Source: a virus
Virus record (IMG/VR): IMGVR_UViG_3300026078_000034
Location: 1 to 58,042 of that record
Strand: one strand, 5' to 3'
DNA length: 58,042 bases
In this document: one piece after another, positions 1 through 58,042 of the stretch
How the letters are laid out: every line of letters starts with the position of its first letter
Numbering within the stretch: the first letter of the stretch is position 1
Position numbers and translations under genes: made by a program
Notes under the pieces: generated by a model
Seen by the model: only the letters and a program-made list of their open reading frames with translations
What the model was told of the DNA's origin: nothing
Database searches by the model: none

Positions 1-51
1 ATTGAGAACATGCGGACGGCCGCCACTGGCGGCCGTCCGCATGTTCTCAAT
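1..51. repeat. Perfect 24-bp inverted repeat at the contig end (probable fold-back artefact)
   Basis: Bases 1-24 are the exact reverse complement of 28-51, separated by the 3-base spacer ACT. The second copy of this locus, at 57917 onward, lacks the inverted arm and is instead preceded by ordinary coding sequence. The palindrome is therefore best read as a chimeric read or assembly fold-back rather than a biological hairpin. Bases 1-24 should probably be discarded when the circle is closed. Confidence 0.85.
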
Positions 52-150
52 CTGCTCGACCAGGTTGGAACAGCGATGCCCGGCCGGCGTGTCGGCGCCC
101 AGCTTTGAGCGCAGCGCGATCAGCTTGCGGCGGGTGTCTTCGTGGTCGAA
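25..150. repeat. 126-bp direct repeat, left copy (circular closure overlap)
   Basis: This stretch is identical to 57917-58042. Such an exact end overlap is what an assembler leaves when a circular or circularly permuted molecule is linearised. Headful-packaging P22-like phages give circularly permuted reads, so the overlap fits the gene content. It lies inside one small - strand gene that is intact only after closure. Confidence 0.9.
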
Positions 151-156
151 ATCCAT
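25..156 (-). CDS. 5' part of the junction-spanning small protein (first 44 codons)
   Basis: This is the N-terminal portion of the 73-residue protein whose complete C-terminal part lies at 57827-58042. The ATG at 156-154 is preceded by a good ribosome-binding sequence (GGAG, six bases upstream). The frame runs to base 25 and is broken only by the fold-back at 1-24. It opens MDFDHEDTRRKLIALRSKLG and looks like a short charged helical protein. Function unknown. Confidence 0.75.
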
Positions 157-335
157 GGTTTTCTCCGTGAACAGCGCGGGAACAGCCGCGTGTAAATTTC
201 GTGTTAATTCGGTGAAAGGTTCTCTCAACGTTCATGCAGGTTTCGACAGGTTACGGCGAATTCATCCTTTGATTTATTGCGCTTTTTTTCCTGTGGCCTA
301 TTTTAACTTCTTCCTTCCGGTGGAACTAGCTAATT
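157..335. other. Non-coding gap beside the integrase; leftward promoter region and attP candidate
   Basis: This AT-rich gap lies between the 3' end of the integrase gene and the first gene of the - strand operon that runs across the junction to 53.3 kb. It must hold that operon's promoter and leader. As the only sizeable non-coding stretch touching the integrase gene it is the natural place for attP. I see no tRNA-like core that would identify the crossover site. Confidence 0.4.
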
Positions 336-1364
336 TCAGGAAGTGCCGGTTTTTGTTGTGTTTTCCACCACTTCAAAAATCGCGCGTGTCAATGGCGTGT
401 CAATAATTCGGTCGGTCAGCGTGGCGTCCTTCATCGCGTGGCCGTAGGTCTCGATCACCATTTCCGCCGTCATATCGACCAGCCATCCGACCGTCACCGG
501 ATCGAGGCCACGGCGCAGCAGTTGCGTCACGCAGCCGTGCCGGCAACAGTGCGGCGTCAGGTGCTCGATCTTGGCGCGCTTGATTGCCTGGTCCCACGGA
601 TACGTCACGGTATTATAGGTGCGATACCAGAACAGCGGCCGGCCTTCCTCGATCGGCATATTCGCGAGCGCGGCAACCAACATGGCTGGCAGATGCGCGA
701 TGCGCTTGCCCTTGTGCTGGCCGCGCTCTTTCTTGTTCCGGATGATGACGGTTCCGGCGTCCAGCTTCAGATCCCTCGCGGGATCGATCGCCAGCGCCTC
801 AGATGGCCGGCAGCCGGTCAGAAACATGAACAGCGCATAGGTGCCCAGGATCGGACCGGCCTTCTCCCGGAAGGCGTTGATCCATTCCAGCGTGGCCGGC
901 TCTTTCGGCTCTCCATCTTCCTCAAACCTGTTCTTGATCATCAGCGGCGGGCACAGCTCGGCCTCGGCGCAATGGTTGATGACCGATTGCGCGGGTGTGA
1001 GCGCGCGGCGGTTCATGCTGGCGCCGGAATTGCCGGGGAATAGTTCGAGGGCCATTTGCTTCAGCGTGCTCGGTTTGATGTCCTTGACAAGCCAGTCCCT
1101 CAGGTAGTCCTCGACCGGCTGCAGAAACTTGTTGTCCTTGCCGGCGGCGCGATACAGCTTCGCGGCCTCGCCGAACGTCAGGATTGCTGTCGGGCCATCG
1201 AAATGACCGTTCCAGATTTTTCCTTCAATTTCGGTAGCGATCCTCTGGGCCTTCGCTTTGTCGGAGGTTTTGGTTGACTGACGGACGTGGATACGCCGGC
1301 CAGGCGGGCCAAGAGTGTCGTTGATATGCCAGAAGCCGTTGCGCTTAATGAGGTTGACGGGCAC
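336..1364 (-). CDS. int: Tyrosine recombinase / phage integrase
   Basis: Predicted to integrate and excise the phage chromosome by site-specific recombination. The 342-residue protein has an N-terminal arm-type region (opens MPVNLIKRNGFWH) and a C-terminal catalytic domain. The catalytic arginine is in TGCRPSEAL (about residue 186), the HxxR box is HCCRH (272-275) and the nucleophile is the tyrosine of ETYGHA (about 307). I chose the GTG at 1364 because GGAGG lies seven bases upstream; a longer in-frame ATG at 1433 has a non-conserved N-terminus. The start lies inside the preceding excisionase-like gene, so the two are translationally close. It is the last gene of the operon that begins at 2284. 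Confidence 0.93.
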   Translation of the reverse strand: MPVNLIKRNGFWHINDTLGPPGRRIHVRQSTKTSDKAKAQRIATEIEGKIWNGHFDGPTAILTFGEAAKLYRAAGKDNKFLQPVEDYLRDWLVKDIKPSTLKQMALELFPGNSGASMNRRALTPAQSVINHCAEAELCPPLMIKNRFEEDGEPKEPATLEWINAFREKAGPILGTYALFMFLTGCRPSEALAIDPARDLKLDAGTVIIRNKKERGQHKGKRIAHLPAMLVAALANMPIEEGRPLFWYRTYNTVTYPWDQAIKRAKIEHLTPHCCRHGCVTQLLRRGLDPVTVGWLVDMTAEMVIETYGHAMKDATLTDRIIDTPLTRAIFEVVENTTKTGTS

Positions 1365-1528
1365 TTGTTCGCCTCCAAAATCTTCCTGACATCCTCGTCC
1401 AGCAGCTTCATACGTTGCCCCGAACCGCGGCACGCGCCAAGCCTGGTCGCCTCATTCCGCACAAATCTTTCCGGCCATCCGATGTGCTCGGCGACCTGAC
1501 GCGGGGTATAGACGGCCGGCAGGGTCAT
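1178..1528 (-). CDS. Excisionase-like helix-turn-helix protein
   Basis: The first 55 residues or so (opening MTLPAVYTPRQVAEHIGWPE) match the pattern of MerR/excisionase-type winged helices: 'tPRQVAEHIGWPERFVR' followed by a basic segment and 'LLDEDVRKIL'. The position immediately upstream of int fits a recombination directionality factor. The last 60 or so residues are Ser/Thr- and Pro-rich and are read from DNA that is also the first 62 codons of the integrase in another frame, so the true functional part may be only the N-terminal half. It overlaps the upstream gene by four bases. Confidence 0.65.
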   Translation of the reverse strand: MTLPAVYTPRQVAEHIGWPERFVRNEATRLGACRGSGQRMKLLDEDVRKILEANKCPSTSLSATASGISTTLLARLAGVSTSVSQPKPPTKRRPRGSLPKLKEKSGTVISMARQQS

Positions 1529-1716
1529 TTCGCCGCGTCCTCGACCTGTGCCTGAGAGAGCGAAAGACTGCGCTCAAAACTTCCCGCTGCATCCAGTAGT
1601 TTATCGCAGGCGATTTCGATCTGGCCCCATGCGTCAGCCGTAGGAGTCCGCTGAGCTTTCTTGATCTGCCCTACGCGAGTTCGGATAGACGCAACGAAAG
1701 CCTCGGCCTCGGTCAT
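1525..1716 (-). CDS. Hypothetical 63-residue protein of the integrase operon
   Basis: Mostly helical, with an acidic start (MTEAEAFVASIRTRVG). Start and stop overlap its neighbours by four bases on each side (ATGA junctions), typical of tight translational coupling in this operon. No recognised domain; function unknown. Confidence 0.7.
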   Translation of the reverse strand: MTEAEAFVASIRTRVGQIKKAQRTPTADAWGQIEIACDKLLDAAGSFERSLSLSQAQVEDAAK

Positions 1717-2021
1717 TTCACGTCCTCAGGTTTAAGCTTTAGTCGGATCATCAATCGGAGCAGCTTTGCCACGGGCTCGGGAGGACCTTTGGCCGCATAA
1801 TTCTGGCCGGTCCTTGCCGATACGCCGAGCCACTCGCCAGCGCCTTCCTGGGTCAGCCCGAGGGCGTCTATGATCGCTTTGTATTGCTTTGGAGACATTG
1901 CCGATTCCTCGTCGAGGGCTTCGGCGCATAATGCCAGAACATTAGCGGTCACGTACCATCCCTCCTCGTCCATTTTGTCGGCGTGGAGCAGGGCGCGCTT
2001 TGAGAGGGTTAGGGGGCTCAC
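1713..2021 (-). CDS. Small helix-turn-helix regulator of the integrase operon
   Basis: The 102-residue protein has an N-terminal helical region (about 1-40) and then an XRE-like helix-turn-helix: 'YKAIIDALGLTQEGAGEWLGVSARTGQNY', with the 'LTQ..A..LGVS.RT..NY' pattern expected of the turn and recognition helix. It sits upstream of the excisionase-like and integrase genes with four-base overlaps. It is a reasonable candidate to bind the palindromes at 2315-2358 and control its own operon; that link is inference. Confidence 0.7.
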   Translation of the reverse strand: MSPLTLSKRALLHADKMDEEGWYVTANVLALCAEALDEESAMSPKQYKAIIDALGLTQEGAGEWLGVSARTGQNYAAKGPPEPVAKLLRLMIRLKLKPEDVK

Positions 2022-2284
2022 GCCCCCATCTCCATTCTCGGGTATCTTTTCGGGTCCGATTGATGCCGGAACTCTTCAAGAGATAGCCCGCATTCCTTGG
2101 CAATCCGACGATCATGTGCATCAACGCTCTTCTGCGCCTTGGCGGCAGCAACCTTGGCGCGCTGCTCGCGGGTCATGAGACGGCCGGTTCCGCAGCACTG
2201 GAAGCAATCGCCATTCGCAACGTGCTCGAAACCGCTGATCTTGCCCTTGCCGGCGCACTTGAAACATTCGAATGAGTTGGTCAT
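2018..2284 (-). CDS. Small CxxC zinc-ribbon protein (DnaJ-like cysteine repeats)
   Basis: Two cysteine repeats of the CxxCxGxG type are visible near the N-terminus: 'CFKCAGKGKI' and 'CFQCCGTGRL' (about residues 7-16 and 27-36), followed by a basic helical tail. This resembles the zinc-binding central domain of DnaJ and occurs in many small phage proteins of unknown role. It is the first gene of the integrase operon. Confidence 0.7.
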   Translation of the reverse strand: MTNSFECFKCAGKGKISGFEHVANGDCFQCCGTGRLMTREQRAKVAAAKAQKSVDAHDRRIAKECGLSLEEFRHQSDPKRYPRMEMGA

Positions 2285-2314
2285 TTGCTTGCTCCGTTGT
2301 CTGTGAAAACAACA

Positions 2315-2358
2315 TACGCAACATTTGCGTAATACGCAAGTCTTTCGTAATCACGAAA
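2315..2358 (-). promoter_or_regulatory. Palindromic operator cluster ahead of the integrase operon
   Basis: TACGCAA (2315-2321), its inverted copy TTGCGTA (2325-2331) and a further TACGCAA (2333-2339) form two overlapping palindromes; a separate palindrome TTTCGT-N4-ACGAAA follows at 2343-2358. They lie just upstream of the first gene of the integrase operon, in the only gap between it and the next gene. This is the layout of a repressor-controlled promoter. The binding protein is not known; the helix-turn-helix product of 1713-2021 is a candidate. Confidence 0.6.
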
Positions 2359-2381
2359 TGTTACAGTCACCGAGGTCGAGG

Positions 2382-2801
2382 TCATGGCTCTCGCGCTCCT
2401 CCCACAGCGGCAAAACATTGCGGCGGGTTGGCGAGCCTCAGCAAAACGTCGGCATGACACGGCTGATCAAGAGGGCACCAGCACATCAAATTCTTTCCGC
2501 GGAGCATGTGAAGGTTGCCGTGCGGCCGGTGCCTATTGCTGAAATCGTGGCCCGCAGGAAACATCTCGGGCTTGAGATATCCCTCGACCGCGTTTTCATA
2601 GAACTCGATGCACTGATCGAGCGTAAGGCTCGGAATCAATGTTTCGGCTTTTCCGTGCAAGCCCATGCCTTCGGGGAAAACGCCGCACGGCTCGCCGACA
2701 ACGAACGGATTGCCCCAGGGCGAGCCCCGGCCGACATAGACCGTGTTGTCCGGTTTCTTCCAGCCTGCGGCGCGGCTGCGCTGAATGCGAACCGGGCTCA
2801 T
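2382..2801 (-). CDS. DUF4326 family protein
   Basis: The hallmark motifs of DUF4326 are visible: 'VYVGRGSPWGNPF' near residue 21, a central helix, and 'LRGKNLMCWCPLDQPCHADVLL' spread over residues 99-121 with the paired cysteines and histidine. The family is common in phages and often sits among DNA-modification or nucleotide genes; no activity is established that I know of. It overlaps the upstream gene by four bases and is the last gene of the 4644-2382 operon. Confidence 0.85.
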   Translation of the reverse strand: MSPVRIQRSRAAGWKKPDNTVYVGRGSPWGNPFVVGEPCGVFPEGMGLHGKAETLIPSLTLDQCIEFYENAVEGYLKPEMFPAGHDFSNRHRPHGNLHMLRGKNLMCWCPLDQPCHADVLLRLANPPQCFAAVGGAREP

Positions 2802-3754
2802 TTGCCGTCTCCCACTCCGGACACAGGATCGAGGAGCCCATACCGCTCGCGCAGTTCGTTTAGCGCCTGCTGTTCGCGCCCCATCATCGTCGCGTCGGGA
2901 TAAAGCCAGTCGAGTGACCGAATGCGGGCATATTCGGCGCGATAGCCGCGTTCATGCTCGACTACATCGCCCCAAAGGAAGACGGTTCCGGTTACCATTG
3001 CGGGTCGTGGATCATCTTTCCTGTCGGGGCTATTGCCAAACATGAAAACACGCCACATCGGGTCGCTCTGATCGTTGAGATAGGCCCGGATGTAGTCGTG
3101 GTAATGTTTCGATGCCGGGTCTTTCCACGCATGGATGCCGCGCTGATCCCAATCGCCAAGCTCGCGACCTTCAAGGATTTCTCCGGCCTTCCATACGTCT
3201 GGCTGATAGACGCTACGAAGATGGCCCTTCTCGACGCGCCAGCAGCGGTAGCCGATGATCTCCCCGGCCACGACGCCTTCACGCTTCAACGGCGGTTTTA
3301 CCGTCGCTTCGTCCATGCCAACCCAAAGCTGGCGGACATTTACCGGAGTTAGGCCGGTACGGGCTGCTCGACCGGGAGAGGAACCCCAGACGGAATTCCA
3401 GATGGAGCTGGCTCCATAGGCCCAGGCGTCCTCGGTATCGTCTCGCCCGGGGTCACAGGAGACTCGATTGGGATCACGTTGATCCTCCGCAAGGGTTCCC
3501 CAATATCCGCCATTGTAGTTAGCTCCTTTGTTTCGCATCCAAAGTTTAAGCATCGGCTGCGACGCACATTTCAGCGTCGGCCATTTGTCACGTTTTACCT
3601 TGCCGATCAGATCGACAGAAACGGAATCAATTATTCGGGACTGAACCAAATAAGGATTTTCTGTCCAGCCATCAGTCCATCGCTTCAGCGCGTTGACGTT
3701 CGCCTCAACGAATTGGTCCGGCAGATCGGTGAAAAAACAATGATAGAAAATCAT
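2798..3754 (-). CDS. Conserved phage hypothetical protein (318 residues)
   Basis: I start it at the ATG at 3754, which overlaps the upstream stop as ATGA; an ATG 63 bases earlier lies deep in the previous gene. The protein is rich in Trp, Tyr and Gly. The N-terminal part (MIFYHCFFTDLPDQFVEANV) and a middle segment 'IGYRCWRVEKGHLRSVYQ' look like separate modules; the latter resembles a motif recurring in many phage proteins of unknown function. No catalytic motif recognised. Confidence 0.7.
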   Translation of the reverse strand: MIFYHCFFTDLPDQFVEANVNALKRWTDGWTENPYLVQSRIIDSVSVDLIGKVKRDKWPTLKCASQPMLKLWMRNKGANYNGGYWGTLAEDQRDPNRVSCDPGRDDTEDAWAYGASSIWNSVWGSSPGRAARTGLTPVNVRQLWVGMDEATVKPPLKREGVVAGEIIGYRCWRVEKGHLRSVYQPDVWKAGEILEGRELGDWDQRGIHAWKDPASKHYHDYIRAYLNDQSDPMWRVFMFGNSPDRKDDPRPAMVTGTVFLWGDVVEHERGYRAEYARIRSLDWLYPDATMMGREQQALNELRERYGLLDPVSGVGDGK

Positions 3755-4011
3755 GGTGTTGCTTTGTCCTGCGGTAAACTCTGAAGCGCGGCGCGGCCGG
3801 CTGCTGTAATGCGCCAAGCGTTTAAGTCGGAAACGAAAGAGACAAGCGGCGTCTCAGCAAGCCAAAGCTGCCGTGCGAGGCGATTTCCGATGATGGTGTA
3901 GCCGCGGGGTGTTCTGCCAATCCACGGACGCACCGCTCGGCCGATAGATTCGCCGGGCGCCTCCATTTTGTCGGTTAAATATTTGAGGCACTTGACCTGA
4001 TCTTTGGTCAT
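3751..4011 (-). CDS. Hypothetical 86-residue protein, winged-helix-like
   Basis: Begins MTKDQVKCLKYLTDKM and shows the alternation 'helix - TIIGNRLARQLWLAE - SDLNAWRITAAGRAAL', which resembles a small winged-helix domain ('W.lT.aGraaL' is common at the wing end). Start chosen at 4011, where ATG overlaps the upstream stop. Role unknown; a DNA-binding function is only suggested. Confidence 0.65.
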   Translation of the reverse strand: MTKDQVKCLKYLTDKMEAPGESIGRAVRPWIGRTPRGYTIIGNRLARQLWLAETPLVSFVSDLNAWRITAAGRAALQSLPQDKATP

Positions 4012-4388
4012 GTCGCAGCCCCTCCGTTCTGCGAAGAGAGTGCAGCACATGCCGCCTTGAACTGGTCTTTGGTGACGGTCAGGGCTATAGGCGTAAGGCC
4101 ATCAACACCCTTGTGGATAATCTTAACCATTTGGCTGGGTGCTTGATCCCGCAAAGCGATGAAGGGCCCTAGCGCCAATTCCAATCGCTCTATTCGAACT
4201 GCCGCCTCATCCATAATGTCAGCGGGGTGGCCAAAGCGACTGATATCATCCTCGCGCCGTAGCGTAGCTGCGTAGGACCGCAGCGCGCGGATGAGATCGG
4301 GCACAGACTCTCGGGCTTCCGAGTTTACGGACGCCGCTCCCTCAGTCTGCGCCCCGACAGAGGGCTTGCCGTGGTAATTACCAGCCAT
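4008..4388 (-). CDS. Hypothetical 126-residue protein
   Basis: Start taken at ATG 4388 (MAGNYHGKPSVG), which overlaps the end of the upstream gene; earlier in-frame ATGs lie inside that gene. The middle (SVPDLIRALRSYAATLRRED... AAVRIERLELAL) is a long amphipathic helix region seen in many Rhizobiales phage hypotheticals. No function recognised. Confidence 0.65.
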   Translation of the reverse strand: MAGNYHGKPSVGAQTEGAASVNSEARESVPDLIRALRSYAATLRREDDISRFGHPADIMDEAAVRIERLELALGPFIALRDQAPSQMVKIIHKGVDGLTPIALTVTKDQFKAACAALSSQNGGAAT

Positions 4389-4644
4389 CCGACCCGCTCC
4401 CGTAGCCGTCGCGGTCATACAATTCCGCAAGCAATTCGTCGTCGGACATCAGAATTTCATTGAGAGAAAGCGAAGCGGCCGGCGCTTGCATGCGAGTCGT
4501 CATCGCGCGCTCTTCCTGCTGAGCTGCACGGTCAGCGTCCTGCATGGTGTCAAAATCTCCTCGGTAGCATTCGACGCCGTTCCAATCGAATACGGTGACG
4601 GTGAACTTGCCGGTGACTTTGTTTTTGGCGCTGCGGGTGTGCAT
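4378..4644 (-). CDS. Hypothetical 88-residue protein, first gene of accessory operon
   Basis: Begins MHTRSAKNKVTGKFTVTVFD; a beta-rich N-terminus is followed by an acidic helical tail. It is the promoter-proximal gene of the - strand operon 4644-2382 and faces away from the ribbon-helix-helix gene at 4759. The three TGATATCA-type sites lie in the shared 114-bp promoter gap. Function unknown. Confidence 0.65.
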   Translation of the reverse strand: MHTRSAKNKVTGKFTVTVFDWNGVECYRGDFDTMQDADRAAQQEERAMTTRMQAPAASLSLNEILMSDDELLAELYDRDGYGSGSDGW

Positions 4645-4671
4645 CTGCTTGCTCCGTTTCGATGATTAGAA

Positions 4672-4743
4672 GATATCATCTATTCGGGATTTGTAAATAG
4701 GTGATATCATCAAAATCCCCTCTTGTAACAATACGTGATATCA
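4672..4743. promoter_or_regulatory. Three TGATATCA-type operators between divergent genes
   Basis: The 8-bp palindrome TGATATCA is seen at 4702-4709 and 4736-4743, and a close copy with core GATATC at 4672-4677. Two of the three continue into the same TCTAT extension. Centres are 31 and 34 bp apart, about three helical turns. The gap separates the - strand operon (start 4644) from the + strand ribbon-helix-helix gene (4759); sites of this size are typical for that protein class. Autoregulation and control of both directions are inferred. Confidence 0.65.
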
Positions 4744-4758
4744 TCTATGGTAGTCAGC

Positions 4759-4923
4759 ATGGGACGACGCCAAATCAACGAAGAACAAATGCCAGCCCGC
4801 TTCCCAGGCGGGACACTGGACCGCATCGACCGGGTGCTGGACCCCGACACCAATGAAAAGCGGTCCGATTTCATTCGGGAAGCCGTTGAGCGGGAGTTGA
4901 GCCGGCGGGAGAAGAAGCGGTAG
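4759..4923 (+). CDS. Ribbon-helix-helix (CopG/Arc-type) DNA-binding protein
   Basis: The 54-residue product begins MGRRQINEEQMPARFPGGTL. A short beta strand with 'MPARFPGGTLDRID' is followed by 'R.DFIREAVERELSRRE', the classic ribbon-helix-helix layout in which two chains pair their strands to read DNA. It is the only + strand gene on this side of the immunity region and starts just after three TGATATCA-type palindromes, so it is probably an autorepressor. An ATG 12 bases upstream is an alternative start; neither has a strong ribosome site. The 3' end overlaps the convergent gene at 4871. Confidence 0.8.
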   Translation: MGRRQINEEQMPARFPGGTLDRIDRVLDPDTNEKRSDFIREAVERELSRREKKR

Positions 4924-5425
4924 GGGACTGGCGATCCGGCCGCGAAAACGAAACGCCCAAACGTGGATCATCGGTATAGCTACCATCGTCAATCAGAACC
5001 GCCCCGTCCGTTGCGGGCGCTTGGGAAAGGGCACGGCCGGGGTTTGTAGGGCGCGGTTCTTCAGTGCCGCCCCGTGCAGCCATCATTGCATCCCAGCAAT
5101 CGCGAGCGCGTGCGACATGGTTATCAGTGTGAACCGTATTGCCGATTGAACGCGCGCCGGCCAAGGTCATTTCGGGAGTTAGCTCAATCACCGCCCCGCG
5201 TCCGTCCGCCTGCTGCGGTTGGGCGGCTTCGTCAATTTTAGCTTGAGCCTCTGTTGCGCCGATCAGTCGCATATGGATGCTAAGCAGCGCCTTACTCTCC
5301 GAAGGAGATAGGCCGCCTTTGCAGGCCCCAGCATCAGCCGCCCCATCGACAATCTCGGACAGGACCTTGCGCTGATAAGGTGTCAGACGCAGCGTGATCG
5401 GCTTTTCCCAATATCGTTTCGACAT
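4871..5425 (-). CDS. Hypothetical 184-residue protein, last gene of the leftward early operon
   Basis: Start taken at ATG 5425 (MSKRYWEKPITLRLTPYQRK), which shares its first base with the upstream stop (TGATG). The N-terminal 'PITLRLTPYQRKVLSEIVDG' resembles a small helical DNA-binding segment; the C-terminal half is Pro/Ser-rich and probably disordered. The last 53 bases overlap the + strand ribbon-helix-helix gene tail to tail. Function unknown. Confidence 0.6.
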   Translation of the reverse strand: MSKRYWEKPITLRLTPYQRKVLSEIVDGAADAGACKGGLSPSESKALLSIHMRLIGATEAQAKIDEAAQPQQADGRGAVIELTPEMTLAGARSIGNTVHTDNHVARARDCWDAMMAARGGTEEPRPTNPGRALSQAPATDGAVLIDDGSYTDDPRLGVSFSRPDRQSPTASSPAGSTPAQRLPE

Positions 5426-6045
5426 CACGAGCCTCCGCGCAAGCGATGTAGCGTGACATCGATGCAATCAACCAGGTCTCGAAAGCCTCGCCAGTCCGGG
5501 AAGCGTTCTTCGATCTGGCCTATGATTTCGTCGGCTGGACTTGCCGCCTGCTGCGGTTGGGGGTGGGCGAAGCGTGGATCAGGAGAGACTTCCGGCGGCG
5601 GGTTTTCACGCCACTGACGGCATTCGAAATAGGCCAACTCCAGCGCGCCTTGCAGTGTATCGGCGGCAAACCGGCGATCCTGCCAATTTGTCCAATAGCC
5701 GTTGCACTCAATGGCGCAATTCGGCTGGCCGTTGAAGTCCGGATTGTCACAAAGCAGCGTTACGCTATCGCCCTCGTCGGCGCGCAGGAAGTCGATGTAT
5801 TTCCTGATGTTCCAATCCTCGTCTACCGCCTCTGCTTGCGGGCCGGCGGATGCGGAGGGGGTGGAGCGCGTATTCCACTTCGCAATAGCTTCCTCAGGCG
5901 TGCCTGTCGTTTCAACGGCCGCGCTGCAATCATCATTAGGGCACCAGACAGTATCAAGGCCGATCCAATCTGATGATCTTATGATAGGCTCACCGCCGCA
6001 AAACGGGCATGGCAGCAACGCCGTTGCGTCCTGTGCGGGGGTCAT
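5425..6045 (-). CDS. Lar-like zinc-ribbon protein (restriction-alleviation type domain)
   Basis: The N-terminus has 'LLPCPFCGGEP' and then 'VWCPNDDC...TPEEAIAKWN', the CPFCG...C..C...A...WN pattern of the Lar restriction-alleviation family. The remaining 150 residues are acidic and of unknown role. I prefer the ATG at 6045 because GGAG lies eight bases upstream; an ATG at 6099 overlapping the previous stop is possible. In lambda-type phages Lar/Ral proteins modulate host restriction; whether this one does is unknown. Confidence 0.65.
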   Translation of the reverse strand: MTPAQDATALLPCPFCGGEPIIRSSDWIGLDTVWCPNDDCSAAVETTGTPEEAIAKWNTRSTPSASAGPQAEAVDEDWNIRKYIDFLRADEGDSVTLLCDNPDFNGQPNCAIECNGYWTNWQDRRFAADTLQGALELAYFECRQWRENPPPEVSPDPRFAHPQPQQAASPADEIIGQIEERFPDWRGFRDLVDCIDVTLHRLRGGS

Positions 6046-6095
6046 GGAAGTTTCTCCGGGTGTCGGTTGGCACTTTCCCGCCACATCGGGCCAGC

Positions 6096-6332
6096 TCATG
6101 CCGCACCTGATTTGTCGGGGGAGGGGAGCGCGGAACGCAGGCGAGTCATCTCGGCCGAGGAGACCTTCTTTATGTGCCCGACGGGATGCTCCAACCCGAT
6201 AATGCAGACAATATGGTTGCCTTGATAAAATTCGTAAATGTTCGACCCTATATTCACGTCGGCCTTGCCGCGCTTGGCGCGTTCTGCAAATTGCAGCGTC
6301 ATTTTCGGAGCAAGCGGAAAAATATCTTTCAT
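6096..6332 (-). CDS. Hypothetical 78-residue protein
   Basis: Begins MKDIFPLAPKMTLQFAERAK and looks like a small alpha/beta protein. Overlaps the upstream gene by four bases in the leftward early operon. No domain recognised. Confidence 0.6.
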   Translation of the reverse strand: MKDIFPLAPKMTLQFAERAKRGKADVNIGSNIYEFYQGNHIVCIIGLEHPVGHIKKVSSAEMTRLRSALPSPDKSGAA

Positions 6333-6793
6333 GTCGCAGTCCCTCCGCTTGTCGATGTGAACGAAAGTGCCCTGATGGCGTTCGCTACTTCATCGCAGGC
6401 AAATCGCTCACAAAACGATCCCATCGGCTGATTGGATGCGTATTCAGACGATAGGAAAGCTTTCTTCTGCGCTTCCGCAATCTGCGCACATTCCTCGATG
6501 GTGGCGCTCCGAAGCGAGGCCATTTCCTTGCCGATCTCTGCGTCACACTCGATGTGCTTTCGAACGGCATTTTCATAAAGCGATTTCCAGCCCTGCTCTG
6601 TTTGGGCAACACTAAGGGCCTCCAGGCAAAGGCACAGTGCGTCATGCGCCGGTTTTGCATCGGGCGAAATCCAATCGCCGCGTGGTTCTTGCGTCGGGTC
6701 TGCAAATTCCTTCGCGATGAATGCTCGCGCTAGTTCGATGCGCCGCCGCATGGTTTCGGTATCAGGATAAGAACGCGTAGCTGCGTCACTCAT
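6329..6793 (-). CDS. Hypothetical 154-residue protein with a common phage C-terminal motif
   Basis: Helical protein; the C-terminal 'ATIEECAQIAEAQKKAF...IANAIRAL'-like segment (here CAQIAEAQ... EVANAIRAL) recurs in many phage proteins encoded near Lar-type genes, with no known function. It sits in the tight leftward operon, overlapping the HNH gene by eight bases. Confidence 0.65.
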   Translation of the reverse strand: MSDAATRSYPDTETMRRRIELARAFIAKEFADPTQEPRGDWISPDAKPAHDALCLCLEALSVAQTEQGWKSLYENAVRKHIECDAEIGKEMASLRSATIEECAQIAEAQKKAFLSSEYASNQPMGSFCERFACDEVANAIRALSFTSTSGGTAT

Positions 6794-7175
6794 AGTTTCG
6801 CCTTTCGATGGGACGGCTGGCAGAGCGCTGGGGTTCTGAGCGAGTGAATCCGCGCGATGCGATTTTCTGCCGGGCTGGTTTCAGTCCAAGATGCTTTGCG
6901 CGAACGCGATAATTCAGAGACTTCTCGGCAACGTCCTGGGCGGTCTTTTCCTTATGCGGCTTGCCGCGCAGGATTGGGGCCATGTTGCTTTCTCGGTTTG
7001 AACCGCCATTGATTAGGGCCTTGACGTGATCCACGTCCCAATTATCGCCGGGGCGGATTGTGATGCCGGACCAGTGACAGACGCCGTTGTATCGCTCGAA
7101 AATACGCAGCCGAACGTGAGCCGGGGGCAGGCTATCGTCATTTTTACCAACCCACTCGGAGACAGATCGGCTCAT
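6786..7175 (-). CDS. HNH endonuclease
   Basis: The HNH core is complete: 'DNWDVDHVKALINGG' supplies the first histidine, 'SNRESNMAPIL' the asparagine and 'KPHKEKT' the last histidine (about residues 44-78). A start at ATG 7175 overlaps the upstream NinB stop by four bases. The lack of flanking CxxC pairs and the small size suggest a stand-alone nuclease, possibly a homing type or one used with the recombination genes. A basic C-terminal tail may bind DNA. Confidence 0.8.
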   Translation of the reverse strand: MSRSVSEWVGKNDDSLPPAHVRLRIFERYNGVCHWSGITIRPGDNWDVDHVKALINGGSNRESNMAPILRGKPHKEKTAQDVAEKSLNYRVRAKHLGLKPARQKIASRGFTRSEPQRSASRPIERRNYE

Positions 7176-7567
7176 GTCCGCGACTCCGGATCATGGAACG
7201 TGACGCCATGATTTGCGCCGAATGCCGAGATAATTTCGAGAAGGTCAGAAAATTCGTCTTTCGACAAATCGGACGACGACCGGCCAAGGCTTACAAATCC
7301 GTTGCCGTCGATATTGGGGACCATCCGGACTTCGCGCTTGAGTGCATCCAGGAACAGAAGTTTCCAGTCATCGGGGGCGAGCTTGATCCCGTGCCACGGC
7401 AACTGCGCCGCAATGTCCGTAAGCATCGCCCACATTCTATCATTCTGCGGAATCGATCGCTTTGGCTCTTTGAAATCAATGCGCGTTCCGGGCGGCAATT
7501 TCTCAACCCAGCGGGCCGCACGAAGGCGCTCGCTGGGCGAACTAAGAATGAGTGTTGCGCGGCTCAT
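7172..7567 (-). CDS. ninB: NinB family recombination protein
   Basis: 131 residues, opening MSRATLILSSPSERLRAARW with 'FKEPKRSIPQNDRMWAMLTDIA', the signature of lambda NinB (Orf), which acts as a recombination mediator able to stand in for RecFOR. The protein length is close to the family's. Start at ATG 7567 overlaps the stop of the short gene upstream (ATGA); a longer in-frame ORF begins inside other genes and is not credible. It works alongside the YqaJ-type exonuclease and ERF protein upstream. Confidence 0.88.
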   Translation of the reverse strand: MSRATLILSSPSERLRAARWVEKLPPGTRIDFKEPKRSIPQNDRMWAMLTDIAAQLPWHGIKLAPDDWKLLFLDALKREVRMVPNIDGNGFVSLGRSSSDLSKDEFSDLLEIISAFGANHGVTFHDPESRT

Positions 7568-7722
7568 GCCAGCCCCCGGTAATATCGCCATACGGCTTTC
7601 TGAACCGCGTCGGTCGTGTAGGACTGCCCGCTTTCCCGGATCAAACGGCGGGCTACCTCGCGCCAATTGCGCCAGATAAGCCAGAGCCGAAGGGCCTCGC
7701 GCGTGTCGATCCTGTCGCGCAT
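7564..7722 (-). CDS. 52-residue protein inside the recombination cassette
   Basis: Easily missed because it is short: ATG at 7722 shares one base with the exonuclease stop, and its stop overlaps the ninB start (ATGA). It opens MRDRIDTREALRLWLIWRNW and is strongly basic and Trp-rich, ending 'VWRYYRGLA'. A size and charge of this sort suit a small nucleic-acid-binding partner. The perfect packing between exo and ninB is the main argument that it is real. Function unknown. Confidence 0.7.
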   Translation of the reverse strand: MRDRIDTREALRLWLIWRNWREVARRLIRESGQSYTTDAVQKAVWRYYRGLA

Positions 7723-8345
7723 CACGCCGCTTCTTTCGCGCCATAGCGGCGGATGTATTCAACCGTCTGTTGAAGTTCGATGTTGAACAGATCAACTTCG
7801 CGGGCGATCTTGGCGATGTATTCCTCGTCCCGGAAAACCCGGACCACCAACAGAGGCAACTTGGGGCAGTAGCTGGCGAAGTCCCACCAATCGCGCTCGC
7901 AAACCCATAGGCCTCCTTGAACCTGGGCCTTGTGTTCGGATGGCAACTCGCCGCTCAAAAGGCGCTCAATCTGGATATGAGGGGCGGCAGACTTGATTTC
8001 CAAGCCACCATTGTTGCCGATAAAGCTGTCGGGGCTTGCGCCTTTGTTGCCGTTCCGAACGAAGCCAACTCTCTGTGGCTCTGCGCCGTTCTGGAAAGCG
8101 TAGAGGTCGCGCGCCTCATCCTCCATCAGCTTGCCGCGCTCCATGTCGGCGCTGACATAGTTTTCCATCGGCTCGCCGGTCAGAAGCTCGCCAGCCAGCT
8201 TATTCAAGTAGTCAACGCGGGTTGCGCTTTTGCCGCCCTTGGGACCAACGGCCATAACGGTTTTGAACATGCTCGCCGTCGGAATGCCGGCGCGCGCCGC
8301 AAACCATTCTGGGCTGCCCTGTTCGCAGTCGATGATCTGCATCAT
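7722..8345 (-). CDS. YqaJ-type viral recombinase exonuclease (lambda Exo-like)
   Basis: 207 residues. 'GSPEWFAARAGIPTASMF' near the N-terminus and 'ASPDSFIGNNGGLEIKSA' (about residues 102-119) give the D...ExK active site of the PD-(D/E)XK lambda-exonuclease family; 'EHKAQVQGGLWVCERDWWDF' is the conserved helix that follows. Such enzymes resect double-stranded ends to give a 3' strand for the annealing protein. It directly follows the ERF gene with a four-base overlap, forming a two-component recombination system. Confidence 0.9.
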   Translation of the reverse strand: MMQIIDCEQGSPEWFAARAGIPTASMFKTVMAVGPKGGKSATRVDYLNKLAGELLTGEPMENYVSADMERGKLMEDEARDLYAFQNGAEPQRVGFVRNGNKGASPDSFIGNNGGLEIKSAAPHIQIERLLSGELPSEHKAQVQGGLWVCERDWWDFASYCPKLPLLVVRVFRDEEYIAKIAREVDLFNIELQQTVEYIRRYGAKEAA

Positions 8346-9064
8346 TTGGGAGCCTTGTAGCTATTGATTGCGCTGACACAGGACTCGAATTGTTCTGCGG
8401 GAATGTCCTCGATGCGAGCCTGCTTGGCCCATTTCAGGAAAGCGACCGTGTTAGCGCCCTTGGCTTCGATCAGGTCGCGCAACTCATCGGCCTGCTTCTG
8501 AGTGATGGTAGCGACATTGCCGCCGGCTTTGCCGTCGTCGTCTGCTGCGGCCGCAAGCCCAAGCATCTGCACCAGCGAATAGCGCTGCAGGTAAGTCAGC
8601 GTCGATCCGATGGCCTGGATATCGTTCTTGTTGCCGGTCTTGTCGGCCGGGCCGCAGAGCGTTGTTTCCTCGCTATGACCCGCCTTGTGTGATAGGATGC
8701 AGGTAACGGCAATGGTGCCGTTTTGCGTGGTGCGGAAACGGTAGGATAGGCCGTGCTTGCCGATGATCGGATCAACCACCTTGGCGATGGACGCGAAGTC
8801 GGCGTATTTCTTGCTGTTGTGGCCGGTCGCATTGCGGGTGATCGGCGGAATTTCGGCCTTCGCACTGGCAATGGCATCGTCAAATGCCTTCCGCGCATTG
8901 CCGGCCTCCCAGCGTTCCTGGAGGCCCATCAGCTTCTCAAGCATATCAATGTCAGCCCCGGACTCCACGGCGCGCTGGATCATGTCCATCGGCGTCATGA
9001 CGGAAAGGGCGCGGGGCTCTTCCTGCGGAATGACGGAAACCTTCTCAAGCGGCTTGGTGTTCAT
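8342..9064 (-). CDS. erf: ERF family single-strand annealing protein
   Basis: 240 residues. The ERF core is clear: 'KAEIPPITRNATGHNSKKYADFASI', 'VDPIIGKHGLSYRFRT', 'AVTCILSHKAGHSEETTL' and 'DIQAIGSTLTYLQRYSLVQMLGLA' (about residues 70-175), including the typical 'DDDG' after it. P22 Erf promotes homologous recombination and genome circularisation, which suits a P22-like phage with headful packaging. It is followed by its exonuclease partner. Confidence 0.93.
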   Translation of the reverse strand: MNTKPLEKVSVIPQEEPRALSVMTPMDMIQRAVESGADIDMLEKLMGLQERWEAGNARKAFDDAIASAKAEIPPITRNATGHNSKKYADFASIAKVVDPIIGKHGLSYRFRTTQNGTIAVTCILSHKAGHSEETTLCGPADKTGNKNDIQAIGSTLTYLQRYSLVQMLGLAAAADDDGKAGGNVATITQKQADELRDLIEAKGANTVAFLKWAKQARIEDIPAEQFESCVSAINSYKAPK

Positions 9065-9258
9065 TTGGACGACTCCATAATTTCGGCTACAAGGGCTTGC
9101 TCGACTTCAAACGGCGAGGGCGAGTCCAAACGCCTCGCAAAGAAGTGCATGCGTTCGTTGGCCTCAAGCGGTGTTGCGCCAGCACGACGCTCCGCGCTGT
9201 AGAAATTGAACAGCAAATCGGAGCGGACGACGGCGAGCTTCATCTGGGATTCGGTCAC
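9061..9258 (-). CDS. Hypothetical 65-residue protein
   Basis: Starts MTESQMKLAVVRSDLLFNFY; helical and charged. Four-base overlaps with both neighbours in the early recombination operon. No domain recognised. Confidence 0.6.
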   Translation of the reverse strand: MTESQMKLAVVRSDLLFNFYSAERRAGATPLEANERMHFFARRLDSPSPFEVEQALVAEIMESSK

Positions 9259-9398
9259 AACACGCCATCCTCTTCCCGAACATCATTCAAAACCTGATTG
9301 ATCTCATCCATCGACATCCCTGCATCGAGGGCGAGTTCTACGAATTCCACCTCGCCGACATCGCCCAGCCAAAAAGCATCAACCAATCTTTCCTTCAT
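9255..9398 (-). CDS. Hypothetical 47-residue acidic protein
   Basis: I start it at ATG 9398 (MKERLVDAFWLGDVGEVEFV), which has a good upstream AGGGGA; an in-frame ATG at 9452 would lie well inside the preceding gene. Strongly acidic and helical. Function unknown; small acidic early proteins can act as inhibitors of host nucleases, but nothing here shows that. Confidence 0.55.
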   Translation of the reverse strand: MKERLVDAFWLGDVGEVEFVELALDAGMSMDEINQVLNDVREEDGVL

Positions 9399-9988
9399 CG
9401 GATTCCCCTTGCTCTGCGAGCCCGCTTCAAAATTATGGTGCACTTCCGACATTCTCGGTAACCGCCGTGCATTACGGTGTTCTCTGGTGTGAACTCATGA
9501 CCGCGCTTGCAATAATTGCCCCGCGCTCTTATTTCCAAAATGCGGCCGCTGTTCTCGGTCTGTTGCGATTTAGTCGCCCACCGGCAATTCCCCGGCTCAT
9601 AGTTGCCGTCATTGTCGGGGTATCGATCCAGCGTGTGCTGGAGGGAAGGTCGTGGTCCCATGTCCGCGTAAAAGTTTTCGAACGAATTGAGCCAGCGATC
9701 GCACATACGTATCCCGCGACCCAAATAATGCTGGGTGGCATCATTATTCGGGTTGGAGCACCGCTGTTTGGCGTGATCCCAACTGCGGTATTCTGGCGAA
9801 TTGCAAAGGCCGTGCTTTGGGCGGCCGACCATCAGGCAGCCGCAACTCTTAACTGTGCCAGCGCGCAATCCGCCAGCTTCAGCTACTTTCGTGTTGCCGC
9901 ATTCGCAAACGCAAAGCCAATGCTTGCGGTTATTGACGCGGGTTTCCGACACCAATGTCAGTTTGCCAAATTTCAAACCGCTATGCAT
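9395..9988 (-). CDS. HNH-type homing-endonuclease-like protein with three cysteine clusters
   Basis: About 197 residues. Near the N-terminus 'CVCECG' then 'SCGCL' forms a zinc-like knot; the core 'GRGIRMCDRWLNSFENFY' then 'DMGPRPS', 'LDRYPDNDGNYEPGNCRWA' is the conserved nuclease segment found in phage and AP2-linked HNH proteins; the C-terminus adds 'CKRGHEF...CRKC'. Probably a free-standing homing endonuclease in the early operon. Start at 9988 (overlapping the previous stop) or 21 bases earlier. Confidence 0.75.
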   Translation of the reverse strand: MHSGLKFGKLTLVSETRVNNRKHWLCVCECGNTKVAEAGGLRAGTVKSCGCLMVGRPKHGLCNSPEYRSWDHAKQRCSNPNNDATQHYLGRGIRMCDRWLNSFENFYADMGPRPSLQHTLDRYPDNDGNYEPGNCRWATKSQQTENSGRILEIRARGNYCKRGHEFTPENTVMHGGYRECRKCTIILKRARRARGIR

Positions 9989-10235
9989 GGGCAAGGGCTT
10001 CCGCCTCATTGAAGAGCTCGTCGGTCACGTCCTCGATAAAGAGCCCGTCAACATGATGGATGAAAACGACGTGCTTGCTTTCGCCGGAGGCGAGCATGGA
10101 GACGACATCGCGGCGGGTATCTTCGGGGTGGACATTCGCCTCAAGGCCGCGCTTGCCGTAGTCGATCATGACCACGAAATATGAGTGGCTGCGTCTGGCT
10201 GCTACCGCTAGGACTTCGGAAGCGGAGCGGGTCAT
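9981..10235 (-). CDS. Hypothetical 84-residue protein
   Basis: Alpha/beta pattern (YFVVMIDYGKRGLEANV... VVFIHHVDGLFIEDVTDEL). It overlaps the upstream gene by four bases. No domain recognised; a small nucleic-acid-binding or inhibitor role cannot be judged. Confidence 0.6.
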   Translation of the reverse strand: MTRSASEVLAVAARRSHSYFVVMIDYGKRGLEANVHPEDTRRDVVSMLASGESKHVVFIHHVDGLFIEDVTDELFNEAEALAHA

Positions 10236-10498
10236 GCCGACACCGAACGGAAATGCTTGTTGATGCCTTGGACAATCGCGCGGTTGAGCTGAGCGGGGTC
10301 CGTCCCGTAGATAACCGTGCCGTCCGCGTCTTTCACGCAGACGTAGCCACCATTATCGAGACCGTACTGGCGGGCGCGGCGCAAAGCCTTCTCACGGTCG
10401 CTGTAGGCTTCGAGATGATACCAATAGGGGCGGCTGCAATCGCCGAACTCGCTGGCGCGGGAGTTGGGGCACTTCGTGTGCTGGACTGAAAAAGCCAT
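10232..10498 (-). CDS. Hypothetical 88-residue protein, first gene of the leftward early operon
   Basis: Start chosen at ATG 10498 (MAFSVQHTKCPNSRASEFGD), with GAGGGGA seven bases upstream; a longer frame would run through the operator region. 'YWYHLEAYSDREKALRRARQYGLDNGGYVCVKDADGTVIYGTDP' (read in two halves) looks like a small alpha/beta protein. Being promoter-proximal to the OL-like operators it should be among the first genes expressed on induction. Confidence 0.65.
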   Translation of the reverse strand: MAFSVQHTKCPNSRASEFGDCSRPYWYHLEAYSDREKALRRARQYGLDNGGYVCVKDADGTVIYGTDPAQLNRAIVQGINKHFRSVSA

Positions 10499-10550
10499 TT
10501 GCGTTCCCCTCTCAGGTATCCGGGCTAATGCCGGGGCTGATGGGGAGAAC

Positions 10551-10601
10551 CTTACGCTAGTTGCAAGAAACCGCAACAACTTTCTTTGCATCTAGTGCAA
10601 C
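10551..10601 (-). promoter_or_regulatory. OL-like operator pair upstream of the leftward early operon
   Basis: The site at 10551-10567 (CTTACGCTAGTTGCAAG) matches the reverse complement of the Cro-proximal OR site (11305-11321) at 16 of 17 bases. A weaker copy lies at 10585-10601 (13 of 17 to the same consensus), 34 bp centre to centre. Read in the direction of transcription the order is weak site, TTGTTGCGG, strong site, the same as before the Cro gene. This strongly suggests that one repressor controls both early promoters. Confidence 0.75.
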
Positions 10602-10620
10602 ATTCGTTGCTGCGCTGCAC

Positions 10621-10649
10621 AAAAATAAACCCGCCTGGCATGGCGGGTT
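10621..10649 (-). terminator. Rho-independent terminator after the immunity operon
   Basis: An 8-bp perfect stem AACCCGCC / GGCGGGTT (10628-10635 and 10642-10649, six-base loop) is followed on the - strand by TATTTTT. It lies just after the lipoprotein gene and before the leftward early promoter region. It should keep repressor-operon transcripts from running into the recombination operon. Confidence 0.85.
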
Positions 10650-10676
10650 GTATCGAACGGCTTCGCAGCTAGGGCG

Positions 10677-10901
10677 CTAGTAGCAGGTGGTGTTGATCAC
10701 CTGCCCGTTGACGACGCTTTGGCATAATCTGGTGGTTGACGGGGGCGGTGCCTGCACAGGCGCGGGCATCGGCAGGACATAAGGCTGCGGTTGCGGCCGA
10801 TTCAGGAGGTATTGCAGGGCAATCTGGCGCTGTTCGTCGCTCATTGGCTCCGAGGCGCATCCGCTTAAAAGGGTCAAAACCAAAAAAGCGGCTCGTTTCA
10901 T
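10677..10901 (-). CDS. Small lipoprotein in the immunity region
   Basis: 74 residues with a classic lipoprotein signal: positively charged start (MKRAAFLVLTLLSGC), hydrophobic core and lipobox LLSGC with the cysteine at about 15. The mature part is Gln/Pro-rich and ends with two cysteines. It follows the repressor gene by five bases and ends at a terminator, so it is probably made in the lysogen. Surface-exposed proteins in this position are often superinfection-exclusion or lysogenic-conversion factors; that is inference. Confidence 0.75.
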   Translation of the reverse strand: MKRAAFLVLTLLSGCASEPMSDEQRQIALQYLLNRPQPQPYVLPMPAPVQAPPPSTTRLCQSVVNGQVINTTCY

Positions 10902-10905
10902 GGAT

Positions 10906-11238
10906 CTAGGTTCCCGTCTTTGTAATCGTCCGGGCTATATCTGTAATCATTTGACGCTGACCCTCCTTAGCCTGGTCCCAGATTGACCATAGAGCGTCAG
11001 GATCGCTTGGATCGCGCATAAGCAGCGATGCTGGATCGGTTTTTAGAGCCTCTGCGAGAGCCTCTAATACGTCCTGAGTGTAGGGCGTTTCGCCGTTCTC
11101 AATCCGCGAAATCATTGATCCCGAGGTATCGAGCATGCCGCCAAGCTTTTCTTGGCTATATCCACGATATTCGCGCCATTGCCGGATATAGGTTCGGCGG
11201 CGCTGTAAGGGTTTTTTGAAGTTAATTCGTCTAGGCAT
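10906..11238 (-). CDS. XRE-family phage repressor (CI-like)
   Basis: 110 residues: a helix-turn-helix of the Cro/CI class at about 16-75, with 'WREYRGYSQEKLGGML' (first helices), 'SGSMISRIENGETP' (recognition helix) and 'LEALAEALKTDPASLL'. There is no C-terminal peptidase domain, so RecA-driven self-cleavage like lambda CI is unlikely and induction must work another way. It is divergent from the Cro-like gene across three operator copies. No ribosome-binding sequence precedes its ATG, and a TAAGAT -10-like element ends six bases before it, suggesting a leaderless message. Confidence 0.85.
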   Translation of the reverse strand: MPRRINFKKPLQRRRTYIRQWREYRGYSQEKLGGMLDTSGSMISRIENGETPYTQDVLEALAEALKTDPASLLMRDPSDPDALWSIWDQAKEGQRQMITDIARTITKTGT

Positions 11239-11246
11239 TTCAGTAT

Positions 11247-11321
11247 CTTACACTCTTTGCAAGGTCAGTTCCATTCGCTAGATGCAAAAACCGCTTGTGG
11301 CGGCCTTGCAACTAGTGTAAG
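11247..11321. promoter_or_regulatory. OR-like operator array between repressor and Cro-like genes
   Basis: Three copies of a 17-bp site are visible: 11247-11263 (CTTACACTCTTTGCAAG), 11272-11288 (weaker, CATTCGCTAGATGCAAA) and 11305-11321 (CTTGCAACTAGTGTAAG, inverted relative to the first). Centres are 25 and 33 bp apart. The consensus is CTTACRCTAGTTGCAAG, a near-palindrome. TTGTGGCGG between the last two sites resembles a -35 region for the rightward promoter. The same site pair occurs before the leftward operon at 10551-10601. Confidence 0.8.
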
Positions 11322-11333
11322 GAAGCCGTTGCA

Positions 11334-11585
11334 ATGAGCGAGAAACCGAAAAGCAAACTCCGGAAGTGGCGAGACGGCCTGGGTTACAGCCTAGATCACG
11401 TTTGCGATCTCATTAAAGACAAGGGCCTTCCTAGACCTTCTGCGGCAAAGCTTTCTCGGATCGAGCGGGAACAAAACATCCCGCCCGAAATGATACCGGC
11501 TATTGAAGCGATTACGGACATCCCCGCGAAGGAATTGCGTCCGGACCTCGCTAAGATTTTTGGTGGCGTGGAGAGCGCCACATGA
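11334..11585 (+). CDS. Cro-like helix-turn-helix protein
   Basis: 83 residues, beginning MSEKPKSKLRKWRDGLGYSL and containing an XRE-type fold ('LRKWRDGLGYSLDHVCDLI', 'PSAAKLSRIEREQNIPPEMI'). It is the first gene rightward of the operator array and diverges from the repressor, the position of Cro in lambdoid phages. AAGGA precedes the ATG by about ten bases. Expected to antagonise the repressor at the shared operators. Confidence 0.8.
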   Translation: MSEKPKSKLRKWRDGLGYSLDHVCDLIKDKGLPRPSAAKLSRIEREQNIPPEMIPAIEAITDIPAKELRPDLAKIFGGVESAT

Positions 11586-12283
11586 ACCCGGCTACCCGCT
11601 TGATGGTCATGAAGCTCTCTGTCCTTGCGTCCAGAGGGATGACGATTCCGCAAGCCGCCGAAGAAATTGATGCAAGCTACATCTATGTCCATCATTTCGC
11701 CGATCGCCACGGCATTGTTTTCGTGGGCGCGAAGAGGGGACAACAACCCGCACCGCCCGACGAGCGCAGCGATGCGATGCGGGTGCTCTACCTTGACGGC
11801 AAGACCCTTGAGGAAATTGGTCAACAATTTGGTGTGACGCGCGAGCGCGTGCGCCAAATCGTTACCAAGCACTACGGCAAACTGGCTGCGTCCGGCAGTG
11901 GTCATGAGCGATCGCGCCGCCGGAAACTGTCTGCTGCTGAAAAACGCGATGCTCGCTACATGAAAACTTGGGGCTGCTCGTATAGGCAATATAGGACGGT
12001 CGTTAAGTACGTCAGCAAGCCAACATACGCGTTCATCGCTCAACGACGAAATGCCGCGACTCGCGAAATCGCATGGGAGTTGAATTTCTGGCAATGGTGG
12101 ACGATTTGGCAGCAATCCGGGCATTGGGGCCAGCGTGGGCGCGGCACCGGATATTGCATGTGTCGCCTCAACGATACCGGGCCGTATGCAGTCGATAATG
12201 TCTACATCGCCACCGGCCCCGAGAACATGCAGGACTATTGGGTTAATCGGCGCGCATCCGACAATGCGGAGGCCGCCGCATGA
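11582..12283 (+). CDS. Sigma-region-4-like regulator fused to a C-terminal phage domain
   Basis: 233 residues. Residues about 60-105 contain 'LYLDGKTLEEIGQQFGVTRERVRQIVTKHYGKL', matching the -35-binding region 4 helix-turn-helix of sigma-70 factors. The C-terminal part 'YCMCRLNDTGPYAVDNVYIATGPENMQDYW' resembles a short motif seen at the end of some phage HNH-like proteins. It overlaps the Cro-like gene by four bases, the place of cII in lambda, so a role as a transcription activator early in infection is attractive but unproven. Confidence 0.7.
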   Translation: MNPATRLMVMKLSVLASRGMTIPQAAEEIDASYIYVHHFADRHGIVFVGAKRGQQPAPPDERSDAMRVLYLDGKTLEEIGQQFGVTRERVRQIVTKHYGKLAASGSGHERSRRRKLSAAEKRDARYMKTWGCSYRQYRTVVKYVSKPTYAFIAQRRNAATREIAWELNFWQWWTIWQQSGHWGQRGRGTGYCMCRLNDTGPYAVDNVYIATGPENMQDYWVNRRASDNAEAAA

Positions 12284-12285
12284 TC

Positions 12286-12519
12286 TCAATGAGCCGCCAT
12301 TCCCCCGCACAAAATACGCTTGGAAATCTCCATCACGCGCTGCGAAGCCCGCATCATATTGTGAGCCGGCATGACTACCGTGTAGTGAGCGATCAGAACG
12401 CCATTGCGCTCGGTACATCCGTAAAGGCGGACGCAGCCGCCACCAGCATCTTCCACATTGCAAGTCGTCGCGAAGTACTCGGGCACCCCGAAGGTGTCCG
12501 CCATTACCAGATCTTCCAT
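12286..12519 (-). CDS. Lone leftward hypothetical protein in the rightward operon
   Basis: About 77 residues, 'MADTFGVPEYFATTCNVEDA' followed by a beta-rich segment 'GGCVRLYGCTERNGVLIAHY' and a helix. I judge this strand real rather than the opposite frame because the protein has a balanced, globular composition and starts after GGAAG or GGGGAA (ATG 12504 or 12519). It lies tail to tail with the sigma-like gene and has its own promoter space to the right. Function unknown. Confidence 0.6.
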   Translation of the reverse strand: MEDLVMADTFGVPEYFATTCNVEDAGGGCVRLYGCTERNGVLIAHYTVVMPAHNMMRASQRVMEISKRILCGGMAAH

Positions 12520-12599
12520 CTTTATGATTCCCCAGCCAATGAGGCGAGGAATTATAAAAACACAATTCAAGAGAGCCGTGCATCATTTTTTGCATCACG

Positions 12600-12618
12600 A
12601 GTGTTACCGCACAACACT
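12600..12618. promoter_or_regulatory. AGTGTT-N7-AACACT palindrome in a divergent promoter gap
   Basis: A 6+6 inverted repeat with a seven-base spacer lies in the 197-bp gap between the leftward gene 12286-12519 and the rightward gene at 12717. It has the form of an operator half-site pair. No binding protein is known, and I saw no second copy. Confidence 0.35.
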
Positions 12619-12716
12619 TTGTCGTGCGCCGTTGCAAAGCCGTCACGCACGCAAATACCTTTATTCAAATTAGTTCCATATGCCGGAACAAACCCCCGTA
12701 CCTTTGCGGGGCTCGC

Positions 12717-12821
12717 ATGACCGACCACGACCGCAAGCTTGCCCGCCAGTTCACCCTCGCGCTCGCTTATGTCGCCGGACTGGTGATCGTATTTTCCATC
12801 TTGGCCGAGGTGCTCCGATGA
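12717..12821 (+). CDS. 34-residue single-span membrane peptide
   Basis: Begins MTDHDRKLARQFTLALAYVA and continues as a hydrophobic helix 'GLVIVFSILAEVLR'. GGGG precedes the ATG, and the stop overlaps the next start (ATGA). Probably a small inner-membrane protein of the early operon; function unknown. Confidence 0.6.
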   Translation: MTDHDRKLARQFTLALAYVAGLVIVFSILAEVLR

Positions 12822-13051
12822 CATTAGCCCTCCACATCCTCGGTTACTGGACCCTGGCGTCAATCGCATTCATTCCGGTTTGGTCTTGGATCAAACGTCA
12901 TGACCGCGCCTATCAGCGCGCAACGGGATGGTGGGACGATTTCAATTCATATTCGGCGCAGGGAAAGCATCCTCACGCTGAATGCGCGCCGGCATCTACG
13001 GTCCAGCCCCTGACTCCAGATGTCGGCGCAACTTATCAGGTGACGGCATGA
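12818..13051 (+). CDS. 77-residue membrane-anchored hypothetical protein
   Basis: One N-terminal membrane helix (LHILGYWTLASIAFIPVWSW) is followed by a basic stop-transfer 'IKRHDRAYQR' and a cytoplasmic tail. Overlaps both neighbours by four bases. No function recognised. Confidence 0.6.
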   Translation: MTLALHILGYWTLASIAFIPVWSWIKRHDRAYQRATGWWDDFNSYSAQGKHPHAECAPASTVQPLTPDVGATYQVTA

Positions 13052-13356
13052 GTGCCGCCGCAAAAATCATGGACGGCTTGAAGGATGCCATCGCTGGCAA
13101 CTTCGCGGCTGTGACCATTGAGGGGCAGCGCTGGGTACGCGCTGATGAGCGCCCTTGGGATAATTCCGGCGCCGACGCTTACAACGATGGCTATACGCAC
13201 GAGGCATTGCATACGACGCATGTTCTCATGGAGACGTTTGCGAGCCACGTCATCGAAACGCGCTGCGCCGATGAGTTCCCCGACGTAATGGCCGCCGCTG
13301 AAGAAGCGCATCAATCTCTCTTCGATCTTTATCAGTTGATTGGGAGCAAAATGTGA
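13048..13356 (+). CDS. Hypothetical 102-residue protein
   Basis: Begins MSAAAKIMDGLKDAIAGNFA; the middle 'DERPWDNSGADAYNDGYTHEALHTTHVLME' is rich in His and acidic residues, with a helical C-terminus. No catalytic motif I can name. Tightly packed in the early operon. Confidence 0.6.
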   Translation: MSAAAKIMDGLKDAIAGNFAAVTIEGQRWVRADERPWDNSGADAYNDGYTHEALHTTHVLMETFASHVIETRCADEFPDVMAAAEEAHQSLFDLYQLIGSKM

Positions 13357-13628
13357 CCCGCAACTTCGGTTTACTGAACGTGCGAGCGAGCCTCGGGGAT
13401 AAGCACTCGCCCGCACGTTCCCGCGCTGATACGCCGCGCGATCGGATAAACAAATTCTTCCCATCAGGATCGATCTTGGCCGAGCCGCTTGAACCTGCGT
13501 TCGAACGCAGCCAGTTCGCGAAGTCTCCTTTCGATAAAGCGGCGCTCATCTTCTTTCTTGGCAGTATCAGCGCGATCATCGTTTTCCTGGTCATGCTGTT
13601 CGCCGTCCTTAGGGCTGTCGGTTTGTAG
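13353..13628 (+). CDS. 91-residue protein with a C-terminal membrane helix
   Basis: Starts with GTG overlapping the previous stop (ATGTGA). A basic, Arg- and Ser-rich N-terminal half precedes 'AALIFFLGSISAIIVFLVML', a clear membrane helix at about residues 62-81. Possibly a tail-anchored inner-membrane protein. The unusual start and low-complexity N-terminus make it less certain. Confidence 0.5.
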   Translation: MTRNFGLLNVRASLGDKHSPARSRADTPRDRINKFFPSGSILAEPLEPAFERSQFAKSPFDKAALIFFLGSISAIIVFLVMLFAVLRAVGL

Positions 13629-13849
13629 CTCAATCAATCTCTGCTGGCATGTAAGCCTGTTCAATATGAGTAGCGCCGTAGTTCCTATCGAAGTGAAGGC
13701 TGCGTCGTACATCTGAGTTAGTCCCCGCAAAAGTCTGATTTCATTCGGTGAAACCAAACTTAGCGGTTCGAAAATTCCAAATGTCGGAATGTTTTTCCGA
13801 TCCGTTTCCAAAATCCGGAAAATCAATCCGGGAAACAGGAGTTGCGTCA
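13629..13849 (+). promoter_or_regulatory. 221-bp non-coding gap with repeated TTCC/GGAA motifs
   Basis: No convincing gene lies here. The second half (about 13770-13835) is crowded with TTCC and GGAA motifs, including the inverted pair ATTCC-N7-GGAAT and several CCGGAAA or TTTCC copies. It ends in AGGAG ahead of the ATG at 13850. The layout suggests a regulated promoter for the block that includes the GcrA homologue. Confidence 0.4.
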
Positions 13850-14185
13850 ATGCGTAAGGAAATTGCCTTCTTAGCCGGTCCTAGGGACTGGGGAGTAACG
13901 AGAGAAAGCTGGCTGGCTCGCGTTCCCGAGAAAGTCCAGACGGTCACGTATCGAACTGTAAAGGCGCTTTGGTATGGAGAAATCACAGACCCGGATCACT
14001 GGGCAGCAAGAGATATCAAGCGCGCCGTCGAAGTCATCCAGGCTCAACGGGATGCAGCGGCCCTTGCCGACCAACTCCAATCGCTCATCACCGGGCTCAA
14101 TGTTACGGACCAGAATTTTCATCAGCCGACTGTTGCTGCGCTTATCGGCTCTTTGCGCCAGCTGCGCGGTGAAAATCGCTCCTGA
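13850..14185 (+). CDS. Hypothetical 111-residue protein, possible DNA-binding
   Basis: Start at ATG 13850 is supported by AGGAG eight bases upstream; the frame is open further up but without a good start. The product opens MRKEIAFLAGPRDWGVTRES and includes 'VTYRTVKALWYGEITDPDHWAARDIKRA', a helical layout like small regulators in Rhizobiales phages. Function unknown. Confidence 0.6.
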   Translation: MRKEIAFLAGPRDWGVTRESWLARVPEKVQTVTYRTVKALWYGEITDPDHWAARDIKRAVEVIQAQRDAAALADQLQSLITGLNVTDQNFHQPTVAALIGSLRQLRGENRS

Positions 14186-14203
14186 AATTGTCGGAGGCTT
14201 GAA

Positions 14204-14254
14204 ATGACCTTCACTGCATTTCCATCACAAGTCGATCCGCCTGCATCAATCTAA
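14204..14254 (+). CDS. 16-residue mini-ORF with a strong ribosome site (possible leader)
   Basis: CGGAGG stands seven bases before an ATG that opens a 16-codon frame (MTFTAFPSQVDPPASI), ending 22 bases before the gcrA-like gene. A strong ribosome site on so short an ORF suggests a leader peptide controlling the downstream gene, or chance. Weak call. Confidence 0.25.
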   Translation: MTFTAFPSQVDPPASI

Positions 14255-14276
14255 ACGGGGAAGGGGCTGCATTACC

Positions 14277-14837
14277 ATGTCAGAACTAACTTGGGCAGAC
14301 GAAAGCCGCGTCGAGCGGTTGAAGGAACTATGGGCCAATGGGCATTCCACTTCCTGGATCGCGGCTGATCTGGGAAATGGCATCACAAGAAACAGTGTGA
14401 TCGGAAAAATCCATCGGCTCGGCTTGTCCGAACCAATGGTCAAGATAGCGCGTGCACCAAAGCCCCTTAAAGAACCCAAACAGCCGAAAGAGCAAAAGTC
14501 GCGCGTTTGCATTTCAAAAGCAAACGGCAATACCGGCACATTGCGGTTGTTCGAATCCGCATCGATGGAAATGGCCCCGCTCCGGTGCGTTGAAATTGTC
14601 CCGCTTCATTTGAGCCTCAACGATCTTACCGACGAGACATGCAAGTATCCGTATGGTGATGGCCCGGTATTTACGTTCTGCGGCCATCCTCCCTTCAAGG
14701 GTAGTTACTGCGGGCCACATAGAGCGCTTGTTTACACCGCCCCGAGAAATGTTTCGGAAGCCGAGCGTGAACGCCGCCGCCTTCGCTGCATGAACATGAA
14801 TAGACAATCCGCGAGGGCGATGGGAGTTCCGGCATGA
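14277..14837 (+). CDS. gcrA: GcrA-like cell-cycle regulator
   Basis: 186 residues. The N-terminus 'LTWADESRVERLKELWANGH' then 'STSWIAADLGNGITRNSVIGKIHRLGL' (about residues 3-47) is the GcrA DNA-binding helix-turn-helix. The C-terminal domain is present too: 'CKYPYGDG' and 'FTFCGHPPFKGSYCGPHRALVY', with the paired cysteines and histidine of the family. Host GcrA binds sigma-70 and activates promoters carrying GANTC methylated by CcrM. A phage copy could redirect host polymerase to phage or cell-cycle promoters. No CcrM-type methylase gene is seen here, so it would rely on host methylation. Confidence 0.9.
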   Translation: MSELTWADESRVERLKELWANGHSTSWIAADLGNGITRNSVIGKIHRLGLSEPMVKIARAPKPLKEPKQPKEQKSRVCISKANGNTGTLRLFESASMEMAPLRCVEIVPLHLSLNDLTDETCKYPYGDGPVFTFCGHPPFKGSYCGPHRALVYTAPRNVSEAERERRRLRCMNMNRQSARAMGVPA

Positions 14838-15073
14838 GCGGAATTCTCACCGATGCTGCGCTGAAAGAAATCCTTTCCGCATGGGCGAATGTTGGCGCCG
14901 ATGCCGCGCGTGAGATCGGCGTTAGGCATGGCATCAAGGCGTCTTATGTCTGCAATCTAGCCAAGAAACATGGCGTAAGAGTGAAGCGCAAGCCGAAACC
15001 ATTGCGTCAACCGCGAGGCCCGAATGATCCTCGCTGGCGATGGGCCATCGAGCGCGGCGGGTTGTCTATATGA
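14834..15073 (+). CDS. Small helix-turn-helix-like protein after GcrA
   Basis: 79 residues. 'IGVRHGIKASYVCNLAKKHGVRVKRKPKPL' reads as a recognition helix followed by a basic arm, like the first half of GcrA-type or resolvase-type DNA-binding domains. Overlaps the gcrA-like gene by four bases, so the two are co-translated. A regulatory role is likely but not specific. Confidence 0.6.
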   Translation: MSGILTDAALKEILSAWANVGADAAREIGVRHGIKASYVCNLAKKHGVRVKRKPKPLRQPRGPNDPRWRWAIERGGLSI

Positions 15074-15324
15074 CCCGCCTGACACCAGAAGAAGCCAAAG
15101 CACGTCTGCGCGCCCGTGACGCCGCCAAGAAGCGGCGCAAGAAAGCGCGGCTCAAAGCCGAACGATTGGCCTCCATGCTGGTACAGCCGATGAGCAAGAC
15201 ATCCGCGTTGTATCGTAGACGCTTCGCCACGCTGCCGGAAATGACCAAGAACGAACTGCGCGGGATGCTGGCAATAGCGGTACGGAATACCACAACGTTC
15301 CCCATAAAAAATCACGGTCCTTAG
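15070..15324 (+). CDS. Basic 84-residue hypothetical protein
   Basis: Very rich in Lys and Arg (MTRLTPEEAKARLRARDAAK, then 'KRRKKARLKAERLA'), probably nucleic-acid binding. Overlaps the previous stop by four bases. No family recognised. Confidence 0.55.
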   Translation: MTRLTPEEAKARLRARDAAKKRRKKARLKAERLASMLVQPMSKTSALYRRRFATLPEMTKNELRGMLAIAVRNTTTFPIKNHGP

Positions 15325-15381
15325 TTGCACGAATACGCGTCTAGCAGCATCACAGTCGAAACCGATTTGCGAGAGACCAGC

Positions 15382-15633
15382 GTGAGATACGAAGGCGACA
15401 TCACCAAGTTAAAGGTCCACCCAATCGTGGAAACACTGGTGCAGGCCCGCATGGGCTGGCAAATGACGATTGCCGACATAGCAAACCGCTGCGGTGTCGC
15501 AGAACGCACCCTGTACTATTACGAGGCTGGAGAACGAGAACCATGCCTGGATACGCTCGACCGTTGGGCGCGGGTGTTCGGCTACGATATCCAGTTGGTG
15601 TTTCATCGGCCGTCTGTGGTGGTGGCACGATGA
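15382..15633 (+). CDS. XRE-type helix-turn-helix regulator
   Basis: From the GTG at 15382 the product is 83 residues with a clear HTH: 'LVQARMGWQMTIADIANRC' then 'GVAERTLYYYEAGEREPCLDTLDRWARVFGYDIQLVF'. A TTG at 15325 would add 19 residues; neither start has a strong ribosome site. A third Cro/CI-class protein after those of the switch, so possibly a secondary regulator of the early operon. Confidence 0.7.
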   Translation: MRYEGDITKLKVHPIVETLVQARMGWQMTIADIANRCGVAERTLYYYEAGEREPCLDTLDRWARVFGYDIQLVFHRPSVVVAR

Positions 15634-15932
15634 AAGGCCCTCTGTGGACTCCCGGGGAATTAAAAACCGCGCGCCGTCTTATAGATGAGGGCGCGCCGAA
15701 CGAAGAATTCGTTAGTGCTCTAGGCAGAACCCGTCACGCCTGCTGGGGCAAGCTGCAATACGAAAATACCAAGATGCCAACCATGCAGAAGGTAAACAGC
15801 GCAAGGCCGAAACCGGAAATGCTGGCGGATGCGTATCGAAGGGCCGCGGCTCCGAGAACTATTTCAGCATTCGTCTTTGGCGATCCTGGGGCCGGATATA
15901 GCGCGCTTGATCGAAGGGAGCAGAGCGCATGA
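15630..15932 (+). CDS. Hypothetical 100-residue protein, SANT/GcrA-like N-terminus
   Basis: Start at ATG 15630 overlaps the previous stop. 'LWTPGELKTARRLIDEGAPNEEFVSALGRTRHACWGKLQY' has the spaced Trp residues and 'w...e...l..l...G.....ia..lgRt..a...k' pattern of small Myb/SANT-like phage DNA-binding proteins. The rest is unstructured. Likely regulatory. Confidence 0.6.
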   Translation: MKGPLWTPGELKTARRLIDEGAPNEEFVSALGRTRHACWGKLQYENTKMPTMQKVNSARPKPEMLADAYRRAAAPRTISAFVFGDPGAGYSALDRREQSA

Positions 15933-16078
15933 GCAAGCCAACCATTGCCAAGGAATATTTCGATACGCTGGCACAAGCCCGCAAGTGCCGCCCTCGCTCA
16001 AAGCGTAAAGCCATTCTGCTGAACCGGATGGTTAACCTGGTGGTGCGGCAACTCAAGAAAGAGATTAAATCCGCATGA
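15929..16078 (+). CDS. 49-residue basic protein
   Basis: Short frame with ATGA overlaps at both ends, so well embedded in the operon. Opens MSKPTIAKEYFDTLAQARKC and is rich in Arg/Lys ('RPRSKRKAILLNRMVNLVVR'). Function unknown. Confidence 0.6.
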   Translation: MSKPTIAKEYFDTLAQARKCRPRSKRKAILLNRMVNLVVRQLKKEIKSA

Positions 16079-16347
16079 GCGCACCGGCCCAACTTACATT
16101 TACAACGCTCGGCGGCGAGACGGTAACAGTTACACCGCGAGGTAAGCACTACATCCAACCCCGAGGCTATGCCGATCATCCCGGCACCGGCCCGAAGGGC
16201 GAGACGTGCGGCTCATGCAAGCATATCGCACATGGTCGTCGCTGGGCGAAATGTGAACTCACGCGGGCTTGTCATACGGGCGGACGGCGCACCGATATTC
16301 TAGTTCGAGCCGATGCATGCGGCAAGTGGGAGGCTAACAATGGGTAG
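16075..16347 (+). CDS. Small cysteine-rich phage protein
   Basis: 90 residues with an N-terminal beta-rich part and a cysteine cluster 'CGSCKHI...KCELT...CHTGG...ADACGKWE' (residues about 45-85). This spacing recurs in many phage proteins and suggests one zinc site; no role is known. Confidence 0.65.
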   Translation: MSAPAQLTFTTLGGETVTVTPRGKHYIQPRGYADHPGTGPKGETCGSCKHIAHGRRWAKCELTRACHTGGRRTDILVRADACGKWEANNG

Positions 16348-16633
16348 GCGGCGAAGCGGCTATATGACGGTTGACGTGGATTTGGATGAGGCTCTCGACC
16401 ATGTTGACGATGACACTTTGATGGCCGAAGTAAAACAGCGCAAGCTATCGCTCGGCAGAGATGATTTCGAGCCAATGGACGATTTGCGCGATGCTCATGA
16501 TGAGTTGTTGCGCGGGCGGCCCGCAGAAGCCCTCGCGATCATTGAGCGTCTAATCAATCCGAAATGGCAGAGCACAAAGCTTTGCGAGGCGGAATTGCGC
16601 CGCGCACAGATTGACGGGGCGCCGAAGTCATGA
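16340..16633 (+). CDS. Acidic 97-residue hypothetical protein
   Basis: Begins MGRRRSGYMTVDVDLDEALD. The 'VDVDLDEALDHVDDDTLMAEV' start and the following helices resemble small proteins found beside replication genes in alphaproteobacterial phages. No assigned function. Confidence 0.6.
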   Translation: MGRRRSGYMTVDVDLDEALDHVDDDTLMAEVKQRKLSLGRDDFEPMDDLRDAHDELLRGRPAEALAIIERLINPKWQSTKLCEAELRRAQIDGAPKS

Positions 16634-16821
16634 AGCTTCGCATTTCCGTCCCCACAACCGGCATGGCCTCAAAGTACCTAACAGGTAACTGGAGATACGT
16701 CATGCCTGACAGTCGGATCAAATCCAATTCTGTAATCGAAAGCACCTTTGAGTTTAACCGCGTTCACGAAATCAAACCAACAGGACGCGAAGATGAGCGA
16801 GCCGCTAAGATTAGCGTATGA
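16630..16821 (+). CDS. Hypothetical 63-residue protein
   Basis: Starts MKLRISVPTTGMASKYLTGN, overlapping the previous stop; its 3' end overlaps the HNH gene start by 29 bases. No recognised domain. The long overlap leaves some doubt whether this whole frame is used. Confidence 0.45.
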   Translation: MKLRISVPTTGMASKYLTGNWRYVMPDSRIKSNSVIESTFEFNRVHEIKPTGREDERAAKISV

Positions 16822-17380
16822 GCGCGATATCCATTCGATGGAATGGAGGATTTGCGAGCGGTTCCCGGATTATTCCGTTTCGGAGTGCGGCGATCTACGC
16901 AAAACAGAACCCAAAAAGAACCTCGGCTATACCCGGTTACGCGGCACGATAGATGCTGATGGATATCTCCGCTACAAGATCATGGATTGTTACGGCGTAA
17001 AGCACACCGTAACGGCATATAGGCTTGTTGCTGAGGCATTCATTGGGCCGCCCCCTAGCCCGCGTCACGAAGTGGCTCACAATAACGGTTCTCGCATTTC
17101 CTGCTATTTCCGTGATTTGCGCTGGGCAACTCGGAAAGAGAACGACGATGACCGCCTAATTCACGGTACGGATTTGAGTAGGGGAGAGAAAAACCCAAGG
17201 GCTAAAATTACGGAAGCGGACGTTATTGATATTCGCGCTGCGTATCGAGCAATCAAATTAGGATCGTCAAACCAGACAATCCAGGAACTCCGCGCGCGTT
17301 ATGGACTCTGCGCCGCAACAATCATTCGCATCGCGAAGGGTGATTCATGGGCTCACATTCCGTTGGAGATAGCACAATGA
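16793..17380 (+). CDS. NUMOD4/HNH homing endonuclease
   Basis: About 195 residues. 'MEWRICERFPDYSVSECGDL' is the NUMOD4 motif, followed by 'YRLVAEAFIGPPPSPRHEVAHNNGSRISCYFRDLRWATRKEN', the HNH segment (note 'EVAHNNG' and 'LRWAT..EN'). The C-terminal 'GEKNPRAKITEADVIDIRA' and 'ARYGLCAATIIRIAKGDSW' is the DNA-binding helix-turn-helix usual in these proteins. Start at ATG 16793 after AGGACGCG. A free-standing homing nuclease, here between early genes and the GapR-like gene. Confidence 0.85.
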   Translation: MSEPLRLAYERDIHSMEWRICERFPDYSVSECGDLRKTEPKKNLGYTRLRGTIDADGYLRYKIMDCYGVKHTVTAYRLVAEAFIGPPPSPRHEVAHNNGSRISCYFRDLRWATRKENDDDRLIHGTDLSRGEKNPRAKITEADVIDIRAAYRAIKLGSSNQTIQELRARYGLCAATIIRIAKGDSWAHIPLEIAQ

Positions 17381-17619
17381 AGACCGGGGATAATTCAAAC
17401 GGTCAACTTCTTTCGTTTATTGAGCGAACGGAGCGGCTGAATGCCGAGATCAAGGAGTTGTCTGACGACAAGAAGGACTTGATGAAAGAGGCCTCCAGTG
17501 CTGGCTTTGATCCGAAAGCCATCCGAGTAATCATCAAGCGCCGCGCTATGGACGCCTCAAAGCTCGCTGAGCATGAGGCCATCGTTGAAACCTATATGGC
17601 ATCCCTCGGGATGATTTAA
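17377..17619 (+). CDS. GapR-like (DUF2312) nucleoid-associated protein
   Basis: 80 residues. 'RTERLNAEIKELSDDKKDLMKEASSAGFDPKAIRVIIKRR' followed by 'EHEAIVETYMASLGM' is the DUF2312 pattern: long helix, 'GFD.KA.R.iIk.R' loop and short C-terminal helix. Host GapR clamps overtwisted DNA and supports replication and gyrase action in Alphaproteobacteria. The gene ends seven bases before the replication protein, so a role at the phage origin is plausible. Overlaps the HNH gene by four bases. Confidence 0.85.
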   Translation: MKTGDNSNGQLLSFIERTERLNAEIKELSDDKKDLMKEASSAGFDPKAIRVIIKRRAMDASKLAEHEAIVETYMASLGMI

Positions 17620-17625
17620 GCGCCG

Positions 17626-18573
17626 ATGGCCCGTATCCGTTCCATTAAACCGCAATTCTTTCGTCACCGCCGGCTGTTCATCGCCGAACAGGAAAGCGGC
17701 TTGCCGTTGCGAGTGGCCTTCGCTGGACTGTGGACTTGTGCTGACAGAGAAGGCCGTTTCCGCTGGGAGCCGGATGAACTAAAACTGGATTGTCTTCCTT
17801 ATGACGAAGTTGACTTCGCACGCGTGATGCACGCGTTGTTCACGCGTGGTTTCATCGTTCGTTACGCGTCGTCGGGGCGTGAGTACGGCTTCATTCCGGG
17901 GTTCCTGGACCACCAAATCGTCAACAATCGAGAAGCAGCGAGCGTTATACCGGAACCGCCCGAAAATTTGAGCGATCTTATTGAAGGTGCAAGGGAAGTT
18001 GACGCGTCATCCACGCGTGATCCACGCGATACAATCCAAATCGAGGGGAAGGGAAAAGGAAGGGAACAGGAAGGGAAGGGAACGGAGATAGGGACGCGTC
18101 GAGAGACGCGACCGCGCAACAATGATTTTGAGGTTTTTTGGAATAGTTATCCAAGGAGGCAGGGCGCTAATCCAAAAGCTCCCGCTGAAAAGCTCTTCCT
18201 TGCGGCAGTCAAGGCTGGTGCCGACCCACTTCAAATGATCCACGGCGCGCGGCTCTGCGCTGCGATGGAATCCGGAAAGATTGGGACGGAGTTTATTCCG
18301 CAAGCTGTGAAGTGGCTGCGGGATCGGCGTTGGGAAGATTATCTCTCCGCTGAAGCCGGTAAGACCGCCGCAGCCGATGACGGGATGATTGAAATTATCA
18401 ACGAGCACCAACTGGCTGCTTGGGATGCATACGCAGCATCCAAGGGCGCTAAATCCTTCCCGCGCAATAGTCGTGGAGGCTGGAGATTTCCCTCTCGTTG
18501 GCCGCCTGGATACGTTCCGCCGCAGGATAGTTTCGAGCCGCCGCCTGCACCGCTTCGAAGGATAGACGCATGA
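17626..18573 (+). CDS. Phage replication protein, winged-helix type
   Basis: 315 residues. The N-terminal 110 residues ('MARIRSIKPQFFRHRRLFIA', 'LRVAFAGLWTCADREGRF', 'CLPYDEVDFARVMHALFTRGFI') form the winged-helix domain common to phage replication-initiation proteins. A low-complexity charged linker (about 138-160) and a C-terminal domain with 'NDFEVFWNSYPRRQGANPKAPAEKLF' follow, the latter typical of helicase-recruiting tails. Analogous to lambda O in position and domain order, and like O its gene seems to contain the origin repeats. Confidence 0.75.
   Translation: MARIRSIKPQFFRHRRLFIAEQESGLPLRVAFAGLWTCADREGRFRWEPDELKLDCLPYDEVDFARVMHALFTRGFIVRYASSGREYGFIPGFLDHQIVNNREAASVIPEPPENLSDLIEGAREVDASSTRDPRDTIQIEGKGKGREQEGKGTEIGTRRETRPRNNDFEVFWNSYPRRQGANPKAPAEKLFLAAVKAGADPLQMIHGARLCAAMESGKIGTEFIPQAVKWLRDRRWEDYLSAEAGKTAAADDGMIEIINEHQLAAWDAYAASKGAKSFPRNSRGGWRFPSRWPPGYVPPQDSFEPPPAPLRRIDA
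17820..18110. other. Candidate replication origin: repeated ACGCGT sites and a purine tract
   Basis: Within the replication gene the hexamer ACGCGT occurs seven times: 17820, 17831, 17842, 17864, 18002, 18013 and 18094. Related ACGCGA copies lie at 18024 and 18106. The first three are 11 bases apart, one helical turn. The 10-mer CACGCGTGAT occurs twice (17819 and 18012). Between the two clusters' ends lies a G/A-only tract with repeated GGGAA (about 18043-18093). Repeats inside the initiator gene parallel lambda ori within O. Confidence 0.55.
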
Positions 18574-18788
18574 TCCGCGATCCCTCAGACGGTTCAATCC
18601 GTGAAAAACCAATCCCGGAATCCGAACCAGTCCCCGATCCCCTATACGAACAAATCCGTTCTGCGCTTCTATCAGGAAAGGTAAGACCAGAACGTGTTTC
18701 AGATAAATGGGAATATCAGAGGGCTTGGAACGACGGGATAGATTTTTGTTTAAGGCAGGTGAAGATGGTTTGGGAGAGAAGGGAATAA
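18570..18788 (+). CDS. Hypothetical 72-residue protein in the replication block
   Basis: Begins MIRDPSDGSIREKPIPESEP and has a helical C-terminus ('KWEYQRAWNDGIDFCLRQVK'), a pattern seen next to phage replication genes. Overlaps the replication gene by four bases. Function unknown. Confidence 0.6.
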   Translation: MIRDPSDGSIREKPIPESEPVPDPLYEQIRSALLSGKVRPERVSDKWEYQRAWNDGIDFCLRQVKMVWERRE

Positions 18789-18790
18789 AA

Positions 18791-19774
18791 ATGAGCGACT
18801 TTGGAGCATTAGTTGGGACGAAGGTTGCAGAACGTCCGCCTATGTCTCAACCCGGGCTTGAGGCATCGGCACCGGAGGGCAATTGGGCGCAAATCGCAGC
18901 GAGCGCGAGATGTTGGGCGCAGAGCGGGGACGCGTTTTTCCCCGTTGCAGAGGTCGTCAACGAACTTCCTCCAGGAGCCTATCGCTGCCGGCAATCCAAT
19001 CAGGGGCCATATCTTGAGCGGATGCCGATTGAGATCGATAGCCTTCTGACATTGCCGGATAGTGCGGTCGAAACCCTGCTGGCCGAGTTTAAGAAGTTCT
19101 GGACCCTCAGAGAAAATTTCTCGAAACGCGGGTTCACCTTCAAGCGCGGCCTGCTGATGTGGGGACCTCCGGGGTCGGGCAAGACCAGTGCGATTTGGCA
19201 AATGACGCAAGAGCTGGTCAGGCTTCACCGTGGCGTAGTTGTTTTCATTGAACATCCGGGTTTGGCTACGGCGTGCATCGGCCTTTTGCGGAGAATTGAG
19301 CCGGACCGTCCAATGATTACCATTATGGAGGACCTTGACGCGCTGGTTGGACAGCATGGAGATCACGGGTTTCTGGCACTTCTTGACGGCGAAACTCAAA
19401 TATCGAATGTGGTTCACGTCGCGACGACGAACTATCCGGAATATCTCGACCGGAGATTTGTCGATCGGCCTTCTAGGTTTGATACCATAATGCGCGTTGG
19501 AATGCCATCGGCGGATGCTCGGCGCGTTTATTTTAAGGCCAAAGAACCCTCTCTTGATGAGGTCACTCTTGAGCGTTGGGTGCAGCGAACAGAGGATTAC
19601 AGCATCGCCCATCTGAGAGAAGTCATCATCGCAATCAAATGCTTTGACCAAACTGAAGAAGATGTTTTCAGCCGCCTGGATGATATGAGGCAGTCCAAGA
19701 TCGAATCTGACGGGCACGGCGGCCAGCGAAATACCGTAGGCTTTCTAGGCAACGCCAAACAAGTACGCAGATAA
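18791..19774 (+). CDS. AAA+ ATPase, probable replication helper
   Basis: 327 residues. Walker A GPPGSGKT (125-132), Walker B 'ITIMEDLDAL' (176-185), sensor-1-like 'VHVATTNYPEYLD' and an arginine-rich 'RRFVDRPSRFD' are all visible, as in the classic AAA clade. Position after the initiator gene suggests a helicase loader (lambda P or DnaC role) or remodelling ATPase. The sequence is closer to general AAA ATPases than to DnaC, so the exact job is open. Confidence 0.75.
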   Translation: MSDFGALVGTKVAERPPMSQPGLEASAPEGNWAQIAASARCWAQSGDAFFPVAEVVNELPPGAYRCRQSNQGPYLERMPIEIDSLLTLPDSAVETLLAEFKKFWTLRENFSKRGFTFKRGLLMWGPPGSGKTSAIWQMTQELVRLHRGVVVFIEHPGLATACIGLLRRIEPDRPMITIMEDLDALVGQHGDHGFLALLDGETQISNVVHVATTNYPEYLDRRFVDRPSRFDTIMRVGMPSADARRVYFKAKEPSLDEVTLERWVQRTEDYSIAHLREVIIAIKCFDQTEEDVFSRLDDMRQSKIESDGHGGQRNTVGFLGNAKQVRR

Positions 19775-19812
19775 CCGCGTCTCCAATCCAGCATCACCAA
19801 AGAGGTCTAGAC

Positions 19813-20367
19813 GTGGCAAGCATCGCGCGCCGAAAAGGCAAACCATACAACCCCGCAACGGCTATTCATGACAGGCTATCAACCGATTTGCTTCGCAATG
19901 CCATGGTTGGAACAATCGAGGTAGACGACCCGATGGCAATCGATCCGGGGGATAAAATCAGGGCCGTCCGATCCTTCAAAGATGATCCCTTGGCCCGGCT
20001 ACATGACCGGGGACATATCGATGAAGCCCAATATCAGGCGGGCAGGGCATTTCAGCATGACTTCGAGATTGCCGAGCGAGGCCCGCAAGCTATTGACCCG
20101 TCCAAGGAATATGTAGACGGCGGAAAGCTCCCAGAACCCATCACAGAACAGCAGCGCAAGGCGGTGATACGCCTGAATAAAGCCGAGGCTAAACTGGGGG
20201 AGGACGGCTCTGCAATCACCCACAACGTTCTGATTCAAGGCTGGACGATAACCAAGATTGCCGAATCCAGGGACCTGAAGGGCGAGCGCTGGGAAAAGTA
20301 TTTCGGTATGCGCTTCCGGGAGTGCCTCGAAAAGTTAGCCGAAGTGTATGGCTTTATTTCCACTTGA
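19813..20367 (+). CDS. DUF6456-like protein, candidate late regulator
   Basis: 184 residues. 'EAQYQAGRAFQHDFEIAERG' and the C-terminal 'HNVLIQGWTITKIAESRDLK', 'GERWEKYFGMRFRECLEKLA' resemble the DUF6456 pattern found in alphaproteobacterial regulators. It is the last gene before a rho-independent terminator at 20425, downstream of the replication genes, the position held by antiterminator Q in lambdoid phages. That positional argument is the only support for a regulatory role. Confidence 0.55.
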   Translation: MASIARRKGKPYNPATAIHDRLSTDLLRNAMVGTIEVDDPMAIDPGDKIRAVRSFKDDPLARLHDRGHIDEAQYQAGRAFQHDFEIAERGPQAIDPSKEYVDGGKLPEPITEQQRKAVIRLNKAEAKLGEDGSAITHNVLIQGWTITKIAESRDLKGERWEKYFGMRFRECLEKLAEVYGFIST

Positions 20368-20424
20368 CGGACCGGTCCGACAAATGATTTGTTTTCGCCA
20401 AGGTGATTTGCTTCGCCCAATTTT

Positions 20425-20456
20425 GCCGCCCCGATTCATTTCGCGGGCGGCTTTTT
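20425..20456 (+). terminator. Rho-independent terminator at the end of the early rightward block
   Basis: Stem GCCGCCC / GGGCGGC (20425-20431 and 20445-20451) with a 13-base loop is followed by TTTTT. It closes the early and replication transcript; genes beyond it need read-through or a new promoter. Confidence 0.8.
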
Positions 20457-20468
20457 CGTGGGGCTACC

Positions 20469-20684
20469 ATGTTTGCAACCCTTGTCGCGGTTTTATGCAA
20501 CACGCTTCCCGGCCCCTCATACTGCATTGAAGAATCCGTAGCAGTTCTCCCAGCTCAGATATGCAAGATGCAGGCTCAATTCACCCTCGCTGGCTGGAAG
20601 GAAGAGAGCAAGTATCGGGATAATTGGGACATCGCGTCGTTTCGTTGTGAACCTGAAAATTACGTGGTCAAGGGCCGGATATGA
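20469..20684 (+). CDS. Small Cys-containing hypothetical protein
   Basis: From ATG 20469 the product is 71 residues: hydrophobic start MFATLVAVLCNTLPGPSYCI, then four cysteines in total. A short exported or membrane-associated protein is possible. First gene after the terminator; overlaps the next by four bases. Confidence 0.55.
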   Translation: MFATLVAVLCNTLPGPSYCIEESVAVLPAQICKMQAQFTLAGWKEESKYRDNWDIASFRCEPENYVVKGRI

Positions 20685-20845
20685 GCCAGCGCGCCATGCA
20701 CCGCTCAGAATCCCAAGAGCATCCATTCGTCAAAGAAGCCAAGGAATTAGCTAAACAAGCTGGGTCTACCGATAACGGATTAATCAACTGGATTGTCCGG
20801 ATGAAGGAAGAGGCACTGGCGTTTGGTAATCGGGCCAGACCATGA
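20681..20845 (+). CDS. 54-residue hypothetical protein
   Basis: A short frame with ATGA overlaps at both ends. Opens MSQRAMHRSESQEHPFVKEA and is helical and charged ('INWIVRMKEEALAF'). Unknown function. Confidence 0.55.
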   Translation: MSQRAMHRSESQEHPFVKEAKELAKQAGSTDNGLINWIVRMKEEALAFGNRARP

Positions 20846-21036
20846 ACCTATCGGCAATTCTGAAAGAAGCTTGGGAATATGAGGACTGGGTGCTTCGCAA
20901 AGCCCCACTCAAAAGGTTGAGTGCATCCGAACGCGGTCAACGCGAAGCATATCATAAAAGCTTTCAGCGCATGATGGATAAATATTCGCCGATTTACGAT
21001 GAGCTATTCAAAGAATACCAGAAATCGCCGCGATGA
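20842..21036 (+). CDS. 64-residue hypothetical protein
   Basis: Helical, charged: MNLSAILKEAWEYEDWVLRK and a C-terminal 'YDELFKEYQKSPR'. Overlaps both neighbours by four bases. Unknown function. Confidence 0.55.
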   Translation: MNLSAILKEAWEYEDWVLRKAPLKRLSASERGQREAYHKSFQRMMDKYSPIYDELFKEYQKSPR

Positions 21037-21140
21037 ACGACTATGACATGGTTCTCGCAGCCATTATCGAACAGGCCAAGCGAGAACAGCAGGAAGCTGA
21101 AGCCAGGAAGTCTCCTAAGCCAAAAAAGCGATTCCGTTAA
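21033..21140 (+). CDS. 35-residue basic-tailed peptide
   Basis: Starts MNDYDMVLAAIIEQAKREQQ and ends in 'KKRFR'. Its start overlaps the previous stop. Too short to classify; included because the frame is neatly packed in the operon. Confidence 0.45.
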   Translation: MNDYDMVLAAIIEQAKREQQEAEARKSPKPKKRFR

Positions 21141-21145
21141 ATTCC

Positions 21146-21322
21146 ATGACCGAGCGATACGTTGAAATCTGGAAGTCTTCCGAGAACAGGGAAGAGCGGC
21201 ACTACTTCCTGAAGGATGGTCAGGGCCACGCCTATCAAAATGCCGATTACCTGTTCGGCGTGAACCCAAAACACTTCAGCGATGAACAGGTTAAACGCAT
21301 TCTCGCCATGCTGGACGAATAG
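21146..21322 (+). CDS. 58-residue hypothetical protein
   Basis: Begins MTERYVEIWKSSENREERHY, mixed alpha/beta, ending 'FSDEQVKRILAMLDE'. Follows the previous gene by five bases. No domain recognised. Confidence 0.5.
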   Translation: MTERYVEIWKSSENREERHYFLKDGQGHAYQNADYLFGVNPKHFSDEQVKRILAMLDE

Positions 21323-21407
21323 CAGCAAACAACGACTGTTCAATCCGTTATTGTTTCGATTGTACGCAGGTGACCTATCCGAGGCCGTTTACGAACTGAG
21401 CGACGAA

Positions 21408-21881
21408 ATGAAGTTCAGCATAACGGAACCGGTGTTCTTCCTCGGCAAAGACCGTAAGCCAGGGGAAGTTCTGGACAATCCAACGGGGCCATACAAATAC
21501 CAACCAGGCACCGGGAAAAGGATAGCGCAGTTCGTGGAATTGCCATCTGAGAATAAGCCGGTAGTGCAACCGCCGCCGATACCTACGCCATTGCCGGCTG
21601 TATCGCTGATCGAGCCCAAACCTATTGTGACTAAACCAATGACCGCACCAGAGCCCGGTAGTTTTGCAGCAAGCCTTAAGGCCATGCTGGATGAAGCTAA
21701 ATCGGGCTTGGCTCAAGCCCGCGCCGATGGGATGGCAACCGTAAAGGAAGCGGTTGGGAAGCTCAATGATGCCAAGACTGCTACGGCTCATGTAGCCGGA
21801 ACCATGGCCAAGACAATCGAGGATGAAGCCGCTTCCGCCATGTCGGAACTGGGCCAGATTTCGAATGATTTGGGCGTCTAA
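21408..21881 (+). CDS. 157-residue protein with a Pro-rich linker and helical tail
   Basis: From ATG 21408 (MKFSITEPVFFLGKDRKPGE) a small beta-rich domain of about 40 residues is followed by a Pro-rich stretch ('VVQPPPIPTPLPAVS') and a long Ala-rich helical tail that should form a coiled coil. The start is not well defined (the frame is open upstream to 21282). Possibly a minor structural or packaging-associated protein, given the terminase genes downstream. Confidence 0.5.
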   Translation: MKFSITEPVFFLGKDRKPGEVLDNPTGPYKYQPGTGKRIAQFVELPSENKPVVQPPPIPTPLPAVSLIEPKPIVTKPMTAPEPGSFAASLKAMLDEAKSGLAQARADGMATVKEAVGKLNDAKTATAHVAGTMAKTIEDEAASAMSELGQISNDLGV

Positions 21882-21898
21882 ACTAGAATTTGTTAGAT

Positions 21899-22210
21899 AT
21901 GGCACAGGGCGTTAAAACCGGCGGTCGCCAAAAGGGCACCAGCAACAAAACCACAGCTCTGCTCAAAGACGCCATCCTGAAAGCCGCTGAAGCCACTGGC
22001 GAGGACGGCAAGGGCAAAGGAAAACTGACCGGCTATTGCAAATGGCTGGCTGTTAGCGAGCCCAAGGCGTTCGCTGGATTGCTCGGAAAGATACTCCCGA
22101 CGCAGATTAGCGGCGATCCGGACAACCCATTGGAAGTCATCGGGCTAGACACACCAACCCGAGCCCGCGCGCTGGCTGCGTTCGTTGCCAAGACGAAGGT
22201 GGAGAAATGA
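21899..22210 (+). CDS. Putative small terminase-like DNA-binding protein
   Basis: 103 residues: 'GGRQKGTSNKTTALLKDAIL' is a basic N-terminal segment with 'KGT.NK', and 'LTGYCKWLAVSEPKAFAGLLGKILPTQI' is a motif often found in the small protein encoded ahead of large terminases in alphaproteobacterial phages. It may be the pac-site-recognising small subunit (P22 gp3 role), although other genes separate it from the large subunit. No firmer evidence. Confidence 0.5.
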   Translation: MAQGVKTGGRQKGTSNKTTALLKDAILKAAEATGEDGKGKGKLTGYCKWLAVSEPKAFAGLLGKILPTQISGDPDNPLEVIGLDTPTRARALAAFVAKTKVEK

Positions 22211-22299
22211 TCCGCCTGACGCCGGTTGAGGTCCTGATCGGCGTGACCGGGATTATCTTCGCTGCAATAGCCATTGGCATGATTCACGGATGGTGGTGA
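22207..22299 (+). CDS. 30-residue membrane peptide
   Basis: Consists mainly of one membrane helix (opens MIRLTPVEVLIGVTGIIFAA). Start overlaps the previous stop. One of two consecutive tiny membrane ORFs here; function unknown. Confidence 0.45.
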   Translation: MIRLTPVEVLIGVTGIIFAAIAIGMIHGWW

Positions 22300-22300
22300 A

Positions 22301-22393
22301 ATGACGTGGTGCTTGGCAGCGCTTGGCGCAATCATACTGATCATGGCGCTGGTTGGGATAGCCGTGTGGGCTGAGGAAGAGCACGAGCTTTGA
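22301..22393 (+). CDS. Second 30-residue membrane peptide
   Basis: One membrane helix (opens MTWCLAALGAIILIMALVGI) with an acidic C-terminus 'WAEEEHEL'. Its stop overlaps the start of the O-antigen-ligase-like gene. Function unknown. Confidence 0.45.
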   Translation: MTWCLAALGAIILIMALVGIAVWAEEEHEL

Positions 22394-23007
22394 TCTTCGG
22401 CTTTGTCCTCTGCACCCTGATTATACCGGGCATATCAGGAGCGGGGACTAGCCCAAGGTGGGCTTTGGCTGGAATTGTGTTGCCGATTCTGTTATTGTTG
22501 AATTCTCGCGGCGGCAGGCAGATGCGCGAGCCTGCAAATATAGCGGTGAACCTCCCAGTGAAAGGAGCCCGCCATCATGGCTTATGCCTTGGGGAAGATG
22601 CCTTCCCGACAGATGACTGGAGCGCCGGAGTAGCGCCCGGCCCGCGAGGACATCTCACTTCCGCCCATCTCTTCGGCCTTATCTTCCTCTGGTGCGCGGC
22701 GATATCAATATCCTGGTCCGCTCAGGTCTATGACGGGCTGGATGAACTGATTAAGCTCATAATCATTGCCGAGGCGTTCTGGCTGGGAAGCAAGCTAACC
22801 GATCTGAAGCCGGTCATCATCGGGTTTGGCTTGGGCATCTGGGTATCGAGTTTAGTTATCCTATTTGGAATAGACGCACCTCATACCACAGACAACGCCG
22901 GGCTGTTCGTTAATTCGAATGTGATGGGCGAGATTGCAGGACTGGTGCTGGTGGCGGCATTGTTTTACAGAGCCAAAGGGGAACCGCGCTCGATCAGTCC
23001 CTTGTAA
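22390..23007 (+). CDS. N-terminal half of an O-antigen ligase / Wzy-like membrane protein
   Basis: 205 residues, at least five membrane helices: 'LCTLIIPGISGAG', 'LAGIVLPILLLL', 'LFGLIFLWCAAISISWS', 'LKPVIIGFGLGIWVSSLVILFG' and 'VMGEIAGLVLVAALFY'. The pattern 'S..Ws....dGl..l.kl.i...' and 'G.f.N.N..Ge' matches the first half of O-antigen ligase/polymerase proteins. The protein stops at 23007 just where the family's second half should begin; that half restarts at 23385. A roughly 45-residue unrelated hydrophilic segment also interrupts it at about 22505-22645. Probably a surface-polysaccharide-altering gene, now broken or split. Confidence 0.65.
   Translation: MIFGFVLCTLIIPGISGAGTSPRWALAGIVLPILLLLNSRGGRQMREPANIAVNLPVKGARHHGLCLGEDAFPTDDWSAGVAPGPRGHLTSAHLFGLIFLWCAAISISWSAQVYDGLDELIKLIIIAEAFWLGSKLTDLKPVIIGFGLGIWVSSLVILFGIDAPHTTDNAGLFVNSNVMGEIAGLVLVAALFYRAKGEPRSISPL
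22505..22645 (+). other. In-frame foreign-looking insert with RNA-like folding inside the ligase gene
   Basis: This stretch translates as a hydrophilic segment unlike the membrane protein around it. It contains good hairpins: GGGAAG-ATGC-CTTCCC near 22595, and GCAGGC paired with GCCTGC near 22513-22535 inside a longer GGCGG...CCGCC pairing. A small mobile repeat or structured RNA inserted in the gene would explain it; I cannot name a family. Confidence 0.4.
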
Positions 23008-23136
23008 GGACGGTAGCTGCCTAGCCCGCTTCCGAAGAGGAGTGGAGACGGCTATCGCGGTGACAAGCGGGGAAAGACCCGCACCAAATCTAGAAAACGA
23101 TTCAATTGCACGTTGATTTGTGCTAGGGTGCTTCGC
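23008..23136 (+). promoter_or_regulatory. Non-coding gap inside the split ligase locus, likely moron promoter
   Basis: The gap contains a hairpin GCGGG-GAAAGA-CCCGC at 23067-23082 and an AT-richer segment before the next ATG (ATTCAA ... TAGGGT, 18 bases apart, at about 23100-23129) that could be a promoter. It has no coding potential. With the gene at 23137 it forms a unit that looks inserted between the two halves of the ligase-like gene. Confidence 0.4.
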
Positions 23137-23388
23137 ATGAAGGAAGCAGCGAACGAGATGGTTGATCGAGTAGCTACTGCGCTCTGTCATTATATGACCG
23201 GCCCGAGTGACACAAACTCATGCTGCCCCGCAAAAATGGGGAGGAAGCGATGCCAACTTCAGGCTCGCGACGCCATCAAGGCTATGCGCGAACCTACAGA
23301 GGCGATGGCATATGCAGGCTGCGCCTATATGCCAGAGGAAAATATTCGAGATACGTATCAAGCCATGGTCGACGCCGCTTTGAAATGA
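23137..23388 (+). CDS. Small phage accessory protein inserted between ligase halves
   Basis: 83 residues with 'MVDRVATALCHYMTG', 'ARDAIKAMREPTEAMAYAG' and 'YQAMVDAALK', a pattern I associate with very common small phage proteins of unknown role ('v.raiaamrePteaM...g'). It has its own upstream gap and possible promoter. Its stop overlaps the ATG of the second ligase half. Confidence 0.7.
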   Translation: MKEAANEMVDRVATALCHYMTGPSDTNSCCPAKMGRKRCQLQARDAIKAMREPTEAMAYAGCAYMPEENIRDTYQAMVDAALK

Positions 23389-24071
23389 AACCCCAGCCAT
23401 GGTCTCTTGACTGGCTCATCAACGGCCCTCGTATTTGGTGGCTCATCCCCGGCATACTCCCTGCGTTCATTCTATCCCATAGCAGGGGAGCGTTTGTAGC
23501 GGTCGCCTGTGCGGTAGCAATCTGGCTGTGGCAAAGGTCGAAACTCGCAGCAATTACGCTGGGCGGACTCGGCGTTGCGTTTATCGTGCTGTCCGGCTCA
23601 ACCGGCTCAATCCATGATCGTCTCACGCTATGGACGGATGTACTCCCGCATCTGACGGTCATGGGCCATGGATTAGGCTCGTTCTTCACATTGTACCCGG
23701 TCTATTCGAGCTTCGACACCCTGATTCAAAGGCCGGAGCATTTACACAATGACTGGCTCGAATACGCATTTGAAACTGGTCTCCTCGGATCAGTCTCCCT
23801 TGTGGGCTTCCTCTGGTGCACGAGAAATATTGCCTGCGCCGTCCTCGTGGTCGAAGCCTGCTTTGGTTTCCCAACCCATATGGCTGCAACGGCAGTTTTG
23901 GGTGGGCTTGTTGCAGGCCATGCTACTCGCCACCGGATGTCTGTACGGACTGACATCGCTTTATGCGGAGTATCTTTACGCCGATGGTTTCGGCAATCAT
24001 TACGTTGTCCCAGCGGTAAGCGATCTCAGGGACGCGGCGGAGATATTCCCACTGAACTATCAGTTTCGTAA
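23385..24071 (+). CDS. C-terminal half of an O-antigen ligase / Wzy-like membrane protein
   Basis: Begins MKPQPWSLDWLINGPRIWWL and contains 'ILPAFILSHSRGAFVAVA' (the SRGA motif of the family), 'LSGSTGSIHDRLTLWTDVL', 'MGHGLGSFFTLYPV' and 'PEHLHNDWLEYAFETGLLG', the periplasmic loop with the conserved His-Asn-Asp typical of WaaL/Wzy ligases. The last 40 or so residues, read through another gene, are unlike the family and suggest a frameshift near 23920. Together with 22390-23007 it would make one ligase; both parts keep start and stop signals. Confidence 0.7.
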   Translation: MKPQPWSLDWLINGPRIWWLIPGILPAFILSHSRGAFVAVACAVAIWLWQRSKLAAITLGGLGVAFIVLSGSTGSIHDRLTLWTDVLPHLTVMGHGLGSFFTLYPVYSSFDTLIQRPEHLHNDWLEYAFETGLLGSVSLVGFLWCTRNIACAVLVVEACFGFPTHMAATAVLGGLVAGHATRHRMSVRTDIALCGVSLRRWFRQSLRCPSGKRSQGRGGDIPTELSVS

Positions 24072-24291
24072 GGGCTCGGCGCAGTATCTCACTGCGGTAG
24101 CTGTAGACCAGAAGAATCCCGAATGGACCAAGGCTGCTTTATCCGAGATCTACGCGGCGATTGAAGCCGATCCAACCTCGGCCGACCTATTGAACAGCAT
24201 GCGGGTGTTTGAGACCGAGCTGGGCAAACAGCCTACGCATACGGCGATGTATGATTTGCTGGCGGCTAAGAGCGGGAAGCGCGTGAAATGA
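23920..24291 (+). CDS. Membrane-anchored helical protein downstream of the ligase
   Basis: 123 residues from ATG 23920: an N-terminal hydrophobic segment (MLLATGCLYGLTSLYAEYLY) and a helical-repeat-like body 'PLNYQFRKGSAQYLTAVAVD', 'KAALSEIYAAIEADPTSADLL'. This resembles the TPR-like C-terminal domain often attached to O-antigen ligases, here in a different frame overlapping the ligase end. It could be a separate gene or a displaced tail. Confidence 0.55.
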   Translation: MLLATGCLYGLTSLYAEYLYADGFGNHYVVPAVSDLRDAAEIFPLNYQFRKGSAQYLTAVAVDQKNPEWTKAALSEIYAAIEADPTSADLLNSMRVFETELGKQPTHTAMYDLLAAKSGKRVK

Positions 24292-24389
24292 AACCCCTCG
24301 ACCCCCTCATCTTCAAGGACATCATCCTGCTCCTGATTGTGTTGGGGGCCTTGATATGCGTGGCGAATGGGGACTATCCGCAGCTATAA
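24288..24389 (+). CDS. 33-residue membrane peptide
   Basis: One hydrophobic helix 'IILLLIVLGALICVA' after a short N-terminus; start overlaps the previous stop. Function unknown. Confidence 0.45.
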   Translation: MKPLDPLIFKDIILLLIVLGALICVANGDYPQL

Positions 24390-24464
24390 CTTTTACGACC
24401 GGCAGTCCATCCCGGAACTGATGGCGATCGCCGGAACACGGCAACTCAACGAAAGGACTGAAAG

Positions 24465-25118
24465 ATGTTGAAACGCGCTCGCAGCGCGGCAATTGCCGTG
24501 TCTGCTCTCATGCTGACCAGTGGCGTACTGTACGCGGCTGGCAACTATTCCGCATATCCCATCGTCGGCGGCGCATCGTTCTGCCTGTCCACGGTCGGCG
24601 TCAATGGCCAGGCTGGCAATACCGGGCAGGGCGGCGGCTCGGCAGGTTCTTCCGGTGCGTATTGCGCGCAAACTGTCCCGGCAGGCCCCTCTATCGTGAC
24701 CGGCAACGAACTTATCCCGGCTGATACCGGACTCGCTGGTGGCGCTTCTCCGCAGACTGTCGTGCTGACCTTGGCTTCGCTGAACGCGCTGCCGATTCCG
24801 GTTTCGACCGTCACCGGATCGACCTTCACCGTTGCAGCTAACCCGCTTGCCGGCGGGGCCTTCCTGCATCTCGGCTCCGGCCAAGGTGCTGTTATGACTG
24901 CGGTCACGGTTGACCTTCCGGCCGCCCCGATCGACGGCCAGCAGTTCCGCGTATCGGGCGATGCCAACGTGACGACCCTGACCATGACGGCCGTCAACTC
25001 GCCCGCCAACGTGACGATCAGCAATAACCCGACCACGATGACCACGACCACGACTGGCCCGTTTGGCTATGCATTCCGCTATAGTGCTGCGCTGAACGCT
25101 TGGGGGCGGCTCCAGTGA
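24465..25118 (+). CDS. Secreted beta-rich protein upstream of the terminase
   Basis: 217 residues with a textbook Sec signal peptide (MLKRARSAAIAVSALMLTSG, cleavage after 'LYAA'). The mature part is Gly/Thr/Val-rich with two early cysteines and ends in a beta-rich domain ('FRVSGDANVTTLTMTAVNSP', '..FGYAFRYSAALNAWGRLQ'). The C-terminal end resembles the closing strands of phage tail or decoration proteins. Export of a phage-encoded protein before the head genes is unexpected. Confidence 0.7.
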   Translation: MLKRARSAAIAVSALMLTSGVLYAAGNYSAYPIVGGASFCLSTVGVNGQAGNTGQGGGSAGSSGAYCAQTVPAGPSIVTGNELIPADTGLAGGASPQTVVLTLASLNALPIPVSTVTGSTFTVAANPLAGGAFLHLGSGQGAVMTAVTVDLPAAPIDGQQFRVSGDANVTTLTMTAVNSPANVTISNNPTTMTTTTTGPFGYAFRYSAALNAWGRLQ

Positions 25119-25312
25119 GTTTCCCCCACAAAATCTGGGCGGATGAAGGCAGGCTTCGTGAATACCACGAAGCGGTAGCGCGCGTCAGGGAAACCAACCC
25201 TGACGTAGCGGTCCCGTCCCATCTCGACCCGAGAGGCTTCGATCATGTCCTTGGTATCCTCAAGGAACTGGAGGCCAAGCCGGAAGACCATTCGGAAGTT
25301 GAAGCCGAATAG
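25115..25312 (+). CDS. 65-residue hypothetical protein before the terminase
   Basis: GTG start overlapping the previous stop. 'FPHKIWADEGRLREYHEAVARVRETNPDVAV' is helical and charged. It ends four bases before the large terminase gene. A packaging-related role is possible only by position. Confidence 0.55.
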   Translation: MSFPHKIWADEGRLREYHEAVARVRETNPDVAVPSHLDPRGFDHVLGILKELEAKPEDHSEVEAE

Positions 25313-25315
25313 TCC

Positions 25316-26950
25316 ATGACTTCTGCGCTTGCCGAGCTGGAAAAATACGTCTCCAGCTTGAGCAAGCCAGAACTCGCCGAACTCGACAAGATGCTGGCGC
25401 CTGAGCTTAAGGCGCTATGGTTACCCGATCCAGACAATGAACCGCAGACACAGGCTTATTATTCCAAAGCCGACCTGATGCTGTTCGGCGGCTCTCCAGG
25501 AGGCGGGAAATCCGATCTCCTGGTCGGGCTGGCCCTTACGCAACACCTGCGCTCGGTCATCTTCCGGGCTCAGGCTGTTGATCTGAGAGCCCTTGAGGAG
25601 CGCGTCCTAGCCATCGCCGGCAGGGATGGATGGAACGGGGCGGACAAGATCCTTCGCAAAGACGGCAAGATTCTAGAACTCAGCCATCTTGCCAAGCCCG
25701 GCGCTGAATTATCCCATCAAGGACGCGCTCGGGATTTCATCGGATTTGACGAGGGCGCGCAGCTCGCCAAGTCCAAGGTTTCGTTCGTGATGGGCTGGCT
25801 GCGCTCGGTCGTGCCAACCCAAAGGCGCAGAGTTGTCATTGCTTCAAATCCCCCAACGGGGGGCGAGGGCGAATGGCTCTGCGAATGGTTCGCCCCTTGG
25901 GTGGATCATAAATATCCCAACCCGGCTAAACCGGGTGAATTGCGTTGGGCCGTTACGGCTCCTGATAGAGATGCTACTACGGTTTGGCTAGATGAAGGCC
26001 ATCCGGTTTTCTTCGAGACGGACAGGGACTACCGAAAAGCTACGCCAGCGGAGATTGCCGAGGACCATCCTAGGGTTTCTCAACCGCTGACAAGAACCTT
26101 CATTCCTTCAATGCTGAAGGATAATCCTTACCTAGCTAAATCCGGATATCGCGCCCAGCTTCAGGCCCTTCCTGAACCTTTGCGGTCCCAATTGCTCAAC
26201 GGCGATTTCATGGCCGGCAGAGCGGACCATGAATGGCAAGTGATCCCGACTGCCTGGGTGAAGGAGGCGCAATCGAGATGGACGCCAGCGCCTCCCGACA
26301 AGGCCGGCATGACGGCCATGGGTGTAGACGTTGCCCAAGGCGGAATGGATCATTCGACCATCGCTCGCAGGCATGGCCCTTGGTATGATCATGTAATTTC
26401 CAAGCCGGGCATCGAGACGCCTAACCCATCAGATGTTGCGGGTATGGTTGTGTCATGCCGGCGCAATGGCGCGGTTGTCATTGTGGACATGGGCGGCGGC
26501 TATGGTGGTGGCGTTTCCGAGCGCCTCACCGATAACGAAATCCCTGTCGTCAAATACAACGGTGCAAACGAATCCTCTGCCAAGACAAGCGACGACGCCA
26601 AGATTGGTTTCGTAAATAAACGAGCTGAAATTCACTGGAAGTTTCGCGAGGCGCTGGACCCCGATCAGGATGGTGGATCGCCAATCGCATTGCCTCCAGA
26701 TCCCCAGATATTGGCGGATTTGACTGCCCCGAGGTGGAAACTATCCGCCCGGGGTATCCAGATCGAATCCAAGGAAGAACTCAAGAAGCCGGAACGCCTG
26801 GGCCGCTCTCCTGACAAGGGGGACGCGATCGTCATGGCATGGTCCGAGGGCGAGAAGGCTTTGATCCGTAAAATGAAGAAGCGAAACAAGCCATCGGTCG
26901 AAACTCCTCGCGAATGGTCCGGTGACGGCGGCGGATGGTTGGCGAACTAA
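25316..26950 (+). CDS. Terminase large subunit
   Basis: 544 residues. ATPase domain with Walker A GGSPGGGKS (58-66) and Walker B 'DFIGFDEGAQ' (140-149), coupling motif near 'VVIASNPP', and a C-terminal RNase H-like nuclease with acidic residues in 'MGVDVAQGG' (about 336-343), 'VVIVDMGGG' and 'DKGDAIVMAW'. It pumps DNA into the prohead and cuts concatemers; with a P22-type portal and coat, headful packaging is expected. The stop is followed directly by the portal start. Confidence 0.95.
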   Translation: MTSALAELEKYVSSLSKPELAELDKMLAPELKALWLPDPDNEPQTQAYYSKADLMLFGGSPGGGKSDLLVGLALTQHLRSVIFRAQAVDLRALEERVLAIAGRDGWNGADKILRKDGKILELSHLAKPGAELSHQGRARDFIGFDEGAQLAKSKVSFVMGWLRSVVPTQRRRVVIASNPPTGGEGEWLCEWFAPWVDHKYPNPAKPGELRWAVTAPDRDATTVWLDEGHPVFFETDRDYRKATPAEIAEDHPRVSQPLTRTFIPSMLKDNPYLAKSGYRAQLQALPEPLRSQLLNGDFMAGRADHEWQVIPTAWVKEAQSRWTPAPPDKAGMTAMGVDVAQGGMDHSTIARRHGPWYDHVISKPGIETPNPSDVAGMVVSCRRNGAVVIVDMGGGYGGGVSERLTDNEIPVVKYNGANESSAKTSDDAKIGFVNKRAEIHWKFREALDPDQDGGSPIALPPDPQILADLTAPRWKLSARGIQIESKEELKKPERLGRSPDKGDAIVMAWSEGEKALIRKMKKRNKPSVETPREWSGDGGGWLAN

Positions 26951-29110
26951 ATGGACACCGCTGTTCCGGATATCTTCGGCGAAGAGGATGGTACGCTAAA
27001 GGGCGACGAAGCTATTCTTCAGCGCGCCAGAGACCGGCATCTTTATTGCAAGGCTTGGTACGGTGATGCCTACCGGAATTTCCGGCAGGACACTATGTTC
27101 GCCAATGCGGACGCCCGGAATAACTGGCAGTGGCCGGAAAGAGTATTCCAGTCGCGGGATGGCGATGAGCGTCCTTGCCTGACCATCAATAAAACCCGCA
27201 TCCACAACCGGATGGTGATCAACGAGAGCCTGCAGAACAAGGCTTCGATTCGGATTCGCCCCATAGGCGGGGATGCCAGTTTCGACGCAGCCAAGGTGAT
27301 GCAGTCGTTGGTTGACCGCGTGGAGTATATCTCCAAGGCAACCATTCACTACAAGAAGGCCATTACCCATCAGGTTGAAGGCGGGATAGGGTATTGCACG
27401 CTTGAGACTGGATACGTTGACGACAAGTCAAATGCCCAGGATATCTATATTCGAGGGGTAAAGGACCCCACTTGCGTCTTCATTGATCCGGATATTTCCG
27501 AGGCCGATGGAAGCGATGCCGACTATGGGCAGGTTTTCGAGAAGATGCTTCGCAAGAAGTTCAATCGAAAATATCCCAAGTTCAAGAACAAGGTCGGCCA
27601 ATCAACCCTTGGCATGGATGAGAACTGGATCACAGACGATCACGTTCTCCTGTGCATGTATTACGAGCGGACCAACAACAAGGATGAACTGATCGTCTAC
27701 ATGCCGGAAGGCGGCGGCGAAGAGTTTCACGGCTACAAGTCCGAGATTGAGCCCGATCTATATAAGGTCGTAAAGGCTCAGCTACAGGCCGGCGAGCTGG
27801 ATGGATATTTCCGCGAGGTCGATCGCCAGAACGTCAAGTGGTATCTGATCGGCGGCGATCAGATCATCGATCGCGGTGACTGGATCGGAAAATACATTCC
27901 GATTGCCCGCTTGGTCGGTGAAGAGACCATCGTAGACGGCAAGCTCGATATGAAGGGCTTGACGCGCTACCTGATCGACCAGCAAAGGATGATGAATTAC
28001 AACGCCTCGGCTCAGATTGAGTTCGGAGCGCTGCAGTCCAAAACGCCTTATACCGGCGCCGCCGCTGCCTTTGAGGGCCAAGAGCAATGGAAGGACGCCA
28101 ACAAGAAGAACTACGCATTCCTGCAGTTCAACCATCAGGACGATGATGGTGAGCCGCTTCCGCCTCAAGCGCTTCCCCAGCGTGTGCAGCCTCCAACGGC
28201 CGCCCCTGTCTATGCAGAAGGAATGCGAGACGCCCAAGAGCAGATGATGATGGCCTCCGGCCAGTATCAGTCTACAATGGGCGAGCCTTCGAACGAGCGG
28301 TCAGGCAAGGCGATCAACGAGCGCCAACGCCAGGGCGATACGGCCACTTACGACTTCACGGACAATCAATACGACTTCTACCGCCATCTTGGCGTGATGA
28401 TCCTGGACCTGATTCCGAAGGTCTATGACACCAAGCGCATTCACCAGATCATGGCGGACGACGGCACGCCGACCACGATCACGATTGATCCGGATGCCCA
28501 AGAGACACTTCTGGAAACCAAGCGTGACGATGAGGGAATTGAGGTTATCTTCAACCCCGCAAGGGGAGAATACGCCGTTCTGTCCGATCCTGGCCCGAAC
28601 TACGCAACCCAAAGACAGGAAGCATGGGAAGCCGGCGTTCAGATCCTTCAACAGAACATGGAATTGACCGGCGTTATCGGCGATTTGATCTTCCGGAATG
28701 GTGACTTTGCAGGGGCATCAGAGTTCGCCGAGCGTCTTATGAAGGAAATCAAGGCTACCAAGCCGTATCTGTTCGATGGCAACACCGAGCCTCAAGTGAC
28801 GGCGCTGCAGCAGCAGAACGCGAGATTGACGGCCTTGAACGGCGAATTGATGACCAAGCTTGCCGATGAGAAGCTGAAGGTTCGCGGCCGGGATGAGAAG
28901 CGCGATGTGGACGCCTTCAGGGCCGATACGGAGCGTATGAAAGTCCAGATCGAGGCCATCATGGAGAAAGTTCTTTCTCCCGCCGAGATCGCCAAGATGC
29001 AGCATGAAATAACACTGCGCGGGCATGATCATATCTACAGCATGATCGAAATGAACAACGCTGCCGATATAGCTCAAGATAGCGTGGGATCAGATGCCTC
29101 TCCTGGTTGA
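26951..29110 (+). CDS. Portal protein (P22 gp1-like)
   Basis: 719 residues, very close to P22 gp1 (725). The N-terminal half has 'CKAWYGDAYRNFRQDTMFANA' and the 'RPCLTINKTRIHNRMVINES' segment typical of P22-type portals; the middle includes 'MMNYNASAQIEFGALQSKTPY' (read in parts) and 'GEPSNERSGKAINERQRQGD', also hallmark; the C-terminal 100 residues form the helical barrel. It forms the dodecameric DNA gate. Confidence 0.93.
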   Translation: MDTAVPDIFGEEDGTLKGDEAILQRARDRHLYCKAWYGDAYRNFRQDTMFANADARNNWQWPERVFQSRDGDERPCLTINKTRIHNRMVINESLQNKASIRIRPIGGDASFDAAKVMQSLVDRVEYISKATIHYKKAITHQVEGGIGYCTLETGYVDDKSNAQDIYIRGVKDPTCVFIDPDISEADGSDADYGQVFEKMLRKKFNRKYPKFKNKVGQSTLGMDENWITDDHVLLCMYYERTNNKDELIVYMPEGGGEEFHGYKSEIEPDLYKVVKAQLQAGELDGYFREVDRQNVKWYLIGGDQIIDRGDWIGKYIPIARLVGEETIVDGKLDMKGLTRYLIDQQRMMNYNASAQIEFGALQSKTPYTGAAAAFEGQEQWKDANKKNYAFLQFNHQDDDGEPLPPQALPQRVQPPTAAPVYAEGMRDAQEQMMMASGQYQSTMGEPSNERSGKAINERQRQGDTATYDFTDNQYDFYRHLGVMILDLIPKVYDTKRIHQIMADDGTPTTITIDPDAQETLLETKRDDEGIEVIFNPARGEYAVLSDPGPNYATQRQEAWEAGVQILQQNMELTGVIGDLIFRNGDFAGASEFAERLMKEIKATKPYLFDGNTEPQVTALQQQNARLTALNGELMTKLADEKLKVRGRDEKRDVDAFRADTERMKVQIEAIMEKVLSPAEIAKMQHEITLRGHDHIYSMIEMNNAADIAQDSVGSDASPG

Positions 29111-29522
29111 TGGCGAACTGGTTGATGATGAAGAGATCGTATCGATCCTGAAAATGATCGACCATGATTGCAGGGAATTTGCCGGCGCGTTCTTTGAGGA
29201 AGACCGTTCCAGAAAATTCCGCAAAACATGGAACGAAGTCGGCAGGCTGTCCAAACGTTCTGCTCAGGATTGCTTTGTCGACCACGCATGGAAGCATTTC
29301 GTAGTGCATGTCCGCGCCTGGTACGCGAACCGGCTGTCTAATCCGGTGATCCCGGAGAAAGAAGCGCAGCGCTTACACCGCGCCTTGATCATAGAATACA
29401 TGAAGGGCAAGTCTCAAAAGGCCGAAGATGTCCTTCAACTGGCCCCGAATACCCAGCAGTTCGTCGGCGATAAAGATGAAAACCGCCATATTTCCGAACA
29501 ATTTGGCGAAACCGTCCACTAA
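29094..29522 (+). CDS. Hypothetical head-module protein (142 residues)
   Basis: Overlaps the portal gene by 17 bases. Helical, opening MPLLVDGELVDDEEIVSILK. No homologue in P22 itself, but a gene of about this size between portal and scaffold is common in related alphaproteobacterial podoviruses as far as I recall. Possibly a head-assembly factor. Confidence 0.65.
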   Translation: MPLLVDGELVDDEEIVSILKMIDHDCREFAGAFFEEDRSRKFRKTWNEVGRLSKRSAQDCFVDHAWKHFVVHVRAWYANRLSNPVIPEKEAQRLHRALIIEYMKGKSQKAEDVLQLAPNTQQFVGDKDENRHISEQFGETVH

Positions 29523-29533
29523 CAGAGGTCTGT

Positions 29534-30337
29534 ATGGCTGAAGTCGAAGATGTCGGCACCAATGCGCTAGATCCCACTCCCGCGCTGGAAAATCTAGAAA
29601 CTGCGAAACCCGCTGAAACGGCGGTTTCGGAAAATCTAGAAAATCCAGCAGAAAATGAGGGGCTAACTCCTGATCCCGCTCCCAAGGAACACGGCAACAA
29701 GGGCAAGCCCGCATGGTGGCAGGAGCGTATCAACGAAGAGACGAACAAGCGCCGGCAGGTTGAGGAGCAATTAGCCCAGGAGCGCCGCGAAAAGCAGGAA
29801 GCCAAGGCGCTGCTGGAGCGCATGCAGGGTGGCGATAAGGATCAACCCAAAACCCGAACTGAAGAGCCAGATATTGATGCGCTGGTGGACGCCAGGGCCG
29901 AACAAAAGCTGTTCAACGAGGATTGCAACGCGGTCGCTGCGGCCGGCGCCCGGGACATACCGGATTTCAATGACAAGCTCGCGCTGCTCCGCACCATTGG
30001 CGTCGTCAGCGACGATTTCCTGAAGGATATTTTCGCCGTCGATAAAAGCAATGCTCACAAACTGATGGATTCTCTCGCGGCCGATCCAGACCGTGCCCTT
30101 CTGATGACTCGAATGGACTCCCGCAAGCGCATTGCCGAGCTTACAAGGATTCAAATGTCGGATACTGCCAAGCCCGCCGCCACTGCTCCTCGCGCCAATG
30201 TAAGTCGCGTGCCGCCTCCGAAACCTGTTGTTGATGCGGTATCGGATGACATGGGCGAAACCGACCTGACCAACGACAAGCTTGACGACAAAACCTGGTC
30301 GAAGCTGTGGGACAAGAAATACCGCAAAACCGGTTAG
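29534..30337 (+). CDS. Scaffolding protein (P22 gp8-like)
   Basis: 267 residues, acidic and probably disordered at the N-terminus (many Glu/Pro), a coiled-coil stretch 'RQVEEQLAQERREKQEAKAL' at about 77-96, and a short basic C-terminal helix 'KLDDKTWSKLWDKKYRKTG' like the coat-binding end of P22 gp8. Length is close to gp8 (303). It guides coat assembly and then leaves the prohead. A terminator follows. Confidence 0.8.
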   Translation: MAEVEDVGTNALDPTPALENLETAKPAETAVSENLENPAENEGLTPDPAPKEHGNKGKPAWWQERINEETNKRRQVEEQLAQERREKQEAKALLERMQGGDKDQPKTRTEEPDIDALVDARAEQKLFNEDCNAVAAAGARDIPDFNDKLALLRTIGVVSDDFLKDIFAVDKSNAHKLMDSLAADPDRALLMTRMDSRKRIAELTRIQMSDTAKPAATAPRANVSRVPPPKPVVDAVSDDMGETDLTNDKLDDKTWSKLWDKKYRKTG

Positions 30338-30361
30338 GACTTCTGGACTTTGCGATGATGG

Positions 30362-30384
30362 GCCGCCTTCAGGGCGGCTTTTTT
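30362..30384 (+). terminator. Rho-independent terminator between scaffold and coat genes
   Basis: Stem GCCGCC / GGCGGC (30362-30367 and 30373-30378, five-base loop) is followed by TTTTTT. A terminator here would separate the scaffold transcript from the coat gene and allow a different coat-to-scaffold ratio. Confidence 0.8.
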
Positions 30385-30601
30385 ATTGAGGCCGACCCGC
30401 TGGGTTAGCGGGGCTGAAGCGTCCGGAAATTTCGCAACTCGGGCGATGCGATGACTTGCAAAGCGCACGAACTGGATATCGCAACCAGGCTGATACCCGC
30501 CGTTTTCCAGCGACTCGGGACCGCTGAAAGCCAACGCGACTTCGGTCGCTCCCCATCATCCGCGCTTCGAAAGGGCGCACTAATCCGAAAGGTCCCCTCC
30601 C
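30385..30601 (+). ncRNA. Structured 217-nt leader before the coat gene
   Basis: No gene is credible here. Several tight hairpins are visible: CCCGCT-GGGTT-AGCGGG (30396-30412), GCGAC-TTCG-GTCGC with a UUCG tetraloop (30536-30549), and GCGC-N9-GCGC (30562-30578) just before the GTG start. It may be an untranslated leader or cis-acting RNA that controls coat synthesis. No known RNA family was recognised. Confidence 0.5.
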
Positions 30602-31858
30602 GTGGGCAATAATCTTCTCACCCCGTCTATGATCACCAAGTACAGCATCAAGCTGTTCATCAACTCCAACGCCTTCATGATGAGCCTGAATCGTCAGTAT
30701 GACGATCGCTTCGGCCAGGAAGGCGCCAAGATCGGCGCTCAGCTCCGCATCCGTCTGCCCAACGACTACACCGTCACTGACGGCCCGGGCATTTCGCTGC
30801 AGGACACCATCGAACAGCAGGACATTCTGACCGTCTCATATCAGCGTCACGTTGACGTTGCGTTTACAACGGCAGAGCGCACCCTGGACATTGACGATTA
30901 CGCCGAGCGCATTCTTATGCCGCGCGTGAACGTTCTCGCCGGCAACGTCGCCCAGACCATCATGTATGGCTCCGAGGGCGGTGTTTCCAATATCTCGGCG
31001 AACGTCGATAGCAGCAACAACATTCTGGCGGTGAATTCCACGCCGTACCTGAATGCCGGCGCGCTGCTGGACGACAACTCGGCTCCGTACCTTGGCAGCA
31101 AGGGCGAGCGTAAAGTCGTCAACGATCCCCACACCGATGCCCGCGCGACCGCTGCTCTTCAGGGCTTGTTCAACCCGGCAACCTCGATCAGCCAGCAGTT
31201 CATGACCGGCACCATGAAGAACGCCCTGGGCTTCTCCTGGATGCGCGATCAGACCGTCATCAAGCACACCTCGGGCACCCAGGCCTCTGGTACCTTGAAC
31301 GGCGCCAACCAGTCGGGTGTTTCCCTGACCGTTACCGCACTGACCGGCACGCTGGTTCAGGGCGACATCATCACCATTGCCGGCGTGAATGCCGTCAACC
31401 GCGTCACCAAGGCATCGACCGGCCAGCTTCGCCAGTTCGTTGTCACGGCCAACGCTGCGATTGGTGCCACGACGATCTCCATTTATCCGGCGCTTATCCC
31501 GGCTCTGAATCAGACGCCATACATGCAGTTGCCGTATACTCCCCAGCAGTACCAGACCGTCACTGCGTTCCCGGCATCTAATGCCGCTTGGACGCAGTTC
31601 ACCAACGCTTCCGTGACCTATCGCAAGTCGATTGCGTATGCGCCGGACGCGGTGACCATGGTCGTGGCTCCGTTGTGGATGCCGCCGGGCGGTAAGGGTG
31701 TTGTCGAAGCGGCGCGTCATGAAATGGATGACGTGTCGATGCGCTCCCTCGTTTGCTACGAGCCTGGCACTGACCAGCCCGTCGATCGCTTGGACGTTCT
31801 GTTCGGATACCTCTACATCCGGCCGGAATGGGCTAGCGTCGTTGCCGATGTGATCTGA
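30602..31858 (+). CDS. Major capsid (coat) protein, P22 gp5-like HK97 fold
   Basis: 418 residues, near P22 gp5 (430). GTG start. Opens MGNNLLTPSMITKYSIKLFI; 'QEGAKIGAQLRIRLPNDYTV', 'SYQRHVDVAFTTAERTLDID' and 'NVLAGNVAQTIMYGSE' are typical P22-coat segments. A beta-rich insertion (about residues 225-300, 'GVSLTVTALTGTLVQGDIIT' on) corresponds to the P22 insertion domain. The C-terminal 'VDRLDVLFGYLYIRPEWASV' closes the fold. Preceded by a structured leader and followed by a strong hairpin, both consistent with high, separate expression. Confidence 0.93.
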   Translation: MGNNLLTPSMITKYSIKLFINSNAFMMSLNRQYDDRFGQEGAKIGAQLRIRLPNDYTVTDGPGISLQDTIEQQDILTVSYQRHVDVAFTTAERTLDIDDYAERILMPRVNVLAGNVAQTIMYGSEGGVSNISANVDSSNNILAVNSTPYLNAGALLDDNSAPYLGSKGERKVVNDPHTDARATAALQGLFNPATSISQQFMTGTMKNALGFSWMRDQTVIKHTSGTQASGTLNGANQSGVSLTVTALTGTLVQGDIITIAGVNAVNRVTKASTGQLRQFVVTANAAIGATTISIYPALIPALNQTPYMQLPYTPQQYQTVTAFPASNAAWTQFTNASVTYRKSIAYAPDAVTMVVAPLWMPPGGKGVVEAARHEMDDVSMRSLVCYEPGTDQPVDRLDVLFGYLYIRPEWASVVADVI

Positions 31859-31869
31859 CTTCAAACAAG

Positions 31870-31892
31870 CCCAGCTCCATCCCGGAGCTGGG
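31870..31892 (+). terminator. Hairpin after the coat gene (partial terminator)
   Basis: A perfect 9-bp stem CCCAGCTCC / GGAGCTGGG with a five-base loop lies 11 bases after the coat stop. The following sequence is only modestly T-rich (CACTTTC), so it may attenuate transcription or protect the message rather than stop it fully. Confidence 0.65.
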
Positions 31893-31910
31893 CACTTTCA
31901 TGAGGACTAC

Positions 31911-32609
31911 ATGCCCGAATACCTTGATCCCGCGATAGCGAACGAAGGCGAAGCCGCAACCGAATGGCATCCGGGCGCTGGCCCTGCGGCTATTCCAGAC
32001 ATGGCAAAACTGCTCGGCAATCACAAGCATTTCGGGCGCTATTTCGCCCCGCATGTGTTCAAGCCGTTCCCGGCATGGATCTACCACGCGACCGAGCCGG
32101 AGTTTGTCGTTCATACGGCGAAAGAAGCCAAGGAATTCGGCGTCATCTACGACACGGATGACAATCGTTACATCTGTTCCGGTGAATGGAAAACTCGCCC
32201 AGTCAAGAAAATGAAACCCGTCATGACGGGTGCCGGCAAGTCGGTGATTTCGAGCGAGCGCGCACAGGGCGGCGCTTCTCTCGAAATAATGGCGCAAATC
32301 CTTCAGCAGATGCAGAAGGGACAGGTTGCGCCTCCGGCCCTTGGGGAGGCCGTGAAGGCTGATCCGGACTATGCGGCCTTCCTGAAATTCAAGAAGTGGA
32401 AGGCTGGTCAGGAAGGCCACACGACTACGGATGTTCTCCATGTCGAGAATCCGGGCAGCACAAGGGTTGATCAGCCGTCCGTCGCGCTTTCGCCGGCCGA
32501 AGAGAAAGACATCCTGATCAATCTGGCGAAGGAAAAGGACATCCACGTCGATAAGCGCTGGGGTCTGGACAAGATCAAGGCTGCTCTTGACGAAGCCGGC
32601 GCAGACTAA
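31911..32609 (+). CDS. Head-module protein of unknown function (232 residues)
   Basis: Between coat and gp4-like genes. Opens MPEYLDPAIANEGEAATEWH, has 'PFPAWIYHATEPEFVVHTAK' in the middle and a C-terminal helical piece 'DKRWGLDKIKAALDEAGAD' resembling a SAP- or HeH-like nucleic-acid-binding motif. It could be a decoration or head-tail factor; not identified. Confidence 0.6.
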   Translation: MPEYLDPAIANEGEAATEWHPGAGPAAIPDMAKLLGNHKHFGRYFAPHVFKPFPAWIYHATEPEFVVHTAKEAKEFGVIYDTDDNRYICSGEWKTRPVKKMKPVMTGAGKSVISSERAQGGASLEIMAQILQQMQKGQVAPPALGEAVKADPDYAAFLKFKKWKAGQEGHTTTDVLHVENPGSTRVDQPSVALSPAEEKDILINLAKEKDIHVDKRWGLDKIKAALDEAGAD

Positions 32610-33349
32610 TGGCTCTGCCCGTCATTCCGAACGCGCAGACAGTAATCGAGACTGCGCTTCGCAAGGCGGGCATTGTCGGCATTGATGAGTCAATAGAGCA
32701 ACCGGTTCTGAATGATGCTCTGGATGATGCGAACGATTTTCTAGCTCAGATCAACCATCAGCGGTCGCTGGTCTATCATTTAGTTGATTATGCGTTTGTC
32801 TCGACGGGAGCGCAGACCTATACCGTAGGGGCGGGGCAGAACTTCAATATCAATCCGCGCCCGGACCGCATCGAGAGTGCATTTCTTCGACAGGTAATCC
32901 CGTCTCAAGGCCAACAGATCGACTGGCCGATTAGCATTATCCCGGCAAGGGAAAACTACAACCAGATCACGCTGAAGACCCTCGGCACGTTCGCCTGGAC
33001 GATCTTCTATGATTCCGGCTGGCCGATCGGAACGCTTTATCCTTGGCCGATACCTCAGGCCAGCATCTATGAACTGCACTGCACGTTCAAAGAAACGTTG
33101 CAGCGGTTCGGTTCGCTTCAGGACAAGATCAATCTTCCCCCGGAGTACGTGCCGGTCCTGAAGTGGAATCTGGCGCAGTGGTATCGAGCATCTTATCAGA
33201 TGCCGGAAGACCCGATGATTAATAAGCTCGCGCGTCGGTCTTTGAACATCGTTCGTCTGGCAAACGTGCAAGTGCCGACTTTGAGCATGCCAAACGGCGT
33301 GATCAAGAACTCCGGGCGTTCGTATAATTATAAATCTGACCAGCCCTGA
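32609..33349 (+). CDS. P22 gp4-like head-completion / tail accessory protein
   Basis: 246 residues. 'TVIETALRKAGIVGIDESIE' at the start, 'DFLAQINHQRSLVYHLVDYA' and 'VGAGQNFNINPRPDRIESAF' followed by 'PPEYVPVLKWNLAQWY' are characteristic of the gp4 family, whose members bind beneath the portal to start tail assembly and stabilise packaged DNA. P22 gp4 is shorter (166) and also has a muramidase activity; I see no clear catalytic motif here. Overlaps its upstream neighbour by one base. Confidence 0.88.
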   Translation: MALPVIPNAQTVIETALRKAGIVGIDESIEQPVLNDALDDANDFLAQINHQRSLVYHLVDYAFVSTGAQTYTVGAGQNFNINPRPDRIESAFLRQVIPSQGQQIDWPISIIPARENYNQITLKTLGTFAWTIFYDSGWPIGTLYPWPIPQASIYELHCTFKETLQRFGSLQDKINLPPEYVPVLKWNLAQWYRASYQMPEDPMINKLARRSLNIVRLANVQVPTLSMPNGVIKNSGRSYNYKSDQP

Positions 33350-33376
33350 TGGGCATTTCTAGAAAGGACTAAAGCA

Positions 33377-33772
33377 ATGCCTATCGGAATTCTTCCCACC
33401 ACGGGTTTTCAGCCGGTTGATAACGACTGGCTGAACGGTATTGCGGGCGGCCATAACTTGATCTCCCAGAATGGCCTTACCGCAGTCGGCACCAATCAAG
33501 CGACCGCCCTTCAACTCGCGGATCGAATCGCCATGTTCTCGATTGATACTTCGTCTGCCAGCACTGGAGTCGCTTTGCCGGCCGCCCTTGCCGGCGTGAC
33601 CATCTTTATTGCAAACAACACGGCGAATAACATTTCCGCATTCCCGTCGATTACGAATAACCCGGTGACCAGCGCTCAAGATACGATCAATAACACGACC
33701 AGCGCGACCATCAACGCCCACACCGGCACAGCATTCACCTGCGCCAAGAATGGCACCTGGTACACCAACTAA
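33377..33772 (+). CDS. Virion-module beta protein, paralogue of 33974-34399
   Basis: 131 residues; good AAGGA before the start. 'GTNQATALQLADRIAMFSID', 'GVALPAALAGVTIFIANNTA' and 'NISAFPS' match the end of the protein at 33974 in the same order. Both look like a single beta-sandwich or fibre-knob domain. Likely a minor head or tail protein. Confidence 0.65.
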   Translation: MPIGILPTTGFQPVDNDWLNGIAGGHNLISQNGLTAVGTNQATALQLADRIAMFSIDTSSASTGVALPAALAGVTIFIANNTANNISAFPSITNNPVTSAQDTINNTTSATINAHTGTAFTCAKNGTWYTN

Positions 33773-33972
33773 TGCCGATCCGTCCCAATTCCGGCCTGCG
33801 TAAATCGCGCAAGAACTATTTCGGCTGGAAGGACGGGAATAGCTACTTTGTATCGTTGTCTCCGAGAAGCGATAACGAGCCGGCAAATCAATATGCATCT
33901 GCACAAGATGCATTGAAAGACGCCTCCAGTCGGCACCTTCCCATTGTATGGGAAGATCCTTCGGTGATCTGA
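33772..33972 (+). CDS. 66-residue protein between the paralogous virion genes
   Basis: Starts one base inside the previous stop (TAATG). Basic N-terminus MPIRPNSGLRKSRKNYFGWK, then a short alpha/beta segment. Unknown function. Confidence 0.55.
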   Translation: MPIRPNSGLRKSRKNYFGWKDGNSYFVSLSPRSDNEPANQYASAQDALKDASSRHLPIVWEDPSVI

Positions 33973-33973
33973 C

Positions 33974-34399
33974 TTGGCGACGGTCATTACGGGGCAGAAC
34001 CTTCCTCCTCCGCAGTCGCCATTTGTAGACCCGAAAACTGGCATCCTTAGTTATGACGGATATCAGTTCCTCCTCAATCTGATCAGCAACGCTTTATCTG
34101 CCGGGATTACATCCTCTGTCGGATCAGGAATTGTTGCTGCCGGGGTTAACCAAGCCACAGCTACACTTCTCACCAACGACTGGAATGAAGTCGATTCCGG
34201 TACGGGTGGAGGCGTGTTGCTGGCTTCACTTCAGTCCGGCCAGAGCCAATTGGTGTTCAACAATACCGGAGGGTCGATCTCGGTGTATCCGCCCCCCGGG
34301 AGCAACATCGACGCTCTGTTGACCAATCAGGCATTCGTTCTCGGAGCTGGTGTACGAACCACGTTCGATTTCTTCTCCTCCACGCAGATCAGATCGTAA
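33974..34399 (+). CDS. Virion-module protein with TTG start (141 residues)
   Basis: TTG start after the previous TGA; N-terminus 'ITGQNLPPPQSPFVDPKTGI' then 'LSYDGYQFLLNLISNAL' is a pattern common in phage tail proteins. The C-terminal half repeats the motif order of the 33377 protein ('GVNQATATLL', 'GVLLASLQSG', 'LVFNNTGGSISVYPPPG'). Ends one base before the gp10-like gene. Probably a tail component; a needle or adaptor role is possible because no separate P22 gp26-like needle was found. Confidence 0.65.
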   Translation: MATVITGQNLPPPQSPFVDPKTGILSYDGYQFLLNLISNALSAGITSSVGSGIVAAGVNQATATLLTNDWNEVDSGTGGGVLLASLQSGQSQLVFNNTGGSISVYPPPGSNIDALLTNQAFVLGAGVRTTFDFFSSTQIRS

Positions 34400-35860
34400 A
34401 TGAAACTCCCACTCAATTCCGGCGCATATCAAAGCCGCGCCTTGATTGCGGGGGCGCAGCGTTGCGTGAACCTGTTTCCTGAACAAAATCCTGCCGAGAT
34501 CGACCCGGAATCTCCGTTCACGCATTATCCAAGGCCAGGCCTGATTTCCCTTGCAAAGCCCCCAACGCAGGGCCGGGGGAGGGGATTGTTTCGCGTTTCG
34601 AATGGAGACTTGTACGGGGTTGTCGGCCCAAACGTTTATTATATCGACCCGAATTGGAATTTCAATCTTCTCGGATCGATCCAGAACCAGTTCACGCCCG
34701 TATCGATGGATGACAACGGGCAGTCGAACGGCAATGAGATTGTCTTAGTAGATAACAGCCCACTCGGTTATCAGATCAACATGACCTCGCGTCAGATGAC
34801 GCAGATCGTGGACACGACAGGATTATTCACCGGGGCCACAAGGGTACAATTCTTCGATACGTTCTTCACCTTCAATCAGATCGGCACGAATAACTGGTAT
34901 TGTTCTCTCTCGGAACAGGTAGCGTTTAACGCTCTGGATCAGGCTTCCAAGGGCACATTCGGCGATCCGATCCAGTCGATCATAGCTTGCCAAAGAACGC
35001 TCTGGCTGATCGGGGCGATGACCTCCGAGCCGTGGTTCGATGCGGGCGATCCGATCTTTCCATTCGAGGAAGTGTTCGGTCAATTGGTTCCTCACGGAAC
35101 GATCGCGCCTTACTCGGTTTGCACGACTGACGTTGCGGCCTTCTATCTGTCTCAGGACAAGGACGGCCGGGCCATCTTCCTTCAAATCGAAGGCTATGGC
35201 GCAAAGCGCGTGTCAACCTTCGCGTTAGAAGATGAGTGGCTGACCTATCCTCGTCTGACTGACGCGATCTGCTACACCTATCAGCAGGGCGGTCATACCT
35301 TTGTTGTGATTCATTTCCCCTCCGCCAATAAATCATGGGGATACGACCTCGCAACGAAGCAGTGGCATCAGCGAACCTGGATCGACCAGAACGGCACTGA
35401 AAATCGCGAAAGAGTTTGCTTCCACGCCTTTGCCTACAACACCAATGTAGGCATGGACTGGCAGACGGGACAGATTTACGCGCTCGATCAGAATACGTTT
35501 ACCGATGCAGGGAATCCCATTTCTTGCATCAGATCTTTCCCTCACGTCGTTCAAGACCTGAAGATGATCACCATTCCATCTGTGACGCTCGATATGCAGA
35601 CCGGAACGGGCTCCGGGACAAGCGAGACTGACACGAATGCGCCAGTCGTTTCGCTGCGAATTTCCAAAAATGCGGGTGGATCGTTCGGCAACAAGCGTGA
35701 GAAAGCGCTGTTGAGTTCAGGCAATTATCGCTCCATGCTGCGATGGCGCGGACTTGGGCAAGGGCGCGATTTCGTATTCGAGTTCTCTTGGTCTGCACCA
35801 TTTAGTACAGCAATTAATCAGGCATATATTGGCGATCCTCCGATTGTGCACGCGGCATGA
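34400..35860 (+). CDS. P22 gp10-like packaged-DNA stabilisation / tail hub protein
   Basis: 486 residues (P22 gp10 is 472). 'LNSGAYQSRALIAGAQRCVN' and 'LFPEQNP' open the protein as in the family; repeated blade-like segments ('LFRVSNGDLYGVVGPNVYYI', 'VQFFDTFFTFNQIGTNNWYC', 'SANKSWGYDLATKQWHQRTW') form a beta-propeller-like ring. In P22, gp10 follows gp4 and plugs the portal. Overlaps the GNAT gene by four bases. Confidence 0.9.
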   Translation: MKLPLNSGAYQSRALIAGAQRCVNLFPEQNPAEIDPESPFTHYPRPGLISLAKPPTQGRGRGLFRVSNGDLYGVVGPNVYYIDPNWNFNLLGSIQNQFTPVSMDDNGQSNGNEIVLVDNSPLGYQINMTSRQMTQIVDTTGLFTGATRVQFFDTFFTFNQIGTNNWYCSLSEQVAFNALDQASKGTFGDPIQSIIACQRTLWLIGAMTSEPWFDAGDPIFPFEEVFGQLVPHGTIAPYSVCTTDVAAFYLSQDKDGRAIFLQIEGYGAKRVSTFALEDEWLTYPRLTDAICYTYQQGGHTFVVIHFPSANKSWGYDLATKQWHQRTWIDQNGTENRERVCFHAFAYNTNVGMDWQTGQIYALDQNTFTDAGNPISCIRSFPHVVQDLKMITIPSVTLDMQTGTGSGTSETDTNAPVVSLRISKNAGGSFGNKREKALLSSGNYRSMLRWRGLGQGRDFVFEFSWSAPFSTAINQAYIGDPPIVHAA

Positions 35861-36324
35861 CGAATATCGCTGTTGAATCCTTCTCGGCAATCTACAGCGA
35901 GTTACTTCCACTCTTCCAACTGCACTGGCGCGATCTTGGTCCCTACAAGGACCAGATGCCGCTTTCGCCAAATCTCCCCGTCTACGAATTTCTCGAAAGC
36001 GCCGGGCAATTGCTTTGCCTGACGGCGAGGCAGCATCGAAGGCTGATCGGATACCTGATCGCAAAGACTGGTCCGGGTCTTCACTACTCGGAAACAAATC
36101 AGGCGATCACGGACATTCCTTATGTGCATCCTGAAATCAAGATGCGCGGGATTGTCATGATGCGGTTGTTTCATGCGGCCGAGGATGAATTCCGCAAGCG
36201 CGGCGTTGGGCCATGGTTCGCAAGCTACAAGGTTGGATCAAAGCATGCGCCGTCAATGGACCGTCTGTTACGGCACGTCGGCATGACGCCATGCGATTTG
36301 CAATTCTCGAAGTGGATTAGCTGA
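35857..36324 (+). CDS. GNAT-fold acetyltransferase in the tail module
   Basis: 155 residues. 'LCLTARQHRRLIGYLIAKTG' (beta hairpin), 'DIPYVHPEIKMRGIVMMRLF' (pyrophosphate-binding turn area) and 'EFRKRGVGPWFASYKVGSK' follow the GNAT layout; the usual Q/RxxGxG/A box is only loosely present ('KMRGIV'). It sits between hub and ejection genes, where similar proteins occur in other podoviruses. Could modify a host or virion protein, or the fold may serve structurally. Confidence 0.7.
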   Translation: MTNIAVESFSAIYSELLPLFQLHWRDLGPYKDQMPLSPNLPVYEFLESAGQLLCLTARQHRRLIGYLIAKTGPGLHYSETNQAITDIPYVHPEIKMRGIVMMRLFHAAEDEFRKRGVGPWFASYKVGSKHAPSMDRLLRHVGMTPCDLQFSKWIS

Positions 36325-36325
36325 C

Positions 36326-37105
36326 ATGGGCATCACAGCTCTTATCGCTGGCGGCCTTGGTGCTGCTGGCTCGATCGGCTCTGCACTGATTGGATCGAAT
36401 GCGTCCAGCAACGCCTCCAAGGCGCAAGTGGCGGCACAGCAGCAGGCGCTTGCCCAGCAGCAGGCTTTATATAGTCAGGGCTTGGGCGTTGCTCAGAACT
36501 CATTGCAGCCGTTCGTCAGCGCCGGGCAAAGCGTTCTTCCGACCCTTCAGGGCCTGATTACCCCCGGCGCGAACCAAAGCGCGCTACTGGCGCAAACCCC
36601 CGGATTCCAGTTCCAGCAACAATACGGAACGATGGCGGCCACGAATGCACTAGCCGCGAAGAGTGGCGCATCCGCGGGCCCTCTAGCGACCGCGATTAGC
36701 CAGTACAATCAGGGCTTGGCTGGTACAACCTGGCAGAACACCGTCAATGCGCTGCAGGGCTTTGCCAATACGGGAGCCAATGCGGCGGGCACGCTGGGCA
36801 CCGCAGCTCTAGGCGGCGCGATCAATGAAGGTAACGCTCAGGCTGGAACGCTCGGGAATATAGGTAATGCTCAGGCATCTGGCATTCTCGGAAGCGCGAA
36901 CGCTCTATCAGGCGGGATTAATGGTGCGACTGGCGGCATCAACAATGCGCTTCTATTCAGTGCTATCGGCGGCAACCAGGGCAGCAATGGCCTCTACAGC
37001 GGCTTCAGCGGTCCCGCCTATGGCGGCGGAAATGTCTTGACCGATTCCTTCGGCGGGAGCCCGACTAATCCGCTTCCCGGACTCACAGCAGCGGATTACG
37101 GCTAA
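36326..37105 (+). CDS. Ejection protein, P22 gp7-like
   Basis: 259 residues, Gly/Ala/Gln/Asn-rich. 'ALIAGGLGAAGSIGSALIGS' gives a small hydrophobic N-terminus, then a helical 'AAQQQALAQQQALYSQGLGV' and 'QTPGFQFQQQYGTMAATNAL', signature segments of DNA-transfer proteins that are packed in the head and injected. First of four consecutive genes in the ejection block. Confidence 0.8.
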   Translation: MGITALIAGGLGAAGSIGSALIGSNASSNASKAQVAAQQQALAQQQALYSQGLGVAQNSLQPFVSAGQSVLPTLQGLITPGANQSALLAQTPGFQFQQQYGTMAATNALAAKSGASAGPLATAISQYNQGLAGTTWQNTVNALQGFANTGANAAGTLGTAALGGAINEGNAQAGTLGNIGNAQASGILGSANALSGGINGATGGINNALLFSAIGGNQGSNGLYSGFSGPAYGGGNVLTDSFGGSPTNPLPGLTAADYG

Positions 37106-37590
37106 TGGCGAATCCTCTTGAGAGCGGGATGACCAGCCCGGCTGCACCGAACCCAAACGCTGGAAATGCTTTGCAGCAAGGCGCCCAGCAACAGCCCCAG
37201 CAAGCACCGCCGCCTCCCAACCACGCCCAAACTGTCGCGGCGCTTCGCCATTTTGATGCGATCAAAGGCGAATTGCAAATTCTGCTGCAAAATCCCGCTC
37301 TCGGAAAGTCAAATCTGAAAAGCGGGATCATCGACGGCGTGTCTAAGTTAGTTGGCGAGCGCATCTTGTCGGCTCCGGAAGCTGTCATTCAACTCTCGAA
37401 AGTGCCGGATGATCCATTGGAGCAGAGGAAATTCCTGCAACAGCAAATGATGCAAACCATCCAGGCCGAGCGCGGAATTTTAGCGCATCACGCGGCGGGT
37501 TTTGCGGGTCAGGGTTCGATGCCAACGCCTTCCGCCGATGATCATATGGATACGATGAAAAGCCTCCACGCCAACTATGGTGGAAAGTGA
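37105..37590 (+). CDS. Ejection-block protein (161 residues)
   Basis: The start overlaps the previous stop by one base. A Gln/Pro-rich disordered N-terminus (about 1-40) precedes a helical domain 'NHAQTVAALRHFDAIKGELQ'. Position suggests an internal virion protein or a chaperone for one (P22 gp14 role). No firm identity. Confidence 0.6.
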   Translation: MANPLESGMTSPAAPNPNAGNALQQGAQQQPQQAPPPPNHAQTVAALRHFDAIKGELQILLQNPALGKSNLKSGIIDGVSKLVGERILSAPEAVIQLSKVPDDPLEQRKFLQQQMMQTIQAERGILAHHAAGFAGQGSMPTPSADDHMDTMKSLHANYGGK

Positions 37591-38798
37591 TGGGGGACGT
37601 AGCAAGCCCTAACGCGCTCTATCCAGCGGCTCCAGCGCAGCCTCAGAGCGCCACAAATCTGCTTGCCAATCCGGCGCAGGCAGTTGGTATCCTTAGCGGT
37701 CTGCAGGACTATCGTCTCAAGCAACAGCAATTCAACGCACTATCGCAACAGCCGGATGCTGCTTTACAAGGCCAGCAGCTCTCAAACCAAGGTCAGACGA
37801 TTTCGAATGCAACGGCAGAGATGGCACAACAGGAAGCCGCGTCCAAGGCTGTGTCCCGCATTATGGGCGGTTATCTCGCTGGCATTCCTAATCCCGGACC
37901 CGATGACGTAAGAAGCGCCGCCGCGTTTGCGGCTCGGTCGCTGCCAAATGTTGCAATCAAGTATCCGGACATCATTTCGGCGGCATCGGAGACGGGCCGT
38001 AAAAATCCTGGTCTATTGATTAACTCGAATCTATCGCCCGGCGAACAGTCCGGAGAAGTCACAGGTACACCAACTCCTGGTGGTGCCCCGACTGTCCTTA
38101 AGGTACCGGCGTCGAACATGGGCTTGGGGCGGCCGACTGGCCTCTCACCCGCCGCAGCGGCTACCAACCTCGGTTCCGGCGAGGCATATAAATCAGCCAG
38201 TGAAACGGCTGGGAATTACGGAGCGCGCGTCAACCCGCTTCGTCAGGCCATCCCGATTCTAGAGAATATGAAAGAGACGGATATCGGCCCGATCTCCGAC
38301 AAGTGGAACGATATCAAGTCAACCGCTGTCAATCTCGGTGCCGGTACGCTCTTGGGTATTGACCCGGAGAAGATCAAGAACGTCAACGAGCTTAAGAAAT
38401 ACTTCAATCAATATTCGGTTCAGGCCGGTGCGGCGCTCGGTCCTCACACCAACGATGGATTGGCTGCGGCCGTTACGTCTAACCCGAATATCCATATGGA
38501 TAGGTTGTCGGCACTCGATCTTTCCAAGGTGGCTCTTGGCGTTGAGCGCATGAAACAGGCCGCCGTTCTTGAATTCCAGTCAAGGGTCGAGCAGGGCAAG
38601 GAAGACCCATCCAACTTCAATAATTTCATGGTCAAATGGGGTACGCAGCAGGACCCGCGCGCCTTCGTTTACGATCTGATGAGCAAGGATCAGCAGGAGA
38701 AGATCAAGAAGGGGCTGCCTCAGGCTGAACTTAACAAAATCCGAAATGGGATGAATATCGCTGATCGCCATGGTCTGCTGGGGGATGTTCATCAGTGA
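37587..38798 (+). CDS. Ejection protein, P22 gp20/gp16-position (403 residues)
   Basis: Largely helical and Gln/Ala-rich: 'AVGILSGLQDYRLKQQQFNA' near the start, and a C-terminal domain with 'LKKYFNQYSVQAGAALGPHT' and 'LSALDLSKVALGVERMKQAA'. The composition and position fit the second DNA-injection protein of P22-like phages. Overlaps its neighbours by four bases. Confidence 0.7.
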   Translation: MMGDVASPNALYPAAPAQPQSATNLLANPAQAVGILSGLQDYRLKQQQFNALSQQPDAALQGQQLSNQGQTISNATAEMAQQEAASKAVSRIMGGYLAGIPNPGPDDVRSAAAFAARSLPNVAIKYPDIISAASETGRKNPGLLINSNLSPGEQSGEVTGTPTPGGAPTVLKVPASNMGLGRPTGLSPAAAATNLGSGEAYKSASETAGNYGARVNPLRQAIPILENMKETDIGPISDKWNDIKSTAVNLGAGTLLGIDPEKIKNVNELKKYFNQYSVQAGAALGPHTNDGLAAAVTSNPNIHMDRLSALDLSKVALGVERMKQAAVLEFQSRVEQGKEDPSNFNNFMVKWGTQQDPRAFVYDLMSKDQQEKIKKGLPQAELNKIRNGMNIADRHGLLGDVHQ

Positions 38799-40588
38799 GC
38801 GATGATATTCTGGATCGGTATTCGAGAGGGAATACTCCATCCCCGAACGCCGAAGGATCGTTTACGCCTACCGATATCTTCAACAAATATGATCGGACGG
38901 ATACTGTTCCTATAGCGGCTGCGCCAACGACACCATCCTGGCAGGACGCGGAAGCTCTTGAGCAACTAGCGGCCCAAGGCGTCAATATGACGCCACCAGT
39001 CCCAAAAAAGCCGGGCAGGGGCATCGTGCAGGCTCTTCTGGATTATCCGGGCCATATATTAAACGGGCTTATCAATACGGTCGAGGCTCCCGGAAATGTA
39101 TTGGCATCCAAGGTGCCATCCACGAGCGAGAGCTTGATTCCCGACGCCGTGAATCTTGCCGGCATAACTAAACTCGGCGAGATAGGCGGGACTAGGGCCA
39201 TTGAACCTCTAAAGCCGTCTAACCAGGCAGTTAATAAGCTGGTCGCGACAATTGAGCCCAAGAACATTCCAGATGTCGTCAACCGCCTGAAGTCCGACCC
39301 AACCATGACGCTTGCCGACGTATCGCCGACCGTGCGCCAGTTGGCGCAGGGACTGGCGGCCGATGCGGGTCAGCCAAAGGCCATGAATGCGATTACTCAA
39401 GCGGTGGAAGCACGTAAGGCAAGTAGAGCGTCGGATGTTGAAAGCGCATACACGAAAGCCATGGGGCCATCCCCGGATGTCCCGGCCATGGTTGAGAATC
39501 TGAAGGCAAATGCTCGCAAGATCGGCCAGGAAGAAATCCAGCCAGTATTGGATAATGCGCGCCTTGTAGATACATCTCCCGTCATTAAAGCGATTGATGA
39601 TAAACTGCAGCCCGGCGTAAATCCGCTTTTGAGCAAGGGATCAGAACTCCCCCTCTCTGCGGAGCAGGAGGCGCTTGCTCGTATTAAGTCGCAGCTTCTG
39701 ACGGCCGGCGGCGAACAATTATTTGATGCCAATCGACTACATCGTATTCAGAGCGATGTCGGCAATCAAATCTATCAGCTTTCCAAGAGTCCAGACCCCA
39801 AGGACCGATTGCTAAGTTCTCAGCTTCGTCCAATGAACGAAAAACTTATTGATCAGATTGATGAGGCGACTGGCGGCGCGTATAGACCGGCACGGCAAAA
39901 ATATGCGGATGCTAATCGCATTCAGGATGCCTTCGAAAGTGGTTTTGATACGTTGAAAAACCGCTCGGGAATTGAGGGTGCGCTTTCGGACAGCCCTGAA
40001 GCATTCCGGAATTGGATGAAGACGGCGACCCCAGAAGAGGTCGCGGCAAGACGATTGGGCACTCGCGCCGATATTGATCAAAAAATCAACAGCGTGAGAA
40101 ACAGCGCACTCAGGGGTGAGACTGTCACCCAAATTCCTTTTAACCAGGAAAAGCTGAAAATGCTTTTCGGTGAGAGCGAGGCCAATCGCCTCATCACCGC
40201 AATGCAGAATTCCAGTGATAAGGCTCTTACCAATGCTGCACTAACGGGCGGCTCTCATACCGCTCGTATTGAGGGGGGCAAGGCGGCACTCGCCATACCC
40301 CCAGTCGGAGGCGGCAATCCTCTGCAGTGGTTTGCCCCTGTGGCTGGCGAAATGTTGGGAAGCAGCTATGGCGTACCTGGTGTCGGTGCCGTTCTCACTG
40401 CAGCGAAGGGGCTTCACGTCGGAGCCCAAATGCTCAACAAGCAAAATGCTCTGGCTCGTAATGCTGAATTCGCAAGAGCATCGATGGCTACAGGTTTCGA
40501 TCGCTCACAATTAATCAATAAGCTTATGGGGCACCCTAAAGTGGTTCGCGAGCTTAAGAAAAGCTCGAACGCGCTTACTTCGCCTTAA
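38795..40588 (+). CDS. Ejection protein (597 residues), terminal gene of the injection block
   Basis: GTG start overlapping the previous stop. Mostly long helices; the middle has 'LQPGVNPLLSKGSELPLSAE' and 'HRIQSDVGNQIYQLSKSPDP', and a hydrophobic Gly/Ala-rich segment near the C-terminus ('GGNPLQWFAPVAGEMLGSSY', 'GVPGVGAVLTAAKGLHVGAQ') could insert in membrane. This size and design match P22 gp16, needed for DNA passage across the envelope. No transglycosylase motif seen. Confidence 0.75.
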   Translation: MSDDILDRYSRGNTPSPNAEGSFTPTDIFNKYDRTDTVPIAAAPTTPSWQDAEALEQLAAQGVNMTPPVPKKPGRGIVQALLDYPGHILNGLINTVEAPGNVLASKVPSTSESLIPDAVNLAGITKLGEIGGTRAIEPLKPSNQAVNKLVATIEPKNIPDVVNRLKSDPTMTLADVSPTVRQLAQGLAADAGQPKAMNAITQAVEARKASRASDVESAYTKAMGPSPDVPAMVENLKANARKIGQEEIQPVLDNARLVDTSPVIKAIDDKLQPGVNPLLSKGSELPLSAEQEALARIKSQLLTAGGEQLFDANRLHRIQSDVGNQIYQLSKSPDPKDRLLSSQLRPMNEKLIDQIDEATGGAYRPARQKYADANRIQDAFESGFDTLKNRSGIEGALSDSPEAFRNWMKTATPEEVAARRLGTRADIDQKINSVRNSALRGETVTQIPFNQEKLKMLFGESEANRLITAMQNSSDKALTNAALTGGSHTARIEGGKAALAIPPVGGGNPLQWFAPVAGEMLGSSYGVPGVGAVLTAAKGLHVGAQMLNKQNALARNAEFARASMATGFDRSQLINKLMGHPKVVRELKKSSNALTSP

Positions 40589-40753
40589 GTCCAGCCATCT
40601 CCTGATAAACGAAAACCACGCGATTGTGGGGATCAGTAGTAGGGGAGCGCGGCTGACCTCTTTGACGCCGACTGCGCCAAATATCACTAAAAGCATGCCG
40701 CCCCAGACGGCGAGTATGCAAGCCCAGCCCAGCAGGGCTGTTACTAGCTCCAC
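40511..40753 (-). CDS. Possible leftward membrane protein (uncertain)
   Basis: The 174-bp gap after the ejection genes has an open frame on the - strand with a membrane-like start (MELVTALLGWACILAVWGGM) and a basic tail. It would overlap the end of the ejection gene by 78 bases and run against every neighbour. Composition is plausible for a small membrane protein, but there is no other support. Confidence 0.3.
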   Translation of the reverse strand: MELVTALLGWACILAVWGGMLLVIFGAVGVKEVSRAPLLLIPTIAWFSFIRRWLDLRRSKRVRAFLKLANHFRVPHKLID

Positions 40754-40765
40754 AGGTCACCTTTG

Positions 40766-42634
40766 ATGAAATTAAAAACCGCCATCGCCGCGATCTTTGC
40801 GGCTGCCTTGTCATGCTCGCAAGCCTTCGGGCAGGCCACGATTCTACCTCCGGGTGAAACGTGTTTCCAGAGCACGACTGGTATCAACGGTATGGTTGGA
40901 GTGCTGGGCACCATTACGGGCGGCTCGCTCTATACCAATGGCAGCTACGGCGGCGTGGCTCTGACGGGTGGATCTGGGACCGGCGCAACCGCCAATATAA
41001 CGGTTTCCGGTGGCGTTGTCACAGGGGTAGCAGTCCTCAATCCGGGCATAAATTACGTCGTGGGAGACGTTTTAAGCGCCTCTGCGGCCACTATTGGTGG
41101 TACTGGAAGCGGTTTTTCGGTCCCGATCAATTCGATCTCGATCAATTCTTCGCTGGCTGGTGGAACGGTCGGTTTCTACATCCCGGCAACCCAAACTCCA
41201 AAGCAAACCTGGCAGAATGCCGGAGAGACGGTCCTCAATACCAATCCGGTAAATCTGGACGCGAATGGCTGCGCGATCATTTATGGCGCCGGCATCTACC
41301 GGATGATCGTCAAGGATTCTCTGGGCAATACGGTCTACGATCAGCTAACCGCCTCAACCTCTCCCGCCGGAATCTTCTGGGCCGGCACGGCCGGCGGTAC
41401 TGGCAATGCCATTACAGTTACGGATTCCAGCTTCGCGCTTCAAGACGGCGCGACGATTCAATTCAGGGCATTAGCTGCCAACACTGGGCCGACGACGATT
41501 GCGGTTTCCGGCGGTTCGCCAATCGCCATCGTGAACGATACCTCGACCGGGCCAGCAGCCTTGAGCGGTGGAGAAATCGGCCCCGGCAATACGCCGATGA
41601 TAACCTACGATGCGACGGCGGCTGAATTTCATCTGGTCAATCCAGCCGCGACTTCCGGCACGACCGCTTCATCTTCGTTGCTTCCCCCGCAGGGCTATCT
41701 CAATCTCGTTGGTCAAGCGACTGGCGATGTGATCCAGACCGGCGATGTCAGCGGCACCTCGACTGTCTTTTATTCTCCTTATGTTGGAAATCAAATCCCG
41801 ATCTGGAATGGCTCGATCTTCAAGAGCGTAACCTTCTCGGAATTGACGGCTACGCTAACTGCTGCGGGCAGTGTCGCAAGCACCATTCAGGATGAATGTG
41901 TTTTCTCGAACAACGGCGTTCCTACGCTGGTCACGGGGCCGTCGTGGAGCAATGTTGCGGCGGGGAGTGGAAGTCGTGGCACAGGGGCTGGCAGCGCGCA
42001 ACTTACGCGCCTTCAGGGTATCTGGGTCAACGCAGTTTCGATTGTTGGATATAACGGGCTATCCTCATTCACGGTTCCGGCCAATCAGTGCACCTATGTA
42101 GGATCGATATCTGTTGATGGCACTCCGGGGCAGGTTTCGGCATTACGAAGCTATGGGCAATCTCGCAAATGGGGAGTCTGGAACGCTTACAACAGGCAAC
42201 AGATTTTCATGCAGGCTGGCGATTCTACCGCCTCGTGGACCTATGGCACCAATACGATACGCCCCTCCCATAATGCCACCGGAAATTCGATAGCTACTTT
42301 CGTTGGACTGCCTGAAGAAGCAATCCTAGTTCGGTTCAATCAGTTTGTTCAAGGATCGACCTCCGGAGCCAGCGCATCAACCACATGGATAACTGGCATC
42401 GGATGGAATTCCATCACATCATTTTCTGGCACGGTTACAAATGGAGGCGTTGTCGCAGGTTCTAGCTCTAATGCCATCAACATAGAGCTTACCGGACCCG
42501 CCACATATCTCAATCCGCCAGGCATCGGGATAAATGTCGCTACGTCTCTGGAGACGACACTCACTTCATCCGCAACTCCGACTTATGCCGGCACCGTTGG
42601 CAATATGATCCTGTCGGCGAGTTATCGCGGCTGA
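40766..42634 (+). CDS. Tail-fibre-like protein with a Sec signal peptide
   Basis: 622 residues. The N-terminus MKLKTAIAAIFAAALSCSQA with cleavage near 'AFGQA' is a clear signal peptide. The body is Gly/Thr/Ser-rich beta structure; 'GYLNLVGQATGDVIQTGDVS' followed by 'VFYSPYVGNQIPIWNG' is common in phage tail fibres, and a C-terminal domain follows from about residue 440. It sits in the tailspike position of P22, after the ejection genes. A signal peptide on such a protein is unusual. Confidence 0.75.
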   Translation: MKLKTAIAAIFAAALSCSQAFGQATILPPGETCFQSTTGINGMVGVLGTITGGSLYTNGSYGGVALTGGSGTGATANITVSGGVVTGVAVLNPGINYVVGDVLSASAATIGGTGSGFSVPINSISINSSLAGGTVGFYIPATQTPKQTWQNAGETVLNTNPVNLDANGCAIIYGAGIYRMIVKDSLGNTVYDQLTASTSPAGIFWAGTAGGTGNAITVTDSSFALQDGATIQFRALAANTGPTTIAVSGGSPIAIVNDTSTGPAALSGGEIGPGNTPMITYDATAAEFHLVNPAATSGTTASSSLLPPQGYLNLVGQATGDVIQTGDVSGTSTVFYSPYVGNQIPIWNGSIFKSVTFSELTATLTAAGSVASTIQDECVFSNNGVPTLVTGPSWSNVAAGSGSRGTGAGSAQLTRLQGIWVNAVSIVGYNGLSSFTVPANQCTYVGSISVDGTPGQVSALRSYGQSRKWGVWNAYNRQQIFMQAGDSTASWTYGTNTIRPSHNATGNSIATFVGLPEEAILVRFNQFVQGSTSGASASTTWITGIGWNSITSFSGTVTNGGVVAGSSSNAINIELTGPATYLNPPGIGINVATSLETTLTSSATPTYAGTVGNMILSASYRG

Positions 42635-42652
42635 TCTTCCAAGGAAATATTC

Positions 42653-43306
42653 ATGACGAACATCGCTCAGGCAGCGAGCGCTGCACCTGTGCCGCTAAGG
42701 TCTTCGCAAGCCGCGATCGATTTGATTGTCTGCAGCGAAGTATCGTCAGAAGCGGCTTACACAAAACTCTATCAGCACCCGACTTGGCCCGGAGGCATGT
42801 CCGGTGTGACAATCGGAATAGGGTACGACTGCGGATACTCGACATCAGATCAAATCGATGAAGACTGGGCCGACAAGCTTCCTCTCGAAATGGTCGAGGC
42901 TTTACAGGAAGTCGCGGGCATCCATGGCTCTGCCGCTCAATCTCATGCCCATGAACTGATCGGTAAAGTGACCGTTCCATGGGATGCAGCGATGGCCGTG
43001 TTCGAGGGCCGCGACATGCCGAAATGGGAGGGTATCGTTGCAAGGTCGCTTCCGAACACGGACAAACTAAAGCCGGACAGCTTCGGCGCGCTCGTAAGCC
43101 TTTCCTATAATCGCGGGCCGTCATTTTCAACGCCCGGTGATCGCTATGCTGAAATGCGCGCGATCCATCAGCATATGGCCGGATGCACGTTCAATCTGAT
43201 CCCGAATGACCTCCGTTCGATGGCGCGGCTCTGGCCCAATGCACTCGGGTTGAGAATTAGACGCGACAAGGAGGCCGATCTGTTCGCCAAGGGGTTGGCG
43301 GCATGA
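42653..43306 (+). CDS. Endolysin, pesticin/T4-lysozyme-like muramidase
   Basis: 217 residues. 'AIDLIVCSEVSSEAAYTKLY' supplies the likely catalytic Glu, 'GVTIGIGYDCGYSTSDQIDE' is the conserved TIGIGYD active-site strand, and 'FGALVSLSYNRGPSFS' matches the lysozyme helix after it. This is the arrangement in the pesticin/T4-lysozyme branch. No signal peptide, so a holin is needed; candidates follow. Overlaps the lipase gene by four bases. Confidence 0.8.
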   Translation: MTNIAQAASAAPVPLRSSQAAIDLIVCSEVSSEAAYTKLYQHPTWPGGMSGVTIGIGYDCGYSTSDQIDEDWADKLPLEMVEALQEVAGIHGSAAQSHAHELIGKVTVPWDAAMAVFEGRDMPKWEGIVARSLPNTDKLKPDSFGALVSLSYNRGPSFSTPGDRYAEMRAIHQHMAGCTFNLIPNDLRSMARLWPNALGLRIRRDKEADLFAKGLAA

Positions 43307-43986
43307 TCTCCGATGCTCTCTGCGCCTCGCTCTGTCAGGATATCTATAGTCCAACAGCATTGATCGGTGAATGGGATCACTTCGATCTAGGTGCTGATGA
43401 TGGTGTTTGCTGGGCACTTAAGAAGATAGACGGCTACGATATCGTTGTGTTTCGCGGCTCGATCACGGCGCAGGACTGGTTGCGCGATGTCTATGTACTT
43501 CCATTCGGACAAGTATCGCCGCTGAAAACTCGCATCGGCCACGTCCACGCCGGATTCTTTCTCGGCATGGAGCATATGTGGGGCGAACTGCTGCCGATGC
43601 TGGGCAATCCCGTGATCGTTACGGGTCATTCGCTGGGAGCAGCGAGAGCCGCAATCCTGACCGCGCTAATGGTTACTGATGGGCATCCCCCGCAAGCTCG
43701 CGTGGTATTCGGAGAGCCTAAGCCCGGTCTTATCGATCTGGCCGATCTCATCAAGGACATTCCGGCGCGCTCATACCGCAACGGCGATGCCACGTATCAT
43801 GACGTGGTGACCGATGTCCCCATGACCCTGCCGCCGCAACAGTTTGTCCATCCAACGCCAATCGTTCCGGTTTGTGCAGAGCCAACCGGCGATCTGTTCT
43901 CGCGCCTCGGCGCATTTGCGTATCACCATATACAGCTTTACGTCGCCGCAGTGTCGGCGCTTACCCCGAAGGAGACTGCAGCGTGA
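43303..43986 (+). CDS. Class 3 lipase in the lysis cassette
   Basis: 227 residues with an alpha/beta-hydrolase core: 'YDIVVFRGSITAQDWLRDV' (oxyanion strand), nucleophile elbow GHSLGA (Ser about 110), acid in 'YHDVVTDVP' (Asp about 167), and catalytic His in 'YHHIQLYV' (about 208). This is the lipase-3 family of triacylglycerol and phospholipid hydrolases. It lies directly between the muramidase and the holin-like genes, suggesting attack on membrane lipids at lysis. No signal peptide. Confidence 0.88.
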   Translation: MISDALCASLCQDIYSPTALIGEWDHFDLGADDGVCWALKKIDGYDIVVFRGSITAQDWLRDVYVLPFGQVSPLKTRIGHVHAGFFLGMEHMWGELLPMLGNPVIVTGHSLGAARAAILTALMVTDGHPPQARVVFGEPKPGLIDLADLIKDIPARSYRNGDATYHDVVTDVPMTLPPQQFVHPTPIVPVCAEPTGDLFSRLGAFAYHHIQLYVAAVSALTPKETAA

Positions 43987-44774
43987 AAGGCATCGATCCG
44001 AAATACATCATGTGGCTTGGTTTCATTATTTATTTGGAAAAAGGCATCGGGCAGGGTGCCATTTCACTAACCAATATGATTCCAGCGTCTTGGATTCCGG
44101 TTGTCTTGGCGTGGTGCAATGGGTTGGCTTGGGGTGGAGTTGGTCTGATGACAACTCTGGCGGCGTTCTCTTCTAATGCCACGGGTCCATTTATAAGCCC
44201 CCCATCTTCTTCGGCGAATGTCATTCCCATCAAGACAGATACGATTGTCAAAATCCTCCTGATTGCCTTTCTGCCTCTCGCTTTGCTGGCAAGCGGCGAA
44301 GCGCGCGCTCAAATCAGGCTTAAGCCGCTGCCGGACCCGCTCGCCAAGATAAAGCAGGATTTCCAGACCACGACCGGCGTGAAGGCCACCGGCGACGTTC
44401 CGTTCGATCTGCTGAAGGCTTTGGACAAGGCGTTGCTGCCAGACCTGCAATATGCCCAGAAGCTCGCTCTTGCTACCGGATCGAAAGTCACCGCGCCATG
44501 TTACCAGGCGTGGATCGACATGATCAATACTCAGCAGACCGCGGTGCAAACCAAGAACGCTGACGGCACCACGACCGACATTGTAGCGCCCGATCCGCAT
44601 CTGGTGACCGACTTCGAACGAATGGTCGAACTCCGCAATGCGCTTCAGCCAGACTCGCCGTTCATGACCGCGTGTTCCCCCGTTGCCAACATGGTCAAGA
44701 TGGACGTGACGAACTTCATGGGCATCGTGATCTCGGGCGGCGCCGGACTGGCTACGCTGGTCCCGGGTCTCTGA
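43983..44774 (+). CDS. Holin-like domain fused to a secreted domain
   Basis: 263 residues, GTG start overlapping the lipase stop. Residues about 1-70 ('YIMWLGFIIYLEKGIGQGAI', 'IPVVLAWCNGLAWGGVGLMT') resemble a small phage holin-like membrane protein that normally stands alone. Then 'TIVKILLIAFLPLALLASGE' followed by 'ARAQI' looks like a complete signal peptide with its own cleavage site, and a 150-residue soluble domain with paired cysteines follows. There is no start codon at the join, so it is a true fusion in this sequence. The soluble part would face the periplasm. Confidence 0.65.
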   Translation: MKGIDPKYIMWLGFIIYLEKGIGQGAISLTNMIPASWIPVVLAWCNGLAWGGVGLMTTLAAFSSNATGPFISPPSSSANVIPIKTDTIVKILLIAFLPLALLASGEARAQIRLKPLPDPLAKIKQDFQTTTGVKATGDVPFDLLKALDKALLPDLQYAQKLALATGSKVTAPCYQAWIDMINTQQTAVQTKNADGTTTDIVAPDPHLVTDFERMVELRNALQPDSPFMTACSPVANMVKMDVTNFMGIVISGGAGLATLVPGL

Positions 44775-44779
44775 ATAAC

Positions 44780-44968
44780 ATGAGTCACCCAACGGAAATT
44801 CTAACCAATTCCATTGCAGCTGCTTCGTTGGCAAGCCCGCTATGGCTACCGTCACTTCAGGATGCATCCGAATTCGCAGCTCTGGTTCTGCCGATCCTCG
44901 GCGCGCTCTGGCTGATCCTGCAGATAGCTTTGAAAATTCATGCATTCAGGAAAGGTAAAAATAACTAG
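44780..44968 (+). CDS. Small membrane protein, second holin candidate
   Basis: 62 residues with one clear membrane helix 'AALVLPILGALWLILQIALK' and a basic C-terminus 'HAFRKGKNN', preceded by a hydrophobic N-terminal stretch. Five bases after the fusion gene. Size and charge distribution are those of a class II/III holin or antiholin. Confidence 0.65.
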   Translation: MSHPTEILTNSIAAASLASPLWLPSLQDASEFAALVLPILGALWLILQIALKIHAFRKGKNN

Positions 44969-45000
44969 CCGACCGATTTCAATGAACCCCTAGAGGCATT

Positions 45001-45426
45001 ATGAGCAGGATAAACTGGCCGCTTACCGTGGCCGTTGTCGTCATGGCTTTGCTTATTGCGTTTTTGTATTCGGTTAGTTTTAAAGTGCAAGCTCGCGATC
45101 TCGGCCAGTGGGAAAACCAGGATCATGCCGTAACCGAATGGTATCGAAGCCTGATGCAGCCGGATATTCCAGAGGCCTCATGCTGTGGCGAGGCAGATGC
45201 ATATTTCTGCGATGAAATTCATGTCAGGGACGAAAAGACGTTCTGCACCATCACTGATGACCGACCGGATGAGCCGCGAGGCCGTCCGCATATAGACATT
45301 GGAACGCAGATCGAGATTCCGCCGAATAAACTGAAGTGGGATAGGGCCAATCCAACCGGACATTATATCGTATTCCTAAGTCGGGCTGGGTATGTGTTTT
45401 GCTTTGTGCAGGCTGGGGGCGCCTGA
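45001..45426 (+). CDS. Membrane-anchored periplasmic Cys-rich protein
   Basis: 141 residues. One N-terminal membrane anchor (LTVAVVVMALLIAFLYSVSF) then a soluble domain with 'EASCCGEADAYFCDEIHVRD', a pattern I have seen in alphaproteobacterial proteins of unknown role. AGAGGC precedes the ATG. The position suggests a spanin-like or lysis-associated job, but no spanin signature is present. Confidence 0.65.
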   Translation: MSRINWPLTVAVVVMALLIAFLYSVSFKVQARDLGQWENQDHAVTEWYRSLMQPDIPEASCCGEADAYFCDEIHVRDEKTFCTITDDRPDEPRGRPHIDIGTQIEIPPNKLKWDRANPTGHYIVFLSRAGYVFCFVQAGGA

Positions 45427-45427
45427 A

Positions 45428-46732
45428 ATGGTCTGGTCCCCGCCGCCGACCGACGAACAATGCCGCGAGGCATATGCAGCCACCCAGACATTTCAAACCA
45501 TGTCGGAGGCCGCAAGGTCAATCGGACATACGGTTACTTGCCTGAAATGGCGCATTAAACTCTACCATGAGCGTGGCTTGGATGGACAGGCACCGCAAGC
45601 ATCGGCGCAACCGATCGACTCTATTGAGCGATATCGCCTTGATTCGGAAATAACCCGGCTCAAGGGCATTTGTAGAAACCTTACCGAGCGCTTGACGGCC
45701 GCCGAGGATCACCGCTCTTCAATTCTTGGGCTAGATATTGCGCCGGCAGAACCGATCGCAAAACCAAGGCTCAATACAAAGGGCGCGAAGCACTCAAATC
45801 AAGCCGTTGTCCTGCATCTTTCCGACCTTCATGTTGGCGAAGTCGTCAATCGTGAAGAAGTCATGGGGGTTAACGAATATAATCTTGGGATAGCTGAAAA
45901 GCGAATTGGCCGGCTGTTCGGCGCGGCGTCAGTATTGACCACATCGGCATGGCCGGCCTCCGATGCTGCTCCGGTTAAAATTTGCATTCTGCTTGGCGGC
46001 GATCTGATTTCTGGTCATGGCCTGCACCCAGAACACGCTGAAACAGACGCTGGAACGGCCTATCAGCAAACCAAATGGGCTGCGGAATATATCTCAGCTG
46101 GCGTTCTTCGGTTGCATCTCGATCTTAAGGAGCGCTTTGGCAAAGCCGTTCCAATTGAACTGATATCGGTTGTCGGCAATCACGGGCGAGATACGTTCGG
46201 GAAGCCTCGCACCAAGCTTGTCAGCATCCAGAGTTATGACACCCTGGTATCGGACTTTATCGAGGCGGCACTTAAGCAATACAAGACGATCACGCATTAT
46301 CGGCCCCGAGGGTTCGATGCTTACTTTGATGCGGTTGGCTGGCCGCTTCTCCTGACCCACGGTGATAGGATGGGATCGGGTGGAGGAACGGGATTCATTG
46401 GTCCTGCGGCGACCATTATCAAGGGGCACCGCAAAATACTTGATACAGAACATCGCCAGCGCCGGCCGGTTTACAAGGTTTTCTCGGGTCACTTCCACAC
46501 TTCTTGTGTCACACCGTTCGGTTTTGGAAACGGATCTGGCGTAGGCTACGGAGAATTTGCCAAGAGCTTGCGGGCCGATCCCGAACCCGCGCAACAGAAC
46601 ATGGTCGTGTTCCATGAACGGCTAGGCGTTCTGCGCTGGCATCCCATCGCCATGGGCGATGCGGATGAGGGATCAATCTATCAGCCGACCGCTGGCGTGA
46701 TTCTGCCGAATATGTATGAGGCGCGCGCGTGA
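45428..46732 (+). CDS. Metallophosphoesterase with N-terminal helix-turn-helix-like region
   Basis: 434 residues from the ATG just after the previous stop. The calcineurin-like motifs are all visible in order: 'LHLSDLHVGE' (about 129-138), 'LLGGDLISGH', 'VVGNHGR', 'LLTHGDRMG' and 'KVFSGHFHT'. The first 55 residues ('FQTMSEAARSIGHTVTCLKW') look like a small DNA-binding helix-turn-helix, and a coiled-coil joins it to the enzyme. Could act on nucleic acid or nucleotides; substrate unknown. Confidence 0.85.
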   Translation: MVWSPPPTDEQCREAYAATQTFQTMSEAARSIGHTVTCLKWRIKLYHERGLDGQAPQASAQPIDSIERYRLDSEITRLKGICRNLTERLTAAEDHRSSILGLDIAPAEPIAKPRLNTKGAKHSNQAVVLHLSDLHVGEVVNREEVMGVNEYNLGIAEKRIGRLFGAASVLTTSAWPASDAAPVKICILLGGDLISGHGLHPEHAETDAGTAYQQTKWAAEYISAGVLRLHLDLKERFGKAVPIELISVVGNHGRDTFGKPRTKLVSIQSYDTLVSDFIEAALKQYKTITHYRPRGFDAYFDAVGWPLLLTHGDRMGSGGGTGFIGPAATIIKGHRKILDTEHRQRRPVYKVFSGHFHTSCVTPFGFGNGSGVGYGEFAKSLRADPEPAQQNMVVFHERLGVLRWHPIAMGDADEGSIYQPTAGVILPNMYEARA

Positions 46733-46953
46733 CCAAGGGCTATCAGCAAATCAGCGAAAATGAATGGATTGAACCAAGGCGCAAGGGATACATCGATCAG
46801 TGCTGCCATTGCGGGTTGACCCACATTATTGATTTCGATGTCGTGGATAAAGACAAGAAACCAATCCCCGGCGCGACCATTCAGATGAAGTTAAGAATTG
46901 ACAAGAGGAAAACCGCGGCCTCTCGCCGCAAATTGAAATTCGAGAAAGATTGA
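46729..46953 (+). CDS. 74-residue hypothetical protein with CxxC
   Basis: GTG start overlapping the previous stop. 'QISENEWIEPRRKGYIDQCC' then 'HCGLTHIIDFDVVD' contains a CCHC-like cluster and a basic tail. Common small phage protein; unknown function. Confidence 0.6.
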   Translation: MTKGYQQISENEWIEPRRKGYIDQCCHCGLTHIIDFDVVDKDKKPIPGATIQMKLRIDKRKTAASRRKLKFEKD

Positions 46954-47390
46954 TGCCTTACCGTATCGACGAGGTTGACGGTAGCAACCCTGAAATCTCG
47001 GAGATCATTCACCACTTCAATGCGCTCGCGCCTGAAATATTCCCGGCCCTCGAACCAAAGCACCTGGAATGCGGCTACTGGTGGTTAGCATATCTTGAGC
47101 AGGAGCCAGTAGCGTTTGCTGGCCTCGTAACGTTTGAGCCGTGCACTGAAACAGCGTATCTCAAGCGCTGCTATGTTCTGCCGGATCATATTGGCCACGG
47201 TTTGCAACTAAGACTGATGACAGCCAGAGAACTGAAAGCCCGTGAACTCGGGTATACGCGTGTCGTCGCGGAATGTGCCGAGCATTCGCATTCCAACCTG
47301 AATTTCCGTCGCGCCGGATTTGAGATCATTACGCCAGAACAGGCGTGGGGCGCTCCTAATTCGGTCTATTGGCGGAAATTGTTGATCTAA
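46953..47390 (+). CDS. GNAT-family acetyltransferase
   Basis: 145 residues. 'EPVAFAGLVTFEPCTETAYL' and 'KRCYVLPDHIGHGLQLRLMT' fit GNAT motif A (here HIGHGLQ in the acetyl-CoA loop), followed by 'ARELKARELGYTRVVAECAE' and 'SNLNFRRAGFEIIT', a typical C-terminal motif. Target unknown. Second GNAT in this genome, unlike the one at 35857 in having a good cofactor loop. Confidence 0.8.
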   Translation: MPYRIDEVDGSNPEISEIIHHFNALAPEIFPALEPKHLECGYWWLAYLEQEPVAFAGLVTFEPCTETAYLKRCYVLPDHIGHGLQLRLMTARELKARELGYTRVVAECAEHSHSNLNFRRAGFEIITPEQAWGAPNSVYWRKLLI

Positions 47391-47469
47391 AACCCCTTAA
47401 AATATAGGCGAATCCGAACTTTCGTGCTAGGTTATCACCATCTGATTTGCACTCGCGAACAGGAAAAAC

Positions 47470-47838
47470 ATGAAGATTTATCTTGCTGGTCCCATGACCG
47501 GAATTCCGAATTTTAACTTCCCAAAATTCAATGCTGTTGCGTCTCATCTTCGCGAACAGGGCCACGAGGTTTTTAATCCGGCAGAGCGTGATATTCAGCG
47601 CCACAACGGCGTTGATATCTCCGCTGGCAATGTTTCTGGCGACCCGACCTTAGCAGCCAAGGTCCACGGATTTTCGCTTCGAGATGCGCTGGCGGACGAT
47701 ACTGCCTATATCTGCAAAGAGGCGGATACGATTGCCATGCTGCCGGGTTGGGAGAATTCGAAGGGCGCTAGGGCCGAGCATGCTCTAGCCTTCGCGCTGG
47801 GGCACCAAATCATTTATTTCGGGAATGCCGATGCCTGA
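47470..47838 (+). CDS. DUF4406 (nucleoside 2-deoxyribosyltransferase-like) protein
   Basis: 122 residues. 'MKIYLAGPMTGIPNFNFPKF' and 'AVASHLREQGHEVFNPAERD' are the DUF4406 hallmark; 'ADTIAMLPGWENSKGARAEH' and 'ALAFALGHQIIYF' complete the fold. These proteins resemble nucleoside deoxyribosyltransferases and are common in phages. AGGA precedes the ATG. It lies immediately before a nucleotide-hydrolase-like gene. Confidence 0.88.
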   Translation: MKIYLAGPMTGIPNFNFPKFNAVASHLREQGHEVFNPAERDIQRHNGVDISAGNVSGDPTLAAKVHGFSLRDALADDTAYICKEADTIAMLPGWENSKGARAEHALAFALGHQIIYFGNADA

Positions 47839-48313
47839 AGCCGTGAAGTTGGAACCTCGCCCGGACGGAACGACGCCAATCATTAAGAAGCCAACCAATC
47901 CGAAGGACGCCTTCGGTATTAAGAAAGCGTCCCTGTCCTGCGTTTCATCTCCGGTTCTAATGGAACTGGGCGTAGCGATGCAGGAGGGGGCTTGTAAGTA
48001 TGGCCGTCACAATTATCGCGTGATTGGTGTTCGCGGCTCAGTTTATTACGATGCGACTTTTCGCCATCTGATGGCATGGTGGGAGGGCGAGGATATCGAC
48101 CCTGATAGCGGTCTATCCCACGTCACCAAAGCAATAGCTTCGTTGGTTGTGCTGCGTGACGCAATGATTCAAAACAAGTTCAATGATGATCGTCCGCCAA
48201 AATCTAAGTCATGGCTTCCCACGCTGAATGGTCAATCCGAAAATCTTTTCAAGAAATATCCGGACCCGGTAAATCCGTACACCGAAGCCGACAATTCTTG
48301 GATCGAAAAATAG
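47831..48313 (+). CDS. DUF5664 / dATP-dGTP diphosphohydrolase-like protein
   Basis: 160 residues. 'KKPTNPKDAFGIKKASLSCV' then 'PVLMELGVAMQEGACKYGRH', 'NYRVIGVRGSVYYDATFRHL' and 'MAWWEGEDIDPDSGLSHVTK' are the signature of DUF5664 phage proteins, linked to dATP/dGTP diphosphohydrolases in phages with altered purines. I start at ATG 47831 because GGGA lies six bases upstream. No PurZ gene was found, so base substitution in this phage is not supported. Overlaps DUF4406. Confidence 0.82.
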   Translation: MPEAVKLEPRPDGTTPIIKKPTNPKDAFGIKKASLSCVSSPVLMELGVAMQEGACKYGRHNYRVIGVRGSVYYDATFRHLMAWWEGEDIDPDSGLSHVTKAIASLVVLRDAMIQNKFNDDRPPKSKSWLPTLNGQSENLFKKYPDPVNPYTEADNSWIEK

Positions 48314-48364
48314 CCTAATCCCGTCGCGAACCGGGCATCGTTCGCAACCTCCCGAAAACTTGAG

Positions 48365-48399
48365 CCCGGTGGCCTGACGGTTCATCGGGTTTCTTTTTA
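48365..48399 (+). terminator. Rho-independent terminator before the last tail block
   Basis: Stem CCCGGTG / CATCGGG (48365-48371 and 48383-48389, one G-T pair) is followed by TTTCTTTTTA. It separates the nucleotide-metabolism genes from the secreted tail-like proteins at 48428-53309. Confidence 0.75.
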
Positions 48400-48427
48400 T
48401 CCAAACATCACCCTGGAGAAAACACCG

Positions 48428-49579
48428 ATGCGCAAAATTCTTGCGACGGCTTGCTTTGCGCTATTGGTATCGTTCTTTAGCGCCCCCGTTTACGCTCAAT
48501 CTCAATCCCCAGTCGTCCTTCCTGGCGGGTGTGGCACGGCCAGTTTCATCAGCAATTCCGGCTATCCAACGGAGGATTCGACCGGCAAGCTTTGCGTCAA
48601 TGCGACGGTTAGCGCGTCGATCAGCCCGTTCACTCCCGGTGCATCTGGCGCGCGGGGTACTCAGCTTTCGGTTACGACAGCAGACAGCAGCGGTAGCCTT
48701 CCGACCAATGGCGGGGCAGTCGTCGTCACGAATACCGGTTCAAACCCCATCTATTGCAACGTAAACGGTAATGCTGCCACGACTTCAGATCAGGAGGTCA
48801 CGGCGAGCGGCGGCTGGTTTAACTTCGGCATTCCATCTGGCGTGACCACGCTGCATTGTATCGCGACGGGGGGCTCAAGCACGGCTAATTCGCTTGGTGG
48901 CTCCGGCTTGGCAACGGGCACGGGCGGCGGCGGGGGCGGTGGAGGCGGCGGCACTGTAGCGCAGGGTACGGGTGGCGCATCGGCATGGCTCGTCACGGGT
49001 ACGGGCGGCACATTCCCGGTTACCGGCACCTTTTGGCAGGCGACGCAGCCCGTCAGTGTTGCATCAGGAGCGGTGGCCAGCGGCGCGTATGCTCCGGGAG
49101 CGTTTCAGGCTGGCGCTGGCGCGGACGGCTGGGATACAGCCGAGGGCACCACGACCAGCACGGCTTGCCCAGTTTCCGGTACGGCAACCGTAGTGGGTTG
49201 CTTGCGGTCGGCAGTCAATAATCCGGTGACCCTCGGGAGCGCATCAGGTGGCATCTCCACCAAAACCCTAGCCGCCCTGACAAATACCGCCATCGCGGTC
49301 AAAGCTGCGGCCGGACAGGTTTACTCGGCCCAGTGCAGCAATTCGGATGCCACCCACTGGGCTTATATCCAGATTTTCAACGTGGCCGCCGCCTCGGTCA
49401 CGATGGGCACGACGGCACCGACAAAGTTTGTCGGCATTCCTCCAGCCTCCAATGCCGGCTTCACCTTCTCGCTGGTCGGCGATCAATATTCGACCGCCAT
49501 CAGCGCTGGCGCTGCGAGCACGTCCACAGGCGGCACGGCGCCGACCACGGCCATTGATTGCACGGTGGACTTCCTCTGA
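48428..49579 (+). CDS. Secreted tail-like protein with a glycine linker
   Basis: 383 residues. Signal peptide MRKILATACFALLVSFFSAP with cleavage at 'VYAQ'. Two beta domains are joined by a run of about ten glycines near residue 165; the first ('GGAVVVTNTGSNPIYCNVNG', 'WFNFGIPSGVTTLHCIATGG') and last ('AAAGQVYSAQCSNSDATHWA', 'YIQIFNVAAASVTMGTTAP') resemble modules common in phage tail and head-fibre proteins. Overlaps the next gene's ATG by one base. Confidence 0.7.
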   Translation: MRKILATACFALLVSFFSAPVYAQSQSPVVLPGGCGTASFISNSGYPTEDSTGKLCVNATVSASISPFTPGASGARGTQLSVTTADSSGSLPTNGGAVVVTNTGSNPIYCNVNGNAATTSDQEVTASGGWFNFGIPSGVTTLHCIATGGSSTANSLGGSGLATGTGGGGGGGGGGTVAQGTGGASAWLVTGTGGTFPVTGTFWQATQPVSVASGAVASGAYAPGAFQAGAGADGWDTAEGTTTSTACPVSGTATVVGCLRSAVNNPVTLGSASGGISTKTLAALTNTAIAVKAAAGQVYSAQCSNSDATHWAYIQIFNVAAASVTMGTTAPTKFVGIPPASNAGFTFSLVGDQYSTAISAGAASTSTGGTAPTTAIDCTVDFL

Positions 49580-50334
49580 TGCGTGGCTATCTCACGATAG
49601 CGCTGGCGGGCTTGCTGGCGGTCGCTGGACCGTCTGCGGCTCAGATGACGCTGACGGGCGCGGGCGGAACGCAATTTAAGTCGAGCGGCACCGCATTCTC
49701 GCTCACCTATCAATCCTCAAACGGTGTAAACTCTGGTGCATCCACCACAGTTGACTACGGAACGCTCAGCTATGGTTCCGGCAATACCAGAGTTATCGTT
49801 CTGGCAACGTGGGGCCAAGCCTCCGGGGAAACCATATCGGGGGTGACCATCGGCGGCGTTGCGCTCACTCAAATATCAGGTGCGTTTTCTACTGTCGGGG
49901 GCAGCGGGGTGATTGGGGCTTCTGATATATGGATGTCAACAGCGCCGCTGGCGGGAACTTCCGGCGACGTGCGGATAACTTACTCGGCAACGCCTGGTTC
50001 TGGAATTACGGGCGTAGCGCTTTACAATTTACAAACGACGACACCGACCCCCGCGCATGTGGCGAATACAACAGCCTTTAACTCCCCCACGGCTTCCACA
50101 GCTATAACTGTTCCGAGCGGAGGCGCTGCAATCGCGATTACTGCGACTTGGGGATTCGCCGCTAGTTCAGTATCATTTACGGCCGGAGCCACACAGGACG
50201 CAAATTTCCCCCTGCCCATCTTTTCCAATCCTGTCCTGGTAGGTCACACCACGTCAACTGGATCGGTAACGGTAACTGCAACGTACAACGCCAATGCTGG
50301 CGCGCCGATGTCCTTAGTGTCGTGGGGGCCGTAG
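49579..50334 (+). CDS. Secreted beta-sandwich protein
   Basis: 251 residues. Signal peptide MRGYLTIALAGLLAVAGPSA with cleavage at 'SAAQ'. The mature part is a repetitive Gly/Thr/Val beta protein ('TISGVTIGGVALTQISGAFS', 'VTATYNANAGAPMSLVSWGP') like receptor-binding or adhesin knobs. One-base overlap with the preceding gene and shared TAGTG junction with the next. Function unknown. Confidence 0.7.
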   Translation: MRGYLTIALAGLLAVAGPSAAQMTLTGAGGTQFKSSGTAFSLTYQSSNGVNSGASTTVDYGTLSYGSGNTRVIVLATWGQASGETISGVTIGGVALTQISGAFSTVGGSGVIGASDIWMSTAPLAGTSGDVRITYSATPGSGITGVALYNLQTTTPTPAHVANTTAFNSPTASTAITVPSGGAAIAITATWGFAASSVSFTAGATQDANFPLPIFSNPVLVGHTTSTGSVTVTATYNANAGAPMSLVSWGP

Positions 50335-53309
50335 TGCTGTGGGCACGAAGGCTCATATGTGGGGCGCTGGTCGCCTTTACCGCACTTCCGGCGTCTGCCG
50401 GGCTTAGGATTCACGGCTCGGGGTCTACCGCCCCTATAGGAGGTTCGCAAGCTAACATAGAGGATTTACTTCAAGCCTCCGACCTGATCGACGTGTTCAA
50501 CGTCGCGACGGTAACGCCCACGGTTCCGTCTGATGCAGGCCTGATGGATGCAGACGGCTATTTCAACGGCACGCTCGCCGGAAATGTCGGCATCTCCTTT
50601 CCCAACAGCGGCTTCTGGACAAATACTCAGTACGAGCTTCGCTTTCCCGCCGGCTTTCAGGGAACGCTGCACTTCAACGCCAACGCGACGAGTTGCACCG
50701 CCAATGTCAATGTCACGGTCAGCGGCTGCACGGGATCAGGTCCGACCGATTTCTCACCGACCACCAACGCCGGGGGCTCGGTCCAGTTCACGACAAATTC
50801 GACGCAACTGAGCGCGTTTTGGTTGGGTGGCGTCACCTACGCTCACACGGCTGGAACTAAGCTTTCGCTCTACCGCGTGAGCGACAAGACGGCGTATCAA
50901 GCCGGCGCGATCTGGACACCGGAATTGATTGCGCGGAAGATAGATTTCCACGCCAAGACCAACCGCGAAATGCAGATCATGCAGTTCGGGGCGAGCGGCT
51001 TCAACGGCGAGACAAACTGGAAATACCGGACGTCGCCGACGAGTTTCGGGTGGCAGAGCAACCACTATCCGCCAAGCCTGTGGTCGGGAGGTTCAGGCAC
51101 CAGCGGCGCGATCACCGGTACGAATCAGTACACCGCAGCCGCAGCAACCGACACGCCGCTTTCCGGCTGGGTCAACGGTGAGCAGATCATCGGCGCGGTA
51201 GCCAACGCGAGCGCCGGTCAGATCGCCGTGAGCGGCGCGGTTAACAACGGTTCCGGGCTTTGCCGGTTGACGGCGAGCACCACGAACATAACGACTGGAC
51301 AGGCGGTCAACGTCATCAACCTGTTTAATTCCGATGGGACCGTAAAAACGGGATGCAACGGCGTCTTCAATGCGACAGTCATCAATTCGACCACGCTCGA
51401 TCTTCAGGCATCCACCTTCAACGGCACAGGCTATCTTGCCAATTCCGGATTCGTGGGCATCCAAACCCTGACGATCACGGGAAAAACCGGCGGCGCAAAG
51501 TTTATCGTCGATGTGACGGGCCTTCCTCGCAATGCGCTGTTCCTAAGCACCGTCGTCGGTGCCGGCCTCGGAACCTTTACCTATGACGATGTACTTGATG
51601 TCGTAAAGTACAATCAGAACGGGATCGGTTCGTCGGCCGCGCCAATCGAGGCCGTAATAAATCTATCGAACTCGACCAACGCCAACATCTGGGCGAACGT
51701 GCCGCCATGGGCGACCGACGATTACGTTAACAATTGGGGAGCGAATATCTGCTCCGGGCTTAATCCGTGGCTGTTTTTCTATCAGGAATATTCCAACGAA
51801 CTGTGGAATCCCGGTTTTCCGCAGTGGCAATGGGCGCTCCGGCGCGGTCTAGCCTTTGGCTGGGTGGCGAGTGGAGGACAAGCAAACGAGGGCTGGGTGG
51901 GCCTTCGGTTTCGTCAGATCGCCGGCAATCTGATCCCGGCGATACCCTCCTGTGCGGCCCGCATGTCAACAATCCGGCGTGTGCTTGCCTATCAAGGCGG
52001 CGGTGATCCGACACAGGTTACGAACCTGTTCGGTGGCGCGCAGCTCAACACGACGACCGGCAACGCGCTCTACTGCACCTATACAGGCGGAACGTGGTCG
52101 GGATCGTCTTGCTCTGGGGGATCCAACTATTCGGTCAAACCGAACCGTCCGATCGATGTCGCGGAGTCAGAAGCACCCGCGCCTTACGTCGGTGGTGTGA
52201 ATCTTTGCACCGGACCCGATGTTGGCTGCACGCTTGATACGACCAATGCGCCGTTCTACCAAGCGCTGGCGAACGCGTGGGAAGCCGGCAACACGGCCGC
52301 CGCGATTGCCCTAGTCGATAATGATTTCCGGCAGGCTACCACGCTCAACCAGACCGTGACCGCAGCAGGTTCGACGTTCACCACGCCGAGCGCGCACGGG
52401 TTTTCCTCGGGACAGTTCGGGACCTACGTTCTGTTCACCACGACCGGGACACTGCCGACCGGCCTTGCACTCAACACGCTCTACAATGTCACCAGTACGC
52501 CGACGTCTAACACTTTCACGGTACGCGGCCTCGTCAACGGATTCCCGGCAGGTTCGAACATCACCGTCAGTGGTGGCAGCGGCACCATGTCGGTCGGTTC
52601 GTCCAGCCAGCGCAACCTGATGTGGATGGCGAACGCCTGGTATCCATTCTTTGAAAATAATGCGGCCGCGTTCGACGGCGACCGTCCCGCCGGGATGGCA
52701 AATGTCCGGGTCGAATGGTACGAGGGCAACATCGAGCTTCAAGGGCCTGCTACACCTTCCGTCTGCACGACGATGGGCGTCACGTCGCCCAACCCCGCAA
52801 TCGTCAACTTTACTGGCACGACCTCCGGCAATAACGGGATCACGGGAATATCAAGCCTGTCGAACCTGCATGTCGGCATGGTGCTGTCCGGTGCGGCCGA
52901 TATTCCGGCCGGGACGTATATCACCGGCATTGGTGTGGGAGCCTTCGCCAATCTGGACCCGACCGCGATCACGATCAGCGCTAATGCGACGGGCTCGAAC
53001 ACGGAGTCGATCACCGCGACCGGCAACTGCGCGTCGGATGCGGCACAGGCGATCATCGCGTGGAAGAACGACAATATGTCGGAACTTTCTCAGATAGCCT
53101 ATTACAAGCAGTTTTTTGGCACCGACGCATCGCAGCCGGTGACATTCGGTCTGATGCCTCACGCGCGAACGCCGGCGCAACTGGTAATGTTCGGGGAGTG
53201 CAACGGCTCTGGCGGGAGTTATTCCATGATGCCTGGTTGTCTGGCGAACTCGACGCCTTATGTGCCGTATTACAGCGGGTTTTCAACCTTCAACAGCGGG
53301 TTCAATTAG
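50334..53309 (+). CDS. Large secreted glycosidase-like tail or surface protein (991 residues)
   Basis: GTG start after the previous TAG; signal peptide 'RRLICGALVAFTALPASAG'. A beta N-terminal domain leads into a region that looks like a TIM-barrel glycosidase: 'IDFHAKTNREMQIMQFGASG', 'NIWANVPPWATDDYVNNWG' and 'FFYQEYSNELWNPGFPQWQW', where the 'EYSNELWN' motif holds a probable catalytic acid. Two immunoglobulin-like inserts (about 240-390 and 680-760) interrupt it. Probably degrades or binds host surface polysaccharide; a role as adhesin in the lysogen is equally possible because it is exported. Confidence 0.7.
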   Translation: MLWARRLICGALVAFTALPASAGLRIHGSGSTAPIGGSQANIEDLLQASDLIDVFNVATVTPTVPSDAGLMDADGYFNGTLAGNVGISFPNSGFWTNTQYELRFPAGFQGTLHFNANATSCTANVNVTVSGCTGSGPTDFSPTTNAGGSVQFTTNSTQLSAFWLGGVTYAHTAGTKLSLYRVSDKTAYQAGAIWTPELIARKIDFHAKTNREMQIMQFGASGFNGETNWKYRTSPTSFGWQSNHYPPSLWSGGSGTSGAITGTNQYTAAAATDTPLSGWVNGEQIIGAVANASAGQIAVSGAVNNGSGLCRLTASTTNITTGQAVNVINLFNSDGTVKTGCNGVFNATVINSTTLDLQASTFNGTGYLANSGFVGIQTLTITGKTGGAKFIVDVTGLPRNALFLSTVVGAGLGTFTYDDVLDVVKYNQNGIGSSAAPIEAVINLSNSTNANIWANVPPWATDDYVNNWGANICSGLNPWLFFYQEYSNELWNPGFPQWQWALRRGLAFGWVASGGQANEGWVGLRFRQIAGNLIPAIPSCAARMSTIRRVLAYQGGGDPTQVTNLFGGAQLNTTTGNALYCTYTGGTWSGSSCSGGSNYSVKPNRPIDVAESEAPAPYVGGVNLCTGPDVGCTLDTTNAPFYQALANAWEAGNTAAAIALVDNDFRQATTLNQTVTAAGSTFTTPSAHGFSSGQFGTYVLFTTTGTLPTGLALNTLYNVTSTPTSNTFTVRGLVNGFPAGSNITVSGGSGTMSVGSSSQRNLMWMANAWYPFFENNAAAFDGDRPAGMANVRVEWYEGNIELQGPATPSVCTTMGVTSPNPAIVNFTGTTSGNNGITGISSLSNLHVGMVLSGAADIPAGTYITGIGVGAFANLDPTAITISANATGSNTESITATGNCASDAAQAIIAWKNDNMSELSQIAYYKQFFGTDASQPVTFGLMPHARTPAQLVMFGECNGSGGSYSMMPGCLANSTPYVPYYSGFSTFNSGFN

Positions 53310-53313
53310 CGTA

Positions 53314-54111
53314 TCAGCGGATCAAAGATTTGACGCGATCCTTTAACTTTCTAAAACCGGCATTCAGCTTGCCTCTCGCGGCATGAGCGGGCATCAGCAC
53401 GCGCCCTTTCATTTTTTCTTCCGGCCGCGCCTTGAACACCGTGCTGTGTTCTTCCCCGGTCCAATGTGAGGGTGCCTCTCTCGTATAATAATAAGCCGCA
53501 AAGGATTTTCTCGGGGCCTTCGCGTCAGGGCTGATCGGCACGACGCCATGGTAGCTGATCTCGCTGGTTTCAAAGATCACGCAGCGATTGAAGATCGGAG
53601 CGAATGTTGCTTCGCAATGCTTGACTTCTTTGTCCCATAGCTGAAATTGGCCGCCCCAGCCCTCCTGCCACGCCGGGTTTAGGTAGAGCAGCAAATTCAG
53701 CCGGCGGTGCAGCGCGCGTTCCTTGATATAGTTGAAGTCCACATGAACATCGAGGCGGCCGCCAGGGCCGGTTATGTGGATGCCGCCACCAATCAACTGA
53801 TCATCGGCGAGAACGTTTGGCATTCCTGTAATGAAGGATAGATCGTCCAAAAACGGCTGCGAGGCCAATAGATCATTCAGCTTCGCGACCGGGGCCGGGA
53901 AAAGCGCGGCGTTGGTGATCTGGACTTTCTTGCGCTCGTTGACGCTATCGAACGTCCTGCCATGGGCCAAGGCGGTGTCAAAGGCCGGGTACGAGTCCGC
54001 TATTTCCCTCGCCGCTTCTGGGATCAGAAAATCGTCGATTTTGATGTAAGGGAAAGGCTTTGCGTGAGCGAATTCCGCCTTTAACGCGTCTCTGTCGAAC
54101 GGTCGCAGCAT
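53314..54111 (-). CDS. 2-oxoglutarate/Fe(II)-dependent oxygenase
   Basis: 265 residues. The double-stranded beta-helix metal site is visible: 'DVHVDFNYI' gives H123-x-D125, 'SYHGVVPI' gives H188, and 'RKSFAAYYYT' gives the 2-oxoglutarate-binding Arg about 13 residues later. This is the prolyl-4-hydroxylase-like group found in many phages and glycan-biosynthesis loci. Substrate unknown: a protein, nucleic acid or sugar. It converges with the large tail gene four bases away and closes the leftward junction operon. Confidence 0.88.
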   Translation of the reverse strand: MLRPFDRDALKAEFAHAKPFPYIKIDDFLIPEAAREIADSYPAFDTALAHGRTFDSVNERKKVQITNAALFPAPVAKLNDLLASQPFLDDLSFITGMPNVLADDQLIGGGIHITGPGGRLDVHVDFNYIKERALHRRLNLLLYLNPAWQEGWGGQFQLWDKEVKHCEATFAPIFNRCVIFETSEISYHGVVPISPDAKAPRKSFAAYYYTREAPSHWTGEEHSTVFKARPEEKMKGRVLMPAHAARGKLNAGFRKLKDRVKSLIR

Positions 54112-54127
54112 TCGAGACTCCAGTGCC

Positions 54128-54211
54128 TTAGCGCCCCAGCGGCACCCTGAACATCACGTAAAACAAAAGCCCGATCCAGCCGAGGCAAAAGACATATCCG
54201 AAATATTGCAT
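54128..54211 (-). CDS. 27-residue membrane peptide
   Basis: One membrane helix (opens MQYFGYVFCLGWIGLLFYVM) with a basic end; GGTGGGGG precedes the ATG. Very short, so uncertain. One of three tiny membrane ORFs in this operon. Confidence 0.45.
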   Translation of the reverse strand: MQYFGYVFCLGWIGLLFYVMFRVPLGR

Positions 54212-54307
54212 GCCCCCACCACTACCCCCGGTAGCGCCCTCCCTACAAGCCGGGACAAGTGTAAATAAGGGGATTGACAAGTGGAAAGGGGAGGGTGGAT
54301 AGGGCGG

Positions 54308-54433
54308 TCACCAGCGGTAATAAAGCGCCATGTTGAAATACAGTCCGATCAGCGTGACGATCAGAACGGCAATCCAGAGGCCCAAATTCAGCCAGCTTTT
54401 GTGATAGTTTTCCAATTCTGATCCCTCCCTCAT
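54308..54433 (-). CDS. 41-residue membrane peptide
   Basis: Opens MREGSELENYHKSWLNLGLW with a hydrophobic helix 'IAVLIVTLIGLYFNMAL'. ATG overlaps the upstream stop (ATGA). Probably a real small membrane protein of unknown role. Confidence 0.55.
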   Translation of the reverse strand: MREGSELENYHKSWLNLGLWIAVLIVTLIGLYFNMALYYRW

Positions 54434-54687
54434 TGGCCAACAGCGCGTAGGTATGTCAGTCGCTGGTCCTGCTCGGGCGACTTGTCGATGTCAGGTTCAT
54501 TTGGCAAGGACCATCCTGAACCGCAGGATGAGCAAAGATACGATTCTCCGGCATAATAATCGCCGCCATCCTGCTTTACCCAAACCTCAGGCTTCCCACA
54601 GTGTAGACAGAAAAACTTGGTTTTCGCCCACGGCTCTGTATAGGAATGACCGGCTCTGTATTTGACGGGAAATTCGATCTCGGTCAT
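54430..54687 (-). CDS. Zinc-ribbon protein (85 residues)
   Basis: Two CxxC pairs: 'CLHCGKPEVW' and 'CSSCGSGW' (about residues 27-60), the classic zinc ribbon. A helical tail 'SPEQDQRLTYLRAV' follows. Possible nucleic-acid-binding or regulatory role. Confidence 0.65.
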   Translation of the reverse strand: MTEIEFPVKYRAGHSYTEPWAKTKFFCLHCGKPEVWVKQDGGDYYAGESYLCSSCGSGWSLPNEPDIDKSPEQDQRLTYLRAVGQ

Positions 54688-54705
54688 GGCACTTTCACCT
54701 TTCGC

Positions 54706-54822
54706 TTATCGTCGCGCTACTGCGGCAAGAATCTTTTTGGCCCACGACCCGATGATCCAGATCAAAAGGGATGTGTTGCCGAAGATTGCGAGGATCAGGC
54801 AGGTGTATTGCACGTCTGTCAT
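54706..54822 (-). CDS. 38-residue membrane peptide
   Basis: From ATG 54822 (MTDVQYTCLILAIFGNTSLL) a membrane helix with a basic tail 'KKILAAVARR'. Short and uncertain. Confidence 0.45.
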   Translation of the reverse strand: MTDVQYTCLILAIFGNTSLLIWIIGSWAKKILAAVARR

Positions 54823-54890
54823 CTGATAGTCCCTGTTTAAGATCGCGTTCGAGTTGTCAAGGATTCCTTGACGACTGGCATTTCCTCTGT

Positions 54891-55043
54891 TTACGACCTC
54901 CGGCCTGAGGCCACCCAATCCGGGTCCTCCCCATCCTCATCCTCCAGCAACTTGCCGCACTCCTTGCATCTGATGCTCTCGCTCTCGATCACAAGGTCAG
55001 TGCTGGAGCATCTCGGGCAGAAGCGTGTTGCGTGGCTGGTCAT
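54891..55043 (-). CDS. 50-residue zinc-finger-like protein
   Basis: Two cysteine pairs 'FCPRCSST' and 'IRCKECGK' (about residues 8-30), then an acidic tail ending 'DWVASGRRS'. The ATG is clear and the size fits small phage zinc-finger proteins. Function unknown. Confidence 0.6.
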   Translation of the reverse strand: MTSHATRFCPRCSSTDLVIESESIRCKECGKLLEDEDGEDPDWVASGRRS

Positions 55044-55061
55044 GATCTCTGCTCAGGAACG

Positions 55062-55355
55062 CTAGTGTAGTCCGAGGTTCTTCATATTAAGCCGGCGCTG
55101 TTCGATCTTCATATGATGGCTTTCCCGCTCGGCGCATTCCATCACAAGTTCTCGGTTTGCGTGAGATAGCTTCGCCAAGACTTTGCCGTAGTCCATGGAA
55201 CGCTTTACGGCGCAGCCGCCTTCTCCCAGCCTGCCGTCGTCGCAACCGAACCCCCCGCCCTCGTGGGCCGCAATATAAAGCGGGCAAAACTCGATGCGTG
55301 AGTGGGGGCACTTCCTGTCCTCTTCCGGCCAAGGGCTCGATAGTGGGGTAGACAT
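55062..55355 (-). CDS. 97-residue Cys/His-rich hypothetical protein
   Basis: From ATG 55355 (MSTPLSSPWPEEDRKCPHSR). 'EFCPLYIAAHEGGGFGCDDG' and 'GGCAVKRSMDYGKVLAKLSH' contain four conserved-looking cysteines and two histidines, a pattern repeated in alphaproteobacterial phage proteins. Unknown function. Confidence 0.65.
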   Translation of the reverse strand: MSTPLSSPWPEEDRKCPHSRIEFCPLYIAAHEGGGFGCDDGRLGEGGCAVKRSMDYGKVLAKLSHANRELVMECAERESHHMKIEQRRLNMKNLGLH

Positions 55356-55368
55356 CAGAGGTCCTCGG

Positions 55369-55647
55369 TCAAGACGGCGAGGATGCGGCAAAATGCGGGG
55401 GTAAGGAAAAGCGCTCACGGATTCGGTTGGCGACCTTCCGTGCGATGTAGATTTCGCCCGCGCCGTCGCCAGTTTCGGCGGCAACATCCTCTGCGATCTT
55501 CGCGCAGTCCTCGACCTCCTGCAGAGCGCGGTTTGCCGCCCTTATCCACCTTTCGCGCACATCACCATATGCCGACTCCCACGGGCCTGCGGCAGGGAAG
55601 GCCGCAATACGAAGCCCTTTGGCCAGTTCTTCAATTTTCTCTTCCAT
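55369..55647 (-). CDS. 92-residue helical hypothetical protein
   Basis: Start ATG 55647 (MEEKIEELAKGLRIAAFPAA) preceded by AAAGGA. Mainly helical: 'RERWIRAANRALQEVEDCAK' and 'AGEIYIARKVANRIRERFSL'. Unknown function. Confidence 0.6.
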   Translation of the reverse strand: MEEKIEELAKGLRIAAFPAAGPWESAYGDVRERWIRAANRALQEVEDCAKIAEDVAAETGDGAGEIYIARKVANRIRERFSLPPHFAASSPS

Positions 55648-55704
55648 CTGTCTTTCCTTTGGTGAGGTATTATCGCGCGCCCTCGCGCACATCGGTCCGG
55701 ATCG

Positions 55705-56145
55705 TCAGGCTAGGGCGCGCATATTCCAGTGCTTTGCGGCCTCTACCTCCGTGCGCTCCCATTTCGTTGACGCGCCACAAGAAGAACATAGCACGCCGAG
55801 CAGAAGCCCATTGAACCAGTCGCGCTTTGAAAATTCGTGGTATGTCGGAACGGTACCGCAGAACGGGCACGGCTCCAATTTCGGGTATGTGTTCAATCCG
55901 CTTCGTTCAAGCCCGAACGGCTCTTCTTTGGGTTCGCTCACGTCACGCCCCGGTGTCTGTTGGGGGTATAGGCCGTACATTCCGGCACGACCTTCTTTGA
56001 GATTTTGTTCGTATTTGATGGACGCGGCATCCCCGGCGGCGCACGAACAAAGATATGGTTCGCGTATCATGCGCTCTTTGCCAACTCCGCGAACCGCTCT
56101 GATAGTTACGCCTATCCCGCTGCCCTTGCAGCTTTCACACGTCAT
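55705..56145 (-). CDS. Two-part zinc protein with a Lar-like C-terminus
   Basis: 146 residues. N-terminal 'MTCESCKGSGIG' and 'LCSCAAGD' form one cysteine site, and the C-terminal 'EPCPFCGTVPTYHEF' with 'LCSSCGASTKWERTEVEAAK' and 'HWNMR' matches the Lar restriction-alleviation zinc ribbon. Second Lar-like protein in this genome (the other is at 5425-6045). Confidence 0.7.
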   Translation of the reverse strand: MTCESCKGSGIGVTIRAVRGVGKERMIREPYLCSCAAGDAASIKYEQNLKEGRAGMYGLYPQQTPGRDVSEPKEEPFGLERSGLNTYPKLEPCPFCGTVPTYHEFSKRDWFNGLLLGVLCSSCGASTKWERTEVEAAKHWNMRALA

Positions 56146-56174
56146 GTCGCGCTCCCTCGATCACCATTCGTCAC

Positions 56175-56630
56175 TTAAAGACCCCCGACTGGCGGGTGAT
56201 CGGGCTTCGGCGGCTTTCTCGCCGCTTTCTTCTCCAGCCATTCGCGCCGACCCTGGTTGGCCTGAATGATTGTAGCGAACTCGTCAGTGTGAGCCTCGAT
56301 CAGCGTGGCTATGGCCGTCAGTTCGTCCTTCAGAAGCTCACCACGGTCGGTCCGCGCGCGATAGCCATTTCCCCATTCCCACTGAATTTCGCGCTCCATG
56401 GCCTGTCGCGGGTCTTCCTCCCACGTCTTCCAGCGCCGCGCAGTATCCGAGCACGTCATGCACGTCAGCATGGCCGTCCGCTGCGCCCCCAGATCCTTGA
56501 CACGCTGAAAAAACTCCGCGCGCGTCAAGGCCTTCACCTTGGATGCGTCATAGCCGCATTCGGTAATTGCGGCGCTGGCCGGGCGCCAAGGCAGTCCGGG
56601 ACGGATCACATGGTCAACTGGCTCTTTCAC
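56175..56630 (-). CDS. Hypothetical 151-residue protein
   Basis: GTG at 56630 with GGAGGAGG just upstream gives 'VKEPVDHVIRPGLPWRPASA'. Two cysteines 'LTCMTCSD' and many Trp/Arg residues; helical C-terminus 'ELTAIATLIEAHTDEFATII'. Found in phages as a hypothetical. Unknown function. Confidence 0.6.
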   Translation of the reverse strand: MKEPVDHVIRPGLPWRPASAAITECGYDASKVKALTRAEFFQRVKDLGAQRTAMLTCMTCSDTARRWKTWEEDPRQAMEREIQWEWGNGYRARTDRGELLKDELTAIATLIEAHTDEFATIIQANQGRREWLEKKAARKPPKPDHPPVGGL

Positions 56631-56647
56631 GCGCACCTCCTCCATCC

Positions 56648-56911
56648 TTATTCCGGGACCGGCAGAACCCATTTCTGGACCGGCCAGCGCACGTTACAAA
56701 GACCGTCAACCCAAACGCCGAGCGCCTCGGTGGCGTAGTATTTCGCTTCGCAGCCGGGCGGGCTCTTGGCAAGCAACCCTCCGTCTACAAAGGACTGCAA
56801 CAGTTCTTGCACGGCCGGCGCATTGAAATTAAAATCGCCGCAGTCCTTGCCGAAATCGCCTGGGCGGCAATGATACCAAAGGCCGATGCTGATCATCAGG
56901 GGTGATGCCAT
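56648..56911 (-). CDS. Hypothetical 87-residue protein
   Basis: Begins MASPLMISIGLWYHCRPGDF and has 'PAVQELLQSFVDGGLLAKSP', a helix-turn-helix-like stretch often seen in small phage proteins. Role unknown. Confidence 0.6.
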   Translation of the reverse strand: MASPLMISIGLWYHCRPGDFGKDCGDFNFNAPAVQELLQSFVDGGLLAKSPPGCEAKYYATEALGVWVDGLCNVRWPVQKWVLPVPE

Positions 56912-56926
56912 GGGGAGTTTCCGTTT

Positions 56927-57130
56927 CTACTGAGGTTCGCTGGGACGCATCGTCTCGCCAGCACGATAAAGAACGCCATCGGTAATCATCGGCCGCTCGC
57001 CGGACACCTTGGCGATCATGTCGCACGCTGCCTGCGCGTCCTGATTGGTCTCGAAAGCAATGAACGGCTCCGCCATGTAAGCGGCACCGTTGGGTAGCTC
57101 GACCTTTCGGCCGATGATCCAGATCGCCAT
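56927..57130 (-). CDS. Hypothetical 67-residue protein
   Basis: ATG at 57130 is seven bases after AGGAG; another ATG six bases upstream is less well placed. Opens MAIWIIGRKVELPNGAAYMA, alpha/beta. Unknown function. Confidence 0.6.
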   Translation of the reverse strand: MAIWIIGRKVELPNGAAYMAEPFIAFETNQDAQAACDMIAKVSGERPMITDGVLYRAGETMRPSEPQ

Positions 57131-57132
57131 CT

Positions 57133-57363
57133 TCATTCTCCTTGCGCCGCAGGGGCGGGGTGGTCAGTGGTGGTGACAGCCAATATCTCGGCTTCGATTT
57201 GCTTGATCCAGCCGTCGCGAATGTCCAACAACTGTTCTTGGTCGATGGCGCAAGGATGTCCGACGCCGCGCAGAGTTTCGAGGCGCTTTCGGCCTTGGCG
57301 TTGCTCGCGCTCAAAGTCTTTTTTCCAGCCCTTCAGCGAATTGAGATACCAGCCTCTTGCCAT
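57133..57363 (-). CDS. Hypothetical 76-residue charged protein
   Basis: Begins MARGWYLNSLKGWKKDFERE, mostly helical, with many Lys/Arg/Glu. Four-base overlap with the next gene downstream. Unknown function. Confidence 0.6.
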   Translation of the reverse strand: MARGWYLNSLKGWKKDFEREQRQGRKRLETLRGVGHPCAIDQEQLLDIRDGWIKQIEAEILAVTTTDHPAPAAQGE

Positions 57364-57390
57364 GGTGTTTCGTTCCTCTGCATTCAGCGC

Positions 57391-57816
57391 TTAAGCCACT
57401 TTGCTTTTGCGCTTCGGCTTCCAGTCCAGCACGATATCGCCAGCGTTGAGCGGGTGGACTGAACGGTAGGAATTGTCGTTGACCACGATCCGGTCAACGC
57501 CGTTGCAGCGCATGTTGATCAGAAGGATATCTTCCTTCGGATCGTTGCGCGCTTCGACCTCGGCTAGGGTCTCGATCTTGCCGCCCAGATGGTAAAACGG
57601 ACTTTGGGACGACTGTTTGCTGTCCAGATCATCATCGCCGCGTGACCGGGTAGAGAACCGGAAGCCGTAGGGCGTGGCACCGTATCGCTCGGTGATATCG
57701 TGGGCCATTTCCTTCGCCTTCTCGACATCCCAAGAGTCGATAGGCTTGGCGGACCGCTCAGCAACGAACGTGCCGGGGCTGTAGAACGTCACAAAGTGCT
57801 TCTGTACCTTCGCCAT
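57391..57816 (-). CDS. Hypothetical 141-residue protein
   Basis: AGGAGG is six bases before ATG 57816; this SD overlaps the stop of the junction gene. 'KHFVTFYSPGTFVAERSAKP' opens a beta-rich protein with 'YGATPYGFRFSTRSRGDDDL' and 'CNGVDRIVVNDNSYRSVHPL'. Common in phages of this type as a hypothetical. Confidence 0.65.
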   Translation of the reverse strand: MAKVQKHFVTFYSPGTFVAERSAKPIDSWDVEKAKEMAHDITERYGATPYGFRFSTRSRGDDDLDSKQSSQSPFYHLGGKIETLAEVEARNDPKEDILLINMRCNGVDRIVVNDNSYRSVHPLNAGDIVLDWKPKRKSKVA

Positions 57817-57826
57817 CGTCATCCTC

Positions 57827-58042
57827 CTATTGCGGCTTGTCGGCCTTCGCCGCGAGTTCGGTCAGTTCCGCCATCTGCCGCTGAATGCTCTTGGCGAGGT
57901 GGCCGCGCTGTTCCTTACTGGCGGCCGTCCGCATGTTCTCAATCTGCTCGACCAGGTTGGAACAGCGATGCCCGGCCGGCGTGTCGGCGCCCAGCTTTGA
58001 GCGCAGCGCGATCAGCTTGCGGCGGGTGTCTTCGTGGTCGAA
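57827..58042 (-). CDS. Junction-spanning 73-residue protein, C-terminal part
   Basis: With the six bases 151-156 this forms a 73-residue frame ending 'MAELTELAAKADKPQ'. It is short, charged and helical, and is the first gene of the leftward operon leading to 53.3 kb. The intact frame across the closure is good evidence that the molecule is circular. Confidence 0.75.
   Translation of the reverse strand, partial: FDHEDTRRKLIALRSKLGADTPAGHRCSNLVEQIENMRTAASKEQRGHLAKSIQRQMAELTELAAKADKPQ
57917..58042. repeat. 126-bp direct repeat, right copy (circular closure overlap)
   Basis: Identical to 25-150. Joining base 58042 to base 151 restores one uninterrupted reading frame on the - strand and gives a circle of about 57.9 kb. 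Confidence 0.9.

Follow-up and report, generated by a model that had tools for sequence, protein, structure and literature searches.

Assembly of tailed phages is taught as an entirely cytoplasmic process. In the tailspikes of Pam1 and of P22-like podoviruses (PDB 7eeq; 9vyg/9vyh), a head-binding or docking domain stands at the very N-terminus and no signal peptide precedes it; the C-terminus binds the receptor, and the gene follows the needle-head and ejection genes. A receptor-binding protein made as a Sec pre-protein is known from filamentous phage M13, namely G3p, or pIII (PMC8310372). Lom of phage lambda has a signal peptide and is encoded near the tail fibre genes (PMC12309495), and secreted endolysins (Lys44 of fOg44) as well as SAR endolysins are Sec-exported in advance and await lysis (PMC6116005). 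In the part of the literature on signal peptides and tail fibres that our search covered, Sec export of tail spikes is not described for any tailed phage.

Here we describe a soil phage that, like many of its relatives, seems to export tail spikes by ordinary secretion signals. The window, that is, the whole stretch of 58,042 nucleotides analysed, is the genome of a podovirus with P22-like portal, scaffold, coat, connector, Hc3/needle-head and ejection proteins. Its ends are joined by a direct repeat of 126 bases (25-150 = 57917-58042; unit 57,892 bases), and the genome therefore appears complete. A near-perfect 51-base hairpin ahead of the repeat (1-51) looks like an assembly fold-back. Because a tyrosine integrase is encoded at 336-1364, the phage is probably temperate. 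Hc3 (34400) is followed by the ejection genes (36326-40588) and these by gene 40766, a position shared with the tailspike genes of Pam1 and P22-like phages; the same gene order is seen in loci L329-L334. The ejection proteins lack cysteine altogether, unlike most other structural proteins. The features under study are collected in Table 1.

Table 1. Signal-peptide genes of the window and related features (positions in the window).
Feature	Coordinates	Strand	Basis
Exported tailspike or fibre (putative), 622 aa: signal peptide, docking domain, receptor-binding C-terminus	40766..42634	+	Profile, homologue and structure comparison
Predicted signal peptide of 40766; predicted mature start QATILPPGETCF	40766..40831	+	Rule-based score, alignments
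Tailspike head-binding (docking) domain of 40766	40832..41365	+	Profile matches
C-terminal receptor-binding half of 40766, common to cytosolic phage fibres	41651..42634	+	Homologues, Foldseek
Fibre-like protein, 217 aa, signal peptide, 2 mature Cys; just upstream of terminase	24465..25118	+	Score 7.4
Predicted signal peptide of 24465, cleavage at about LYA/AGN	24465..24536	+	Scorer, homologues
Fibre-like protein, 383 aa, signal peptide, 8 mature Cys	48428..49579	+	Score 8.6
Beta-rich protein, 251 aa, signal peptide, no mature Cys	49579..50334	+	Score 8.1
991-aa protein, signal peptide, 14 mature Cys	50334..53309	+	Score 9.2
Protein with signal peptide or N-terminal anchor, RDLGQWENQD...CCGEAD	45001..45426	+	Score at least 5.5, conservation
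Small protein between connector and Hc3 genes, no signal peptide in window copy	33377..33772	+	Homologue comparison

A sequence-only reading of the window had claimed that 24465, 40766, 48428, 49579 and 50334 start with canonical Sec signal peptides, and had proposed signal-peptide prediction on all five. Frames and coordinates proved right. The N-termini of 40766, 48428, 49579, 50334 and 24465 are, in this order, MKLKTAIAAIFAAALSCSQAFGQA, MRKILATACFALLVSFFSAPVYA, MRGYLTIALAGLLAVAGPSAAQ, MLWARRLICGALVAFTALPASA and MLKRARSAAIAVSALMLTSGVLYA, and the predicted signals have the features of Sec/SPase I substrates: a positive n-region, a hydrophobic h-region and small residues at -3 and -1. On a home-made rule-based scorer of n-, h- and c-regions, all five pass with scores of 7.4-9.2, while 12 signal peptides of E. 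coli score 5.6-10.4. These values lie far above the null, as pseudo-starts at internal methionines (n = 1379) reach at least 5.5 in 1.1% of cases and at least 7 in 0.2%. Among the 86 called genes, scores of 5.5 or more were given by 24465, 40766, 45001, 48428 and 49579, to which 50334 was added once its GTG start was used. The earlier reading had overlooked 45001, whose signal-like N-terminus is kept in relatives; its homologues are conserved near the fibres of other signal-peptide phages. From the terminase through the last ejection protein (25316-40588), no gene scores as a signal peptide by these rules, and no fibre-like gene without a signal peptide was recognised in the window genome.

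Wrong start codons or contamination might also create such N-termini. The ATG of 49579 lies inside TGATG, which couples its start to the stop of 48428, and the GTG of 50334 overlaps the TAG of the preceding gene, so that stops and starts overlap successively along these three genes; for 50334 the gene caller picked a later start. An artefact of this kind is nonetheless already contradicted by conservation, and we give it practically no weight: signal peptides hold their position across many independent contigs as well as bacterial genomes, homologues of all five proteins start with them wherever a related N-terminus is available, and a start codon is often absent from the mature part at the boundary.

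The docking region of 40766 matches the "tailspike head-binding domain" of cyanophage Pam1 (PDB 7eeq) with E values of 6e-6 (domain profile) and 4e-12 (family profile), and its profiles also match other solved tail spikes, including PDB 9vyg. A repeat-like insertion splits the domain at about residues 41-128, and a cysteine pair is located at PPGETCF and LDANGCA. The tip resembles TNF/C1q-like lectins, with phage fibres as structural neighbours in a Foldseek search of the PDB; that search is informative for the tip alone, and AlphaFold modelled the docking part poorly as a monomer. Relatives of 40766 are encoded in 30 viral loci. Full-length relatives have the signal peptide immediately before A-x-T-x-LPPGExCF, while those that match the C-terminal half alone mostly have different, cytosolic N-termini. 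In isolate PAE2, the docking domain begins at residue 1 with no signal peptide (MTQLLPNGKQHF...DGRGEAAIYG); the counterpart in one signal-peptide locus (L011) reads AQLLPNGKQCF...DGNGCAIIYG directly after its signal peptide. Prophage versions match PHROG tail families, and in bacterial genomes the docking gene has ejection genes on one side and cytosolic Pam5-like tail proteins on the other. Pam5_19 of the isolated phage Pam5 (L121, 12903-13370), which adjoins the tail spike gene, has a signal peptide.

Bradyrhizobium sp. dw_78 was considered as a named cultured host of the window phage and rejected, since the relatives found there are exclusively cytosolic. A prophage of this strain (L119, 9941-12752) has two tandem relatives of 40766, neither with a signal peptide.

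If the signal peptides are used, the mature proteins would fold in an oxidising compartment, and the distribution of cysteine residues in the mature part, the signal itself being left aside, indicates that they do. Among 91 distinct docking domains of the 40766 subfamily, 22 of the 28 with a signal peptide have a cysteine pair and the 63 others have none. A sister subfamily of 86 sequences, drawn from Bradyrhizobium-family genomes and viral contigs, has a pair at two other positions in 12/17 signal-peptide forms versus 0/69 others, one of which has a single cysteine. The different positions point to independent origins of the pairs. The pair is missing in 6/28 and 5/17 signal-peptide forms, respectively, and is therefore not essential. 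An even number of mature cysteines was likewise found in 34/40 signal-peptide forms versus 57/126 others (p 8e-6), and, among long proteins of 14 loci, in 41/43 with a signal peptide versus 29/51 without (p 1e-5); both p-values are too small because the counts were taken over related sequences. The mature part of 40766 itself contains 4 cysteines.

The junction between signal and mature protein was also informative. In most members of the sister subfamily, cleavage is predicted between A and AGT, where cytosolic forms begin M-AGT, so that processing is predicted to restore the N-terminus of the cytosolic forms. One may conceive that the signal-like segments are not used for export at all, that the fibres assemble in the cytoplasm and that the hydrophobic segment serves in structure or folding. 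We find this very improbable: cysteine pairs occur solely with the signal peptide and even cysteine numbers prevail there, the solved docking domain was matched without such a segment, and the cleavage register yields the cytosolic N-terminus.

Signal peptides appear to have come and gone. On the best trees of the two docking subfamilies, 5 and 8 changes are found; both trees are poorly resolved, and the minimum required by well supported branches is 2 and 3, respectively. The window contains a gene of another kind, 33377, that offers a natural on/off comparison as judged from its homologues (L002, L004, L007-L010), most of which have a signal peptide immediately ahead of the shared region.

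Export of the spikes is thus well supported by these predictions. Where they go is a separate question, for which the sequence-only reading had offered two options: either particles acquire them outside the inner membrane, or they are secreted as proteins of the host surface. Because 40766 has a known docking domain and is the sole gene of this kind recognised in an apparently complete genome, the first option is favoured for this protein. Searches of 22 and 23 records, which covered relatives and prophages as well as the window genome, gave one docking gene per genome, always bearing a signal peptide; some of these records are fragments, and one (G687) has an extra weak match in a 69-aa frame. 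For 24465, 48428, 49579 and 50334, in which no docking domain was recognised, the second option is possible.

Extending that second option to the whole set, all these proteins might be exported yet never join a virion, acting as polysaccharide-binding or -cleaving proteins around the cell or sitting on the surface of the lysogen or dying cell, where they could block superinfection or keep progeny off debris. Genes 48428, 49579 and 50334, which lack a recognised docking domain, do come after the structural and lysis genes; Lom offers the precedent of an exported protein whose gene lies between those for tail spike and tail fibre (PMC12309495), and the second exported fibre of one relative contains a pectate-lyase-like domain (PF12708). 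We nevertheless deem this reading unlikely, if worth keeping in mind. Among signal-peptide forms the docking region is 72-81% identical, conserved like the receptor-binding core, while the signal peptide itself is 32-82% identical, and a free protein would have no evident need of such a domain. The particle would, moreover, be left without a recognised docked spike.

The remaining signal-peptide genes are less easily assigned. For four of the five proteins, no useful family came from Pfam or PHROGs, and none of the five matched an outer-membrane beta-barrel family there. Homologues with signal peptides were found for 24465 (L032-L038, L054) and 48428 (L003, L041, L043, L049). In one locus, L039, three genes stand in a row in the same order, each with a signal peptide; genes 2 and 3 are the homologues of 49579 and 50334, and the latter is 92% identical over residues 30-991 and has its own signal peptide. 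A YSNELWN motif in 50334 recalls clan-A glycoside hydrolases, for which the protein is a candidate only; its AlphaFold model (pLDDT 27) is unusable. Directly past this operon, on the opposite strand, lies a 2OG-Fe(II) oxygenase gene (PF13640; 53314-54111).

Downstream of 40766, a lysozyme-like gene and, directly 3' of it, a class 3 lipase (PF01764) occupy 42653-43986; the lipase is perhaps lysis-associated. A single ORF at 43983-44774 joins a holin-like part, a segment resembling a signal peptide (TIVKILLIAFLPLALLASGEARA, then Q) and a soluble domain, with no usual start codon between the first two; the sole homologue found matches the first part.

That several examples in one genome point to a system had also been suggested, and the relatives bear this out: besides the cysteine pairing, they show recurrent rows of 2-6 consecutive fibre-like genes, each with a signal peptide. 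A second type of fibre adaptor (KTxAQLN..FPDQ..ITP) was seen solely with signal peptides; when its non-exported members were sought, a first alignment was too diverse and a second gave signal-peptide forms alone. Weak matches to Kagunavirus/Jerseyvirus proteins (E near 0.01-0.07) were left unused. In Acetobacter phage phiAX1 (L123, 26418-29312), two signal-peptide proteins lie within the structural cassette, and the annotated start of the second, labelled glucanotransferase, is downstream of its signal peptide.

These rows bear on a mixed arrangement, in which 40766 docks as a virion spike after export while the 48428-50334 operon and 24465 are secreted as free proteins. The presence of a docking domain in 40766 alone and the different genome places of the other genes would fit such a division; signal peptides and even cysteine numbers are, on the other hand, common to all, and in relatives the exported fibre-like rows directly follow the docking gene. 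We hold the mixture to be quite unlikely.

The reading that we prefer, and consider fairly likely, is that export takes the spikes to the periplasm, where they are oxidised, and that they dock onto virions as the inner membrane opens at lysis. Its computed support consists of the signal peptides, the docking domain, the coupling of cysteines to signals, the even cysteine numbers, the single recognised docking gene and the recurrent switching; we infer export during infection, signal cleavage, oxidation and storage in the periplasm, the timing of these steps and attachment when lysis occurs. During infection, 40766 and most likely also the other fibre-like proteins would be made as Sec pre-proteins and cross the inner membrane, with removal of the signal peptide. 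The spikes would fold and form disulfides in the periplasm and be stored there, while DNA-filled heads with short tails are completed in the cytoplasm. Particles would encounter the stored spikes once holin and endolysin breach the inner membrane; the docking domain would attach them, and the infectious particle would be completed outside the inner membrane. Israel et al. (1967; reference 14 of PMC3741392) are said to have put P22 together in vitro from heads and tail parts, which makes late attachment of spikes plausible. As for the benefit of export, one may speculate on disulfide formation, on keeping polysaccharide-active proteins from the cytoplasm or on early action in the envelope.

With confidence a little better than even, we extend this proposal to widespread tailed phages of soil Alphaproteobacteria, whose spikes would be Sec-exported, stapled by disulfides and docked at lysis, with switching between cytosolic and exported forms by gain and loss of the signal. 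Exported tail spikes suggest that particle completion in a tailed phage can take place outside the inner membrane. If so, a periplasmic step is added to tailed-phage assembly, the Sec and disulfide machineries of the host become part of host range, and an explanation is at hand for how receptor-binding proteins that are cysteine-rich or active on envelope polysaccharides are made without acting inside the cell. Signal-peptide proteins are easily mistaken for non-structural in phage annotation, and the receptor-binding proteins of many soil phages may thus have been overlooked.

Comparison with known systems sets the limits of each analogy. Like M13 pIII, 40766 would be a phage receptor-binding protein made with a Sec signal; M13 is extruded through the membrane and its pIII has a C-terminal membrane anchor, whereas the window phage is a tailed podovirus and 40766 has no C-terminal hydrophobic anchor, ending in beta strands (...GNMILSASYRG). 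Lom, a product of the lysogen, is a beta-barrel of the outer membrane, while 40766 is a fibre with a docking domain. Lys44 and the SAR endolysins are lysis enzymes and not structural proteins. With the tailspikes of Pam1 and P22-like podoviruses, 40766 shares a homologous docking domain and a receptor-binding C-terminus. In those spikes the docking domain comes first; in the 40766 type a predicted signal peptide precedes it, and most signal-peptide forms have an extra cysteine pair.
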